The translations under genes and the position numbers were made by a program. From Posidonia oceanica (Eukaryota; Streptophyta; Magnoliopsida; Alismatales; Posidoniaceae), in assembly GCA_037176725.1 (NCBI GenBank), contig JAZBRS010000026.1, positions 153,647,501 through 153,711,500 of the forward strand: a stretch of DNA of 64,000 nucleotides. The letters are read 5' to 3'. Position 1 is the first letter of the stretch, and each line of letters begins with the position of its first letter. Positions 1-64,000 of the stretch are shown here, one piece after another. The notes under the pieces are model-generated. The model was not told where the DNA came from. It was given only the letters and a program-made list of their open reading frames with translations, and did no database searches.

Positions 1-649
1 CCGAATGACTGGCCACCACGTGGTGGAGGTGCATGTTGTGTGTGGTGTGGTGCAGATGCAAGAGGCAGGATACGTGCCCCCATCGTCGGAACTATGAGCA
101 GTTGAGACGACGGTCTAGGCGGAAGTGTAGAGTGCAATGCATGATATGCGAGAGCAGGCCGCACAGGAATCTCAGGACCAACAGGCAAGGAAGAAGGGCA
201 GACTGATAGAGCCATACCCTGCAGCCGCTGGATAGTGTCCATCAGATGATGGTACTGCTCTTCAGGTGTCCCATCGGTGGGAACACTGAATTGCAGTGCC
301 GGCGAGGTGCCAAAGCCAAGAGATCCGGACTGTCCAGAAGATTGAAGTCCTATGGCAAGAGTCGTCGTAGCAGCAGAAGGGGTGTCAAAAGCGACAAATC
401 CCTGAGAAGGTGGGGTCAGAGGCGCCTCCGGAATGCAAGTAGTGGTCATCAAGATGGACTCGGCGACCGGATCAGGAGGAGCATGCGTCTGCCATTGTCC
501 CACAGCAAACTGGGGTGCCCTAGGCGACAGAAGGGGAAATCCTGGTGTCACGAGGGGCATAAAGGGGTTAGAAGCGGGAGTCGGAGGGCCGGAGCGGAAA
601 CTGCCTCCGAGGCAAGGGTAAGCGGGGGTTCGATGGTGCGCTGGGCCAT
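1..649 (-). pseudogene. E1 gag, N-terminal part, frameshifted, cut by window edge
   Basis: The start codon at 649-647 (MAQ...) is at the same place as the MAQYVSEP start in E5 gag. The reading matches E5 for about 25 codons, then a 1-bp loss around 575-600 relative to E5 moves it to another frame, which stays open to the window edge. The visible part is the proline-, threonine- and serine-rich N-terminal region of Gag, upstream of the capsid-like retrotransposon-gag domain, so no conserved motif is in view. Gag would form the cytoplasmic particle that packages the RNA. The frameshift makes this copy a probable pseudogene. Confidence 0.65.
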
Positions 650-1966
650 TGCTGACCGAGAGCGAGTCAAAACGGGGCTACGACGAGTAGAAAGCGGACG
701 GGCCCTACGAGGAGCTATACTCGCAAAGGCGAATAGCTCAGAAGGAGATGGTCGAGCACAGGTGTCTCAACAGAGGTGTTAGCAAGAGGGGGAACCCGAG
801 CCCCAGCTAGGGAACTCACTCACTGAACTCTGCGAAGGACATAATAGAAAACCGAGATTAGGAACAGAAAATGAAATGTAAATGCATTAAGTTGTGGCAT
901 GAATGACATGTATGCTTTCTAGCATGCTCTCTCTCACCAATCTAGTGTTTCCTAACAGGTAGTCTACTCCGGATGTCCACAAGTGTACCGGTCACCGACT
1001 CAGGTCAGAAAAGTAGGCCCCCTGTCTAACTCCTGGCCCAAAGCTCAGGTAATAACAGGGTGGTGCGTTGGTGGCCTCAACCTCACCTGAGCGTAGGTAG
1101 TACCCTCCACTAGCACCGACACGACCCTTGACAAGGGGGGACAGACCGACCGACTTACACCATGCCAAAGCATCGGAATGAGAGGTCGGGACCATCCTTC
1201 GCAGACTGATAGGTGGACTCAGATGAGAAGATGCATGCCTTATATGATGCTTTATGCAAATGATTAAAGTCTTTTATCTTGCGTATTTTATTAACTCCGA
1301 GGGGATGCAAGTGTGTTGATGGCTCTAGTTGATCCTAGAGTTTATTTTTACTTGCTATTTTTAATTAACCACGGGAAAAGCAATCAGTCTCTACTATCCT
1401 AGGCATGGCATGTGCAAAAGGGAAGGAAATCAGTCAAGTATGGCAGGCAAACAGCATACAACAGAGCAAAAGGCAAGTACATGACATGTGCGAGTGTTTG
1501 TGAGCATGATAGTGAAGAGAGAGCATCCATCATGTCAAAAGACATATATACAGAGCATATGCGTGTGAAGTGACATAGCAAATGTGTAAAAGAAAGCATT
1601 CATCATTCAAAAGGCATGCATTGTTGCCAAACAAGTATGTAGACATGCATTGTACAGGAAATAAAGCAATAATAAGTAAGCAAGATAAAGGAAGTAAGAA
1701 CAGGTAAGCTGTAAGGCAAACAAGAGCAGAAGCAAGGAAATAAGCAAGCAAACAAACAACAGAGGCAAAGCAGAGCAAAACGGAGCATAAACCAAGGTAA
1801 AGGGGGTGCAAAACCTAAGCGGAGTAGCCAGCAGGCGACTCACTAGGAGTTTGCATAGGAAAGCGAGCAAAACAGGCAAGGGAGGCACAAAAGGCAAACA
1901 AAGAAGGCAAATCCCAAGCGAAATGCGAGCGAGCGAAAGCCAAGGCGAAAGTCGGAGTCTAGGATT
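650..1966 (-). other. E1 untranslated leader between primer site and gag
   Basis: No credible ORF. It aligns with the E5 leader (32120-33424): the tract at about 960-1200 is conserved with E5 32870-33110. A splice-acceptor-like end (TTCGCAG) closes at 830, 181 nt before the gag ATG, matching the CAG at 33240 in E5. The 1620-1900 part is low-complexity and purine-rich on the plus strand. Confidence 0.7.
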
Positions 1967-1984
1967 TCCCCAGCGGAGTCGCCA
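1967..1984 (-). promoter_or_regulatory. E1 primer binding site
   Basis: Minus-strand TGGCGACTCCGCTGGGGA, one base after the 5' LTR end. It is identical to the site in E5 at 32102-32119. Ogre elements are reported to prime from an arginine tRNA with this kind of site; I did not check the tRNA itself. Confidence 0.88.
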
Positions 1985-2689
1985 CTATAGTAATCCCGGT
2001 GTTCAGATCGTCCATGCATATTGCCAAAGCTCGCGTGCACCGATCAGAATCAGGCTCACTATTAGCGTCTATGTCCGAGAAGGAAGACTTAACTCGAAAA
2101 CATTTAAAAAAGAGAAAAGGGGAAGAAAAGAAGAAGATAAGACAAATCGGAGTCGCACCAAGTCTATTAGATCGGGAGACAAGGAAAATCGAGGAAATGC
2201 ATGAATAATCACGCAAAACCAAGCAAAAGATGCAATGCAAGGCAATGCAAAAGAAATGAGATGCAAATGAATGCAAATGATGTGACTCGTGCCTAGGATA
2301 AGGGCAATATGGTCATTGCGGGCCAAGAGAAAGGGCAAGGACTCTTGTTACGCACGGGGAAGGTGTTAGACACCCCCGACACGCCCGAGAATCGGTCTTT
2401 CTAGGCTTACGCTCGCATACGCAGGGAAATGCAGATTTTGAATGCTTAAGTGCTAATGAATGCCTATCTAGATGCTCATAGGTGTGCTCTAAGTGATGGA
2501 AAGTGTGCAAGGAATTAAACGTGCTATCTAAGTGCTCAGCAGCGCCGTCTGTGTTCCGAACCGGGCGAAACCTGGTTCGTGAGAACTCCAGGCAGTAAGC
2601 ATCACTGCCTTATATGCAAATGCAGGCGAGAAATCAAAACAGCGGTAAAAACAGGCAATGCGGGCGACATGCAAGAGGAAACAACGTAA

Positions 2690-3360
2690 AACATGCAAAA
2701 CAGTGCGAGAAACGAAGTCGACACGCAAAACGATGCAAGAAACGAAGCAAGAATGTAAAACAGTGCGAGAAACAAAGTCAACACGCAAAACGATGCAAGA
2801 AACGAAGCAAGAATGTAAAACAGTGCGAGAAACAAATTCGGCATGCAAAACAGTGCAAGAAACAAAGCGAGGCACGCAAAACGGTGCAAGAAACGAAGTC
2901 GGCACTTAAAACAGTGCAAGAACAAAGCGAGCACGCAAAACGGCGTGAGAAACAAAGCAGACACGCAAAACGGTGCGAGAAACAAAGCAAAAATGTAAAA
3001 CAACGTGAGAAACAAAGTGGGCACGCAAAACGGTGCGAGAAATAAAGCAAGAACGTAAAACAGTGCGAGAAACAAAGTCGGCACGCAAAACGGTGCGAGA
3101 AACAAAGTAAGAACGTAGAATAGTGCGAGAGACAAAGTTGGCACGTAAAACGGTGCAAGAAACGAAGCGGGCACGCAAAACGGTGCGAGAAACAAAGCGG
3201 GCACGCAAAACGGTGCGAGAAACAAAGCGGGCACGTAAAACGGTGCGAGAAATAAAGCAAGAACGTAAAACAGCACGAGAAACAAAGTCGACACACAAAA
3301 CGGTGCAAGAAACAAGCGAAACAAAGCGAGGCACGCAAAACGGTGCAAGAAACGGACGAA
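2690..3360 (-). repeat. 30-bp tandem array inside E1 LTR
   Basis: About 22 diverged copies of a 30-bp unit; on the minus strand each reads roughly GCACCGTTTTGC / GTGCCCGCTTTG / TTTCTC. The same array is in the LTRs of E5 (17 copies), E6 (about 10) and E3 (a few). Because 30 is a multiple of three, long ORFs cross it in several frames; they are an artefact. Confidence 0.9.
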
Positions 3361-3424
3361 ATAGAGCGCTTAAAAGCCATGCGATGCAAATGATATGCAA
3401 AAGATGCTGCAGAAGTTCAGGAGG

Positions 3425-3433
3425 ACTTACCTC
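3425..3433 (-). promoter_or_regulatory. Candidate 5' splice site in E1 LTR
   Basis: Minus-strand GAG|GTAAGT, at the same LTR position as GTAAGT in E3 and E5 and GTATGT in E6. It would join to the acceptor at 830 just before gag. No RNA evidence. Confidence 0.45.
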
Positions 3434-6400
3434 GAAGATCTGAAGCCTGATCTGAGAAATGCTTGGTCTGTATTGAAGTACACTCCATCGGGGTCGTTCA
3501 GGCATCTTGGTTGCGAAGATCCGGCGGTCCGATCAAAGGGTATCCAGACTTCCGAGTAGGAGGCCAGAACAGGGGAGAAGATAGGATCTAAGTGTAAAAG
3601 GGGGCCTAAGGGTGTGCAAAATAGGTCCTCCCGTATAAACGGGAGCTAAGAATGCCTAAGTGTGTGCAAGGGGTGCCAGATACAAGGATGCATGAATGTA
3701 ATGCACGTAGAATGCAAGAAAAGACTTAGGGATGATTTTTCAGAAAACTAGGGACTTACATGCAATTTTTCAAATATGCAAGGTCTAAAATGCAATTTTA
3801 TAAGCAAATTATGCATTTAAATGATTTTTATAAGCATGCAGAGGACCTATGTGCAATTCTCAAAACATGCAGGATCAAAAATGCAATTTTATAAGCAAAA
3901 TATGCATTTAAATGTATGCTGTGCATGATGAAGGACCTATATGCAAAAGTCAGATTATGTGGGGGGAATAATGCAATGCAATAAAGAAAATTGAAAAATA
4001 AATACTTAAGTTAACAGATTAGAGGACTAAAGTGCAAATAAGAAAACTAACAGCGACTAGAAATGCAATACATCAAGGTAAAATATATGCATTAAATCAG
4101 ATTAATATCAGGAGGACTAACATGCAATAGTATAAAGCTAGAGGACTGGAACTTAAAGAAAATACTGAAGAGAAACACTGTGTCAGGACTGACATGCAAT
4201 TAATTGATTTTTTAAGTTTTCCATGCAATTTCATAAGATTTACATACGAAATTAAATGAAAGATAAACAGAGGCAAGATTGGAAAGCAATAAAGCGAGAA
4301 AGTAAGGCAGATATGCAATTTTTGGCAAAATATGTATGTTAAGCAAAAAATAACAGCAAATGAACGAAAGAAAATAAAAAAAGCTGAAGGCACTGTAGCT
4401 CCGAGAACCAGAGCTTGGTGCCGGAGGAAGAAGCTTGCTCGAACGGTGCTGCTGCGCCGGGAAGTTGCTCCGGAGGTGGACGGAGGTCGGAGACGCGTCG
4501 CCGAGCCTTGACGTGGCCTGGAGCTAACTGGAGAGAGCTGCGGAGCTCTGCAAAGCATATCGGAGCAGACCGGAGGAAGACGGCGTCGACAGTGGAAATG
4601 GAGGATGGGGTAGTGCTTCTGGAAGCTTCGCGGAGCTCAGACGATCGTCGGCGAGGCTTTTGGAGGCCGAAGCGGCGGTTCGGGTGCGGAGGTCATCGGA
4701 GAAGACGAGTCAACGGCGGTATTGACTCCGAGCGACGCAGACCGAAACCCTAGTCTAAGGGGGGGAGAAGCAAGAGAAAAAGAAGACTAAGCTAACGGTG
4801 TGGAGAGGTACCTGTTTCGACGCCCGGAGCGCTCCCCCGACGTAGGTGACCTTTGCCGAAGTCAACGAGGATGGTCCGGCTGCTGGAGGCATCTTCGGCG
4901 GCAAGCGAACGTCCGGAACTGCTCTGCGTGGTCCTCTGGAGCTCGCTGGATGGTTGGAATGAAGCTTCGAAGTCGGCGGAAAGGATCAGCTTTTTAGGTG
5001 CATAGGGGATCGTCTGAGGTGGGGAGAGGTGTCTGCTGCGCCTCAGGCCCAACAAAAGCTTCCGGTGAACTTCTGGAGCTTCGGTGATGGTTTCTGGAAG
5101 GTTAGATGGGTCTGTGGAGGCTTGAGGAAGGAGTTGGTTGAGGTCTGGATTTTCGGTCAGAAATAGGAATAGGTGTTTGTTGTGGGGGATTCCGGCCGTG
5201 GTGAGGGTTAGGGGGGAAGCTTGGGTGGTTTGAGAAGGTGGAGTTTCAGTGAGTTTCTGGGTAGGTTTTGGGGAGGAATGGTGGTCTATGTAGGAGGGAA
5301 TTCTAGAGGAGGATGCTGTTGGGTTCTGTGGAGGAAGTTGGGTGTTTCTAGGTGGTTTTGGGTTGCAGATGGCTGCAGAATGAGAGGGCTGAAATGCTGG
5401 AAGTTTGGTGGATTTGGGGGATGAATTTTGTGAGGTTTGAAGGGTGTTGGAGGTCTGGATTGCAGTGGGATGAAGGAGGAGGAAATGTTGATCTTTTTGG
5501 CAGTGGAAGAGGGTGAATTGGGTTCTCTCCGACTGAGGATTGCACAAGGAAGAGGATGGAGGTTCTGGGATGCTTGAGGGTGTGTTTTTCTGGTCTTTGC
5601 TGCTACGGGTTCTATTAGTTTTTGGTCTGCAAGTTTAGCGGCAATTAATTGCCAAGGAGAGGTGGTGGTAGACGCACGGCTGAGGCAGGCGGCGCGTGGT
5701 GGTCCGACCTGGGCAGGGGGTGTGCGACGCGCAAGGACGGCAGGCCTGGGATGGGTGAGCTATCGATTGGTGAAGGCTGTGGTTGTAGAAGAAAAAAAAG
5801 AAAAAAAACAGAGAGGGAGGAGAAGAACTGCTATGGTGAAGGAGGGAAGAAGGGGTTTGCAGGTCGTGGGCCGGGCCTGTGTGGGATTATAAAAAAAAAG
5901 AAAAAAGAAGGAGAGGAAGGGGTTTGTGGGCTGGACTAAAGGAGAAAAAAGAGAGTAGAAAAGAAAGAAAAGATAAGGAAGAGGGGAAGAAAGAAAGGAA
6001 GAAGAAAAAAAGAAGAAAAAATTGAAATAAAATAAAAAGAAAGTTTGAAAATATTTTTAAAGTAATTGTTTTTAAGTTAGGATATTTTCTAATTAGGTTT
6101 TTGAAGATTGTTTTTAAATTAATTAGGGTTAGAAGGATTTTTAGTTTTGATTTAAGTTTTTAGGAATTAAGTTTTCTTTAAATTGTATTTAATTTGGTTT
6201 AAATGTTTGTTACATTTTTTAATTGATTTTTAGTTAAGTTCTCCTTGTTAAGTTTTTAATTGAGTGTTGGGATTTTTATTTAGGCTTTTTAATGGATTGT
6301 TTTTAATTAGTTAGGAGGAGTTTTAGTTTTTTACTTTTTTTGGATTTTTCCTTAAGTCTTTTTAAATTGCTTTTGATTTTGTTTGTTAAATCCTTTTAAT

Positions 6401-7535
6401 ATTTTTAGTTAAGTTTTCTCTTGTTAAGCTTTTTCTCTTTTTTTTCTTTTCTAATTAAATTTTTTAGGCTTGCATTAGGTTTTAATTGTTTCTTTTAGAT
6501 TTGTTAAGTTAAGATTTGTTTTAATTACTTGTCTTAGTATTCTTTAATTGTTTTCTTCTTTTGTAGGATTTGTTTTTGATTATTTTTAATGAGGTTTTTA
6601 CTTTTTGCTTGTTTTGATTATATTTTGGTTTTTTACTTGATTTTATAACATTTTTCTTTTGTTTGTTTTGTATTTTTTAGGTGGCATTCTTAATTTCCCT
6701 TTTTTAGTCGGATTTAGTTAGGTTTTTGTTTTTTAGTGTTTGGTTAAGTTTTTAATTATTTTTTTTTAGGATTTTGATTTGTTTCTCTTTTGTTTTAGAG
6801 TTTTAAAGCTTTTCAAAGGTTTTTAAAGGTTTTTTAAGGATTTAGTGGAAGAAAAGAAAAGAAAGGGACAAGGAGAAAGAAAAGGAGGAAATGGAGGAGG
6901 AAGGGAGAAAGAGAGGAGTGGAGGGAAAATAAATATTAGAAAATCAAGGAATAAGCTAAAAATAGAATAAAAATGCAAATAAAATACAGAAGAGAGAGAT
7001 GCACAAGGTGGGCCCCCAGGCAGACAGGAAGAAGGGAGAGAAGCGGGTGAAAAGAGGGAGGATAATCAGGAGAGAGAGAGAGGAGAGAGAAAAGAATAAT
7101 CCAGGAAAGAGAAAAGGATAATTTGGGTAAATGAAGGGGTTAGAGGTTTAGGAAAGAGGTGAAATTTGGTGGGTGTGCGGCCTATGGTCTCTAGTGTTGG
7201 ACCAAGGATTTGGATTTGGATTTTGGAAGATTTTTGGAAGGGTTTTGAGGTATAGAAAAAGGGTAGTTTTGCCTAAGTTTCCTAGGGTTTTTGGGAGTGG
7301 TTTTGGTTTGAAATTTTACGGGCTTTTTGGTAGGGTTGCTAAGTTGGGGAGGGTGAGTTTTCCTATGGTTTTTGGGTAGTTTTTGGGTTCGGGAAATGGG
7401 TGCGATCCTAGGTTGAGTTTGGGCTTGTTTTGATGGAAAAGAGGAAGAGAAAGGTGTGGGTTTGGCCCTAGGTTTGGGTTCAGAAGCCACCAGAAGATTC
7501 CAATCGATTCAACCTGTCAAAATGGGGTGTCAACA

Positions 7536-8406
7536 GGTTGCGATAGTCAATGCAAACCCGAACTTTCCCATCCTTTTTGGCCACTGGTACTATATTTGAG
7601 ACCCAGCTAGGGTACACAACCACTCTGATGAATTTTGCTTTGTGGAGCTTGTCAATTTCTTCTTTGACTTTGAGGGCGAGTTCCGGCCTTAGTCGCCTCA
7701 GCTTCTGCTTGACAGGCTTGGTTCCAGAGTTTAGTTGAAGCAGGTGTTCCACTAGGGCTAAGTGCAGTCCAGGCATATCCTCGTATTTGAAGGCCAGCAC
7801 ATCCACAAACTCTTTCAAGATTTGGATCATTTCCTCCCACTCTTCTGGGCTCAGGCTTGCACTTATGAGTATTGGTTTTGGCTCTTCGGTGGTTCCCACG
7901 TTGACCTCCACGGTCTCCTCTTCAGCTGACTTGGTTTGCTCATCGTATTTGTCCATGAGGTGCTTAAGGAGGTCGAAGTCTGCCTCTTGATCTTCTTCCT
8001 CATCCCTGCAGCTCACCAGCTCATATGCTTCTATTCCTGCACACTTCCCAAACTTATCAAATTCTTCTACTAGGAAGACCATGTTAGCAGTAGCCAGTTC
8101 CTGAGGCAATGCCTCCGTGTATTGACACACGTGCACAGTTTTGGAAGCGGTGGTCGAAGTTGACCGCGAGCTGCTAGAACTAACATGGTGATCCTCTCCC
8201 TTATTGAAAACAAAAAGCAAATTACTTTTATTCCTAGGAAATGAAAACAATGCAGAATTAAACAAAGTTTTATTTACAGCATCTAGGGGGATGCCCCTAG
8301 AGTTACCTCCATCAGTAGAGGTAGGCACCTCTCTAGGCGGGCTTGTCAAGATTGACGTTCCCATCATCTTCGAGAAGCTCATAGTCGGCCCCTGGATCGG
8401 GGTCAA
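7536..8406 (-). pseudogene. E2 reverse transcriptase, N-terminal part, interrupted by E1
   Basis: On the minus strand the frame from about 8406 contains the usual Ty3/gypsy run-up to RT: an LLQLNSGTKPVKQKLRRL stretch, then KFIRVVVYPSWVSNIVPV, then KKDGKVRVCIDYRNL. The next codons are already the E1 LTR (TGTTGACACC), so palm motifs such as YVDD are missing. RT would copy element RNA into cDNA in the particle. Its frame differs by one nucleotide from the upstream protease frame, and the two frames overlap at 8333-8430. A short intron, a programmed frameshift or a simple mutation would all explain this; see findings. The SSSSSRS and EEEDQEADFD stretches upstream are linker. Confidence 0.85.
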
Positions 8407-10312
8407 CTTCAGGTCTCTGAGGTTGTAGCCCTTCAGAGAGATCAGCCGTGAGGCGGCGAACCTTGTCTATGAGTCGTTGTGACTTTCGTAGAACTTGCCC
8501 CGGCCTTTGCTCCAAGGAAGAAGAGATATCTGGAGTTGGAGGAGGCGGAGGCTTGGAAGCGGCAGTGCCGGAAGAAGAGGGAGAAGCAGAAAGAGGTGGC
8601 CAATCCGGAGGTTCAGGGGCCATGATGCCGGAAGAAGAGGGCAAAGAAGAAAGAAGTGGCCGATCCGGAGGTTCGGGGGCCGGTGCACCTAACAGTGGTG
8701 GCGATGATGTTGCAGTCTGACCTTCGTGAGGTTTTGCTGGCAACTCTTTTGCAGTCTGACCCTCATGGGGTTTTGCTGCGACAGTCTGGCCTTCATGTGG
8801 CTTTGCTGTCAACTCTCTTGCAGTTTGACCTTCGTGAGGTTTTGCTGGCAATTCAAGTGTTTGGAATAAGCCGGAAATGTTTACGTCGGCTGTGTCCTTT
8901 TCACTTTGGAGAGTATGTTTGGTTGATTGTGCCAAAATAATATTTGCCAGGGGGGATGAATTCGGATCGAATATCCCTACGTTGGTAAAATGTCCTTGTA
9001 GATTCCACTGTAACGGTCGTCCGTCGGGGAACTGGTCGAAACTGAGTCCTCCCCTTCCTTCTCTGTCACAAGCCTTCACTGGCTCCTTCATTCCCTTCCC
9101 TTCTGGGCCTAAGCCCTGGCCCTTCTTGTAGCCAATTCTTCTCATGATTTCCCACCCTACATTCATGGATGGTCCTTTGTTTTTGGAGGGTTCGTTTTTC
9201 TTGTGGAATAGCCTAGGCCTAGCCCACTTGTCCCTTAGCTCGACCATAGATACTATATTCTTGCCTTTTTCGGCCCGGGTCAGTTTTTCTCGCACACTGA
9301 ACTGGTGCAGCAGGTATATCACATTCACCTCTGCTTCTTGGCCTAGTATGTCTCCTGCTATCTTGATGATTTTCCCATTGTGTGGGAATTTCAGATATTG
9401 GTGCCGAGGAGATGATACTCCTTTTAGACTGTCCAGCCATTGTCTCCCCAAGATGATCTGATATGGGACATTGACGTCTATGACAATTAGTTGGGTTAGA
9501 ACCTGAGCTGGTCCTATTCCTATCTTTGTGGTCCAGTTGCCGTGCGCTTTTCTCTTGCTGTCATCATACCCGGCAATCGTCATGTCAATGGGGGTTAGGG
9601 AGGCCTCATTCACACCCAAGGCTCGTATTGTATTCAACGAGCATATGTTCATTAATGCACCAGTATCTATGAGCGCTTCAGAAATTAAGTGATTGTTTAT
9701 AGAAATGGTTACATTCAATGGAGCTTTTCTCCTCTCTATTGGTGCCAACTCGCTATCAGCAAAAGTAATGATTGGTTCTACAAAGGCTGCTGTAGCTATG
9801 ATGTGGAGCTCTTCCGCTGGCATGTCTGGGGCGACTTGGGCCTTCTCTAGCACTTCTAGCAGAGCTTTTCGGTGTTCATTGGAGCTGTTTATGAGGTCAT
9901 AGATCGAGATCTTGGCCTGCGTCTTCTTTAATTGCTCTAGGATGTCATATTCCGCCGACCCAGGTCCCACTTCAGGTCTGACCGGCTCTGCTTGCTCTGC
10001 TGGGAGCATGATTCGATTTGATAGCCTCCCTCCTCTGGTGATGGGCGCAACAGCCTCGTTTCCTTTAAATGCTCCCTTCTTGAGTGGCCAAGCGAAGATG
10101 GACTCCTTCCGTGTGGATCCGCCAAGCTCTAGTGGCTTTGTGGTCCTAGCTTGCTGTTCTGTTGGCACTCGGAAGATTGGGGAGGATGGAGTAGTAGTGC
10201 TCTGGAGTATTGAGGTGCTGAGGGCCGGCAATTGGCTTGATGGTGGCCTTGCAGCTCTGAAGATTGGGGAGACTGGTGGCGACAGCAACTTGGGCTCCCA
10301 TAGTGGTGATTT
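8333..10312 (-). pseudogene. E2 second aspartic protease domain plus G-patch linker
   Basis: This ORF continues the gag/protease-1 frame after a TGA at 10313-10315. It contains a retropepsin-like domain with LIDTGALMNICSL (catalytic D-T-G) and a later IILGRQWL, the usual hydrophobic-hydrophobic-G partner motif. Downstream is a G-patch-like segment (GWEIMRRIGYKKGQGLG), then four copies of AKPHEGQT and a proline/serine-rich tail. Retropepsins act as homodimers and cut Gag-Pol into working parts; G-patches bind nucleic acid or helicases in other proteins. It ends with TAG at 8335-8333, out of frame with RT. The domain's motifs are intact, but as part of E2 it lies downstream of two stops and upstream of a broken RT. 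Confidence 0.8.
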
Positions 10313-10858
10313 TCACCATGGCAGACGTTGTAACTCCTCCTCCTCCCAAAGGGTTGCGATTTGTGGCTCTGGCATCTTGAATGTGCATAGAATCCCTGGT
10401 CGGTTGGCTAGAATACTGACAACCGCTCCTTCGTATTTGAATTTTAGCAATTGGTGAATTGAAGATGCCACAGCCCCGACCTCTGCTAGCCAAGACCTTC
10501 CTAGGATGAGTGGCTCCAGGACTTCCTCTTTCATGATGATCACCGAAGTGATACTGGTCAAAGGACCAACTGTGATTTCCATGGGGATTGTCCCTAGTGC
10601 AAATTTTTCTTTCTGATCAAACCCCGTGCACATAAAGGGAGTTCTATCTAGCTCGCCCTCATTTAGCCCCAAGCTCCGGAGTGTGGAGAGAGAACTGAGG
10701 CTTTGGTTTGCTCTAGTGTCAACCAGTACTCCTTGCAGCACGTTATCATTAATTCCCACTGTGATGACCAATGGCAGCTCCTGCTTGTGCAGGGGTGGAA
10801 GCTCTGAATCCTTGAAGACTATGTTTTCCCATTCAAATTGCTGATTGGCTTTTTGAAC
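10313..10858 (-). pseudogene. E2 first aspartic-protease-like domain (degenerate)
   Basis: In frame with gag, directly after its TAG. It has the same layout as the domain at about 9400-9780: a VITVGINDN strand, GVLVDTRANQSLSSLSTLRSLG at the active site, then EPLILGRSWL. The catalytic D-T-G is D-T-R here, as expected from one G-to-A change in GGA, so this copy is probably inactive. Having two protease-like folds in a row is unusual for a Ty3/gypsy element. The stop that closes it (TGA at 10315-10313) is in the same frame as the second protease and looks like a decayed CGA. Confidence 0.75.
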
Positions 10859-13018
10859 CTAGTTTTCTTCCTTTGTGTCTTCTTGTGGCTCCTCCACTAC
10901 TGCGGTGAGGTTGAACTGGCTAAGGAGCTCCTTTACTGTTAATCCTTCATCCGCCTCACTGTCCCAGTCATCATCTGAGATTGTCTCCCATTGTTCGGCT
11001 TGATTATCCCAGTCTTCTTTTAATTCAACATGGCTGTCCCAGTCCTCTGATGGATTAGGGAGCTGTTCGTCCTGGAATGCCATGACTTGATGCTTGGGGA
11101 GAGGGGCACTGTAGACGTGCTGGGACGTCCCTGCCTGCTTTCTTTGTTTAGCTCTTTTGACTAGGACATCCCATTCAAGCACATCCGCCTCCACCATGTC
11201 ATAGACTATGTCCCAGAAGGTCCAGTAGTCATTAATGTTGTGACCATGCATTCTATGGAACGGGCAGTATTTGTTCCGGTCACAATTTGGCAATTCAGGC
11301 CTGACTGGCGGGAATTCGAGCGCTTTTGCTTCCTCCAGTTCTATGAACATGTCGGCCAGTGTGACCGGTAGAGGAGGGTAATGGTCTCTTTTCCCCTTTC
11401 TTCGTGGCACTGGAGGGGGAACATTATGATAACCGCTCCCATTCCCAGTGTTGTTGGGGGGATTTTGATTGTTGGCTTGGCTGTTTTGATTGCCCCTGGT
11501 CCATTGCGGCCGGGGAGTGTTCCACATTGGGCGGATCTGTTGCTGAGGAGGAGGATTATTCCATGCTGGCTGCTGCTGAGGAGGGCGGCTCCATGTTTGC
11601 TGTTGCTGAGGAGGAGGGTGGCTCCATGTTGGCTGCTGAGGAGGAGGGTGGCTCCAGGCTTGTTGCTGAGGGTGGCTCCAGGCTTGCTGCTGAGGAGGAG
11701 GGTGGTTCCATGTCGGCTGTTGCGAAGCCAGTATAGCCCTTTGATCGAATGGCCTGGGGGCGGGGCTCATCTTGTTGACGACCCTAGTCACTCCCTCTAT
11801 TACTTGTGTTTTCCGGCTTTTCTTTGGCTCCTCCATGAATTCATGCAAGTTTTCTTTAACGGAGGCCGCCACTTCATATAAAGCCGTAACATTGGGGCAG
11901 TAAGCATTCACTAGCCCCTTCTTCATTGGTCCAGTTGTATTTGCAATGAGGGTTTGGACCACTTGTCTCTCTGGAATGGTCAGTCCTAATCTGGCTGCCA
12001 TTTCCCGCCATCTGTTGGCGAATGTAACCCAGCTTTCGCCTTGCTTCATGACCTCCTTGCTTAGGTCGTGGAAGGTTGGCTTTGGATCTATCTTGTGCTG
12101 GTACTTTGTAAGGAAGCTCTCTCTGATCTTATCAAAGCTGCTAAGGCCTTCCTTGGAGAGAGTGATAAACCAATCCATTGGCTCTTCTTCGAGTGAATAG
12201 AAGAATAGGTGTACCACGAGCCCCAAATCATGGAAATAGGGGGCCGACTCCATTTGGAATTGCACCAAGTGACTGAGTGGGTTGGTGTTTCCATTGAACT
12301 TGGGAGTCTTGGGGTACTTGAAACCTGGAAGTAATCTAAATAGGGGGAACTGGCTCATGTCAAAATTTGCCGGAACCTGGGTATGCACCCCTAATGCACT
12401 GAGCATTTTCCTTATCTCATCCAAATTTGTTATCCCGGCTGATGGAGTCGGGACATGTGAATTGAAGGACGGATGGTTCTGCTGCTGATGGAGGTAGCTG
12501 TTGCAAAAATGTTGAGGCGCGACTTGCTCGTATCGCGGGGGAGATGCCTGGTGATAATGATCCAGCCGAGGTTGATTGTCTGCCGGGGGTGGTCGGGGAT
12601 GTCTCAGATAGACTCCTTCCTTGTACTCGCCATGTGGCATGTAATTATGTTCCTGAATCAAGGGGTTGGCCCTTGAGTTATATGCTCTGTTGAGCGCTGT
12701 GCCCTGTACTGGGTGGTTTGTGTCCGGCGGTGGGTTGCCATCTAGTCCCTGGTATAGCTCTTCAGGGGGATGGTCCGCAACTGGCCTTCGTTGTCCTTCA
12801 CTGAGGTAGGGTGGCTGCTGGAGATTGTTTAGACATGGCCTCGTTTGGGCAGATGTCTCTTCGTTTAAGAACTGGTACATGGCTCTGTATTGGATTGAAT
12901 CTGGATCTAAAACTTCTCCGGTGATTGGGTGGTAGATTGTAGGCTCCTCTCCCGAGGTACTTGCAGAGTCTGACCTCTCTCTTTCTGGTTGATCAGTTTC
13001 ATGGATTTGATTCATCAT
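10859..13018 (-). CDS. gag: E2 Gag
   Basis: A 719-codon ORF beginning MMNQIHETD. Residues 1-200 are disordered and rich in P/Q/N. Residues about 235-395 match the retrotransposon Gag capsid-like domain (GFKYPKTPKFNGNTNPLSHL, EPMDWFITLSKEGLSSFDKI, ESWVTFANRWREMAARLGL). Residues 433-500 are a W-[SN]-x-PPPQQQ tandem repeat, coded by a minisatellite at 11520-11720. A modified zinc knuckle lies at 586-599 (CPFHRMHGHNINDYW); the last ligand, normally C, is Y, a G-to-A type change. The ORF ends with TAG followed in frame by protease 1, so Gag and Pro probably once formed one frame. It is the longest intact ORF of E2; Gag would assemble the particle. Confidence 0.88.
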   Translation of the reverse strand: MMNQIHETDQPERERSDSASTSGEEPTIYHPITGEVLDPDSIQYRAMYQFLNEETSAQTRPCLNNLQQPPYLSEGQRRPVADHPPEELYQGLDGNPPPDTNHPVQGTALNRAYNSRANPLIQEHNYMPHGEYKEGVYLRHPRPPPADNQPRLDHYHQASPPRYEQVAPQHFCNSYLHQQQNHPSFNSHVPTPSAGITNLDEIRKMLSALGVHTQVPANFDMSQFPLFRLLPGFKYPKTPKFNGNTNPLSHLVQFQMESAPYFHDLGLVVHLFFYSLEEEPMDWFITLSKEGLSSFDKIRESFLTKYQHKIDPKPTFHDLSKEVMKQGESWVTFANRWREMAARLGLTIPERQVVQTLIANTTGPMKKGLVNAYCPNVTALYEVAASVKENLHEFMEEPKKSRKTQVIEGVTRVVNKMSPAPRPFDQRAILASQQPTWNHPPPQQQAWSHPQQQAWSHPPPQQPTWSHPPPQQQQTWSRPPQQQPAWNNPPPQQQIRPMWNTPRPQWTRGNQNSQANNQNPPNNTGNGSGYHNVPPPVPRRKGKRDHYPPLPVTLADMFIELEEAKALEFPPVRPELPNCDRNKYCPFHRMHGHNINDYWTFWDIVYDMVEADVLEWDVLVKRAKQRKQAGTSQHVYSAPLPKHQVMAFQDEQLPNPSEDWDSHVELKEDWDNQAEQWETISDDDWDSEADEGLTVKELLSQFNLTAVVEEPQEDTKEEN

Positions 13019-14567
13019 TGCTGCAGCTTTTGAGAATGAGAATTGGCTTCAGGGCGTAATACGCCTCAGTGTAAGGCATATAACGTTCGACGCAAGATGT
13101 CAGGCGTTCAATGTCCTTAGTTATATTTCCTCCAACTCTTTCCCTGTCTTCTCTTTCTTTTCTTTTTTTTTCTCTCAGCCTTTCACTCTCTCTTTTTTTT
13201 CAGATTTTTGCTTTTCTTTAATTTTTTTCCTTTTCCTTTTTTTCTGTTCTTTTTCTGCTTTTTTCTCTTTTTTGCTTTTCTTCTTTTCCTTTTTTTTTTG
13301 TTTTTGTTTTTTTTGAAGGGTTACAAGTGCGAAGAAAGGGAAATTACAAGAACTTTTAATACAGGTTCTTAAAAAAAGAAAGTAAACAATAAACAGAGTT
13401 TCCCACCAAGGAAATTGTTACTATTTGGGTTTTTCAAAGTCTTCCCTGCCAAACAAATCACACCAAGGAGCTAAAGTATAACAGCCACACAGAGAATGCG
13501 TTAGACGCTTAATCTGCTGCGTACAACGTTATACGCAGGGATTTCAACGGCCAACGCCCTGTTTCAGAGAACTGCACAGCAACACTTTCAAACAGCGATT
13601 TAAGATTTTAATTTTGGTTTTCACTTTGAGATTAGTGTTTTAAACCTGCTGTAGCTCTCTGGGTTCCTTAAGGCTTAGGTATGGCTTTTTTTCAGATTTT
13701 CTAAGGCTCCTCACAAGATGGGTGAATATGATTGGTACTACCCCCTACCTCAACTCCTGAGGATGCTAGGGGGAGCCTGAATACACTTAGGTCCCTACCC
13801 CATAGAGGTAGAGCCCAGCGTACTCGGGATTGATCGGGTCACTCACGTATGTATACACAAAAAAATAAACAAACCACCGAAAGGGGGAGGGAGGAATACA
13901 AGTCAAGGCTTGAGGTTCTAATTATCTTTCACTAAAAGGCCAAGGAAGAAGGAGGGCCCCTAGCAAAAGACAATGATAATACAAGTACTTTTTCTAAGCC
14001 CCTTGCAACAGAGGTGCTTGAGACCTAGATGGTTGCTTATATAACCCAAGGAATGACACAAACAATTTAGTTCCCAATAAGGGCCATGCAAGTCATACAA
14101 AAAGATGTGATTTTTTTTTTGTTAATTTTTTTGCAAAGCACCCAAAGGAACTGAAGTTCCGGTCCCTACGGTAGAGCCGATCACCTCACACCTCAGTTCT
14201 TTGGGCCAGTTATAACAAAGAAAACTAAAAGAAATTTTAAAACAGAAGGGTTCCTGTTCAGTGGTCGTTAGACGCGGATATTGCAGCGTCCAATGTTAGA
14301 CGCACCAGATCACGCGTATAACGTACTGACAGTATTTTTTTCAGAAAAACAGTTATTTTTTACAGATCACCCCCACGCCCGAGAATCCAGAGAGAAGGGG
14401 GAGGTGATTTTAGTTAATGACACGAAGAAAACAAACCAAAAGAGAATCACGACGCCTCAAAACACTACAAGGAATTTCGTCGCTTTTCTAAATTATACAA
14501 GAAAATAAGAAACTAAAATTAAACTAAGAATGTTTGTTAGTGAAGGAGGAAAAAGAAAGAAAGGATT

Positions 14568-14576
14568 ACTTACCTT
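14568..14576 (-). promoter_or_regulatory. Candidate 5' splice site in E2 LTR/leader
   Basis: Minus-strand AAG|GTAAGT in a GTGCAAG|GTAAGTAATCC context. Joining it to the acceptor-like GCTGCAG just before the Gag ATG (13018) would remove about 1.55 kb of leader, including three palindromic modules. Inference only. Confidence 0.45.
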
Positions 14577-15458
14577 GCACGGGGGCACTTTTAGCCGTCC
14601 CACTGTGATCGCTAGACTGTGGATATGGGATTTTGGGAGAGGGAGGAGAAGATGGTGATGAAAGCGATGGCGAGATGGATGGTTCCCAGGGACGAAGAAT
14701 GCCTCTTTTGGCTCCCTCTTTTGCTCACCCTATCTTCTCTTCCTCGAGGTTCCCCTTCTTTGTATCCGACTTCATCACTCCACGTGTGATGGAATCGGTG
14801 TGATCGCCACTCTCGGTTCGCTTTCGCTGGCCCTTGAGACGCCTTTGGGGAGATGTGATGTGGTTGCGGGTTTAGCTACCTTGGGACAATGCCAGCATTG
14901 CCCAAGGGTGCCCGTGCTTGGTAAGTTCTTTCTTCCTTCTTCCTTCTTCCTCCTTGTATGACAAACGTTAGCAAAGCAAAAGCAAGACAGTATAGAAATG
15001 GATTAATATGTGTAGCAATCTATCCAGAATTAGTAAAAAAGAAAGCAAAGGAAACGTGGTGAAATACGTACCCAAGGGGTTTGATCCCCCCGGTTGCAAT
15101 ATGAAGGAGATGTATGCCTAGTTAATAGTATATGATCTTGGAATAAAAAAAAATGCTTGACTATGCTATGGAATTAAACAAATAATGACAGAAATAAAGA
15201 AAAAAATGTATGAAACAGAGTTTCCTTCTGTCTATGCACAAGGTGCAAACCGTGTTAGCATGAAGCCAACAACGACAGAAAGGATCCTCTAGCTAGCTCT
15301 CAGACTCTTTTCTTACAAAAAAATTCTCTTTTCGCTCTAAGTTCTTGAGGAGCTCACTTCTCTAAGATTTTTAATCTCAAGAGTATGTGAATTCCAAAAG
15401 CTTCCTAGCTCTTTTCCTCTCTCCAAAATCCGGCCCTAAATACTGTGGGGGTACCCAT

Positions 15459-15468
15459 GCTTTTATAG
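15459..15468 (-). promoter_or_regulatory. TATA box of E2 LTR
   Basis: Minus-strand CTATAAAAGC within the LTR, about 585 nt from its start, followed by GC-richer sequence. A good fit to the plant TATA consensus; the RNA would start about 30 nt further, near 15430. Confidence 0.6.
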
Positions 15469-16192
15469 AAGCAAGGGAGGAACAAAAAAGGACACAAATG
15501 CCAAGTCAGCAGAATTTCCTATTTCAGAGGTGTTATACACTGGAAAACCAGCGTATAACGTTATAAGCGAGAGAACTCGCGTATAACGACCTACGAGGCA
15601 TAACTGCCAGGATCAGAGAAGATTCTCCAATTAAGGAGTCCTTAAGTGCGATTAAACTCGGCTTTGATGGCTTTGACCAGTCAACAGGTTCTAAAGATGG
15701 CAAAATCACAATTTTTGGATTAGGCCAAATATGGAAAGCTTTGGCTGACTGGGTTGCCATGTTGGACGCTACAAAGCCAGCGGCCAACGTTAGCTGCTGG
15801 AAAACCAGCGGCCAACGTTATATGCAGATAATTCAACGGACAACACCCTTAATCAGTTTGCCTTTCAAATTTGGTCAAGACGTGATGAACACTGAAGTTG
15901 CCAACATTTGGGGCTTAAAAGGTATAGCATTTTGAATTTGAGAGGGACATTTAGCTCAAGCGAGATTCAGAAATGGATGGAGGGCCTCTAAGAGCGATCT
16001 AATGCAAGGGACTATCCTAACATGAAGGGAGTGCCAAAACGGGGTATCTACAGTGCCATCCAAGCAAGCGAGGCCGCCGAGCACCATCACCCGGATCTTC
16101 TTCTAGGGGCTGGTATCCCAAACTACTCGTCTGACAAATGCGTCAGTTTTGTCTTTACCTTTCGTCTTCGATGCCAAGGACGCGCTGGCCAA

Positions 16193-16219
16193 CCCCTGGC
16201 ATCATCCTGATACCAGGGG
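16193..16219 (+). repeat. 3' UTR hairpin I of E3
   Basis: Arms CCCCTGGCATCA and TGATACCAGGGG around loop TCC: 12 bp with one C/A mismatch. The E5 (45169-45195) and E6 (55103-55129) copies pair perfectly. Confidence 0.75.
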
Positions 16220-16262
16220 CATCTTTTTTGACCGCCCCTTGGTATCATTCCCCCTATCTTTC

Positions 16263-16290
16263 TCCCATGATATCCCTAGATATCACGGGA
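16263..16290 (+). repeat. 3' UTR hairpin II of E3
   Basis: Arms TCCCATGATATC and GATATCACGGGA around a 4-nt loop: 12 bp with one A/C mismatch. Same position as the hairpins with loop TTCCTGG in E5 and E6. Confidence 0.75.
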
Positions 16291-16300
16291 TGATCTGCTC

Positions 16301-17505
16301 TTGCAAAACCCATTCTTTTGCCAGCCGATGAGCTCGATATCTTATCACTTATTCTTTTGCCGGCCGATAAGTCCGATATCTTATCACTTATTCTTTTGCC
16401 GATCGATGAGTCCAATATCTTATTACTTATTCTTTTGTCGGCCGATAAGTTCGATATCTTATCACTTATTCTTTTGTCGGCCGATAAGTTCGATATCTTA
16501 TCACTTATTCTTTTGCCGGCCGATAAGTCCGATATCTTATCATCTATTCATTTGCCGGCCGATAAGTCCGATATCTTATCACCCATTCCTTTGCCGGCCG
16601 ATAAGTTCGATATCTTGTCACCTATTCATTTGCTGGCCGATAGGTCCGATATCTTATCAATCAATCAAGTTCAAGCACCTCTTCGACTGATGATCCGAAA
16701 CTCATCACCCCTTCGGATGATCCGAAACTCATCGTTCTCCGACTGATGATCCGAAACTCATCACTCTTTCGGCTGATGATCCGAAACTCATCACCCTTCC
16801 GACTGATATCCAGTAACTATCACTCACAACTGTACCTTCCGGTTGATAGGACCGTAAACTATCGCTTCCGGTGGATAGGACCGTAAACTATCGCTCCCGG
16901 TTGATAGGACCGTAAACTATCGCTTCCGGTTGATAGGACCGTAAACTATCGCTCTTCGGCTGATGATCCGAAACTCATCTCTCTTTTGCTAATATCCAAA
17001 ACTATCACCTGTAGTTGTGTTTTTCGGCTGATATCTAGTAACTATCACTCGTAAACGCCCCTTTCCGGTTGATAGGACCGTAAACTATCGCTTCCGGTTG
17101 ATAGGACCGTAAACTATCGCTTCCGGTTGATAGGACTGTAAACTATCGCTTCCGGTTGATAGGACCGTAAACTATCTCTCTTCGGCTGATATCCAAAACT
17201 ATCGTGGGCATTTGCGTTTTCCTGCTGATATCCAGTAACTATCACTCATGATTGCACTCCCGGTTGTTAGGACCATAAACTATCGCTTCTGGTTGATAGG
17301 ACTGTAAACTATCGCTTCCGGTTGATAGGACCGTAAACTATCGCTCTCCGGCTGATATCCGAAACTACCTTGCGTAATCATGTTTTCCGACTGATATGCA
17401 GTAACTATCACTCCTTCCGGTTGATAGGACCGTAAACTATCGCTTCCGGTTCATAGGACCGTAAACTATCACCCTCCGGCCGATAAGTCTGATATCTTAT
17501 CACTT
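16301..17505 (+). repeat. 3' UTR tandem array of E3 (hairpin-like monomers)
   Basis: About 9 monomers of a 39-42 bp type (CCGGCCGATAAG / TCCGATAT / CTTATC, 16310-16665), then about 20 shorter ones of related kinds: GATAG-GACCGTAAA-CTATC, GATGA-TCCGAAAC-TCATC and GATA-TCCAGTAAC-TATC. Each monomer has a 4-6 bp stem and an 8-9 nt loop. Tandem repeats in the 3' UTR are known for Ogre-type elements and can seed satellites. The long ORFs that cross it exist only because units are multiples of three. Confidence 0.88.
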
Positions 17506-17964
17506 CCTTCGCACGACTTTGTTCCAGGAAGACAAAGTCCCGCATCTCCCTGCGGTAGGAGAGGGTACCCCTCCCCTTTCACGCCTCTTTTGTTTCGATT
17601 GCCCCCTTCTACGCGGCTCCAACCGCCTTGCTTGCTTGCTTGCTCCCCTAGGTGGGGACAGGCTGCCCCTTTTTCCCCTCTTTGTTGCGCAAGTTTGGAC
17701 TAGCTGCCAATTTTTAGCGTTGCATCGCAGTTTCTCTTTTAGCATCCTTTTGCATCAATTCTGCACTTCATTTTTTATAACATTGCATGCTAGACTAATT
17801 CCATTACATCATTAGCATTGCATCACATTAGCATACATTGCATACATTGCATTCCATCAACATCTGCATCTGCATTTTGCATTGCGGCGACAGGCTACGA
17901 CGTTCGGTGCATCTGCCGAATAAGTGACTCACGCCAATAGCAATTTTGTGCTCTCGTCAGTCAG
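17506..17964 (+). other. E3 3' UTR segment between array and polypurine tract
   Basis: No gene. It holds a CT-rich stretch (17560-17690) and repeated GCATTGCAT-like words. The same segment is found in E6 at about 52145-52640 (minus strand), sharing for example TTGTCCCAGGAAGAC / TTGTTCCAGGAAGAC. Confidence 0.6.
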
Positions 17965-18044
17965 ATGGGGTGTCTTGTCAACCCTGAGCAGTGACCTCGC
18001 TTCGCTTGACCTCGCTCAGGGAGGGGCATGTGTAGACACCCCAT
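17965..18044 (+). promoter_or_regulatory. E3 polypurine tract inside an inverted repeat
   Basis: Polypurine tract GGGAGGGGCATG (18019-18030) directly before the 3' LTR; it would prime plus-strand DNA. It is bracketed by ATGGGGTGTC (17965-17974) against GACACCCCAT (18035-18044, first bases of the LTR), and by CCCTGAGC (17982-17989) against GCTCAGGG (18014-18021). E6 has the same arrangement and E4 a weaker form. Confidence 0.8.
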
Positions 18045-21000
18045 TTTGATAGGCTAAATTAGTGGAATCTCTCTGGTGACTTCTGAACCAAACACCTTAA
18101 CCTAAACCCAAAACCACACCCTTCTTTTCAAACCAAAACTCCAAATCAAAACCCAAAAACAAACCTAGAACTACACCCATTTTCTAACCTAAAAACCATC
18201 CAAAAATCCTAGGAAAATCCATCCTTCCTAACCTAGAAAACCCCTAAAAACCCTTAGAATTACCCACCAAAACTACTCCCAAAAACCCTAGAAAACCTAG
18301 GTAAAACCATCCTTTTTCTAGACCCAAAATCCTTCCAAAAACCTTCCAAAATCCCACTTCAAACCCTAGGTCAAACCGTAGAAACGCTAGGTCACACACT
18401 CACTCAAAACCACTCCAAATCCAAGCCTTTATCCCTCTCATCTCTCCTGATTATCCTTTTCTCTCTCCAAATTATTTTTTTCTCTCTCCTCTTTATCCTC
18501 CTTCTCATTCTCCTTCTTTTCCTTTCCTTCTTTCTCCTTTTCTTGCTTTCCAGTAGGCCCACCTTATGCTTCTTTCCTCCCTTTATTTTATCTGTATTTT
18601 TATTTCATTTTATTTTATTTCATGATTATTTAATCTTTAATTTCTTTCCTCCCCTCCCTTCCTTTCTTTCTTTCTTTCTTTCTTCCTCTCCTTCTTTCTT
18701 TTCCTTTCTTCCACATTAAACCCCTAAAACTCTAATTAAAAAGGAAAACACAAGAAGAAACAAATCAAAACCTTAAAAAGAAATAATTAAAAAACTTGGA
18801 CAAACAATTAGAAGAAAAATCTAGCTAAAAAGCAACTAAAAACTAAGAATGCAATCCAAAAATATAAAACAAACAAGAGGAAAATACTATTAAAAAATGA
18901 ACAAAAGAAAAATATAATCAAAACAAACAAAAAGAAAGAACCCTTTTAAAAATAATAACAATCAAAAGCAAATCCTAGGAAAGAAGAAACACTCAAAGAA
19001 CCTAGGATGAGTAATTAAAAATCAACAACAAACAATTAACAAACCTAAAGAAACAATTAAAACACAAAACAATTTAAAAGGCTTAATGAAAAAGAAAAAA
19101 GAGGAAAAACTTGATAAGTAAAACTTAACTTAAAAATAATTAAAAAACTTAACAAACATTTAAAATAAACTTAAAAAAACAATTTAAAGAAAAACTTAAG
19201 AAAAATTATAAAAACTTAAACTAAAACCCCTCTTAACCCTAATTTAAAAAATTAAAAAACAATCCTTTAAACCCTAACTAAAAAACTTAAACTAAAACCC
19301 CTCTTAACCCTAATTTAAAAAATTAAAAAACAATCCTTTAAACCCTAACTAAAAATCTTAACCTAAAAATAACTACTCTAAAAATATTTCCAAATCCCTT
19401 TTTTATTTCAATCTTTCTTCTTCTTTTTTCTCTTTCTTTTCCTCCTAATTTCCCTTTCTTTTCTTCCTCCCCATTTTCTTTCTTTTTCTTTTCCCTTTCC
19501 TTTTTAGCTGGCCGAGCCCACTGCACCAGCCTCTCCCTCCTTTCCTTTTTTTTCTTTTTTTTTTCCACGGCCCAGCCCGACCACCCGCTCTTCCTCCTTC
19601 CCTTCTTTTTCCTTTCTTCCTTCTTCTTCTTCCTTCTCTTTTCTCCCGCGGCCAACAGCCCTGCCTTCCCTCGATTTTCAAATCCGAATTTCCCCCCACC
19701 ATCGCCATCACCCAGCCTGCCACCTCTGCTCTCACACCCTCTCTCAGCCCTCCCGTCCTTGGCAGCTCACCCCCTACAGCGGCATTAACTCTGGGCTTGT
19801 CACGCGTCGCGTCCGGCCAGATCTCCCCTCAGCTGCAGTCTCCCTGCGCTCATGGATTCAAATCCACCACTCGCGCTCGGCCTCCAGTTAAAACCACAGC
19901 CTCCTCCCTCTCCTTGGCCACCTTTTTTCTGAATTGAGAGAACCAGAGAGAGAGTGTGAGAATTCAACCTAGAATCCCTCCTCCTTCTGCAAAAAAACCT
20001 ACCTTCCTTCTCCCAGCCAACAGACCTCCTTTTACCTCCAAACTCTCCCAAATTCCTCCCCAATCCACACCCAACATCCAGCATCCAATCCCCCACTTCA
20101 CTGCCCAGCCTTCTCCCCGAATTCCACCCCAAACACCCTTCCTCCTCTTGAGCAACATAGACCTCCTTCCACCCGCAAATTCCCCGCACCACAGTCCACA
20201 AAATCCCCTCCAACTCCTCCACCCTACTCACCGAACCATCACCTTCCCAGACCACCCGACCCTTCACCCCCAGACCTACCACAGCCCCCACGCATCACAG
20301 CAAACACCTGCACCCACCTTCTGCCTGAAACTGACCCAACCAGCAAACTTCCATTCCAGCCTCCACCGACCCAGTTCAAGCCCTTCTCCACCATCACCAA
20401 GTCTCCAGCAACCCGCCGGAAGGTTCCACTCAGCCCAGGGAGTGACAGAGCGCCACCCCCACCTCCGGCCAAATCAGCAGCACCCAAAAATCAATTCTCT
20501 ATCCATCGGCGTGCAAGCTTGCTCCTACGCAGCTTCTGAGCTCTAGAGGACCACCAGGAGTCGATCCAGATCGCCGCGTGCCGCCGGGAGCACCCGCAGC
20601 AGCTGCACCAACACTGCCGTCCTCTGCTCAACCCACCGAGGTCGGGGGAGCGATCCAGCCGCGAAAAGAGGTACCCGATCTCACCATTAGCTTAGTTTCT
20701 TCCCCATCTTGCTTCCCAGCCCCTTAGAGTTAGGTTTCGCCCTCTGTCGCGCCGAGTCGTCGCCGCCATGGACCTTTCTTCTCCGACGAGCTCGCTGCGC
20801 GCAAACCTGGCTCCGGACGTCCGCAGCTCTCGTCGACGACGCTCCAAGCTCTGTGGAGGTCCCAGGAACCTCGCTCCGCCCTCCGCTTCCGCCGGGAACG
20901 CCCGCAGCAGCCGGTCCACCTCCTGCACCTCCTGCAGAGCTCCACCGCCGCCTCCAGTGCACTCAGGCCCACGTCATGCATCGCCGACCAGCCTCCGACC

Positions 21001-23710
21001 TCCAGGGAGGTCCCCCGCAGCTCGTCGACGCTCCAGCTCCACCGGATCGTGCTTCCTTCTCCGGCACAGACGCCTGCAACTTCTACTACAGTAGCTAGAG
21101 TTTTTTATTCGCCATTAGTTTGCTTTCGTTTTATTTTTCTGTTAACTTAGAAATTTTACCATCGTATTGCATTACTTCCCTGCAGTTTTATTTATTTTCT
21201 TTCGGCTCCAGTCGCAGTTTAAGTTTGATTTAAATCTAAATAAAAACTATATTACATTGCATGAAATCTCTATAGTTTCTTTTATTTACATGTTAGTCCT
21301 GCTGTAGTTTAAAAACTTCTGATATCATTTACTTGCAACCCAGCTATTTATTTTTATTGCATCTTAGTTCCTCTGCAGTTCAAAGTATTTTAGTTTTCTT
21401 TAGTTTTTTAGCCCCGTAATTTATTTTTATTGCATGTTAGTCCAACTGTAGTTCAAAATACTTTACTGTCTCTTAGTTTTTAATCCAGCTATTTATTTAT
21501 TTTACATCTAGGTCCTCCAGTTGATAAATGTCATTTAAATGCATGTTTTTATCTTATTACATTACTCTTAACTCCTACTATTTATCTTATTTACAAATCA
21601 GTCCTCTGTTCAATTGTTAAATTTATTTAGTTTCGTATTTTACCATATTACATTGCACTTTTATCCAGTTTTATTTTATTATTGCTTTCCAGACCTCTGC
21701 ATGTTAGGAAAAATCATTTAATCTCATGCTTTACCATATTAAATTGCATTTTAGCCCCTGCATGTATTTAATTTGCATTTCAATCCACTGCATGCATTCA
21801 CAGCATATATTTAAATTGCATCTTTTCCATATTGCATTGCATTCCAGACCCTGCATTTTATTGCATTTGCATTTAGGTCCCTAGCTTTGCATTTAGTTGC
21901 ATCTAGGTCCCTAACTTTTCAAAATCATTGCATTTAGGTCCTTGGCTTTGCATTTAGTTGCATCCAAGTCCCTATCTTTTCAAAATCTTCACATTTAGGC
22001 CCCTGGTTTTTTTTAAAATCATTGCATCTAGGTCCCTAAGTTTGCATTTTAATTACATTTAAGTCCTTTCTTGCATTTTTACATGCATTGCACCCATACA
22101 TCATTGCACTTAGCACCTTATCACACTTTTAAGCATCTTTAGCTCCCTTGTATGTGGGAGGCCCTGTTCTGCACACCCCTAGGACCTTTTTGCACTTAGA
22201 TCCCTTCTTTTCCCTAGTTCTTGGGTCTTCTGATCTTGAGACCTGTGCAACTCCCGATCGGACTACCGGATCTTCGCAACCAAGTTACCCGGACCACCCT
22301 GGTGGAGTGGACTCCCATGTTGACCAAGTTTGCCTCTGTTTAGGCCTCAGATCTCCAAGGTAAGTCCTTCTGAACCACTACATAGCACTTTGTTGCATAT
22401 CACTTGCATTGCATGTATTGTTTTCGCCCCGCGTTTTCCATGCATGTAGATTAGGCCTTCCCCTCTTGCCTATCCACTCTACTTCCTCTCTTCGCATCTT
22501 CTTAGTGTCTTTGGGTTGTGTTTTCCTTGGATTCACTACTGATCGCGGCCTTCTCCCCCCTTTTCCACGATCCGATTGCACCGCAAGCTTTTGGTAGCGT
22601 GCGAGACACATCATGGGACGGTTTAGTGGGAAACAGTCACAGGATAGTGGTAATCCCTCTGCTTGCTTTCTTTCCCCTTTGCGGGTCTTCACACCTACAT
22701 TGCGTGTTCCTTAAGCGGTGTTTATTTTCACACTTACACCGCCTGCCTCTCCTTACTTCTCTTACTCTCCCCCTTTGCATGTTTTTACATCTGCATTGCA
22801 CGGTTTTTTACGACGTTTTTGTTTCCACACCTGCATTTCTTGTTTTCCTTTGCCTTTGCAATGTTTTGCGTGCCTACTATCGCTTTTGCATCATTTTGCA
22901 TGCCAGCATTCGTTTCTGCTTGTTTTCGCACCGTTTTGCGTGCCCGCTTTCCTTTTCACTCGTCCTTGCACCGTTTTGCCTGTTGGCTTTTGTTTCTTGC
23001 ACCGTTTTACGTGTTTGCTATTGTTTTCTTTTGCATGTCGTCTGCATTGCCTGGCTTTACTGATGTTTTGTTTTATCGCCTACATTTGCATATAAGGCAG
23101 TGATGCTTACTGCCTGGAGTTCTCACGAACTAGGGTTCGCCTGGTTCGGAACACAGACAGTGCTGTTGAGCACTTAGATTGCACGTTTAATTTCTTGCAC
23201 GCATTCTATCACTTAGAGCACACCTTTGAGCATCTAATTAGGCATTCATGGCACTTAGGCATTCAAAGTATGCATTTCCCTGTGTATGCGAGCGTAAGCC
23301 TAGAAAGACCGATTCTCGGGCGTGTCGGGGGTGCCTAACACCTTCCCCGCACGTAACAGGAGTCCTTGCCCTTTCTCATGGCCCGCAATGACTATATTAC
23401 CCTTATCCTAAGCACGAGTCACATCATTTGTAGCTCATTTCATCTACTTTGCATTGCATTGCATCTTTTGCTTGGTTTTGCGTGTTTATTCACACATTTC
23501 TCCGATTTTCCTTGTCTCCCGACGTAATAGACATGGTGGCGACTCTAATTTGTCTTATCTTCTTCTTTCCTTTCCTTTTTTCCCCTTTTTAAGTGTTTTC
23601 GAGTCAAGTCTTCCTTCTCGGATACACCTGCTAATAGTGAACCTGATTCCGATCGGTGCATGCGAGCTTTGGCAGCGTACATGGACAATCTGAACACCGG
23701 GATTACTACA
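18031..23710 (+). repeat. E3 3' LTR, 5.68 kb
   Basis: Starts TGTAGACACCCCATTTTGAT and ends GGGATTACTACA. Same internal order as the E1, E5 and E6 LTRs: CCCTA-rich start (18070-18420), polypyrimidine (18430-18720), A-rich tract (18720-19390), GC-rich core (19500-21100), degenerate region with GCATTTAGGTCC-like words (21100-22150), splice donor (22357-22365), a short remnant of the 30-bp array (about 22860-23030), TATA-like hairpin (23089-23117) and the AACACCTTCCCC block (23303-23363). No credible gene; ORFs over the GC-rich core are low-complexity. Confidence 0.88.
22357..22365 (+). promoter_or_regulatory. Candidate 5' splice site in E3 LTR
   Basis: AAG|GTAAGT at the same LTR position as in E1, E5 and E6. 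Confidence 0.45.
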
Positions 23711-23784
23711 TCATGCTAAAAGATCAAGGCACAAAGCTCAAAAATCAAATGCAAGCATTAAAATGATTTTAAACAGGCAGAAGG

Positions 23785-25650
23785 TGTTGGGCGTTGAGAA
23801 CATCAGCGTCCATCATTGGACGCTTTGATCACCAGCGTCCAACAGCTGAGCTTGGATTTTGAAAGAGATGTTTGCATGCTGAATGCAAAAACATGATGCA
23901 AATGCAATATGGCAGCAGGAGACATGCAGATCATGCTAGACAAGCAAGATAACAAACCAGGAAAGATTTAAGGGCATGATACAGGCATAAACAAGATTTA
24001 AGACAATGCAGAGTGTTGGACGTTGGAATACACCGCGTCCAACATAGGACGCCAGAGAATTCAGCGTCCAACACAGAGAGGACAGAAGCATAAAAATTGC
24101 ATGCAAACCGATGGAGAAAACATTATGTAAACCTGCAAATGATTGAAATAAGCTCTAGATATCAACATGCATGCATGGATCAAAGAAGCCAGAAAGTATT
24201 TAAGAGCATGATGCAGGCATAAAAACGATTTAAGACAAAGCAGAGGGCTGGACTCTGGAATACACAGTGTCAAACATAGGACACTAGAGGATTCAATGTC
24301 CAACACAGGGCAAACAGAAACATAGCAAAACTGCATGCAAAGTGATAAAATGACATCATATAAACCTGCAAGCAACTAAAAGAGAACCCATATATCAACA
24401 TACACACACATGGGCTAGCTAAACATCTCAAAATAAAGGGATCATAAGATGCAAGATGTAAGCAAGATAAACTGGAGTGTAAGACACGAGCTTTACCAGT
24501 GTCCAACATAGGACGTTGGAAACTCTAGCATCCTACACCCAGGCAGGAGATTATGAAGCATGAAAAAGAAAAAACCAAGCCTAAATCAAGATGAGATCTA
24601 CAACATGGCATGTAAAAGCATGAAGGAAGGCATGCATGATGATCCACATGAAGACAACATTCACAGCATAGCAACATAGAAGCAAAATAAAATAAAATAA
24701 ATAAAAAGACCAGCAGGGGTGTTGGACGCTGCCTCAGGGCATGTCCAACGTTGGACGCACCAGCTTGTGCGTCCAATAGGTTGGGATCTTTCCTGGCCAG
24801 AATCAATGCTCAAATCGATTCAAAGTGGAAAGCTAACTAGCTAGTAAGCATGAGCAAGCAATAACGAACATAATCATGCATTTAAAGCTAGAAATGGGCG
24901 CGTGGATAGCTCCACCCACCTCCTCCCTTTTGCTGCCGACGTTCATGGCATTTTCGGCCAACTGAGGGGCCGAAAAGCAATGAAGCCTGGCTGTGAAGCT
25001 TGGCTACGATGGGGGAGGAGATGAGGGACACGCCGAGGGAAAGAAACTTACCTGCGTGCAGCCTGTAGGAGTTGTGCGAGGCTGCCGGCGAGCTCACGGA
25101 GAAGGGGAGGCTGCCGTGGGCTCTCTCATGTGTGGAGGAGGATTCGGGAAGGCTAGAGGAATCTCTCAGGTGCTTCTCCAGATTTTTGAGTGGCTGCTGG
25201 TGTGTGTAGAGGAAGCGAAGGTGCTAGGTTCTCCTCTTGGCGGCCAATGGAGGAAGATGGGTCTGTGGCGCACATTGGAGGAGAATGGGTTGTTTGCGGG
25301 GTGTATGCTGGTCGAGGCTGTCAGGAGGAGTAATTGTGGGATGTCTAGAGGGTCGTGAAAGTCGTGGGTGGCAGGCGCATAGGCGGTCGGTTCAGTGGGT
25401 GGTGGAGAGAATAGGAAACGCGCCAGCAAAGGAAGGGAGGCAGTGGCAAGGCAGTAAGTGGCCTTGGCACGTAGTGGATGGCCGGGAGCGGTGAGGGGAC
25501 GCGGTAGTAAGTGTGGGCTAGTGGAGGAGAGGACGGGAGTGGCAAGCCAGAGGTGGCGGAGGCGGTGGCTATCCCGACTCATTGGACGCTGGCACAGAGC
25601 GCATCCAACATAAGACGCTACCACAACTTGCGTCCAACGTGTCCAAGAGG
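23785..25650. repeat. Dispersed palindromic modules in E4 LTR
   Basis: Six modules, about 23785-23850, 24011-24076, 24246-24308, 24475-24540, 24718-24782 and 25582-25650. Pattern: GTGTTGGACGCT, then about 10 nt, a central AGCGTCCAACATTGGACGC-like palindrome, about 10 nt, AGCGTCCAACAC. The outer arms are inverted copies of each other. The core GTCCAACGTTGGAC (24743-24756) is a perfect palindrome. Confidence 0.78.
25046..25054 (-). promoter_or_regulatory. Candidate 5' splice site in E4 LTR
   Basis: Minus-strand CAG|GTAAGT at the edge of the GC-rich core. E4 has an LTR unrelated to the others, yet it also carries this motif. Confidence 0.42.
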
Positions 25651-25854
25651 TCAAAGGGCTGTTTTAGGTATTTTGGTTTAGGTTGAGGCTTGGGTTAAGG
25701 CTTAGGAAGGCTTAGGTGGAGTTTTGAGAGGGTTTAGGTGGGTTTAGGAAGGTTTTGGGGTTTGGTGAGGTTTTAGGGTGGGTTTGAGAGAGATTTGCCA
25801 TCTCGAAAGCCAAGCGAGCTTCCAGCAAGATCCACCATCGTCGAAGTTGTCAAA

Positions 25855-25932
25855 ATGGGGTGTCTACAGATGCCCCTCCTTGAGTAAGGCCAAGGGGACC
25901 AAGGTTGCTACTCAGGGTAGACAAGACACCCC
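25855..25932 (-). promoter_or_regulatory. E4 polypurine tract inside an inverted repeat
   Basis: Minus-strand polypurine tract AGGAGGGGCATC (25880-25869) next to the LTR start. GGGGTGTC (25857-25864) faces GACACCCC (25925-25932). The inner arms are TACTCAGG (25909-25916) and CCTTGAGTA (25878-25886), which pair with one bulge. In E3 and E6 the inner arms are CCCTGAGC/GCTCAGGG, so C-G and T-A have been exchanged at the same pair. Confidence 0.7.
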
Positions 25933-26806
25933 TCCTGACGCCGGCAGGAGCACGAAGTTACTGTGGGCGTGAGTCACTGATTCGGTGGATGCACCGAAAG
26001 TCATGACTCGTTGCCGCAATGAAGATACTGATGTGATGCTTACGCTAATGCAATGCTTACACTAACGCTCATTGCGTTGTACTCCACTGGGGGAAAAGTG
26101 GGTGATGCATGCACGCGGTTGTAGCGAAAAAAATGCAATGCAAAGGTCGCCGGGCAGTACTTAGGGAAAGCCGGACAGTAAAGTGCGCTGAGCCAAAGTA
26201 GCTTCAGTGTAGGGGTGCCATTCACTGAGATTTTCTCAAGGCAAAGGCGATGCAGGTGTTGAAAATAAGATGCTGTGGATGTGCTTGCAGTGGTGGGTAT
26301 GTAATGCCAAGGAAGTGATCCTGGGCCGTGGGTGTTATCACAAGCTGGCTGGCTGTAAGGAAGCCGTGGAACGCTGAAGATAGCACTTTAAGCAATGCAC
26401 GAACCAGGGGTTCGATTCCTAAGTATGCCATGTCTGAGAAAGCGGAATGTGGGAGTTGGTGCAATGACTATAGAGGAGCAGCAACGCAATAAGAATGCAA
26501 TGTGATGCAATGTTATGCATTGAAATGCAGTATATGCAGTGTGACGCCGAGCACACAAAACTGAAAAAACGATCCTGGGCCGCACACTACTACAAGTATT
26601 ATCCAAAGCCGGCAAGTTGTGCAGAGTTACGGGTGCTGAGGATGCTACCATAGGCAATATGCAAACCAGGCGCTCGAATCCTAAGCGCGCGATATCCGTG
26701 TGATTATGAGATGCAAACTAGGACTGACTCTACAGGGGATACAAGGAAGCTACATGATGACATGCAATGAAATGCCATGATATGCAATAGAATGCTATTA
26801 CACTAC
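25933..26806 (-). other. E4 3' UTR with a duplicated module
   Basis: No gene. GATCCTGGGCCG occurs at about 26319 and 26571, 252 bp apart, each followed about 85 nt later by ACCAGGGGTTCGATTCCTAAG or ACCAGGCGCTCGAATCCTAAG. These resemble a tRNA B-box but no cloverleaf is evident. The remainder is rich in ATGCAATG words. Confidence 0.55.
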
Positions 26807-29800
26807 TATTGACACCCCATTTTGACAGGCTGAATTGGCAGATCTCTCTGGCGGCTAGGAAAAAAATCCAAAATTACACCTTTCTCTTCGCCCTTCCTTT
26901 CAAATCAAAACTCCAACTCAAACCTCAAAACCAAACCTAGAACTACACCCATTTTCTAACCCAGAAAACCACCCCAAAACCCTCTCAAAACCCTACCCTG
27001 AAACCATCCAAGACCTTAACCTGAAACCATCCAAATGCAGGTCCAAATCCACACCTCTCCCTTTCTCTTTCCCTCCAAAACCAGCCTAAACTCAATCTAA
27101 GATTACACCCATCTCCCGAACCCAAAAACTAACCAAAAACCATAGGAAAACTCACCATCCCTGACTTAACAAACCCACCAAAAATCCTAGAAACTTTCAA
27201 ACCAAAACCACAACCACCCCCAAAAATCCTATGAAACATAGGCAAAATTACCCTTTTTCTACACCTCAAAACCCTTCCAAAACTTTCTCAAAACCAAACC
27301 AAAACCCTAGATTGCACACTAGAGACCCTAGACTACACACCCGCCAAATTTCAGCCCTTTTTGAAACCTCTAAGACCAACATTTACCCAAATTATCCTTT
27401 TCTCTCTCCTAGATTATTCTTTTCTCTCTCCTCTCTCTCTCCTGATTATCCTCCTTCTTTTCACCTCCTTTTCTCCCTCTTTTTTGTCTGGCTGTGGGCC
27501 CCCCTTATGCTCCTATCTGTTCTCAATCTTATTCCTATTTTTATCTTATTTTTACCATTTTCTTTGATTTTCAAAAAATTATTTTCCTTCAACTCCTCTC
27601 TTTCCTATTTATCCCTCCATTTCTCCCTTTTCCTCTCCTTTCTAATTTCCTCTTCTCCTCTCTTACTAAACCCCTAAAAAACCTTTAAAAACATTTAAAA
27701 CTCTAAAACAAAAGAGAAACAAATCAGAACCCTAAGAAAAATAATTAAAAAACTTAAACAAACAATCAAAAGCAAAAACCTAACTAAATCTAACTAAAAC
27801 CAGAAACCAAGAATGCAAGCTAAAAATGCAAAACAAACAAAAAGAAAATGCTATAAAATCAAAGAAAAAACCAAGATATAATCAAAACAAGCTAGAGTAA
27901 AAACCCTACTAAAAACAATCAAAAAACAAATCCTAAAAAGAAAGAAAACAACTTAAAATACTAAGGCAAGTAATCAAAAAAAAAAAACTTAACTTAACAA
28001 TTCTAAAAGAAACAATTTGAAAACTTAATTTAAAAGAAAAGAACAAACAATCAAAATTAGAAGAAAACACTTAATTAGGAACCTAACAAGAAAAACTTAA
28101 CTAAAGAAATATATATTAAAAGAATTCAACAAACAAAATCAAATTTAAAACAAAACTTAAACAAAACCCTAAAAAAAGATTAAAATCAAGGGCTAAAACT
28201 CTCCCTAATTAATTTAAAAACAATCTTTAAAAAACCTAATCAAAAATTCCAAAGACTTAACAAGAAAAACATAACTAAAAGACAATTTAAAAACTTAACA
28301 AACATTTAAACAAAAATCAAAAACCACTTAAAGAAAACTCAAAATCCTAAGCAAGACTAAAACTCCTTAATCCTAAAATCCTAATTAAAAACAACCATTA
28401 AAAAACCTAATCTAAAAATCCTAACTTGGGCAATCACCTTAAAGTCTTTTTTATTTTTATTCCCATTTTGTTTTATTTTATTCCTTTTTATCCTTCTTCT
28501 TTCTCCTCTTTCTTTCTTTTTCTTCCTTCTTCCCTTTCTTTTCTACCTCTCCTTCTTTTGGTCCAGCCCATTTGACCCAACTCTTCCCCTCCTTCTTTCC
28601 TTCTTTCTTTATTTCTTTTTTTGCTTTAAGCCCACAGCCCATGCACGATTCCTCTCCTCCTTCCCTCCTTCTCTTCTTCTTCTTCCATTCTTCTCCCTCC
28701 TCTCACAACAAAATGACAGGCCAGCCCCACCTCCTTTTTTCAAACCTCCACCTGACATCCCATGGACTCCTGACCTTCACCACCATGCCCTATGGCCGAA
28801 GACCCACACCATCACACCTTCCATGCTCTGCCATTGGTGGCAGAAACCCATTTCTTTGACCACAGACCCCATTGAAATCAGTGGAGAGGGAGGGGATCAA
28901 AACCAGATTTTCCTCTTCACAACCCATTTTTTTTGGATACACTCTGAAACCCAAGCAACCACCTTCCTCATGCTCCTTCCAGAGCCAAAAACCACGACGA
29001 AAATCAACCCTGAAATCCCCTCCAAAGCCTTCAGCACAAAAACCTTCCAGAACCACCTTCTCCACAAAAACTCCACCACCACAGCCACCAGAACCCTCCC
29101 AAACTTTGCCATCGCACTCACCAAGTAACCACCTTCCCGACCCACCCAAAATCGCATCCAGAAACCTCCCACACTCCCCACATTCCACTACAAACACTTG
29201 GGTCCCATTTTTGCCCGAAAACTTCAAACTTCCATAACTCCCTCCACGCTCAGTGGAATTCACTTCCGCTTCCTCCCACGCGCTCCCCAGACAACCACCT
29301 AGCCGCCCGTACCCTTGGCTCGGCCTAGAACACCACACATCGCCGTACCCACCTCAGCCTTCACAACAAGAGGTCAGCTGGACCAGATCCTACTCTAGGC
29401 TGTGGAGCTTGCTTCTGGAAGCTCCATCATCCTCCTTGGACCTCCGGCGACGTACCCGAGCCACCCCAGCAGCAGCAGCCGCCGCTCCGCGCCGTCTCCA
29501 CTCCCCTCCGGCCGGCCGAAAGCCACTTAGGTGGGTGGCCCTCTCTAGCGTGCGCAGCAGGCGAAACCACCCTCCTCCGGATTCTCCTCTTCCTCCTCTA
29601 GCTCCTCGGCCTTTCCCCGAGGCTTTTCGTCGCCTGTGCCGCCCACACGAGCTCGCCGAAGTCTCCTTCTTCTCCGGTGCCGGTCGCCGGCGCTCCAACA
29701 GCAGCAGCCCTCCCGCGCGCCTCCGCCGCCGCCGACGCCTCGCCGGACCTCCCCCGCCTCCACCACACCACGCCGGACACCCCCGCACCCTTCCCGCGCC

Positions 29801-30466
29801 GCGCCGACCTCTCCTCCACCGGTCTAGAGAAGTCGCCGGCGAAGCTCCGGCCATCTCCCCTGTAAGCATGTCCTGCTTCCTTTTTTTTATTTTTCATTAA
29901 CTTACCATGTTTTCCATTGCATTGCATTGTTATCATAATAACTTTCTAATATTACATATAGGTCCAGATCAGTTTAAGACTCATTTCATTCTGATTTAAA
30001 ATCATATTGAATTGCAATTAAAGTCTACATTCTTGCCTATTTGCACTGTCATCCGCATGCTGTTCATTTTCTTTAGTTGTCTTTTAAATTAAGCCCTGCA
30101 TGTTTCTGTTATTACATATTGGTCCTCTGTTGTTGTGGTTTAATTTTGTTTCTTTAGATCTAGTCCAGTAAGTTGCTATATTTGCATATTAGTTCGTTCT
30201 TAGTTCAACATAACTTGCTATGCTTTACTGTTTGCCCCAGCATGTTTTTATTTTTGCAATTAGGTCCTTTAGTTGTTAAATGCCATTTAAATACTTGCTG
30301 TTATCTTATTAAATTGCTGTTAAGTCCTGATCTTTGCATTATTTGCATCATGGTCCTCTGATTTGTTATCAAGCATTCTGATCTTCTCAACCAAGCTACC
30401 TAGATGACCCCGGCGGAGCGCTCTTCAGCATGACCAAGCAGATCTCAGATCAGGCTTCAGATTTCC

Positions 30467-30475
30467 CAGGTAAGT
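30467..30475 (+). promoter_or_regulatory. Candidate 5' splice site in E5 LTR
   Basis: CAG|GTAAGT, a full consensus donor. Joining it to CAG at 33240 would remove 2771 nt: the 30-bp array, the LTR end and the primer site, placing an LTR exon before gag. Confidence 0.48.
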
Positions 30476-30937
30476 CCTCCTGAACCCCTGCACAGCATTC
30501 ATTTGCACACCATTTGCATTGCATGCATCGTTTTCACTTTCTGTTTCCTCGAACATGTAGAATAGGACTTCCTCTTCTTATCTATCAGCTCTGCTCCCCT
30601 TTTTCGCGTATTCCCAAGTGCTTTATGTTGTGTTTCCCCTGGATTCACCACTAATTACAACTTTCTTCCCCCTTTTCCACGATCTGATCGCACTGCGAGC
30701 TTTGTGCAGCGTGCGAGAAATATTGTGGGACGGTTTAGTGGGAAACAGTTACAAAATGGAGATGATCCTTCCACTTGCTTATTCTCCCCATTGTAGGTCT
30801 TCACACCTACTCTGCGTGGCCCTTAAACAGTGTCTGTTCTCACACACGCACTGTTTGCTTCTCCTTTCGCTTCTCTTGTCCTCTCTCTTTGCATTCGCAT
30901 CTGCATGGCTTTGTCGATGTTTTATTCCGCTTCGCTT

Positions 30938-31450
30938 TTGGCACCGTTTCGCGTGCCTGCCTCTTCCTTGGCACCGTTTTGCGTGCCCGCTCTGTTTTTG
31001 GCATCGTTTCGCGTGCTCGCTCTGTTTTGGCACCGTTTCGCGTGCCTGCTCTGTTTTTGGCACCGTCTTGCGTGCCCGCTTCGTTTTCTAGCACCGTTTC
31101 ACGTGCCCGCTTTGCTCTTGGCGCCGTTTTGCATGCCCACTTCGTCTTTTGGCACCGTTTCGCATGCCCGCTCAGTCTTGGCACCGTTTTGCGTGCCCAC
31201 TTTGCTTTTGGCACTGTTTTGCATGCCCGTCCTGCTTTTGGCACCATTTCGCGTGCCCGCTTTGCTCTTGGCACCGTTTTGCGTGCCCGCTTCGTTTTCT
31301 GGCACCGTTTTGCGTGCCCACTTTGCTTTTGGCACCGTTTCGCGTGCCCGCTTTGCTTTTCACGCTGTTTTGCGTGCCGATCTTGTTTTCTTGTACCGTT
31401 TTGCGTACCGCTTCTGCTTCTCGCATTGTTTTGCGTGTCTTATGCCGTTT
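30938..31450 (+). repeat. 30-bp tandem array inside E5 LTR
   Basis: 17 copies of about 30 bp, each with GGCACCGTTTTGCGTGCC (arms GGCAC/GTGCC, 8-nt loop) followed by a CGCTTTGCTTTT-like spacer. Same array as in E1 and E6; copy number differs. Confidence 0.9.
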
Positions 31451-32101
31451 TCCTTTGCATGTCGCCTGCATTGCTTGGTTTGACCGTCGTTTTGCTTTTT
31501 CGCTTGCATTTGCATACAGGGCAGTGATGCTTACTGCCTGGAGTTCTCACGAGCCAGGTTTCGCCCGGTTCGGAACACAGACAGTGTTGTTGAGCACTTA
31601 GACTACACGTTTACTTTCCTGCTTTGCTTCCCACCACTTAGAGCACACCTTTGAGCATTCATTCAGGCATTCATTGGCATTTAGGCATTCAAATCTGCAT
31701 TTCCCTACGTATGCGAGCGCAAGCCTAGAAAGACCGATTCTCGGGCGTGTCGGGGGTGCCTAACACCTTCCCCGCACGTAACAGGAGTCCTTGCCCAGTC
31801 TTTTGGCCCGCAATGACCATATTGCCCTTATCCTAGGCATGAGTCATCTCATTTGCATTCATTTGCATTTGTTTTCCTTCGCATTGCTTTGCTTTGCATT
31901 TCTTGCTTGGTTTTGTGTGTTAATTCACGCATTTCCCCTGGTTTTCCTTTCTCCCGATAATAGACACGGTGGCGACTCTGAATTGTCTTATCTTCTTCTT
32001 TTCTTATCTTTTCTCCTCTGTTTTAAGTGTATTCGAGTTGAGCCCTCCTCCTCGGACTTAGCCGCTAATAGTAAGCCTGATTCTGATTGGGATTACTACA
32101 G

Positions 32102-32119
32102 TGGCGACTCCGCTGGGGA
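32102..32119 (+). promoter_or_regulatory. E5 primer binding site
   Basis: TGGCGACTCCGCTGGGGA, one base after the LTR end ACTACA. Same as in E1. Confidence 0.92.
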
Positions 32120-33379
32120 TAGCAGACTCCGGCTTTCGTTCCTGGCTTTTTCGCTCGCCTGTTTTACAGCTTTGTCTGCCTTTTGTGCCTTCTTTGCCTG
32201 TTTTGCTCGCTTTTTTGTGCAAACTCCTAGCGAGTCGCCACGTGGCTACTCCGCTTAGGTTTTGCACCTCCTTTGCCTTGGTTTGTGCTCTATTTTGCTA
32301 TGCCTCTGTTGCTTGTTTACTTACTTATTTCCTTGCTTCTGCTCTTACTTGCTTTACGGCTTACCTGTCTTTACTTTCCTTATCTTGCTTGCTTATTATT
32401 GCCTCATTTCTTGCACGATGCATGTCTACATACTTGTTTGGCAACGATGCATGCTTTTTGAATGATGAATGCTTTCTTTTACACATTTGCTATGTCACTA
32501 CGCACGCACATGCCCTGCTTATATGCCTTTTGACATGATGGATGCTTTCTCTTCACTATCATGCTCACAAACACCCGCACATGCCATGCACTTGCCTTTT
32601 GCTGTGTTGTATGTTGTTTGCTTGCTATATTTGACCAATTTTCTTCCCTTTCGCACATGCCATGCCTAGGATAGTAGAGACTTGTTTGCTCTCCCCGTGG
32701 TTAACTAAAAATGGCAAGTAAAAAGAACTTCTAGGAACAACTAGAGACTTCAAACAATCCTTCACCCCCTTGGGTTAATAAAATGCGCAAGATAAAAGAC
32801 TTTAATCATTTGCATAAGCATCATATAGGGCATGCATCTTCTCATCTAAGTCCACCTATTAGTCTACGAAGGATAGTCCCGACCTCTTGTTCCACTGCTT
32901 TGGGCATGGCGCAAGTCAGTCGGTCTGTCCCCCTTTTGTTCAGGGGTCGTGTCGGTGTTAGTAGAGGGTACTACCCACGCCTCGGCGGGGTTGAGGCCAC
33001 CAACGCACCACCCTGTCATTACCTGAGCTCTGGGCCAGGAGTTAGGCAGGGAACCCACTTTTCTGACCTGAGTCGGTGACCCATACACCCAGGGATACCC
33101 GAAGTAGATCACCTGCTAAGATACACTAGGTAAGTAAGGGGGGCATACTAGAAAGCATACATATCATTAATGCCATCTAACTTAACTCATTTGCATCTGT
33201 CTTTCAGTTTCTAATTCCTGTTTCCTTCTGCTTGTGTCAGCAGTGATCGATAAGCGAGTTCCTCTTGCTGGAGCTTGAGTACCGAACCTTTCTGACACCC
33301 CTGTTGCGACCTTGTTCGCGACCATTCCCCTTCTGAGCTATCCGCCTTTGCGACGATAGCTCCTATTAGGAATCGCCGT
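32120..33379 (+). other. E5 untranslated leader
   Basis: No credible ORF. It has a pyrimidine-rich part (32140-32660) and a conserved tract (32870-33110, matching E1 960-1200). A donor-like TAG|GTAAGT is at 33127-33135 (not kept in E1) and an acceptor-like TTCCTTCTGCTTGTGTCAG ends at 33240, conserved in position in E1. Confidence 0.7.
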
Positions 33380-35803
33380 TTGCATACCCGTCGCAGCCCT
33401 ATTCTCACACGCTCTAGGTCAGCAATGGCCCAGTATGTCAGTGAGCCTCTCTTTACTCCTGTCACGGAGGGTGTTTCCATTTCGGCCCCTTCGGTTGCTC
33501 CTTCTGTCCCTTTCGTTCCCCTTCCGACACCAGGGTTTCCTCCCCTGACGCCTCTAGGATCTTAGTATGTTCCGGGACAGTGGCAAGCATCTCTCCCTCT
33601 GGATCCGGTCACCGAGTCTATCTTGATGACCGTTACTTGCACTTCGGAGATGCCATTGCCCCCTCCATCCCAGGGATACGTTGCCTTCGACATCCCTCCT
33701 ACCGCTGCTGCGACTTTTACTGTAGAACCTGTTCCTCCCGGACAGTCTGTGTCCGTGCCATTTGCTTCTCAACCTTCGCCGGCACTGCACTTCAGCGTTC
33801 CCACTGCCAAGACGTCTGAGGCGCAGTACCAGCACCTGATGGAGCTTGCCTAGAGACTGTAGGGCATGGCTCTATCGGTTCGTCCTCCCTGTGCTCCTGT
33901 CGTTCCTGAGGTTCCTTTGAGGCCAGTTCCTGCATTTCATGCATCTACCTCTACACCTTCGCCTCGACCATCGTCTCAACTGCTCACGGTTCCGACGATG
34001 GGGGCCCGTTTACCGCCTCCTTCTGCACAACACTTAGCACAGCATGCTCCTCTTCCCCCTGGTGGTCAGTCCTTTGGATCGGCTGGAGTCCAGTACCTCA
34101 CTGGCTCGCTGTCTGGCACCCCGCCTGTACAGCAACTGGTGCTCCGGCATCCTACCCCTCCCACAGCACAGTATGGCATCTACCCTTCCCCTTTGCATCA
34201 AGCCCAGCATCCTGCATACATCCCTACATACACAGTTCCCCAGCACGGATACGCCGGCCATCCCGTTGCTCCACCAGGCGACGCTATGGTAGATCCGGAG
34301 GAGCACATAGGTGCGACCCATTCGACGTATGTGCTCAATACCCCAGCTGATCCCTCTCCTGTGGCAGCAAATCCAGACCCCATCAACAACCAGATGGACG
34401 TCTTGGAGAAGGCACTACGACTAGTGCAGGGTACTGAGCACCAGACCTACCAATTTCGGGACCTCTGTTGCTTTCCAGAGGCGGTACTCCCTCCGAAGTT
34501 CAAAATCCAGGACTTCGAGAAATACAATGGTAGGGGCTGCCCTGTAGCACACCTGAAGGCGTATTGCGGTGATCTCGCTCAGCTCCAGGCTGACGAGAGG
34601 TTGCTGATCCGCCTATTCCAGAAGAGCTTGACCGAGCCGGCACTCAAGTGGTTTACGTCACTTGATATGTCAGCCATCAAGACTTGGAAAGACCTCAGTC
34701 AGGCGTTCCTGGAACAGTACTCCTTCAACCTCGATCTAGTCCCAAAGTGGGCGGACTTGATCGCAATCAAGCAGAATTTCGGCGAGCTGTTCGAGGAGTA
34801 CGTCGGCCGCTGGCGCGCCCTTGCCTCTCAGGTGCGAGATAGACTCTTTGACGAGGAGTCTATTGAGATCGTCATCAAAGGGGCGCAGCCATCTCTTGGA
34901 GCTCTGCTTAGCATCCAACCAGTCACTACTTTTGCAGCACTCATCAGAGCTGGAGCGCGTGTGGAGAGTTCTTTACGGAGTGGCAACTTCCCGGCTCTCT
35001 CTGCGTTCGCTAAGCAGGCCGCGATTAGCAGCAACAGTGCCAACAGCAGCACCCCCAACAACAACAACAGCGACAGCAGCAACAACTGCCCGAAGAGGAA
35101 GGACTCGCTAAAAACCGCTGTTGCATTCGTCGACTCCCCTACTATGCCTGTTCACTTGCCATCCCGGCCTGCCCCAGCTCAGATGGTGTATTCCCCTGCA
35201 CCTAGGAATCCACCCACACCACAAATCACAACCACCGCTAGACCGGTCTACCCCGCCGCACCGGTTCAGCAAGGCTCATACCAGAGGCAAAGAAGGCCAC
35301 CCATTGAGAAGCGGAAATTCGCCCCACTGGTAGAACCGCTCACGGTCATCTTGCCAAAGGTTGCATCGCTCCTGAAGTTCCCGGAGGTTCGTCCGCCCCC
35401 AAATCCTTTGTTGCATTGGTTTAAGGCGAACCTCTTCTGCAATTTCCATCGAAGCGTCGGGCATTCGACGGACAATTGCTACTCCCTGCGGAACGCAATT
35501 CAGGACCTAATCGAATCGGGAACGATTGTGATTGACACGCACGAGGCATCCACTCAAGCACACACACATGCATCTGCACATTCCGCTGTTCGTCCTCATT
35601 CTAGCATCATCCACCAACCCCTACCGGAGCACACTTATTCGGCAAGGGCTGGAACCTCAAGCATTCACTCTGTCTTCCCTTCTGGGCCTACTACCTCTGT
35701 GGTAGACCGTTCTGATCTTATTTCTGATATTTCTGAGCCTTTCCCTGTGAATCTCTATCTTACGGCAGTTGCCGGCTTCGAGTCGGGAGTTCACATGATC
35801 TGA
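33380..35803 (+). pseudogene. gag: E5 gag, three internal stops
   Basis: Start either at 33380 (MHTRRSPIL) or, more likely from E1, at 33425 (MAQYVSEP). One frame runs to 35803 but has TAG at 33563, 33851 and 33860, each explained by CAG-to-TAG. The first half is P/S/T-rich. The capsid-like retrotransposon Gag domain is at about 34500-34990 (PPKFKIQDFEKYNGRG, EPALKWFTSLDMSAIKTWKDL, FEEYVGRWRALASQV). A modified zinc knuckle CNFHRSVGHSTDNC follows at about 35440-35480, of the C-H-H-C kind seen in Tat elements. A TGA at 35801 separates it from the protease in the same frame; it may also be decay (CGA). Gag would form the particle. Confidence 0.85.
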
Positions 35804-38434
35804 CCGCGTGCCAGGCCGGAGCGCCCCTTCGCGCCTCCCGCTGTGCTTCCTCCGGCTCAATCCCCTGTACACCTCCTAGCTAGGGCCCAGCCTAGATCCC
35901 CTGTCCACCTCTTAGGGCGACCTCAGCTAGGATCCCCTATACACCTTCTAGGCAGACCTCAACCTGCCCCAGCCTTCCCACCCCAACAACCATACCCTCT
36001 AGGTAAACCTCAATACCCAATAGGTCCCCCTGTAACCCCTCCTGTGCTAGCAGCACGTGCTCCGGTGGTTATTGACTTAACCCTGGACACCCATCGCGTC
36101 CCTTACAGCTATGCCACAGAAATGTGTGCGGAAGTAACGCGATCGGGGAGGGTCTACAGGCCCCCAGCACCGACAATTAGGCCAAATCACCCTGAACCTG
36201 CTATGCCCACACCCTCTAACTAACCCGTAGCGGACCCAACCTCAAGTCAACCCGTAGCAAGCCAAATCCCTACCCAGCCAATAGCGGCCCAACTTCCTGC
36301 CACCACCCCTTTGGAGCTTGCCAAAACAACCCCTCCTGTCGCCAAAAAGAACCAACCCAAGGCAGACATAACCTCCCAACTTAAGAAGGTCAAAGCCAAC
36401 ATATCCATTTGGGACCTAATCCACACCTCTGCCGAACACCGTGAGGCTTTCCTTCGCGTGTTCCAAGCCGCTCGAGTGTCCCAATCTATCGAGCCTTCAG
36501 CCTTGGAGAGCATGGTAGGGATGATTGCGGAGCCCCAGGTCATCTCTTTTACAAGCAATGAACTACCTCCGGCGGGGATTAATCACAATCAACCCCTGTT
36601 CGTCACGGTTCAGTTCAAAAACTTTCGCATTCCCCTAACTCTGGTTGATAATGGGTCAGGCCATAACGTCTGCCCTTTGCGTACCGCAACCAAGCTCGGA
36701 TTCAAAGCCGAGGACATCACGCCAGCCGTGAAGGGAATGACAGCTTTTGACAACACACACCATGACGCTCTAGGGATCCTGATTATTCCTCTTGCCATCG
36801 GCCCGGTCGTCTTCGATGTAGAATTCTATGTCGTCGACTTGAAGTTGAATTTCAATCTTCTGCTTGGGCGCCCTTGGCTCCACAAGCATTAGGTCCTTCC
36901 CTCGACCCTCCATCGAATGTACCGTCGTGGCGATGATGTCATTGTCATCATGGTGGAGAACTTTGAGAAGGAGCGGATCGAGGCAGTCTCCCCCGTGTCT
37001 TCACAAGCTATCCCGTTTGACCCCGAGACTTCTGAAGCTCTATATCGCGTTAATCGATGTGAGCCGGTTAACTTCATTCCTGATCTTGAACGTGTCAACT
37101 CCTTGGCCGTTCACAACAACCCCTTCCGAATGGTCGAGAATGTATGTCACAGGTGGGGTTACGTGAAGGGTACACCGCTCGGGCGTCACGGCCAAGGGAT
37201 CGCAGAGCCAATCGTAGCGGCGGAGCGGAGGAAATCTGAAGGCCTCGGTTACGAACCCAAGCCCAACGAAGATCACTGCCTTCAGCTCAAGGATCAAGAG
37301 CCAGCCATCCCCAGAGACCTCACAAACTTCACCAGTGCAGGGATTCTGGGATCAACTGATGATCAAGCCGCGGTGCCGGCAGAAGACTGGGTCTGCATTG
37401 AGGACTACTACTCGGATAAGGAGCAGTCTGGCACAGTAGAGGCAGTCCCAACTGGCAGCAAGGCTCTGATCAGCACAGAGGCACCACGGTCAGTTTGTTC
37501 GGCTCTCCCTCCAGCAGATATAACAGACAACTCAGCAGGCTCCGTGGCAGAACTGGCAAGCTCTCACATTCTTGCTGCCACATCTGCATTACAAGTACAG
37601 GCAGCAGCAGTGGTACAGAAGTCAGAGACACTCCTTCTGGTAGAATCAGGTAGGCTACCTGCGGTCGCAGTCACATCAGTACCGCTGTCCCTCTCTCTGG
37701 AAGGACAGTCAGTCAATTCAGTCAGCAACGCGACTCGGCCTACTTCAGCAGTCGCATCACTGAGAATGCAGCCGACGCAGTCCACTTCGCATCTTCCTGC
37801 AGTAAAACAGCAACTCTCATGGCAGGCCCCCATGGTGTCAGAAGCCGCACTCTCACAGTTACCACCGGATGTAGAGGACCAATTGAGCACCACAGTCTCC
37901 CGGCCCTTGAGCTCTCAGAAGAGCACCTCTACCTGCCCTCCACCTGCAACAGCGACGCTGGCAGCATACCCATCTGTGGCCCCGCTGATCAGTCTGTTTG
38001 GATCTCCCATGCCAAAGTTGCCGCTATCAGGTGCACCCGTGAGCCAGACCATGCAAATTCCAAGGGCAGCGATCCATCTTGCAGCCGGGCCAGTGCCACA
38101 GGCCCCCGGCGCCTACTACGTCAACTCACCCTCAGACGAGGAGGAAGGAGTGGCGATAGAAGCCCAGGTCGATTCATGGATGTCTGACTTAGAGCTACTT
38201 TATCAAGAACAACTCAAGTCGATAGCAGAAGACCTAGCAGAGCACCGAGCCACAGAAAGGAAAGGGAAAGCCGTGGTTACGGACCCTCCTCTGCAAGAAG
38301 ACCATGCCTCTATCATGGTCCTGGAAGAAGACTCGGCAGTACCAGACCCCCTAGACCAGATGAGCTCATCACTCTCCGACCAGAAGGCGGGTCTAGGTGG
38401 TTTGTGTAACACATGCCTCACTGGGGCAGCGTAG
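35804..38434 (+). pseudogene. E5 protease and linker region
   Basis: Continues the gag frame with stops at 36221 (TAA) and 36890 (TAG; E6 has CAG there). First comes a short repeat with SPVHLLGRPQ-like units (35860-35960). The retropepsin-like domain (36590-36890) has LTLVDNGSGHNVCPLRTATKLG and FNLLLGRPWLHKH; D-N-G instead of D-T/S-G is usual for Tat/Ogre elements. Then RWGYVKGTPLGRHGQG, a G-patch-like piece, and a long A/S/P/Q-rich linker of about 450 residues. One base is missing near 38352 relative to E6, so the frame changes and this ORF stops at 38434. Confidence 0.83.
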
Positions 38435-40608
38435 CGAGCGGCAATGCCCAGATCAGTCGCCGATCCAGCATATCCTCCACAAGCACACTAGAAGACTCAG
38501 AGGAGGAAGCACTAGCAGTACAAACAGCAGCAGCAATAGGGCAGAAAACAGAATCAGCAGCAGAATCATCAACAGCCTCAGCAGCAGGGCCATCAGCAGT
38601 GTCAGTAGCAGAACTAGCAGAGCAGTCAGTAGAATCGGTCATGCCAGAGCAGATAGAAGGAGTTGCTGGGACGGAGGTTGCGCACCGAGGCTACAAGAAT
38701 ACTCGAGTGAGCGTGACCATCCTAAAGCGTCACCAGGGCCAAGCAGCGGAACATCTACACTCTTTCGACATCACAAATCCTTCTTTTGAGGAAGAGATCC
38801 TCTCGAAACTTATTGCTTATGGAGAGGAGGACGATACAGGCGTGGATGAGACTGACGAACCATTGCCCGAGTTCCGACCCTATGACGACGACCCAGAAGG
38901 CCCCAACCTCCATGTTGAAGAAGAAACAGAGGTTGTCAACATCGGCACAGCTGAGGAAGTCAGAGAAGTTCGCATCAATGCCCAGCTGTCCTCCTAGGCT
39001 CGAGCAGAGTTCATCACATTCTTGAAAGAATATGCGGATGTCTTCGCCTGGAGTTACGAAGATATGGTTGGCCTTGACATAGAGATAGTGGTGCACAATC
39101 TGCCCTTGAAGCCAGATGCCAAGCCAGTGAAGCAGAAGCTAAGAAGATGGTGACCACAGTGGCTGCTCATGATCAAAGAAGAGATAATGAAGCAGCTCAG
39201 AGTCAATTTCCTCAAGGTCGTCCTTTATCCTAAGTGGCTGGCAAACATTGTACCTGTGCCCAAGAAAGATGGCCGAGTCCGGATCTGCATCGACTATAGG
39301 GACCTGAACAAGGCAAGTCCCAAGGACGACTTCCCATTGCCTCACATTGACGTCCTAGTCAACAATACAGCGGGCCACAAGATGCTTTCCTTCATGGACG
39401 GCTTTTCCGGATATAATCAGATTAAGATGGCAGAAGAAGACATGAAAAAGACTTCATTCATCACCCCTTGGGGAGTCTTCTGCTACCAAGTCATGCCGTT
39501 CGGTCCGAAGAATGCTGGCGCAACTTATCAGAGGGCCATGACTGCCCTGTTCCACGACCTCATGCGCCAAGAAGTGGAGGTCTATGTAGACGACATGATT
39601 GCTAAAACCAGAGAGCCTGAAGATCATCTTGCTTGTCTAAAAAAGCTCTTTGACCGTCTACGAAAGTACAAGTTGCGCTTGAACCCCAACTAGTGTGTAT
39701 TCGGGGTGTCTTCTGGCAAACTACTCGGCTACATTGTTAGCCAAAGGGAGATTGAGGTGGACCCGATGAAGGCAAAAGCCATCGTGGACATGCCACCCCC
39801 CAGAACTGAAAAGGAGGTTCGAGGCCTGCTCGGGCGTTTACAGTATATCAGTCGCTTCATTGCACAGCTTACACCCATCTGTGAACCCATATTCAAGCTC
39901 CTGAAGAAGAATGCACAAATCGACTGGAGCGAGGAGTGCCAAACTGCATTTGCCAAGATCAAGCAGCTGTTGGTCAAGCCTCCTGTCCTGGTTCCTCCCA
40001 CACCAGGGAGACCTTTGCTTCTCTACCTTTCTACTACGCAGCATTCCATGGGCGCCGTCTTGGGCCAACATGACGAATCTGGTAGAAAGGAGCGCACCAT
40101 TTATTACCTGAGCAAGAAATTTAATGAATGTGAGGCCAGGTACAGCACACTAGAGAAGACCTATTTATCCCTTGTCTGGGCTGCACAGAAACTAAGGCAC
40201 TATATGATGGCATACCCAGTTCAGCTCTTATGCCGGCATGACCCCATCAAGTTTCTCTTTCAAAAGCCGACCATGGTAGGCAGATGTGCTAAGTGGCAGG
40301 TGTTATTGTCTCAGTACGACATCACCTTTGTCACACAGAAATCCATAAAGGGCCAGGCCATGGCAGACCACCTTGCTGATCTCCCTCTGCCTGAATACCA
40401 ACCCCTCCAGACGCAGTTCCCTGACGAGGACATCCTCTTTGCGATGGAGGGCTCTGAGGAGAAAGATCCTGAAGAACAAGAGGAATGGCAGCTCTACTTT
40501 GACGGCGCTGTCAACAAAAAGGGTCGAGGCCTAGGCGCAGTGCTGACCACGCCCCAAGGACAGATGATTCCCTTCGCGGAAGCTGACTTTCACCTGCACA
40601 AACAATGA
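38413..40608 (+). pseudogene. E5 reverse transcriptase and first RNase H
   Basis: The new frame carries the end of the linker and then RT: NFLKVVLYPKWLANIVPV, KKDGRVRICIDYRDLNKA, DGFSGYNQIKMA and the catalytic YVDD at 39583-39594. RNase H follows (TTQHSMGAVLGQHDESGRK, YYLSKKFNECEARYSTLEKT). Stops at 38995 (CAG in E6), 39151 (CGA in E6) and 39691 (AAG in E6, the one transversion). E6 reads MPFGLKNAG where this copy has MPFGPKNAG. A 2-bp loss near 40579 shifts the frame and ends the ORF at 40608. RT and RNase H would make cDNA and remove the RNA template. Confidence 0.9.
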
Positions 40609-40861
40609 AGCGGAATATGAAGCATGCATCCTGGGATTGAAAGTCGCCCTCGAGCATGAGGCGCAAAAGCTGCATGTGCACGGCGATGCCATGCTGGTGA
40701 TTTCTCAAGTGAATGGCGACTGGAAGACAAAAGATCCCAAACTTGTGCCATATCACGAACACCTGCTGAGGCTGATGGAAGAATTTGAGAGCATCTACTT
40801 CACATATATGAACAGAGCAAAAAACGCGTACGCTGACGCGCTAGCAACTTTGGCATCCTAG
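40579..40861 (+). pseudogene. E5 second (plant-type) RNase H
   Basis: After the frameshift the frame resumes as a second RNase H: YFDGAVNKKGRGLGAVL lies just before it, then NEAEYEACILGLKVALEHEA, LHVHGDAMLVISQVNGDW and NAYADALATLAS. A tandem second RNase H of this type is a hallmark of the Tat/Ogre lineage. Stop TAG at 40859 (TGG in E6). Confidence 0.85.
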
Positions 40862-42205
40862 CTCAGTATACCCGAAGACAGTACAGTAGATGTATCAGTT
40901 ACCTGCATAGAGCAGCCTACACATTGCATGAACATAGAAGAGGCAGATCCAGTAGAGGAGCAGCCCTGGTATCAAGACATAAAAACTTTCCTGGAGTCTG
41001 GCAGCTTTCCTCCTGATACCGCGGCAGCAGACAGGAGAACTCTGACGCGTCTAGCATCAAAGTATGTGTTGGGGGCTGGGCAGCTATACAGAAGATCATA
41101 TAACCATATGCTACTGCGCTGCCTGGACAAATCAGAGGCGGACACGCTGATGCTTCAAGTGCATGTAGGGACCTGTGGCCCGCACATGAACGGCGTCCTC
41201 CTAGCCAAGAAGATCATGCTCCAAGGATATTTCTGGCAGACCATGGAAGCAGATTGCTGCCGGTTTGTGCGTAAATGCCACAACTACCAGATCCATGGTA
41301 ACTTCATTAGGGCCCCCCCACAACAGCTGCATAACATGTCTTCGCCATGGCCTTTCTCCACCTGGGGGATCGATGTCATTGGCGCCATCCACCCTGCTAC
41401 TTCAAATGGTCATCGCTACATTCTGGTAGCGATCGATTACTTTACCAAGTGGGTGGAAGCGGCCTCTTATGAGACAGTCACCGCTGTGGCAATAGAAAAG
41501 TTTATCAGGAACAATATCGTTGCCCGATATGGGGTCCCACACTCTGTCATCTCTGATAATGGCACAAACTTCATTGCCAAAAAGACCGAGGAATACCTGC
41601 AGAGTCTCAAGATCAAGCATCATAGATCCTCACCCTATCGGCCACAGATGAACGGAGCAGTGGAGTCTGCAAACAAGAACATTGTTAAAATCCTGAAGAA
41701 GATGGCAGAAACCCACAAGGATTGGCATGACAAGCTCCTGTACGCGCTCTGGGCGTACAGGACATCAATTCGGACCTCGACGGGAGCCACCTCGTACTCT
41801 CTGGTGTACGGCATGGAAGCGGTGTTACCTGTCGAAGTGGAGATCTCCTCACTACGGATCTTACGAGAAGCTGAGTTGGAAGAGGCAGAATGGGTCGAAG
41901 ACCGCTGCATCCAACTGAATCTGATTGATGAGCACCGACTACAAGCTATGCACAATGCTCACTGTTACCAGAAGCGGATGGCTAGAGCGTTCTTGAAGAA
42001 AGTCCAGCCCAGAAACTTTCGGCCAGGAGATCTCGTTCTGCGCGCCATTCATTTACCTGACGGTTGAGGCAAATTCCGACCTAACTGGCGTGGCCCCTTT
42101 GTGGTTAAGCAGATCTTCTCGGGTGGCGCTGTAACTCTTGAGGACATGGACCAGGTCGAGTAGCCCGAGCCGGTCAACTTGTGCTACCTCAAGAAATACT
42201 ATTAG
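40862..42205 (+). pseudogene. E5 integrase
   Basis: Zinc-binding region with HVGTCGPHMNG and CRFVRKCHNYQIHG; the last ligand is Y where E6 has C, a G-to-A type change that should weaken zinc binding. Catalytic core: GIDVIGAIHP, ISDNGTNF, MNGAVESANK (D, D, E). C-terminal part GDLVLRAIHLPDG, then stops at 42065 (CGA in E6), 42161 and 42203 (CAG in E6). No chromodomain, as expected for Tat. Integrase would insert the cDNA in the nucleus; this copy is inactive. Confidence 0.9.
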
Positions 42206-43585
42206 TAGCCTAGAGTAACCATCGCAGATCATTCTTCTTCATCCCACCTCTTGTACTCCCACCCTTTGCACACTTTCGCCCCTCTTCTCGTCCTATCTCC
42301 CCTGCCTTTGCCTCTGTACATCTTCATACACCACTTTGCTCTATCTTCTCCTGCATTCCCGTACGTTCCGTCCCTTATCATCATCATCGTCATTCTCTCA
42401 AATCATGCATTGCATATTGCCCAGTGATGAGAACCGGAGATGTTTGCTTGCTGCGGAAGGAGCCTCCCAACCTCACCTGACACTATTTAGATGCCCTAGC
42501 TAGTGAGGGAGCCACCACTCAGGGAGAGCGGGCGAAATGCCCAAACACCTAAGGACTTACACTCCTAAAAGAACGCTAGGCGTTAGCCAGAAAAGAAATA
42601 CATGCCCATGCCTGGATGCACAAGAAAAGAAAGAAAGAGAGAGCCAGAGTTCACACCAGAAAGTCCCAGCCCCCATGTCTCAGAAGCCAGGCACCCACTT
42701 CCTCTAGGGTAGGGATAGCGGAGACCTGCAAGCCAAAAAAAAAAGAGAAGAAGAGAAAAAAAGAAAAGAAGAAAAGAAACACAAAACAAAAAAAACAACA
42801 CCAAAAAAAAAAAAAAAGAAGAAGAAGAAGAGAATGATAGAAAAAAAAAAAAGGAAAAAGCAAAAATCAACTCCAAAAAATGAAGGCGAGCAGAGTAATC
42901 TCGCACCTTTCACCTACCCTGGAGAAGACTCAAAATTCAAGCCAGGTCCTCCTTGTCTCCAAGATAGGAATGGGAGGAGCCCTGCACACCTACATAAAAG
43001 CAACAAAGACAAGAAAGAGGAAAAGAGTAAGTGTAAGTCCTTAAGAGTTTGGTATGTAGCCCGTCCTCTCTACACCACCACCAAACATCACCAGCTCCCT
43101 TTCCTGGAGTGCCACCAACAAGTTAGGAGTCTGAGTAGAGTCCAGTGAATCAGGGACCGCTCCATTCCTAAGACAACAGGCACTAAAGCATTCCGTATGC
43201 TGAGGGCAAACCACTCCAATCATTGATCATGCATACATCTGCATTTCCGATCATCTCATCCCCCCTTCAATCGTTCTGCCTTGCAAGATCGACTCTGGTA
43301 CTGAGACAGTATTCCTACTCAGCACGCGTTGGCATCATCGAGTTGCACTGGTCCAGGACTCCTGCCAGTCCCTGCCCCCGTGCCAATAGAATCCCCTACT
43401 TATATGTGCTTAATTGCCATGCTCTAAATGTTTACTGCTAAATATGTTGAACTGCTTTACCAGTCTTAGAATCTGCTTACAGTAAATGATTATGTACTAG
43501 AAGGAAGTCTGATGATCTACAGTCTTGGTAACAGGTACTTGAAGATCCTGCAGCAACTATCTGCCTACATTCTGCGATCTGCGCA
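42206..43585 (+). other. E5 spacer between integrase and DUF7745 ORF, with purine-rich tract
   Basis: No gene seen. A nearly pure A/G tract of about 130 bp lies at 42729-42860 in sense orientation. E6 has an equivalent tract at 57690-57810 (minus strand). Just before the next ORF, GTAACAGGTACTTGAAG in E5 resembles AGCAGGTACCTCAAG in E6. Confidence 0.6.
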
Positions 43586-44788
43586 ATGGGTTTCCCTACT
43601 CTGGTGACCCCAGCACACTGCTCGGAGACCCTGCGAGAATGGATTGGCAAGCTCACCCAAGAAGACTGCGAAAAGCTGCACCTATGGGGCATTCCAACCA
43701 AGCTGCTGAAGGCCGCTGATGTAGAAGTAAGCCGCCATCTTCTGTGTGCCTCTGCAAGGTTCTGGAAACCGGCACACCACGTCTTTCGCTTTGGCAGAGC
43801 TGAACTGACACCCACGCTGGAAGAAGTGCGTCGGATCTGCGGCTTCTCCAAGATCATGGGGCTGCCTATCTTCATGAGGCGTGATGGATACCTTGAGGTC
43901 CTGAGCCAATTGACTGGGCTCCCCACTCGAAGCTGCCAACAAAGACTGATCTGCACCAGCGGGCCCGAACCCCTGCTTCGCCTGGCGCACTTTGATGACG
44001 TCATGAAAAAGCACGTCGAGCTCGGAGACAAGCTGTGGCTCCGAGGGTTTGTCATCCGTTTCCTAGGCGAGCTGATCTTTACTCATGGCCGACTGACAGT
44101 AGCCATCAAGGTTGCGGAAATAGCACTTGCTGTGGTGACCCGGCAGATAGACCTAGCACCGGTTGTTCTGGCAGAAACATACCGCGGGCTGGACCGCATC
44201 TCACATCGCTGCCGCCACTTCCATGGCTGCGGGGCACTTATACAGGTCTGGCTAGCCGCCCACTTAGAGATGGACCTTCTGCACCCCCAGGTGCATGCCT
44301 TTGAAGCCTACTGCAGCAGCGGCCGTGCCAGGACAGTCAAGAGCGTCAAGGAAGAATATGAAAGGCTATCAGCACTGACCGACAACGCAGTAACCTGGCG
44401 TATCATTCCCTCCATGGCCGTTCCATTCACTATCTTCTTCAGCGCACGCGACACACGGCTGATTGTACTACCAGGATTCACTGCGGGTGTGGAATACCAT
44501 CCTATCAGGGTTATGCGCCAGTTTGGCTTCCAGCAGGACGCCTTTGTTGACAGCACAGCACCCAAGCTTCTGCAGACATACCCTCTTAGCACGACTGCCC
44601 CAACAAAGAAGCTGGCCAATCTGATGCAGCATGGAGTGCGATCAACAGACATCGCAGCTGCGAGAGGTGTAGGATGTACCCCTGAGTACCTGACCGAGGT
44701 CCAAGAGCTCTGGCCCATCAATGAAATCTCGCCAGGCAGCCCCCTGTTCCCTGACTCCAGGCAGTCGAAGAAGGCCCGAACCGGCTAG
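43586..44788 (+). CDS. E5 extra ORF, DUF7745/plant-mobile-domain-like protein
   Basis: 400 codons, open, sense orientation, 3' of integrase. It begins MGFPTLVTPAHCSETLREW. The region LLCASARFWKPAHHVFRFGRAELTPTLEEVRRICGF (residues about 52-90) has the pattern ALAQFWNPAYxxFTFGKVDLVPTVEE known from DUF7745 and aminotransferase-like plant mobile domain proteins. No signal peptide or membrane segment. The C-terminus is basic (RQSKKARTG), possibly a nuclear signal. Extra ORFs have been described in Tat-lineage elements; their function is unknown. It is intact here while the rest of E5 coding is full of stops, which may be chance or slower decay. Confidence 0.8.
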   Translation: MGFPTLVTPAHCSETLREWIGKLTQEDCEKLHLWGIPTKLLKAADVEVSRHLLCASARFWKPAHHVFRFGRAELTPTLEEVRRICGFSKIMGLPIFMRRDGYLEVLSQLTGLPTRSCQQRLICTSGPEPLLRLAHFDDVMKKHVELGDKLWLRGFVIRFLGELIFTHGRLTVAIKVAEIALAVVTRQIDLAPVVLAETYRGLDRISHRCRHFHGCGALIQVWLAAHLEMDLLHPQVHAFEAYCSSGRARTVKSVKEEYERLSALTDNAVTWRIIPSMAVPFTIFFSARDTRLIVLPGFTAGVEYHPIRVMRQFGFQQDAFVDSTAPKLLQTYPLSTTAPTKKLANLMQHGVRSTDIAAARGVGCTPEYLTEVQELWPINEISPGSPLFPDSRQSKKARTG

Positions 44789-45168
44789 GGCACTTATGCA
44801 GCTACTATGTAGTTTCTTTTCAAGTTATGCTGTATCTTTTGGCCTGACACAGGCATGTAATCAATAGTTCCTTCAATGCAAAAGCATTTTCTGCTATCTG
44901 TTTGCACCTCAAGACTACTTAATGCATTGCATAATCATTGCCAACCTCATCTTGAGCCCTCTCGCCAGACTTGCAGCCAACACAACGCAGGAAAGTCCTC
45001 AGCAGTCAATCTGGAGTCCAGAATCTCTGCAGACCCACGCCGTCAAGCCAAGCCATCCAGCATCCCCAGCTGAGTCTCTGTCGGGCTGGTACCCCAAACT
45101 ACTCGTCTGACAAACACGACAGTTTTGTCTTCATCCTCTGCTTTTGATGCCAAGGACGCGCTAGCCAA
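44789..45168 (+). other. E5 3' UTR start
   Basis: No gene. It contains the single-copy motif GGCTGGTACCCCAAACTACTCG (about 45086-45107), which also occurs once in E3 and is multiplied into an array in E6. Confidence 0.6.
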
Positions 45169-45195
45169 CCCCTGGTATCATCCTGATACCAGGGG
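45169..45195 (+). repeat. 3' UTR hairpin I of E5
   Basis: CCCCTGGTATCA, loop TCC, TGATACCAGGGG: perfect 12-bp stem. Confidence 0.85.
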
Positions 45196-45237
45196 CATCT
45201 TTTGATCGCCCCTTGGTATCATTCTCCCTCTCTTTCC

Positions 45238-45262
45238 CCCATGATATTCCTGGTATCATGGG
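45238..45262 (+). repeat. 3' UTR hairpin II of E5
   Basis: CCCATGATA, loop TTCCTGG, TATCATGGG: perfect 9-bp stem. The E6 copy differs at three pairs, all compensatory, with an identical loop. Confidence 0.85.
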
Positions 45263-45289
45263 ATGATTCGCTCTTGCGAAACCCATTCA

Positions 45290-46075
45290 TTTGCTGGCCG
45301 ATAAGTCCAATATCTTATCATCTCTTTCCCTTTGCCGGCCGATAAGTCCGATATCTTATCATTCCTTCATCCCCTCTTTGCCGACCGATAAGTCTGATAT
45401 CTTATCATTCTATTCTTTTATTCATTTGCCGGCTGATAAGTCCGATATCTTATCATCTCTTTCCCTTTGTCGGCCGATAAGTCCGATATCTTATCATCTC
45501 TTTCCCCTTGCCGGCCGATAAGTCCAATATCTTATCATTCCTTCATCCCCTCTTTGTCGGCTGATAAGTCCGATATCTTATCATTCTATTCTTTTATTCA
45601 TTTACCGGCCGATAAGTCCGATATCTTATCATCTCTTTCCCTTTGCCGGCCGATAAGTCCGATATCTTATCATTCCTTCATCCCCTCTTTGCAGGCCGAT
45701 AAGTTCGATATCTTAACATTCTATTCTTTTATTCATTTGCTGGCCGATAAGTCCGATATCTTATCATCTCTTTCCCTTTGCCGGCCGATAAGTCCGATAT
45801 CTTATCATTCCTTCATCCCCTCTTTGCCAGCCGATAAGTCCGATATCTTATCATTCTATTCTTTTATTCATTTGCCGGCCGATAAGTCCGATATCTTATC
45901 ATCTCTTTCCCTTTGCCGACCAATAAGTCCGATATCTTATCATTCCTTCATCCCCTCTTTGCCGACCGATAAGTCCGATATCTTATCATTCTATTCTTTT
46001 ATTCATTTGCCGGCCGATAAGTCCGATATCTTATCACCCCTCTCCCTTGGCCGGCCGATAAGTCCGATATCTTAT
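45290..46075 (+). repeat. 3' UTR array of E5, three-monomer higher-order repeat
   Basis: About 18 monomers GATAAG-TCCGATAT-CTTATC. Three spacers (ATCTCTTTCCCTTTG, ATTCCTTCATCCCCTCTTTG and ATTCTATTCTTTTATTCATTTG) recur in rotation over much of the array, giving a unit of about 135 bp. The array is cut within a monomer by E6 at 46076. Confidence 0.88.
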
Positions 46076-46734
46076 TGTAGCGATCCCGATCGGAACCAGG
46101 CTCGCTATTTAGCGGCGATTGAGATCCGAGGAAGAGGCTCAACTCGAAAAACACTTAAAATCGAGGAGAAAAGGGAAAGATAAGACAAATCAGAGTCGCC
46201 ACCATGTCTATTAACGGGAGACAAGGAAAACCGGGGGAAATGCATGAATTAACACGCAAAACCAAGAAAGAAATGCGAAGCAAAGCAATGCAAAGGAAAA
46301 CAAATGCAAATGAATGCAAATGCGATGACTCTAACCTAGGATAAGGGCGGTACGGTCATTGCGGGCCAAAAGACAGGGTAAGGACTCCTGTTACGTGCGG
46401 GGAAGGTATTAGGCACCCCCGACACGCCCGAAAATCGGTCTTTCTAGGCTTACGCTCGCATACGCAGAAGGATGCAGGATTGGATGCCTATGTGCCTATG
46501 ATTGCCTAAATGAATGCTCAAGGAGTGCTCTAAGTGGGAAAATGCAAGGCAGGGAAGTAAACGTGCTCTCTAAGTGCTCAGCTACGCTGTCTGTGTTCCG
46601 AACCAGGCGAAACCTAGCTCGTGAGAACTCCAGGCAGTAAGCATCATAGCCCTATATGCAAATGCAAGTGAAAAAGCAAAACAACGGCAAAACCATGCAA
46701 TGCGGTCGGCACGCAAGAGAAAACGGCGTAAAAC

Positions 46735-47020
46735 ACGCAAAACGAGGCGAGAAACGAGAAAGGCACGCAAGACGATGCAGAGAAGCGAAATCGGCACGCG
46801 AAACAAGCGAGAAAGCGAGACAACATGCAAAACGAGGCAAGAAAACAGGAAACTACTCAAAACGAGACGAGAAAACAGAAAGGTACGCAAAACGGAGCGA
46901 GAGAAAGAAACCGGCACATAAAACGAACGAGAAGGCAAGACAGTGCGCAAAACGAGACAAGAAAACAGATGGGTACGCAAAACGGAGCGAAAACGAGGGC
47001 GGGCACGCGAAACGGTGCCA
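46735..47020 (-). repeat. 30-bp tandem array inside E6 LTR
   Basis: About ten diverged copies of the same 30-bp unit as in E1 and E5. Confidence 0.8.
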
Positions 47021-47480
47021 AAACAGCGAAGCAAAAACCTCGAAAAAGCCATGCAAATGCGAGGATGCGGAGAGAGATTGGAAGGGGGCGAAGGGGAGGC
47101 AAGACAACGTGTGTATAAGAACAAACGCTGTTTAGGACTGCTCAGAGTAGGTGTGAAGACCTTCTGAGGGGAGAAGGGGCAAATGGGGGGATTATCACCT
47201 TCTTGCGGCTGTTTCCCACTAAACCATTCCACGATGTGTCTCGCATGCTGCCCAAAGCTCGCGATGCGATCGGATCGTGGAAAGAGGGGAAGAAAGTCAC
47301 ATAAAGTGGCAAATCCAGGAAGAACACAACACGAAACACATAGAGAAACGCGAAACGAGGATTTGAACAGACAAGCAGAAAGGGGAAGTCCTATTCTACA
47401 TGCTCGAAGAGACAGAAAGCGAAAACAAGGAAAACTGTGCAAATGCCATGCAAATGAATGCAATGCAGGGGTTCAGGAGG

Positions 47481-47489
47481 ACATACCTG
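47481..47489 (-). promoter_or_regulatory. Candidate 5' splice site in E6 LTR
   Basis: Minus-strand CAG|GTATGT, replacing the GTAAGT of the other copies; still a good donor. Confidence 0.42.
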
Positions 47490-50400
47490 GAGATCCGGGA
47501 GCCTGATCTGAAATCTGTCTGGTCCATGCTGAAGAGCGCTTCGCTGCGGTTGCCTGGGCAGCTCATTTGAGAAGATCCAACGGCCGGATTGGAAGATATC
47601 GCAGCTCCGAAGCAGAAAGGCCAGAACAGGAGAGAAGAACAGATCTAGGTGTTCAGGAGGTCCTAGGGATGTGCAAAAAGGTCCTCCCAAGTGAAAGGGA
47701 GCTAGAAGTGCTTAGTGTGTGCAAGAAGATGCTAAAATGCAAGACTAAATGAGTGCAGGATGCATGCGAAAGCAAGAAAAGCAAAGAGAAGTAATTTGGG
47801 AAAAACTAGGAGTTCAGAAGGCATTTTGAAAAAGAAGAGGGGCTAAAAGTGCAAATTTTCCAGAAAACAGGGTTCCACAGGAGAAGACTTTGAAAACAAG
47901 GGAAGCCAAGGGTCTATTTGGCAAAAAACTAGGCTCAGGAAGGTGTTTTAAAAAGAAGGTATGTTTTAAAAGAGATTTTGAAACCAAAAGGGGTCAGAGT
48001 GCAATTTTGAAAAAATCTAGGGTCTAAAATGCAAATTTTCCAGAAAACAAGGTCCTGGGGAGTCTAGGGGTACTAGTGGAAGGTCTGTATGAAATTTGGT
48101 AGGCATAGGGGCTAAAATGCGACCTAGGGGCAAAATGGTCTTTTCACATGATTTTTTAAAACATGCAGGGACCTAGATGTGATTTTCAAATCATGCAGGG
48201 GCTGAAAATGCAATTTAGTATGGAAAATATGCTCTGGAATTTAAATGACAGGACCACGGTGCAATTTCTGGAAAACATGGGGTTAAAAATGCAATTTAAT
48301 AAGCTAAAATGGATGCAGCACAGTTACTGTCCATTTAAAATGGACCTAACTGTAAATATGATAAAGCAGAGGGGCTAATATGCAATGCATCAACCAAAAA
48401 TAAAAATCAGAACCTAAGTTTCTACAGTGCATGGACTTAAATGCAAAAATAAAAACATGCAAGGGGCCAGGATGCAATACAGTATGGTAAATATGAGTAA
48501 ATAAATGAACTGATTAAATGCAGGACCTAGGTGCAAAAACTGAGAACAGGAGGACTAAACTACAAAAAAATTAAAGCAGCACAGCACAGTAAAAGGATCT
48601 ACTTGCAAATATTGAAAAACATAAACAGATCGCGCAATTTAGCAAAGTATTTAATTAAAAACTAAGCAGAATAAATGAAATAAGGACTGGAATGCAAAAT
48701 AAAAAAAAACTCAGACCAGAAATGCAATATTTGCAAGAAAACTTAGATATCAGAAAAATAAGTGAACAGTGCTATGGCCGACGGCCATGGACACTGTAGC
48801 AGCAAGCTGCCAGCGTCCATGAACGCCGGCACGGGGGTGTTGGAGCGGCGCAGACCGGTGGGGAGGCGCCTCCAGGTCCTGACGGAGGTCGGACGATGCT
48901 CGGCGGAGGACGACGCAGCCTGGAGCGCGCTGGAGCAGTCGCCGGAGCTCTGCAGAGCCTCAGGAGGTTCGTCCGGCCGATCAACGCAGCGATGCTGCGT
49001 TATGAGGGCTGGGGAACGCTCCTGGGACTCGTGCGGAGCTGAGACGATCGCGGGAGCTGCGTTCCGCTGCCCGGAGCGACGAAGCGACCGAAGAACTGCG
49101 CCGGAGAAGACGACCGGAGCGGCGAGCAGAAGCAGGGCAAGAGGGCCGGGAACCTATTTCTAAAAGGCTGAGAAGCAACACAGGATGAAAAGGAGACTAA
49201 GGGAGCAAGAATATACCTGTTTCCGTGGCTGGGATGTCCTCCCGACGCAGGTGGCTTCAGAGGTCGCCGGTGGAACTCGTCCGGTCGCTGTGGATGCTGT
49301 CTGCTGCTCGCGAGGACTGGGATCGACTCAGAGTGACCCTCCGGAGCTTCCTGGATGGTTGGACAGCTGCTGCGAAGACCGGCGAAAGATCTGACTGATC
49401 GTGGGTTCACAGAGGCAGCCGGAGGTCGGGGGGACTGTTTGCTGCACGCCGGACTGGATGGGACCCTCCGGGTGGTTGCTGGAGGGCTGAGGAGTGTAGC
49501 TGGATGCTCGGAGAAGGTTTCTGGTACGAGTGGAGGGGAATTTGAGGTCTGGGTTGATTTCTGACAGAAATAAGGTTAAGTGTTTGAAGTGGAGTTTAAG
49601 GTCTGTGGTGGATGATTTGGTTTGATGTCGGAGGCTCTGGAAAGGTGGATGTCTGGTGGATTATTGGGTGGAGTTTGGAAGGAAGCAGCGGGCTGTGGTG
49701 AGGGGAATTGTCTGGTGGGTTGGAGTTGGGTTGCTGCGGGTGTTCGGAATGGTTTGAAGGTGTTTCGGGTGGTGGAATGGCTGTAGGAAGATGAGGGGAA
49801 AATGGCTGTGTGCTGGGTGAGTTTGGGGAAGGAATTAGGAGAAGGATGAAGGCTAGGAAGGGTGTTGGTTAGCTGGGAATGGAAGAAGGGCGTTTGCTGA
49901 ACTTTTCAGAGAAGAAAAGGGGAGAATTGGGTGTGGGGATCGGTCTGAAGTGGGGGCTTCTCTCCGAGATGCAAGGGTGGCTCTCAAACACTCTCCTCTA
50001 CTCTCTCTTCACTCTGGAATTGGATGAAATGCCCAGGAGAAGGGAGGCTGCACTGGTGGAAGGAAAGTCCGGACTCTGGTCTGATCCTATTCTCGCACTG
50101 GTTCGCTCTCTCCTTAGTTCTCTCTGATTGCCTCCCTCTGCTCTCCCGGATTGAAGGAGGAACGGGCTAAAAAAAAGAGGAGGAGGAGACTGCTGGGCGC
50201 GAGCCAGTGGTTTGAATTCCACCGGCGTCACTGCAGCTGAAGGGACCAGCAGCCGGCGAGATGACAGGCACTTGATGCCTCCCAGAATCGGTGCTGAGAT
50301 AGAAGAGAGGCGGCGAGTTCTGTAGACGATAAGATGGAGGCTCGAATTTGAACAAAGGAGGGAATGCTGTAGTCGCGAGCTCGCGGGAAGAAAAATCGGT

Positions 50401-52062
50401 GGAGAGAAACACAGAGGAGGAGAGGAAGAAGAGGGAGGAAAGGGAAGCGGGCCGGACTGCTGCGGGCCGAGAAAAAGAAAGAAAAAAAGGAAAAAAGAAG
50501 AAACAGGCCGGATTGAGCCCAGTAAGGAAAGAAAGAAAGAAAGAAAGAAGGAAGAAAGAAAGAGAGGGTAGAATGGGGAAATAAAATAGGTGAAAATAAA
50601 CTAAAAATAAATAAAAATATTAGAAGAGTTTTGCTGTAGATTAGGATTTTAATTAAGATTTTTGATGGTTATTTTGAGTTGATTAATGTGTTTTGGGCTT
50701 GATTAGGGTTTTAGGGTTTTGGTTTTGTTCCTAATTGGTTTTCACTTGTTTAAACGTTTGTTAATCCCTTTTTAAATTATTTTAAAAATTTCATTTCTTT
50801 TGCTGGACACTTAGGATATTAATTAGGATTTTTTAGGATTTATTTTCCTATTAATCAGGGTTGGTTTTATGTTTTCAAGTTGTAGTCTTCTTAGGGTTTT
50901 TCCTTCTTAAATCTTTTAAGTTATGTTTGGATTTTTATTTATTGGTTTTTTCTTGAAGTTTTTAGTTGGATTTTTTCTGGTTTAATAGAGTGTCTTTTAG
51001 GCTTTTCAGATGTGTTTTCCTTTTCTTTTTAAATTAAGTTTTTAACTTGTTTTTCTTGTGTTTACTAGGTTAAGTCCTTTGCCTTTTTTAATTATTTGTT
51101 TTAATGTTTGATCTTTAATTCTCCTTTTTAGGGTTTGTTTTTTAATTCTTCTGATGGGTTCTTACCTTTGGTGGGTTTTGATTTTGTTTTAGCTTTTTCC
51201 CTGATTTTTCAGTGTTTTCTTTTGATTTGTTTTGCATTTTTTAGTTTGCATGTTTAGTCTTCTTTTTAGCTTGCTTAAGTTAAGTTTAAGTTGTTAATTG
51301 CTTGCTTAACATTTTTTAATTGTTTTTCTTAGGGTACTGATTTGTTTGTTTTATGTTTTGAGATTTTACAGATTTTTATGGGTTTTTGTGGATTTTTGCA
51401 AAAGGGAGAAAAGGGAAAAGAGAAGGAGGAAAAAAGATGGAATAAAAAGGGGAATAAAAGGAAAAAGGTAGGTTGGAGGAAAACGATTTTTAAAAATTCA
51501 GAAAAAGTGTTAAAAATGAAGTAAAAATAGGGATAGGATAGAGGAAGGATAGAAGCACAGAGGGGGCCCACAGCCAGACCAGAAAAAGGATCAGAAAGGG
51601 ATGAAAAGAGGGATGATAATCAGGAGAGAGAGAGAGGAGAGAGAAAATGATAATCCTGGAGAGAGAAAAGGATAATTTGGGTGAAAGAGGGTCCTAATGG
51701 TCTTAGAATGGGGTGAAAATTGGTGGGTGGGTAGTCTAGGTTTTGAAGTCTTGGGTCTGAAATTTTGGTTTGATTCTAAGGAGGTTTTGGAGGGGTTTCA
51801 AGGCATAGAAAAAGGGTAGTTTCACCTAAGTTTTCTAGGGTTTTTGGGAATGGGTCAGGCTTGGAAAATCCTAGGTTTTTGGGTAGGTTTGTTGAGTGGA
51901 TAGTGGTGGGTTTTCCTATGAATTTTGGTTGGGTTTTGGGGTTGGGAAGGGGGGTAGAGGTTTAGGCCAAAACAGGCTGATTTTGAAGGGTTGAGAGGAG
52001 GGTTAGGGTTAGGGTTTGATCCAGCAATCAACCAGAGGGCTCCAAGGGTCCAGGCCTGCCAA

Positions 52063-52144
52063 GATGGGGTGTCAACAGATGCCCCTCCCTGAGCAAGGGT
52101 AAGCGGAGCGCGGCCGCTGCTCAGGGTTGACAAGACACCCCATC
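52063..52144 (-). promoter_or_regulatory. E6 polypurine tract inside an inverted repeat
   Basis: Minus-strand tract GGGAGGGGCATC (52089-52078) against the LTR start. Outer arms GATGGGGTGTC (52063-52073) and GACACCCCATC (52134-52144), 11 bp; inner arms CCCTGAGC (52087-52094) and GCTCAGGG (52119-52126), 8 bp. The outer arm enters the LTR. Confidence 0.85.
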
Positions 52145-52640
52145 TGACCGGCGGGAGCAGCGGGTTGCTATGGGCGTGAGCTACTTATTCGGCGGATGCA
52201 CCGAAGATCGTAGCCCGTTGCCGCAATGCAAAATGCCAGTGCAGATGGATGCTGTGCTGTGTGTATGCATGCTGATGTGAGTGTAATGCAAGAGTTAGTA
52301 TAAAAGTTAGTGCAGCCAGAAGAAAATGCTGATGCTGCGCAAGTGATACAGGTGATGCTAAAATGACATGCAGTGCTAGCTAAGAAAGTGCAGAGATGAT
52401 GCAAGAAAATGGTAAAAAGGCGCGATGTGGTGCAAATGTCTGGCAGGGAAGGCAGGCTTGCACGACAAAGCGAGGGGAAACAGGGTGCAGCTGGTCCCCG
52501 CCCGGGGAGCAAGCTAGCAGGAAAGAAGGGAGCGAGGGGAGAGAGGCCAACTCTCCCATCGCAGAAAGGGGGTGCGTGATCTCGTCTTCCTGGGACAAGG
52601 TCACGCCGAAAAGGAGAAAAAAAATGATAAGGTGACGGGC
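52145..52640 (-). other. E6 3' UTR segment next to the polypurine tract
   Basis: No gene. Similar to E3 17506-17960. Confidence 0.6.
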
Positions 52641-53640
52641 TTATCGTCCGGATAGTTTACGGTCCTATCAACCGGGAGCGACAGTTTACGGTCCTGTCAA
52701 CCGGAGCAGTTGTGAGTGATAGTTACTGGATATCAGCCGTATAACATGGTTGTGGGTGATAGTTTAGGAGTATCAGCCTAACGACAGTTTACGGTCCTGT
52801 CAACCGGTGGATAGTTTACAGACCTATCAACTGGAGGATAGTTTACAGTCCTATCAACTGGAAACCCACAAACCATGAGTGATAGTTACTGGATATCAGC
52901 CGTATAACGCAATGCCGGATAGTTTACAGTCTATCATCTGGAACGACAGTTTACGGTCCTGTCAACCGGCGGATAGTTTACAGACCTATCAACTGGAGGA
53001 TAGTTTACAGTCCTATCAACTGGAAACAGCATTGCGAGGGACAGTTACTGGATGTCAGCCGTATAACATCATTGCGCGTGGTAGTTTACAGTCCTACCAA
53101 CTGGTGGATAGTTTACAGACCTATCAACTGGAGCGACAGTTTACGGTCCTGTCAACCGGCGGATAGTTTACAGACCTATCAACTGGAAACGCGCGATGAT
53201 GAGGGATAGTTACTGGATATCAGCCGTATAATGCAATTGCGGGATAGTTTACAGTCTATCATCTGGAACGACAGTTTACGGTCCTGTCAACCGGCGGATA
53301 GTTTACAGACCTATCAACTGGAGGATAGTTTACAGTCCTATCAACTGGAAACCGCAATTGCAAGGGACAGTTACTGGATGTCAGCCGTATAACGTAATTG
53401 CACGCGGTAGTTTACAGTCCTACCAACTGGAGCGACAGTTTACGGTCCTGTCAACCGGTGGATAGTTTACAGACCTATCAACTGGAAAAGTGCAATTACG
53501 AGGGACAGTTACTGGATGTCAGCCGTATAACACAACTGCGGGCCAACCATGGATCGGCCAGAAGATAGTTTAGGTTATCAGCCTGAGAGTGATTGATTGT
53601 TGATAGTTTCGGATATCAGCCTAGCACGAGTGATTGATTG
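52641..53640 (-). repeat. E6 array 1: hairpin monomers with covarying stems
   Basis: About 30 monomers of 25-28 bp. On the plus strand the stems are GATAG/CTATC, GACAG/CTGTC and GGTAG/CTACC around TTTACGGTC or TTTACAGTC, and GATA/TATC or GACA/TGTC around GTTACTGGA. They are the reverse of the E3 monomers. ORFs across it are not genes. Confidence 0.88.
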
Positions 53641-53675
53641 ATTGATAAGAGGGGGCAAGATCATGATGAGAATGA

Positions 53676-54475
53676 TAAGATGTCGGACTTATCGGCCGGC
53701 AAAGAGGGGATGAGGTAGTGATGAGAAATTAAGCTAAAGAGGGGGGTGAGATCATGATGAGAAGTTAAGCTAAAGAGGGGGATGAGATCATGATGAGAAA
53801 TTAAGCTAAAGAGGGGATGAGATCATGGTGAGAAGTTAAGCTAAAGAGGGGGGTGAGATCATGATGAGAAATTAAGCTAAAGAGGGGGATGAGATCATGA
53901 TGAGAAATTAAGCTAAAGAGGGGATGAGATCATGATGAGAAGTTAAGCTAAAGAGGGGGATGAGATCATGATGAGAAATTAAGCTAAAGAGGGGATGAGA
54001 TCATGATGAGAAATTAAGCTAAAGAGGGGGATGAGATCATGATGAGAAATTAAGCTAAAGAGGGGATGAGATCATGATGAGAAATTAAGCTAAAGAGGGG
54101 GATGAGATCATGATGAGAAATTAAGCTAAAGAGGGGATGAGATCATGATGAGAAATTAAGCTAAAGAGGGGATGAGATCATGATGAGAAATTAAGCTAAA
54201 GAGGGGATGAGATCATGATGAGAAATTAAGCTAAAGAGGGGATGAGATCATGATGAGAAATTAAGCTAAAGAGGGGATGAGATCATGATGAGAAGTTAAG
54301 CTAAAGAGGGGATGAGATCATGATGAGAAGTTAAGCTAAAGAGGGGATGAGATCATGATGAGAAATTAAGCTAAAGAGGGGATGAGATCATGATGAGAAA
54401 TTAAGCTAAAGAGGGGATGAGATCATGATGAGAAGTTAAGCTAAAGAGGGGATGAGATCATGATGAGAATGATAA
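53676..54475 (-). repeat. E6 array 2: 35-36 bp homogeneous array
   Basis: About 21 copies of GAGATCATGATGAGAAATT/AAGCTAAAGAGGGGAT, almost identical. Flanked on both sides by a GATAAG..CTTATC hairpin monomer (53670 and 54470). G-run lengths give order: 6,5,4 twice, then 5,4 three times, then 4 only. Confidence 0.92.
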
Positions 54476-54532
54476 GATATCGGACTTATCGGCCGGCAAA
54501 GAAGGGGTAAGGGAATGATGAGAAGAAACCAT

Positions 54533-54559
54533 CCCTATGACGCCAGGAACGTCATAGGG
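54533..54559 (-). repeat. 3' UTR hairpin II of E6
   Basis: Minus strand CCCTATGACG, loop TTCCTGG, CGTCATAGGG: perfect 10-bp stem. Confidence 0.85.
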
Positions 54560-54600
54560 GAAAGGGGGAGAGAATGATACCGTGGGGCGATCAAAAGATG

Positions 54601-54627
54601 CCCCTGGTGTCGGGGTGACACCAGGGG
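54601..54627 (-). repeat. 3' UTR hairpin I of E6, first copy
   Basis: Minus strand CCCCTGGTGTC, 5-nt loop, GACACCAGGGG: perfect 11-bp stem. A-T of the E5 stem has become G-C. Confidence 0.85.
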
Positions 54628-54689
54628 TTGGCCAGCGCGTCCATGGCATCAAAAGCAGAGAGTGATGACAAGAGTGTCGTGCTTGTCAG

Positions 54690-55360
54690 ACGAGTAGTTT
54701 GGGGTACCAGCCCGCAAGGGATTCAGCTGAGGGCGATCAGCTGGGGACTCAGCTGGGGTGACCAGCCGAGAAGAGCGTTAGGTTGACGGACCTTTCGCCG
54801 AGCAGTTTGGGGTGCCAGCCCGTAGAGATAAGGATCCAGCTGGGGCGACCAACTGGGGACTCAGCTGGGGTGACCAGCCGAGAAAAGTGTCAGGTTGACA
54901 GACCTTTCGCCGAGCAGTTTGGGGTGCCAGCCCGCAAGGGATTCAGCTGAGGGCGATCAGCTGGGGGCTCAGCTGGGGTGACCAGCCGAGAAGAGTGTCA
55001 GGTTGACGGACCTTTCGCCGAGCAGTTTGGGGTGCCAGCCCGTAGAGGAATTTAGCTGAGGATGATCAGCCAGGGATGATACCGCAGGGCAGCCAAAAGA
55101 TGCCCCTGGTATCAGGATGATACCAGGGGATGTCCGAAGCGCCCCTGGCATCAGGATGCAAAGATAGATGAACGAGTGGGTGGATGATAGGTTGATGAAC
55201 CCATCGCCGAGCAGTTCGGGGTGCCAGCCCGTAGGGGACTCAGCTGGGGACAATCAGCTGAGGATGGTGACAGGTTGACGGACCTTTCGCCGGGCAGTTT
55301 GGGGTGCCAGCCCGCGATAGGGACTCAGCTGGGGATGATCAGCTGAGGATGACGGATGGC
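54690..55360 (-). repeat. E6 array 3: amplified CCCAAACT motif with CAGCTG hairpins
   Basis: About seven diverged copies of roughly 100-120 bp. Each has the GGCTGGCACCCCAAACTGCTCG motif (single-copy in E3 and E5), an AGGTTGACGGACCT stem and CAGCTG-based hairpins, for example CTCAGCTG/CAGCTGAG (55324-55331, 55340-55347). It also encloses a second hairpin I at 55103-55129 (perfect, 12 bp). Confidence 0.8.
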
Positions 55361-55622
55361 GTAGCTTGACGACGCGGGTCCGCAGATGTTCTGGACTCTG
55401 GATTGGGTGCTGAGGACCTTACTGCGTTGTGATGCCTGCAAGTCCGGTTAGAGGGCCCAAGATGATGATGATAATGATATGCAATGCAGCAATGAGTCTT
55501 GATGTGCAAGCAGATAGCAGAAACAGTTTTCATTGATAAAGCTTGATGAGTACAATGCCTACGGCAGGCCAGAAATGTACAGCGTAATCCGAAAGAAGAC
55601 CGCATGATGGTTGCACAAGGGC

Positions 55623-56960
55623 CTAGTCAGTTCGGGCCTTCTTTGACTGCCTGGAGTCGGGGAACAAGGGACCGCCCGGCGGGACTTCAGTGATAGGCCA
55701 GAGCTGCCGGACTTCAGCTTCATATTCAGGGGTGCATCCTACACCTCTCACAGCTGCAATGTCTGTAGATTGGACCCCGTGCTGCATCAGACTAGCGAGC
55801 TTCTTGGTCGGGGCAGTGGTGCTGAGAGGATAAGTCTGTAGAAGCTCGGGCGCTGTACTGTCAATGAAGGCGCCCTGCTGGAAGCCGAACTGGCGCATGA
55901 CCCTGATTGGGTGGTACTCTATGCCTGCTGTGAAGCCTGGAAGAATGACCAGCCGCGTGTCACGCGCGCTGAAGAAGACTGTGAAGGGCTCTGCTGTAGA
56001 GGGAATGATACGCCAGGTCACGGCATCGTCAGTCAGTGCTGACAGCCTCTCGTACTCTTCTTTGACGCTCTTGTCTGTTCTGGTACGGACGCTGCTGCAG
56101 TATGCTTCGAAGGCGTGTACTTGAGGGCGCAGGAAGTTCATTTCTAAGTGCGCGGTCAGCCAGACTTGTATAAGTGCTCCGCAACCGTGGAAGTGGCGGC
56201 AGCGATGAGAAATGCGGTCCAGCCCGCGATATGTCTCTGCCAAGACAACTGGTGCCAGATCTATGTGCTGGGTCACCACAGCTAGCGCAATTTCTGCGAC
56301 CTCGATGGCCACTGTCAGTCGGCCATGAGTAAAGATTAGCTCGCCCAGAAAGCGGATGACAAATCCTCGGAGCCATAGCTCATCTCCGAGGTCAGCACGC
56401 TTGTTCAAGATATCATCAAAGTGTGCAAGGCGAAGCATAGGCTCTTGTCCACTGGTGCAGATTAGCTTTTGTTGGCAGGCTTGAGTGGAGAGTCCAGTTA
56501 GCTGGTTCAGGACTCGGAGATATCCGTCGCGCCTCATGAAGACAGGTGGCCCCAAGATCTTTGAAAAGCCGCAGATCCGACGCACCTCTTCCAGTGTAGG
56601 TGTCAATTCGGTCTTGTTGAAGCGGAAGACATGATGTGCCGGTTTCCAGAATCTTGCGGCGGCACACAGAAGGTGGCGGCTGACTTCCACATCAGCAGCC
56701 TTCAGCAGCTTAGTTGGTATGCCCCACAGGCGCAGCTGTTCACAGTCTTGTAGAGTGAGCCTGCTGATCCATTCTCGCAGGATTTCCGAGCAGTGTGTGG
56801 GAGTCAACAGAGTAGGAAAACCCATTGCACTGGTTGCAGAAGACAGGCTGATTGCTTCAAGGCTTGAGGTACCTGCTATCAATAAACAGTCAGATCTTGC
56901 AGGCATATAATCTTTGACAACAAACAGAAGCTGAGACTGAAAGTGTAGTTCCATATGCAT
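55623..56960 (-). CDS. E6 extra ORF, DUF7745/plant-mobile-domain-like protein
   Basis: 445 codons from the first ATG at 56960; the E5 copy begins at the codon corresponding to 56825 (MGFPTLLTP), so that start is preferred, giving 400 residues. Same domain as in E5: LLCAAARFWKPAHHVFRFNKTELTPTLEEVRRICGF. Differences from E5 are mainly conservative. The protein has no RT or integrase motif, and no signal peptide or membrane helix. Position 3' of integrase, where some other Ty3 groups carry env-like ORFs, but sequence gives no support for an envelope. How it is translated is unknown; a spliced or internal start is needed. Being open in both copies suggests purifying selection or recent origin. 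Confidence 0.82.
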   Translation of the reverse strand: MHMELHFQSQLLFVVKDYMPARSDCLLIAGTSSLEAISLSSATSAMGFPTLLTPTHCSEILREWISRLTLQDCEQLRLWGIPTKLLKAADVEVSRHLLCAAARFWKPAHHVFRFNKTELTPTLEEVRRICGFSKILGPPVFMRRDGYLRVLNQLTGLSTQACQQKLICTSGQEPMLRLAHFDDILNKRADLGDELWLRGFVIRFLGELIFTHGRLTVAIEVAEIALAVVTQHIDLAPVVLAETYRGLDRISHRCRHFHGCGALIQVWLTAHLEMNFLRPQVHAFEAYCSSVRTRTDKSVKEEYERLSALTDDAVTWRIIPSTAEPFTVFFSARDTRLVILPGFTAGIEYHPIRVMRQFGFQQGAFIDSTAPELLQTYPLSTTAPTKKLASLMQHGVQSTDIAAVRGVGCTPEYEAEVRQLWPITEVPPGGPLFPDSRQSKKARTD

Positions 56961-58346
56961 TTAGCAGTTGATAGCGGAACATAGCAGTTAAGCACTGATA
57001 AGCAGGGGGATTTTGTTGCAGTCTTGCGGACATGGGGGCGAGGGCTGGCAGGAGATCTGGACCAGCGCAGCTCGAGTGCCGTCGACGCACCTCTGCTGGG
57101 GAGAAGTACTGCCTCAGGGCCTGAGCGTGTTGCAGAGCGGAGGGATTGGCGGAAGGGGAAAGGAAAGAAGGAAGATGCATGAATGCAAGATGCTAGGGAT
57201 ATGCTTATGTGGATGAATATTATTGGATGACTAAGTATGTTTGAATGGATGGATATGCTTGGGTGGATGGGTATGCTTGAGTGGATGCTTATGCTTGGGT
57301 GGATGCTTGAACGCCCTCAGCGTACGGAGTGCTTTGGTGCCTGCTGTAGAGGGAGGGAGTGGCCCTTGACTCACTGGGCCCTACTCAGACTCTTGGCTTA
57401 TTGGTGGCGCTCCGGAACAGGTTGTTGGCACTATACAGGTGGTGATGTGGTGAGGACAGGCTACTGGCCGCACTCTCAGGACCTACACCTATTCTTTCAG
57501 CTCTCTCTCTTTTTTGAAAGGTTTCTCCCTCATAGGTATGCAGTCTTTCTCTGCCCCTAGATGGGGGAAGGTATGTGTTTGCTTTTGGGAGGATGTGGTA
57601 GACCCCTTTTCCAAGCTTGACGTGCTGGGGATCTCTAGTAAAGCATGGGGGATAACGGTGCCTGTGTTTTTTGGGCTACCCTTGCCTTTTCTTTTTTTTT
57701 TTTTTTGTTTTGCTTGCTTTTCTCCTTTTTTTGTCTTTGTTTTTGTTCGATCTCTTTTTTTCCTCTTCTTCTTCTTTTTTTTTTTTGATTGATATTTTTC
57801 CACTTTTTTTTTTCAGGCTTTTGCTATCCCCATTCTGGTGGCAAAAGAAGGGTGCTTGAAATGTAATGGATTCAGGTTTTGGGTCTGCTGTGTGATGGGT
57901 AGAAAGAGCAGGGTTAGACTGCACACCCCTATCTCTAGGGCCGGCTTCTGTCTTCGTCTTCTGTCCCTTTGAGGTGCCCAAATCTAGATGTCTATTCTCA
58001 CTTTTTTTTCAAGCTCACATCCTAACATTTTTTTCTCCCTCAAAGGTGTATGTCCTTGCGAGATTGGGCGGTTCGCCTGTCCTTATTGGTGGTGGCTCCC
58101 TCACGTGCTAAGACATCTAAGTAGTGCTAGGTGAGGCAGGGGGACTCTTTCCAGAGCAGGCAAGCACTTCCGGTTGTCATCACCGGGCCAAAGATACAAT
58201 GCTTGAGAGAATGACGATGATGATTTGAAAAGAAAGGGTGCAAGAGCTGAAAGGATGATGATGACGATTTGAAGTAGAGTCGAAGTAAGAAGGCGAGAAT
58301 GCGAGTGCAAGCGGGAGAAGGGCAACTGCAACGGGGCCGTTTTCGG
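56961..58346 (-). other. E6 spacer between integrase and DUF7745 ORF
   Basis: No gene. A purine-rich tract on the minus strand lies at 57690-57810, as in E5. ORFs over it are lysine- or phenylalanine-rich artefacts. Confidence 0.6.
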
Positions 58347-61300
58347 CTACTGATAGTACTTCTTCAGATAGCAGAGGTTGACGGGTTCAGATTGCTCAAT
58401 CTGGTCCATATCTTCAAGGGTTACAGCGCCTCCCGAAAAGATCTGCTTGACCACAAAGGGGCCACGCCAATTGGGTCGGAATTTCCCTCGACCGTCAGGC
58501 AAATGAATGGCGCGCAAGACAAGGTCCCCTGGCTGGAAGCTTCTAGGCTGGACCTTCTTCAAGAATGCTTTGGCCATCCGCTTCTGATAGCAGTGAGCGT
58601 TGTGCATGGCTTGCAATCTGCGCTCATCAATCAAGTTCAGTTGGATGCAGCGGTCTTCGACCCATTCTGCTTCTTCCAACTCAGCTTCCCGCAGGATCCG
58701 CAGAGAGGGGATCTCCACTTCAACAGGTAACACCGCTTCCATGCCGTACACCAGAGAGTACGGGGTGGCTCCTGTAGAGGTCCGGATTGATGTCCTGTAC
58801 GCCCAGAGCGCGTACGGGAGCTTGTCGTGCCAATCCTTGTGGATTTCTGCCATTTTCTTCAGGATCTTGACAATATTCTTGTTTGTAGATTCCACTGCTC
58901 CGTTCATCTGAGGCCGATAAGGTGAGGATCGATGGTGCTTGATCTTGAGACTTTGCAGGTATTCTTCGATCCTTTTGGCAATAAAGTTTGAGCCGTTATC
59001 AGAGATGACAGAGTGCGGGACCCCATACCGGGCAACAATATTGTTTCTGATAAATTTTTCTGTTGCCGCAGCGGTGACTGTCCTGTAAGAGGCCGCTTCC
59101 ACCCACTTGGTAAAGTAATCGATCGCTACCAGAATGTAACGATGACCATTTGAAGCAGCGGGGTGGATGGCGCCGATGACATCGATCCCCCAGGTGGAGA
59201 AAGGCCATGGCGAAGACATATTATGCAGCTGATGTGGAGGGGCCTTGATGAAGTTACCATGGACCTGACAGTTGTGGCATCTACGCACGAACCGGCAGCA
59301 GTCGGCTTCCATGGTCTGCCAGAAATATCCTTGAAGCATGATCTTCTTGGCCAGGAGGACGCCGTTCATGTGCGGGCCACAGGTTCCTGCATGCACTTGA
59401 AGCATCAGCGTGTCCGCCTCCGACTTGTTCAGGCAGCGCAGTAGCATCTGATTGTATGACCTTCTGTATAGCTGCCCGGCCCCTAACACATATTTTGACG
59501 CCAGACGCGCCAAAGTTCTCTTGTCTGCCGCCGTGGTATCAGGAGGAAAGTTACCAGACTCCAGGAAAGATTTTATGTCTTGATACCAGGGCTGCCCCTC
59601 TGCTGGATCTGCTTCTTCTATGCTCATGCAGTATGCAGGCTGTTCAATGCGAGTGACTGATACATCCACAGTGCTGTCTTCTGATATAGTGAGCCAGGAT
59701 GCCAGAGTTGCTAGTGCGTCTGCATACGCGTTCTTCGCTCTGTTCAGGTATGTGAAGCGGATGCTCTTGAATTCTTTCATCAGCCTCAGCAGGTGTTCAT
59801 GATACGGCACAAGCTTGGGATCTTTTGTCTTCCAATCGCCGTTCACTTGAGAAATTACCAGCATGGCATCGCCGTGCACATGCAGCTTCTGCGCCTCATG
59901 CTCGAGGGCGACTTTCAACCCCAGGATGCATGCTTCGTACTCTGCTTCGTTGTTTGTGCAGGTGAAAGTCAGCTTCCTCGCGAAAGGAGTCACCTGTCCT
60001 TGGGGCGTGGTCAGCACTGCGCCTATGCCTCGACCCTTCTTGTTGACTGCACCATCAAAGTAGAGCTGCCATTCCTCTGCTTCTTCAGGATCTTTCTGCT
60101 CAGAGTCCTCCATTGCAAAGAGAATGTCTTCATCAGGGAACTGCATCTGGAGGGGTTGGTATTCAGGCAGAGGGAGGTCAGCAAGATGGTCTGCCATTGC
60201 TTGACCCTTCATGGATTTCTGTGTGACGAAGGTGATGTCGTACTGAGACAATAACACCTGCCACTTAGCGCATCTGCCCACCATGGCCGGCTTCTGGAAG
60301 AGGAATTTGATGGGATCGTGCCGGCATAAGAGCTGTACTGGGTATGCCATCATGTAGTGCCTCAGCTTCTGTGCAGCCCAGACAAGGGACAAGCAAGTCT
60401 TCTCTAGTGTTGTATACCTGGCTTCGCATTCATTAAATTTCTTGCTCAGGTAGTAGATGGCGCGCTCCTTCCTACCAGATTCGTCATGTTGGCCCAAGAC
60501 GGCGCCCATGGAATGCTGCGTGGTAGAAAGGTAGAGAAGCAAAGGTCTCCCTGGCGTAGGCGGGACCAGGACAGGAGGCTTGATCAATAGCTGCTTGATC
60601 TTGGCAAATGCAGCCTGACACTCCTCGTTCCAGTGAATCTGCGCATTCTTCCTCAAGAGCTTGAACATGGGTTCGCAGATGGGCGTAAGCTGTGCAATGA
60701 AGCGACTGATATATTGTAGACGCCCAAGCAGACTTCTGACTTCCTTTTCAGTTCTAGGGGGTGGCATGTCCACGATGGCTTGTGCTTTCAACGGGTCCAC
60801 CTCAATCCCCCTTTGGCTAACAATGTAGCCGAGCAATTTGCCAGAAGATACCCCGAATACGCACTTCTTGGGATTCAGGCGCAGCTTGTACTTCCGTAGA
60901 CGGTCAAAGAGCTTTCTGAGACAGGCAAGATGATCCTCGGGCTCTTTGGTTTTGGCGATCATATCGTCTACATAGACCTCCACTTCTTGGTGCATGAGGT
61001 CGTGGAATAGCGCAGTCATGGCCCTTTGATAGGTTGCGCCAGCATTCTTCAGGCCGAACGGCATGACTTGGTAGCAGAAGACTCCCCAAGGGGTGATGAA
61101 TGAAGTCTTTTCCATGTCCTCTTCCGCCATTTTGATCTGATTGTATCCAGAAAAGCCGTCCATGAAGGAGAGCATTTTGTGGCCCGCTGTATTGTCGACT
61201 AGGACGTCAATGTGGGGCAATGGAAAGTCGTCCTTGGGACTTGCCTTGTTCAGGTCCCTGTAGTCGATACAGATCCGGATTCGGCCATCCTTCTTGGGCA

Positions 61301-64000
61301 CAGGTACAATGTTTGCCAGCCATTCAGGATAAAGAACGACCTTCAGAAAGTTGACTCCCAGCTGCTTCATTATCTCTTCTTTGATCATGAGCAGCCACTG
61401 CGGTCGCCATCTTCTCAATTTCTGCTTTACTGGCTTGGCATCCGGATTTAAGGGCAGATTGTGCACCACTATTTCTATGTCAAGGCCGACCATATCTTCA
61501 TAACTCCAGGCGAAGACATCCGCATATTCTTTCAGGAATGCGATGAATTCTGCTCGAACCTGGGTGGACAGCTGGGCACTGATGCAAACTTCTCTGACTT
61601 CCTCAGCTGTGCCGATGTTGACAACCTCCGTTTCTTCTTCGACATGGAGGTTGGGGCCTTCTGGGTCGTCGTCATAGGGCCGGAACTCGGGCAAAGGTTC
61701 GTCAGTCTCATCCATGCCCGTATCATCCTCCTCTCCATAGGCAATAAGTTCTGAGAGGATCTCTTTCTCAAAAGAAGGACTTGCAATGTCGAAAGAGTGC
61801 ATGTGTTCCGCTGCTTGGCCCTGGTGACGTTTCAGGATGGTCACGCTCACTCGGGTATTCTTGTAGCCTCGGTGCGCGACCTCCATCCCAGCAACTCCTT
61901 CTACCGTTTGCTCTGGCCTGGCTGGCTCTGCTGAGTGCTCTGCTGATACTGCTGAGGGCTTAACTGACTCTACTGCTGATGCTGCTGACTGTTCTGCTGC
62001 TGAGGCTGCTGACTGCTCTACTGCTGAGGCATTCTGCTCTGTTACTGCTGCTGCATGTACTGCTGATGTTCCTCCCTCCGAGTCTTCTAGTGTGCTTGTG
62101 GGGGATACGCCAGACCGGCGGCTGATCTGGTTACTGCCGCTCGGTATGCTGTTCAGGTGAGGCATGGGTTGCACAAACCACCTAGACCCGCCTTCTGGTT
62201 GAAGAGTGATGAGCTCGTCTGGTCTAGGGGAGTCTGGCGCTGCTGAGTCTTCTAGGACCATGATAGAGGCATGGTCGTCTTGCAGAGGAGGATCCGTGAC
62301 TACGGCTTTCCCTTTCCTTTCTGCAGCTTGATGCTCTGCCAGGTCTTCTGTTATCGACTTGATCTGTTCTTGATAGAGCAGCTCTAAGTCGGACATCCAA
62401 GAATCGACCTGGGCTTCTATCGCCGCTCCTTCTTCTTCGTCTGAGGGGGAGTCGACGTAGTAGGCGCCGGGGGCCTGCGGCACTGGCCCGGCTGCAAGAT
62501 GGATTGCTGCCCTTGGGGTTTGCATGATCTGGTTTACGGGCGCGTCCATTGATGGCAGTTCAGATGTAGAAGGCCCAAATAGAGAGGCCAGCGGTGCTAC
62601 TGATGAATAAGCTTCCAGGGTCACTGCTGGAGAATAAGTAGGGGTGCTCTTTGGAGGGCTCAAGGGCCCGGATAATGTAGTGCTCAGTTGGCCTTTTGTA
62701 TCGGGCCGTAACTGAGAGAGCGCAGCTTCTGACGCCGTGGGGTCTTGCCATGAGAGCTGCTGCAGGTCGTCAGGAGAATGCGGAGCGGACTGAGCCAGCT
62801 GCATTCCTGAAGATGATGCTGAGGGAGCGGGCTGGGCCACGCTGCCGACTGAATTGATGGACTGCCCCTCCAGAGATGGGGGCAGCGGCACTGATGTGTC
62901 TGTGACCGCTGGTAGCATGCTTGGTTCTGCCAAGAGGAGTGTCTCTGACCCCTGTACTGCTGCTGACTGTTGCTGGGGAACTGATGTGGCTGGAAAAGGA
63001 TGAGAATTTGCATTTGCCACGGGGCCTGCTGAACTGCCTGCTGTTTTTGCCAGAGGGAGAGCTAAATAAACTGACTGTGGGGCCTCTGCTCTGACCACTG
63101 TTTCTGCTGAGCTGATTGGGACTGCCTCTGTTGCATCAGACTGCTCTTCATCCGAGTAGTAGTCCTCAACACACACCCAATCCTCTGTCAGCGCTGCGGC
63201 TTGATAGTTGGTGGATCCCAGAATTCCTGCACTGGTAAAGTTAGTGAGGTCTCTGGGAATGGCTGGTGCACGATCTCTGAGTTGAAAGCAGTGACCTTCG
63301 TCGAGCTTTGGTTCGTAGCCGAGGCCTTCAGACTTCCTTCGCTCCACTGCTACGATCGGCTCCGCGATCCCTTGGCCGTGACGCCCGAGCGGCGTACCCT
63401 TTGTGTAACCCCATCTGTGACATACATTCTCGACCATTCGAAAGGGGTTGCTGTGAACGGTCAAGGAGTTGACACGTTCAAGGTCAGGAACAAAGTTAAC
63501 TGGCTCGCACCGGTTAACGCGATAGAGGGCTTCAGAAGTCTCAGGGTCAAACGGGATGGATTGCGAAGACACAGGAGAGACTGCTTCAATCCGCTCCTTC
63601 TCAAAGTTCTCCGCCATGACGACAATGACATCATCGCCACGACGGTACTTTATCATTCGACGGAGGGTTGAAGGAAGGACCTGATGCTTGTGAAGCCAAG
63701 GGCGCCCAAGCAAAAGATTGAAGTTAGGCTTCAAGTCGACGACATAGAATTCCACGTCGAAGACGACCGGGCCGATAGCCAGAGGGATAATCAGAATCCC
63801 TAGAGCGTCATGGTGAGTGTTGTCAAAAGCAGTCATTCCCTTCACGGCTGGCGTGATATCCTCGGCTTCGAATCCGAGCTTGGTTGCTGTACGCAAGGGG
63901 CAGACGTTAAGGCCTGACCCGTTATCAACCAGTGTTAGGGGAATGCGGAAGTTTTTGAACTGCACCGTGACGAATAGGGGCTGGTTGTGATTAATCCCTG
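58347..64000 (-). CDS. E6 Gag-Pol polyprotein, protease to integrase (open, N-terminus outside window)
   Basis: Open from the window edge to TAG at 58347. Order on the minus strand: retropepsin-like domain with LTLVDNGSGLNVCPL (about 63926) and FNLLLGRPWLHKH (about 63700); G-patch-like RWGYTKGTPLGRHGQG (about 63400); a 450-residue S/A/P/Q-rich linker; RT with KKDGRIRICIDYRDLNKA and catalytic YVDD (60974-60963); RNase H 1 (TTQHSMGAVLGQHDESGRK); RNase H 2 (YFDGAVNKKGRGIGAVL, EAEYEACILGLK, HGDAMLVISQ, NAYADALATLAS); integrase zinc region HAGTCGPHMNG...CHNC; core D at 59183, D at 59000, E at 58892 (DD35E spacing); C-terminal LKKYYQ. No chromodomain. Tat/Ogre lineage. All catalytic residues are present, so this copy could be functional if its gag is too. 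No intron is needed in this frame. Confidence 0.95.
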   Translation of the reverse strand, partial: GINHNQPLFVTVQFKNFRIPLTLVDNGSGLNVCPLRTATKLGFEAEDITPAVKGMTAFDNTHHDALGILIIPLAIGPVVFDVEFYVVDLKPNFNLLLGRPWLHKHQVLPSTLRRMIKYRRGDDVIVVMAENFEKERIEAVSPVSSQSIPFDPETSEALYRVNRCEPVNFVPDLERVNSLTVHSNPFRMVENVCHRWGYTKGTPLGRHGQGIAEPIVAVERRKSEGLGYEPKLDEGHCFQLRDRAPAIPRDLTNFTSAGILGSTNYQAAALTEDWVCVEDYYSDEEQSDATEAVPISSAETVVRAEAPQSVYLALPLAKTAGSSAGPVANANSHPFPATSVPQQQSAAVQGSETLLLAEPSMLPAVTDTSVPLPPSLEGQSINSVGSVAQPAPSASSSGMQLAQSAPHSPDDLQQLSWQDPTASEAALSQLRPDTKGQLSTTLSGPLSPPKSTPTYSPAVTLEAYSSVAPLASLFGPSTSELPSMDAPVNQIMQTPRAAIHLAAGPVPQAPGAYYVDSPSDEEEGAAIEAQVDSWMSDLELLYQEQIKSITEDLAEHQAAERKGKAVVTDPPLQDDHASIMVLEDSAAPDSPRPDELITLQPEGGSRWFVQPMPHLNSIPSGSNQISRRSGVSPTSTLEDSEGGTSAVHAAAVTEQNASAVEQSAASAAEQSAASAVESVKPSAVSAEHSAEPARPEQTVEGVAGMEVAHRGYKNTRVSVTILKRHQGQAAEHMHSFDIASPSFEKEILSELIAYGEEDDTGMDETDEPLPEFRPYDDDPEGPNLHVEEETEVVNIGTAEEVREVCISAQLSTQVRAEFIAFLKEYADVFAWSYEDMVGLDIEIVVHNLPLNPDAKPVKQKLRRWRPQWLLMIKEEIMKQLGVNFLKVVLYPEWLANIVPVPKKDGRIRICIDYRDLNKASPKDDFPLPHIDVLVDNTAGHKMLSFMDGFSGYNQIKMAEEDMEKTSFITPWGVFCYQVMPFGLKNAGATYQRAMTALFHDLMHQEVEVYVDDMIAKTKEPEDHLACLRKLFDRLRKYKLRLNPKKCVFGVSSGKLLGYIVSQRGIEVDPLKAQAIVDMPPPRTEKEVRSLLGRLQYISRFIAQLTPICEPMFKLLRKNAQIHWNEECQAAFAKIKQLLIKPPVLVPPTPGRPLLLYLSTTQHSMGAVLGQHDESGRKERAIYYLSKKFNECEARYTTLEKTCLSLVWAAQKLRHYMMAYPVQLLCRHDPIKFLFQKPAMVGRCAKWQVLLSQYDITFVTQKSMKGQAMADHLADLPLPEYQPLQMQFPDEDILFAMEDSEQKDPEEAEEWQLYFDGAVNKKGRGIGAVLTTPQGQVTPFARKLTFTCTNNEAEYEACILGLKVALEHEAQKLHVHGDAMLVISQVNGDWKTKDPKLVPYHEHLLRLMKEFKSIRFTYLNRAKNAYADALATLASWLTISEDSTVDVSVTRIEQPAYCMSIEEADPAEGQPWYQDIKSFLESGNFPPDTTAADKRTLARLASKYVLGAGQLYRRSYNQMLLRCLNKSEADTLMLQVHAGTCGPHMNGVLLAKKIMLQGYFWQTMEADCCRFVRRCHNCQVHGNFIKAPPHQLHNMSSPWPFSTWGIDVIGAIHPAASNGHRYILVAIDYFTKWVEAASYRTVTAAATEKFIRNNIVARYGVPHSVISDNGSNFIAKRIEEYLQSLKIKHHRSSPYRPQMNGAVESTNKNIVKILKKMAEIHKDWHDKLPYALWAYRTSIRTSTGATPYSLVYGMEAVLPVEVEIPSLRILREAELEEAEWVEDRCIQLNLIDERRLQAMHNAHCYQKRMAKAFLKKVQPRSFQPGDLVLRAIHLPDGRGKFRPNWRGPFVVKQIFSGGAVTLEDMDQIEQSEPVNLCYLKKYYQ

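Follow-up and report, generated by a model that had tools for sequence, protein, structure and literature searches.

Paired bases that change together on both sides of a stem can reflect either selection on the structure or a mutation process that copies one arm from the other. The question is raised by a 64-kb stretch of Posidonia oceanica DNA (hereafter, the window), in which the hairpins I and II in the 3′UTRs of the related retrotransposon copies E5 and E6 differ by several apparent double changes. The original prediction left the choice between a selected RNA structure and arm copying undecided; our analysis favors the RNA structure and extends it to the neighboring tandem repeats.

Identity of the element

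A Pfam scan of 10 open reading frames (ORFs) of the window placed the plant mobile domain (PF10536) in sense ORFs of both copies and resolved the domains of one pol ORF:

43586..44788, plus strand: E5 ORF with plant mobile domain (PF10536, E 3.2e-19), the structured 3′UTR lying downstream
55623..56960, minus strand: E6 sense ORF with plant mobile domain (PF10536, E 1.4e-21)
58347..63965, minus strand: E6 pol ORF with a weak protease match, G-patch, RT, RNase H, second RNase H (RVT_3) and integrase

A second RNase H, of archaeal type and placed between RNase H and integrase, marks the Tat clade of Ogre/Retand type, and in 57% of Ogre elements an additional ORF encodes a plant mobile domain (PMC6317226). 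The E6 pol has this order (RVT_1 889-1049, RNase H 1112-1242, RVT_3 1303-1421, integrase 1513-1685), and the additional plant-mobile-domain ORF is found in E5 and E6. Judged on domain order, the retrotransposon is Tat/Ogre-like. Retand has an antisense TRP28 (PF04195) ORF between pol and the 3′ LTR (PMC11963269); PF04195 was not among the matches of the 10 scanned ORFs, which include no antisense ORF from that interval. The family of E5 and E6 is very abundant in the genome. Searches for further copies gave 0 matches in viral contigs and none in plasmids. When the plant-mobile-domain ORF was used as a protein query, 13 proteins matched, of which ten come from ENA contigs of 974-2185 bases and three, with 23-25% identity, from named plants.

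Hairpins I and II

The following hairpins, and a tandem repeat that lies among them, were located in the window:

45169..45195, plus strand: E5 hairpin I, 12 perfect pairs, loop TCC
45238..45262, plus strand: E5 hairpin II, 9 perfect pairs, loop TTCCTGG
54601..54627, minus strand: E6 distal hairpin I, 11 pairs, variant GGTGTC/GACACC
55103..55129, minus strand: E6 proximal hairpin I, 12 pairs, same sequence as E5 hairpin I
54533..54559, minus strand: E6 hairpin II, 10 pairs, CG-type stem, inserted A
16193..16219, plus strand: E3 hairpin I, one C.A mismatch, member of a mismatched subfamily
16264..16289, plus strand: E3 hairpin II, one A.C mismatch, an inserted A giving an additional inner pair
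54691..55070, minus strand: E6 108-bp tandem repeat separating the two hairpin I copies

The hairpins predicted for E5 and E6 exist at their proposed positions, and E3 indeed has a single mismatch in each, but the tenth, outermost pair assigned to E5 hairpin II (45237/45263) is an unpaired C.A. The window holds 22 perfect stems of at least 8 bp (loop 3-12); five are hairpins I/II, including the three longest (12, 12 and 11 bp), and two other, unrelated 10-bp stems start at 24751 and 41736. Patterns with free arms found 15,886 genome copies of hairpin I and 12,285 of hairpin II, and the reversed-pattern controls found 0 for either. Given their share and length among the stems and the empty controls, the hairpins are not due to chance.

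The double changes were fewer than first counted. Aligning E3, E5 and E6 leaves two of the three proposed for hairpin II as clean double substitutions, but the change from C-G to T-A in E6 consists of C>T plus an inserted A opposite; T-A without the insertion occurs in 18 of 100 listed copies. In E6 54601-54627, the A-T pair that closes the loop of hairpin I has become A.C by a one-sided change, and 46 of 100 listed copies have A.C there. The argument that chance would rarely yield three or four double changes was overstated, because the changes are shared through descent.

Among 100 listed genome copies of hairpin I, the inner pair that varies was A-T in 48 and G-C in 52, with 0 one-sided states; a subfamily with a C.A mismatch elsewhere in the hairpin made up 18 of the 100. 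One-sided states of hairpin II were mostly G.U on the sense strand (66 G.U versus 3 A.C among 400 cells of 100 listed copies), and one of its pairs was T.G in 4,816 and C.A in 378 cases genome-wide.

Pseudoknot-like units in the tandem repeats

The hairpins are the smaller part of the pattern, and the neighboring tandem repeats hold more of it:

45103..45129, plus strand: E5 pseudoknot-like unit pk0, TCGT/ACGA crossing GACAAA/TTTGTC, descriptor match
54666..54693, minus strand: E6 pk0, stem-2 variant GACAAG/CTTGTC, descriptor match
45290..46075, plus strand: E5 array T1, 18 units CGG-CC-GATAAG-T-CCG-ATAT-CTTATC
52626..53660, minus strand: E6 T2 array of pseudoknot-like units, stem-1 variants CGG/CCG, CAG/CTG and TTAGG/CCTAA, stem-2 variants GATAG/CTATC, GACAG/CTGTC and GGTAG/CTACC
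16312..17505, plus strand: E3 T1 and T2 arrays of pseudoknot-like units, from the unit collection and the descriptor

By a sequence criterion, four of the five defined tandem-repeat families match an H-type pseudoknot, and the two stems of a unit follow each other in crossing order on the sense strand. We counted 2,802 units in the window and 83 further loci (locus L001, being the same place as E5, was excluded), gathered by similarity to five seeds with at most 7 mismatches, a count in which badly broken units are underrepresented because the seeds are themselves paired. Arrays contained 6 to 41 units per piece in 44 genome pieces. The states of the varying pairs were as follows:

T2a stem 1 (n = 1065): GC 555, AT 445, AC 38, GT 23, other 4
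T2a stem 2 (n = 1065): TA 981, CG 76, CA 3, other 5
T2a stem 2, other pair (n = 1065): AT 1036, GC 19, GT 2, AC 2, other 6
T2c stem 2 (n = 460): TA 323, CG 133, CA 3, TG 1
T2d stem 1 (n = 546): AT 358, GC 77, TA 39, CG 5, unpaired or wobble 67
T2b stem 1 (n = 96): TA 45, CG 31, AT 12, TG 5, CA 2, CC 1
pk0 stem 2, inner pair (65 rows): AT 42, GC 22, GT 1

In T2a and T2d, both crossing stems showed two-sided change. Genome-wide, the T2a stem-1 pair with a 5′ A had T opposite in 93,315 and C opposite in 7,622 cases, and among the T2a genome matches listed the free stem-2 bases paired in every row when read by eye. The Watson–Crick fraction in register was 0.88 for T1 stem 1 and 0.92-0.99 for the other six of the seven stems tested, a set that does not take in stem 2 of T1 and T2b or stem 1 of T2c, and at most 0.49 when the same stems were slid by 1-3.

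Pairing in the arrays is not absolute. Mismatches have been amplified in T2d stem 1 (A.G, 42 of 546) and, in T2c, at the third pair of stem 1 (C.A, 399 of 460), the outer pair of pk0 stem 1 is T.T in 13 of 65 rows, and T1 stem 1 has changed on one side without covarying. One-sided states in the arrays were not enriched for G.U, as in the T2a stem-1 pair with its AC 38 versus GT 23. The decay of array stems in single copies and the mismatched subfamilies rule out the reading that every hairpin is perfect.

A pseudoknot descriptor gave 59 sense and 18 antisense matches in the 3′UTRs of the window (5.7 kb), and 1,789 sense, 689 antisense and 53 shuffled matches in the 83 loci, the sense excess being partly built in because the descriptor was written after the sense units had been seen and has unequal loop limits. 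The T1 array supplies 12 of the 13 sense matches of E5. The remaining window had 69 matches on both strands combined, and five whole-window shuffles had 42-51 per strand. Under nested folding, T2a and T2e units kept only stem 1 and T1 units only stem 2, and the units may therefore form alternative hairpins rather than a pseudoknot. The E6 T2 array showed no excess of 6-bp hairpins (1 versus 2.0 in shuffles) because its stems are 4-5 bp long. The leader repeat arrays of E5 and E1 had no 6-bp hairpins, and the E6 T3 35-bp array, also without them, was rejected as a structured unit. Rfam found nothing at the gathering score in the 64-kb window and, at E up to 10, just three snoRNA matches in 52600-55700 (E 2.1-8.9), far below gathering.

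Covariation, descent and copying

We tested covariation in six alignments of copies from one genome of a single species. For T2a, 250 of 314 unique rows were used; for the hairpins and pk0, the anchor was missing in 7 of the 83 loci, and removing rows with more than 12 gaps reduced 79 rows to 67, 65 of them unique. In four of the six alignments, the top-ranked covarying pair was a proposed pair. Against a null preserving the tree, the top pair of T2c (E 0.04) was the sole one to reach E ≤ 0.05, followed by those of hairpin I (0.15), T2d (0.18) and T2a (0.58); the best proposed pair ranked third in T2b (E 4.0) and 11th in T1 (E 12.9). Covariation of individual pairs is marginal by this measure, and support for it was absent in stem 1 of T1, T2c and pk0. 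In hairpins I, II and pk0, changes kept versus lost pairing 18 to 6 on internal and 31 to 34 on terminal branches (Fisher p 0.019), on trees that, as for covariation, come from short, partly recombining sequences; in the arrays, internal-branch changes were not clearly protected.

The original prediction had expected double changes to outnumber one-sided ones and covariation to exceed that of a neutral alignment. The expectation held in part only: single copies often carry one-sided changes, A.C states have been amplified in hairpin I (18 and 46 of 100 listed copies), and pairwise covariation was marginal against the tree-preserving null.

The large counts of two-sided variants would also arise if a handful of unselected events had been multiplied by transposition and array homogenization, each being then seen many times. 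This few-founder explanation agrees with the marginal signal of separate pairs under a null that preserves both tree and change number, with the amplification of mismatched states and with the internal/terminal split, which is not protective in the arrays. We nevertheless consider it unlikely: two-sided exchange is found in at least eight stems (T2a stems 1 and 2, T2c stem 2, T2d stems 1 and 2, T2b stem 1, and hairpins I and II), the T2d stem-1 pair shows all four Watson–Crick types, and a proposed pair ranks first for covariation in four of the six alignments.

If reverse transcription or repair were primed by fold-back, one arm could be copied to the other and pairing would arise without selection; quasipalindrome correction is known to cause concerted two-sided changes in inverted repeats. 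One-sided intermediates are in fact almost lacking at the hairpin I varying pair (0 of 100 listed copies) and in T2c stem 2 (4 of 460), and both insertions seen in hairpin II, in E3 and E6, improve pairing. Quasipalindrome correction predicts neither G.U intermediates nor covarying 3-bp stems, however, whereas hairpin II has G.U in 66 of 400 cells and two-sided change extends to stems of 3 bp. The C.A subfamily of hairpin I, still present in 18 of 100 listed copies, should have been mended, and T1 arrays contain many one-sided changes left uncorrected, which makes arm copying very improbable. Just as improbable is a reading at the DNA level, in which a protein dimer, possibly of the plant-mobile-domain protein, binds the symmetric half-sites: the units are short inverted repeats with fixed spacing and an extra plant-mobile-domain ORF lies upstream, but arm letters vary while pairing stays, the wobble bias of hairpin II is strand specific and a single unit holds two crossing stems.

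Discussion

The abundance of G.U states in hairpin II and the two-sided change of crossing 3-bp stems in T2a and T2d favor an RNA structure. We consider it probable that the 3′UTR of this Tat/Ogre-like retrotransposon is a selected, folded domain of the sense RNA, with hairpins I and II alongside an array whose tandem repeat units are small H-type pseudoknots, the two stems of each possibly forming simultaneously. What the sequences show directly is the complementarity, the two-sided states, the crossing order of the stems in sense units and the wobble bias of hairpin II; selection and the simultaneous formation of both stems are inferred from these. Selection acting while active elements pass through their life cycle would maintain the pairing of the sense transcript; for this reason, paired bases would tend to change jointly between subfamilies, in hairpin II via G.U, while single inserted copies would decay one side at a time.

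What the domain is used for can be suggested tentatively. The leading possibility, by analogy with the tobamovirus pseudoknot domain, is that it gives the genomic RNA a multivalent 3′ domain to which a protein is recruited, raising stability or translation; somewhat more speculatively, it might bind Gag or the plant-mobile-domain protein for packaging. It is also conceivable, though short of an even chance, that the hypervariable 3′UTR repeats of Tat/Ogre elements and the plant satellites derived from them are in general RNA pseudoknot arrays kept by selection, a multivalent signal that the element amplifies and diversifies by compensatory change, and that satellites freed from the elements keep an RNA-fold code in the chromosomes.

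Like the elements here, Tat/Ogre and Retand LTR retrotransposons carry, between the usual RNase H and the integrase, an additional RNase H, and their coding region is separated from the 3′ LTR by arrays of short repeats (Macas 2009, as cited in PMC7004042; PMC11963269). Their 3′UTR tandem repeats are common in the lineage and can seed plant satellite DNA (PMC7004042); they are described there in terms of sequence repeats and satellite origin (PMC7004042, PMC11963269), their origin and eventual function being stated as unknown (PMC11963269). The word "hairpin" is absent from the main text of both papers and "secondary structure" from that of PMC11963269, and our literature search found no report of RNA structure in these repeats. 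The joint change of both sides of the folds suggests that the long-puzzling repeats may work as folded RNA. If they are selected folded modules, the old question of their function is open to ordinary RNA probing, and the thousands of natural double changes in the arrays are rich data on the evolution of RNA structure.

Another close counterpart is viral. The array units resemble the pseudoknots of tobacco mosaic virus in stem and loop sizes, and the upstream pseudoknot domain of tobamoviruses binds eEF1A and affects translation. In tobacco mosaic virus, this domain has three consecutive pseudoknots in the 3′UTR (PMC4683447). Unlike the viral domain, the arrays here have 6 to 41 units per piece, belong to a retrotransposon transcript and have no Rfam match; like it, they would place consecutive small pseudoknots, here predicted from the descriptor and the two-sided states, in the 3′UTR of a plant RNA.

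Hairpins I and II in the window and across the genome

The original prediction held that hairpins I and II, paired 3' UTR elements of the retrotransposon copies E3 and E5 (plus strand) and E6 (minus strand), keep their pairing through compensatory changes, and proposed either selection on an RNA structure or copying of one arm from the other. Both hairpins were found in E5 and E6 where they had been placed:

45169-45195, plus strand: hairpin I of E5, 12 bp
45238-45262, plus strand: hairpin II of E5, 9 bp
54533-54559, minus strand: hairpin II of E6, 10 bp
54601-54627, minus strand: hairpin I of E6, 11 bp
55103-55129, minus strand: hairpin I of E6, 12 bp

The tenth pair ascribed to hairpin II of E5 is really C.A, and two of its three supposed double changes stood, the other being a substitution opposite an inserted A. 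The loop-closing pair of hairpin I at 54601-54627 was lost through a one-sided change, and E3 has a single mismatch in each hairpin, as described. An extra 8-bp hairpin (17515-17539, loop TCCAGGAAG) lies between the last E3 array unit and a purine-rich stretch.

Searching the genome (2.96 Gb, 80 contigs), we found 12,285 matches to hairpin II with four pairs free on both arms (6,163 + 6,122). A hairpin I pattern likewise left free in each arm matched 15,886 times (8,033 + 7,853), and the reversed controls gave 0 for each. Pair states were tallied in 100 copies of each hairpin among the matches listed.

Pair states of hairpins I and II (100 listed copies each)
Hairpin II, loop-closing pair: A-T 55, G-C 43, GA 1, TC 1
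Hairpin II, pair 2: C-G 41, T-A 29, T.G 28, C.A 2
Hairpin II, pair 6: A-T 93, G.T 7
Hairpin II, pair 7: C-G 50, T.G 31, T-A 18, C.A 1
Hairpin I, varying inner pair: A-T 48, G-C 52, one-sided 0
Hairpin I, one pair outward of the varying pair: C.A 18
Hairpin I, loop-closing pair: A.C 46

The 400 hairpin II cells comprise 329 Watson-Crick, 66 G.U, 3 A.C and 2 other states, cells that are shared by descent; genome-wide, pair 2 is T.G in 4,816 matches vs. C.A in 378. Since a G.U in the sense strand is an A.C on the opposite one, this wobble bias has a strand. Tallied as amplified states, the excess of G.U (hairpin II pairs 2, 6 and 7, and one pair of pk0, a pseudoknot-like unit near the hairpins, in 14/65 rows) over A.C (two in hairpin I, and hairpin II pair 6 in 4/65 rows) is modest. 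The C.A and A.C states of hairpin I show that pairing is not absolute and that a mismatched subfamily has spread.

Pseudoknot-like units in the arrays

In E3, E5 and E6 the hairpins are followed by tandem repeats, which likewise consist of inverted repeats and have similar loops. Units of families T1, T2a, T2b and T2d share the order stem 1 5', loop 1, stem 2 5', junction, stem 1 3', loop 3, stem 2 3', which fits a putative H-type pseudoknot; stem 1 of T2c units does not fit it. In an RNA pseudoknot read in sense, loop 1 is expected to be short and loop 3 longer, and the loops of the units suit this. A sequence descriptor of such units (loop 1 of 1-2 nt, loop 3 of 2-5 nt) gave 59 sense and 18 antisense matches in the 5.7 kb of the three 3' UTRs, 69 elsewhere in the window on both strands together, and 42-51 per strand in five whole-window shuffles. 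Across 83 further genomic loci, whose arrays total 125,059 bases, the descriptor matched 1,789 times in sense, 689 times in antisense and 53 times in shuffled sequence, with sense exceeding antisense in 83/83 loci. Repeat units are not independent of each other, however, and part of the excess in sense comes from the descriptor itself, which was drawn up, loop limits included, once the sense units were known. Most matches have a 4-nt loop 3. In the T2 array of E6, 6-bp hairpins are not enriched, its stems being shorter than that.

Several other repeats were recorded. A 35-bp array at 53701-54469 (about 22 copies, about 96% alike) contains no 6-bp hairpins and looks like an expanded T1-unit spacer. 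The descriptor scan also marked a 27-base segment in three leader copies (2591-2617, 23088-23114, 31512-31538), in which a 6-bp inverted repeat, GGCAGT/ACTGCC, crosses a 4-bp one, apparently antisense to the element. Leader tandem repeats with a period of about 30 bp around GGCACCGTTTTGCGTGCC (30927-31437, 2691-3368, 46734-46997) have 5-bp stems in some copies.

Pair states in 2,802 array units (window and 83 loci)
T2a stem 1 (n=1,065): GC 555, AT 445, AC 38, GT 23, other 4
T2a stem 2, one pair: TA 981, CG 76, CA 3, other 5
T2a stem 2, another pair: AT 1036, GC 19, GT 2, AC 2, other 6
T2b stem 1 (n=96): TA 45, CG 31, AT 12, TG 5, CA 2, CC 1
T2c stem 2 (n=460): TA 323, CG 133, CA 3, TG 1
T2d stem 1 (n=546): AT 358, GC 77, AG 42, TA 39, CG 5, remainder 25
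T2d stem 2: AT 471, GC 70, AC 4, GT 1

In register, the Watson-Crick fraction was 0.88 for T1 stem 1 and 0.92-0.99 for the other six of seven stems; slid by 1-3, it reached at most 0.49. Genome-wide, a 5' A in the T2a stem-1 pair faces T 93,315 times and C 7,622 times, and in every T2a match among those listed, the bases at the free stem-2 positions were seen on inspection to be paired. Four observations lend pairing no support: one-sided changes with no covariation in T1 stem 1 of the array units, C.A at the third stem-1 pair of T2c (399/460 units), T.T at the outer stem-1 pair of pk0 (13/65 rows), and A.C commoner than G.U at T2a stem 1 (38 vs. 23).

Covariation and shared descent

We evaluated covariation in the manner of R-scape, redistributing the inferred changes over each alignment's tree in 200 simulations apiece.

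Proposed pairs ranked against the tree-preserving null
Hairpin region (65 rows, 18,145 column pairs): hairpin I pair, rank 1, E 0.15; hairpin II loop-closing pair, rank 3, E 3.3; pk0 pair, rank 18, E 29
T2a: stem-1 pair, rank 1, E 0.58; stem-2 pair, rank 4, E 1.4
T2c: stem-2 pair, rank 1, E 0.04
T2d: stem-1 pair, rank 1, E 0.18; stem 2, rank 4, E 1.9
T2b: rank 3, E 4.0; rank 5, E 5.2
T1: best pair rank 11, E 12.9

Only the T2c pair was significant, yet proposed pairs took first place in four of the six alignments; the chance that a randomly drawn pair is among the proposed ones is 31/18,145, 8/406, 6/406 and 9/406 in these four. Averaged over 20 reconstructions and excluding restoring changes, pairing in hairpins I, II and pk0 was kept vs. 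broken in 18:6 changes on internal and 31:34 on terminal branches (Fisher p 0.019, rounded sums). In the arrays, internal-branch changes were not clearly protected, with about 7 breaking changes and 5 to G.U in T2a stem 1.

We think that the sense RNA of active elements would fold into a domain of hairpins and pseudoknots, that selection in those elements would maintain the fold, and we infer a role for the folded domain. Arm copying would also produce paired arms, and is less likely because G.U states are present, stems of 3 bp covary and the mismatched subfamily has been left uncorrected. DNA binding, which might explain inverted repeats as such, is less likely because the letters change and the pairing stays.

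The host element and known systems

The ORFs of E5 and E6 jointly encode gag, RT, RNase H and integrase domains, with weak protease matches (Pfam). A second RNase H sits between RNase H and integrase in E6 (domain search of ORFs). Under the rule set out in the available text of PMC6317226, this predicted domain order places the element within the Tat clade, in its Ogre/Retand part. In E5 and E6 alike, integrase and the hairpins are separated by a sense ORF that carries a plant mobile domain, which points to a candidate Ogre type. Three pol regions also gave a G-patch domain in the search:

8333-10288: G-patch
36917-38434: G-patch
58347-63965: G-patch

It follows the weak protease match in two of the three, and lies upstream of RT in E6. 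The integrase ORF of E5 contains a perfect 10-bp stem (41736-41762). The E5 array stops abruptly at 46075-46076, abutting a minus-strand leader copy (46076-47577, matching 30380-32100), and E5 seems to have been cut there by rearrangement or insertion.

Tandem repeats in the 3' UTRs of such elements are already described in the literature, and the available text of PMC11963269 describes their origin and eventual function as unknown. Titles and abstract openings yielded no report of pseudoknots or covariation in these 3' UTRs, subscription papers lying mostly outside that search. Rfam gave no match in the window at gathering score, and we therefore do not file the 3' UTR domain with the upstream pseudoknot domain of tobacco mosaic virus. 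That viral domain, which according to the accessible text of PMC4683447 consists of three consecutive 3' UTR pseudoknots, takes part in replication and translation and binds eEF1A, is the nearest anatomical likeness to the putative array domain.
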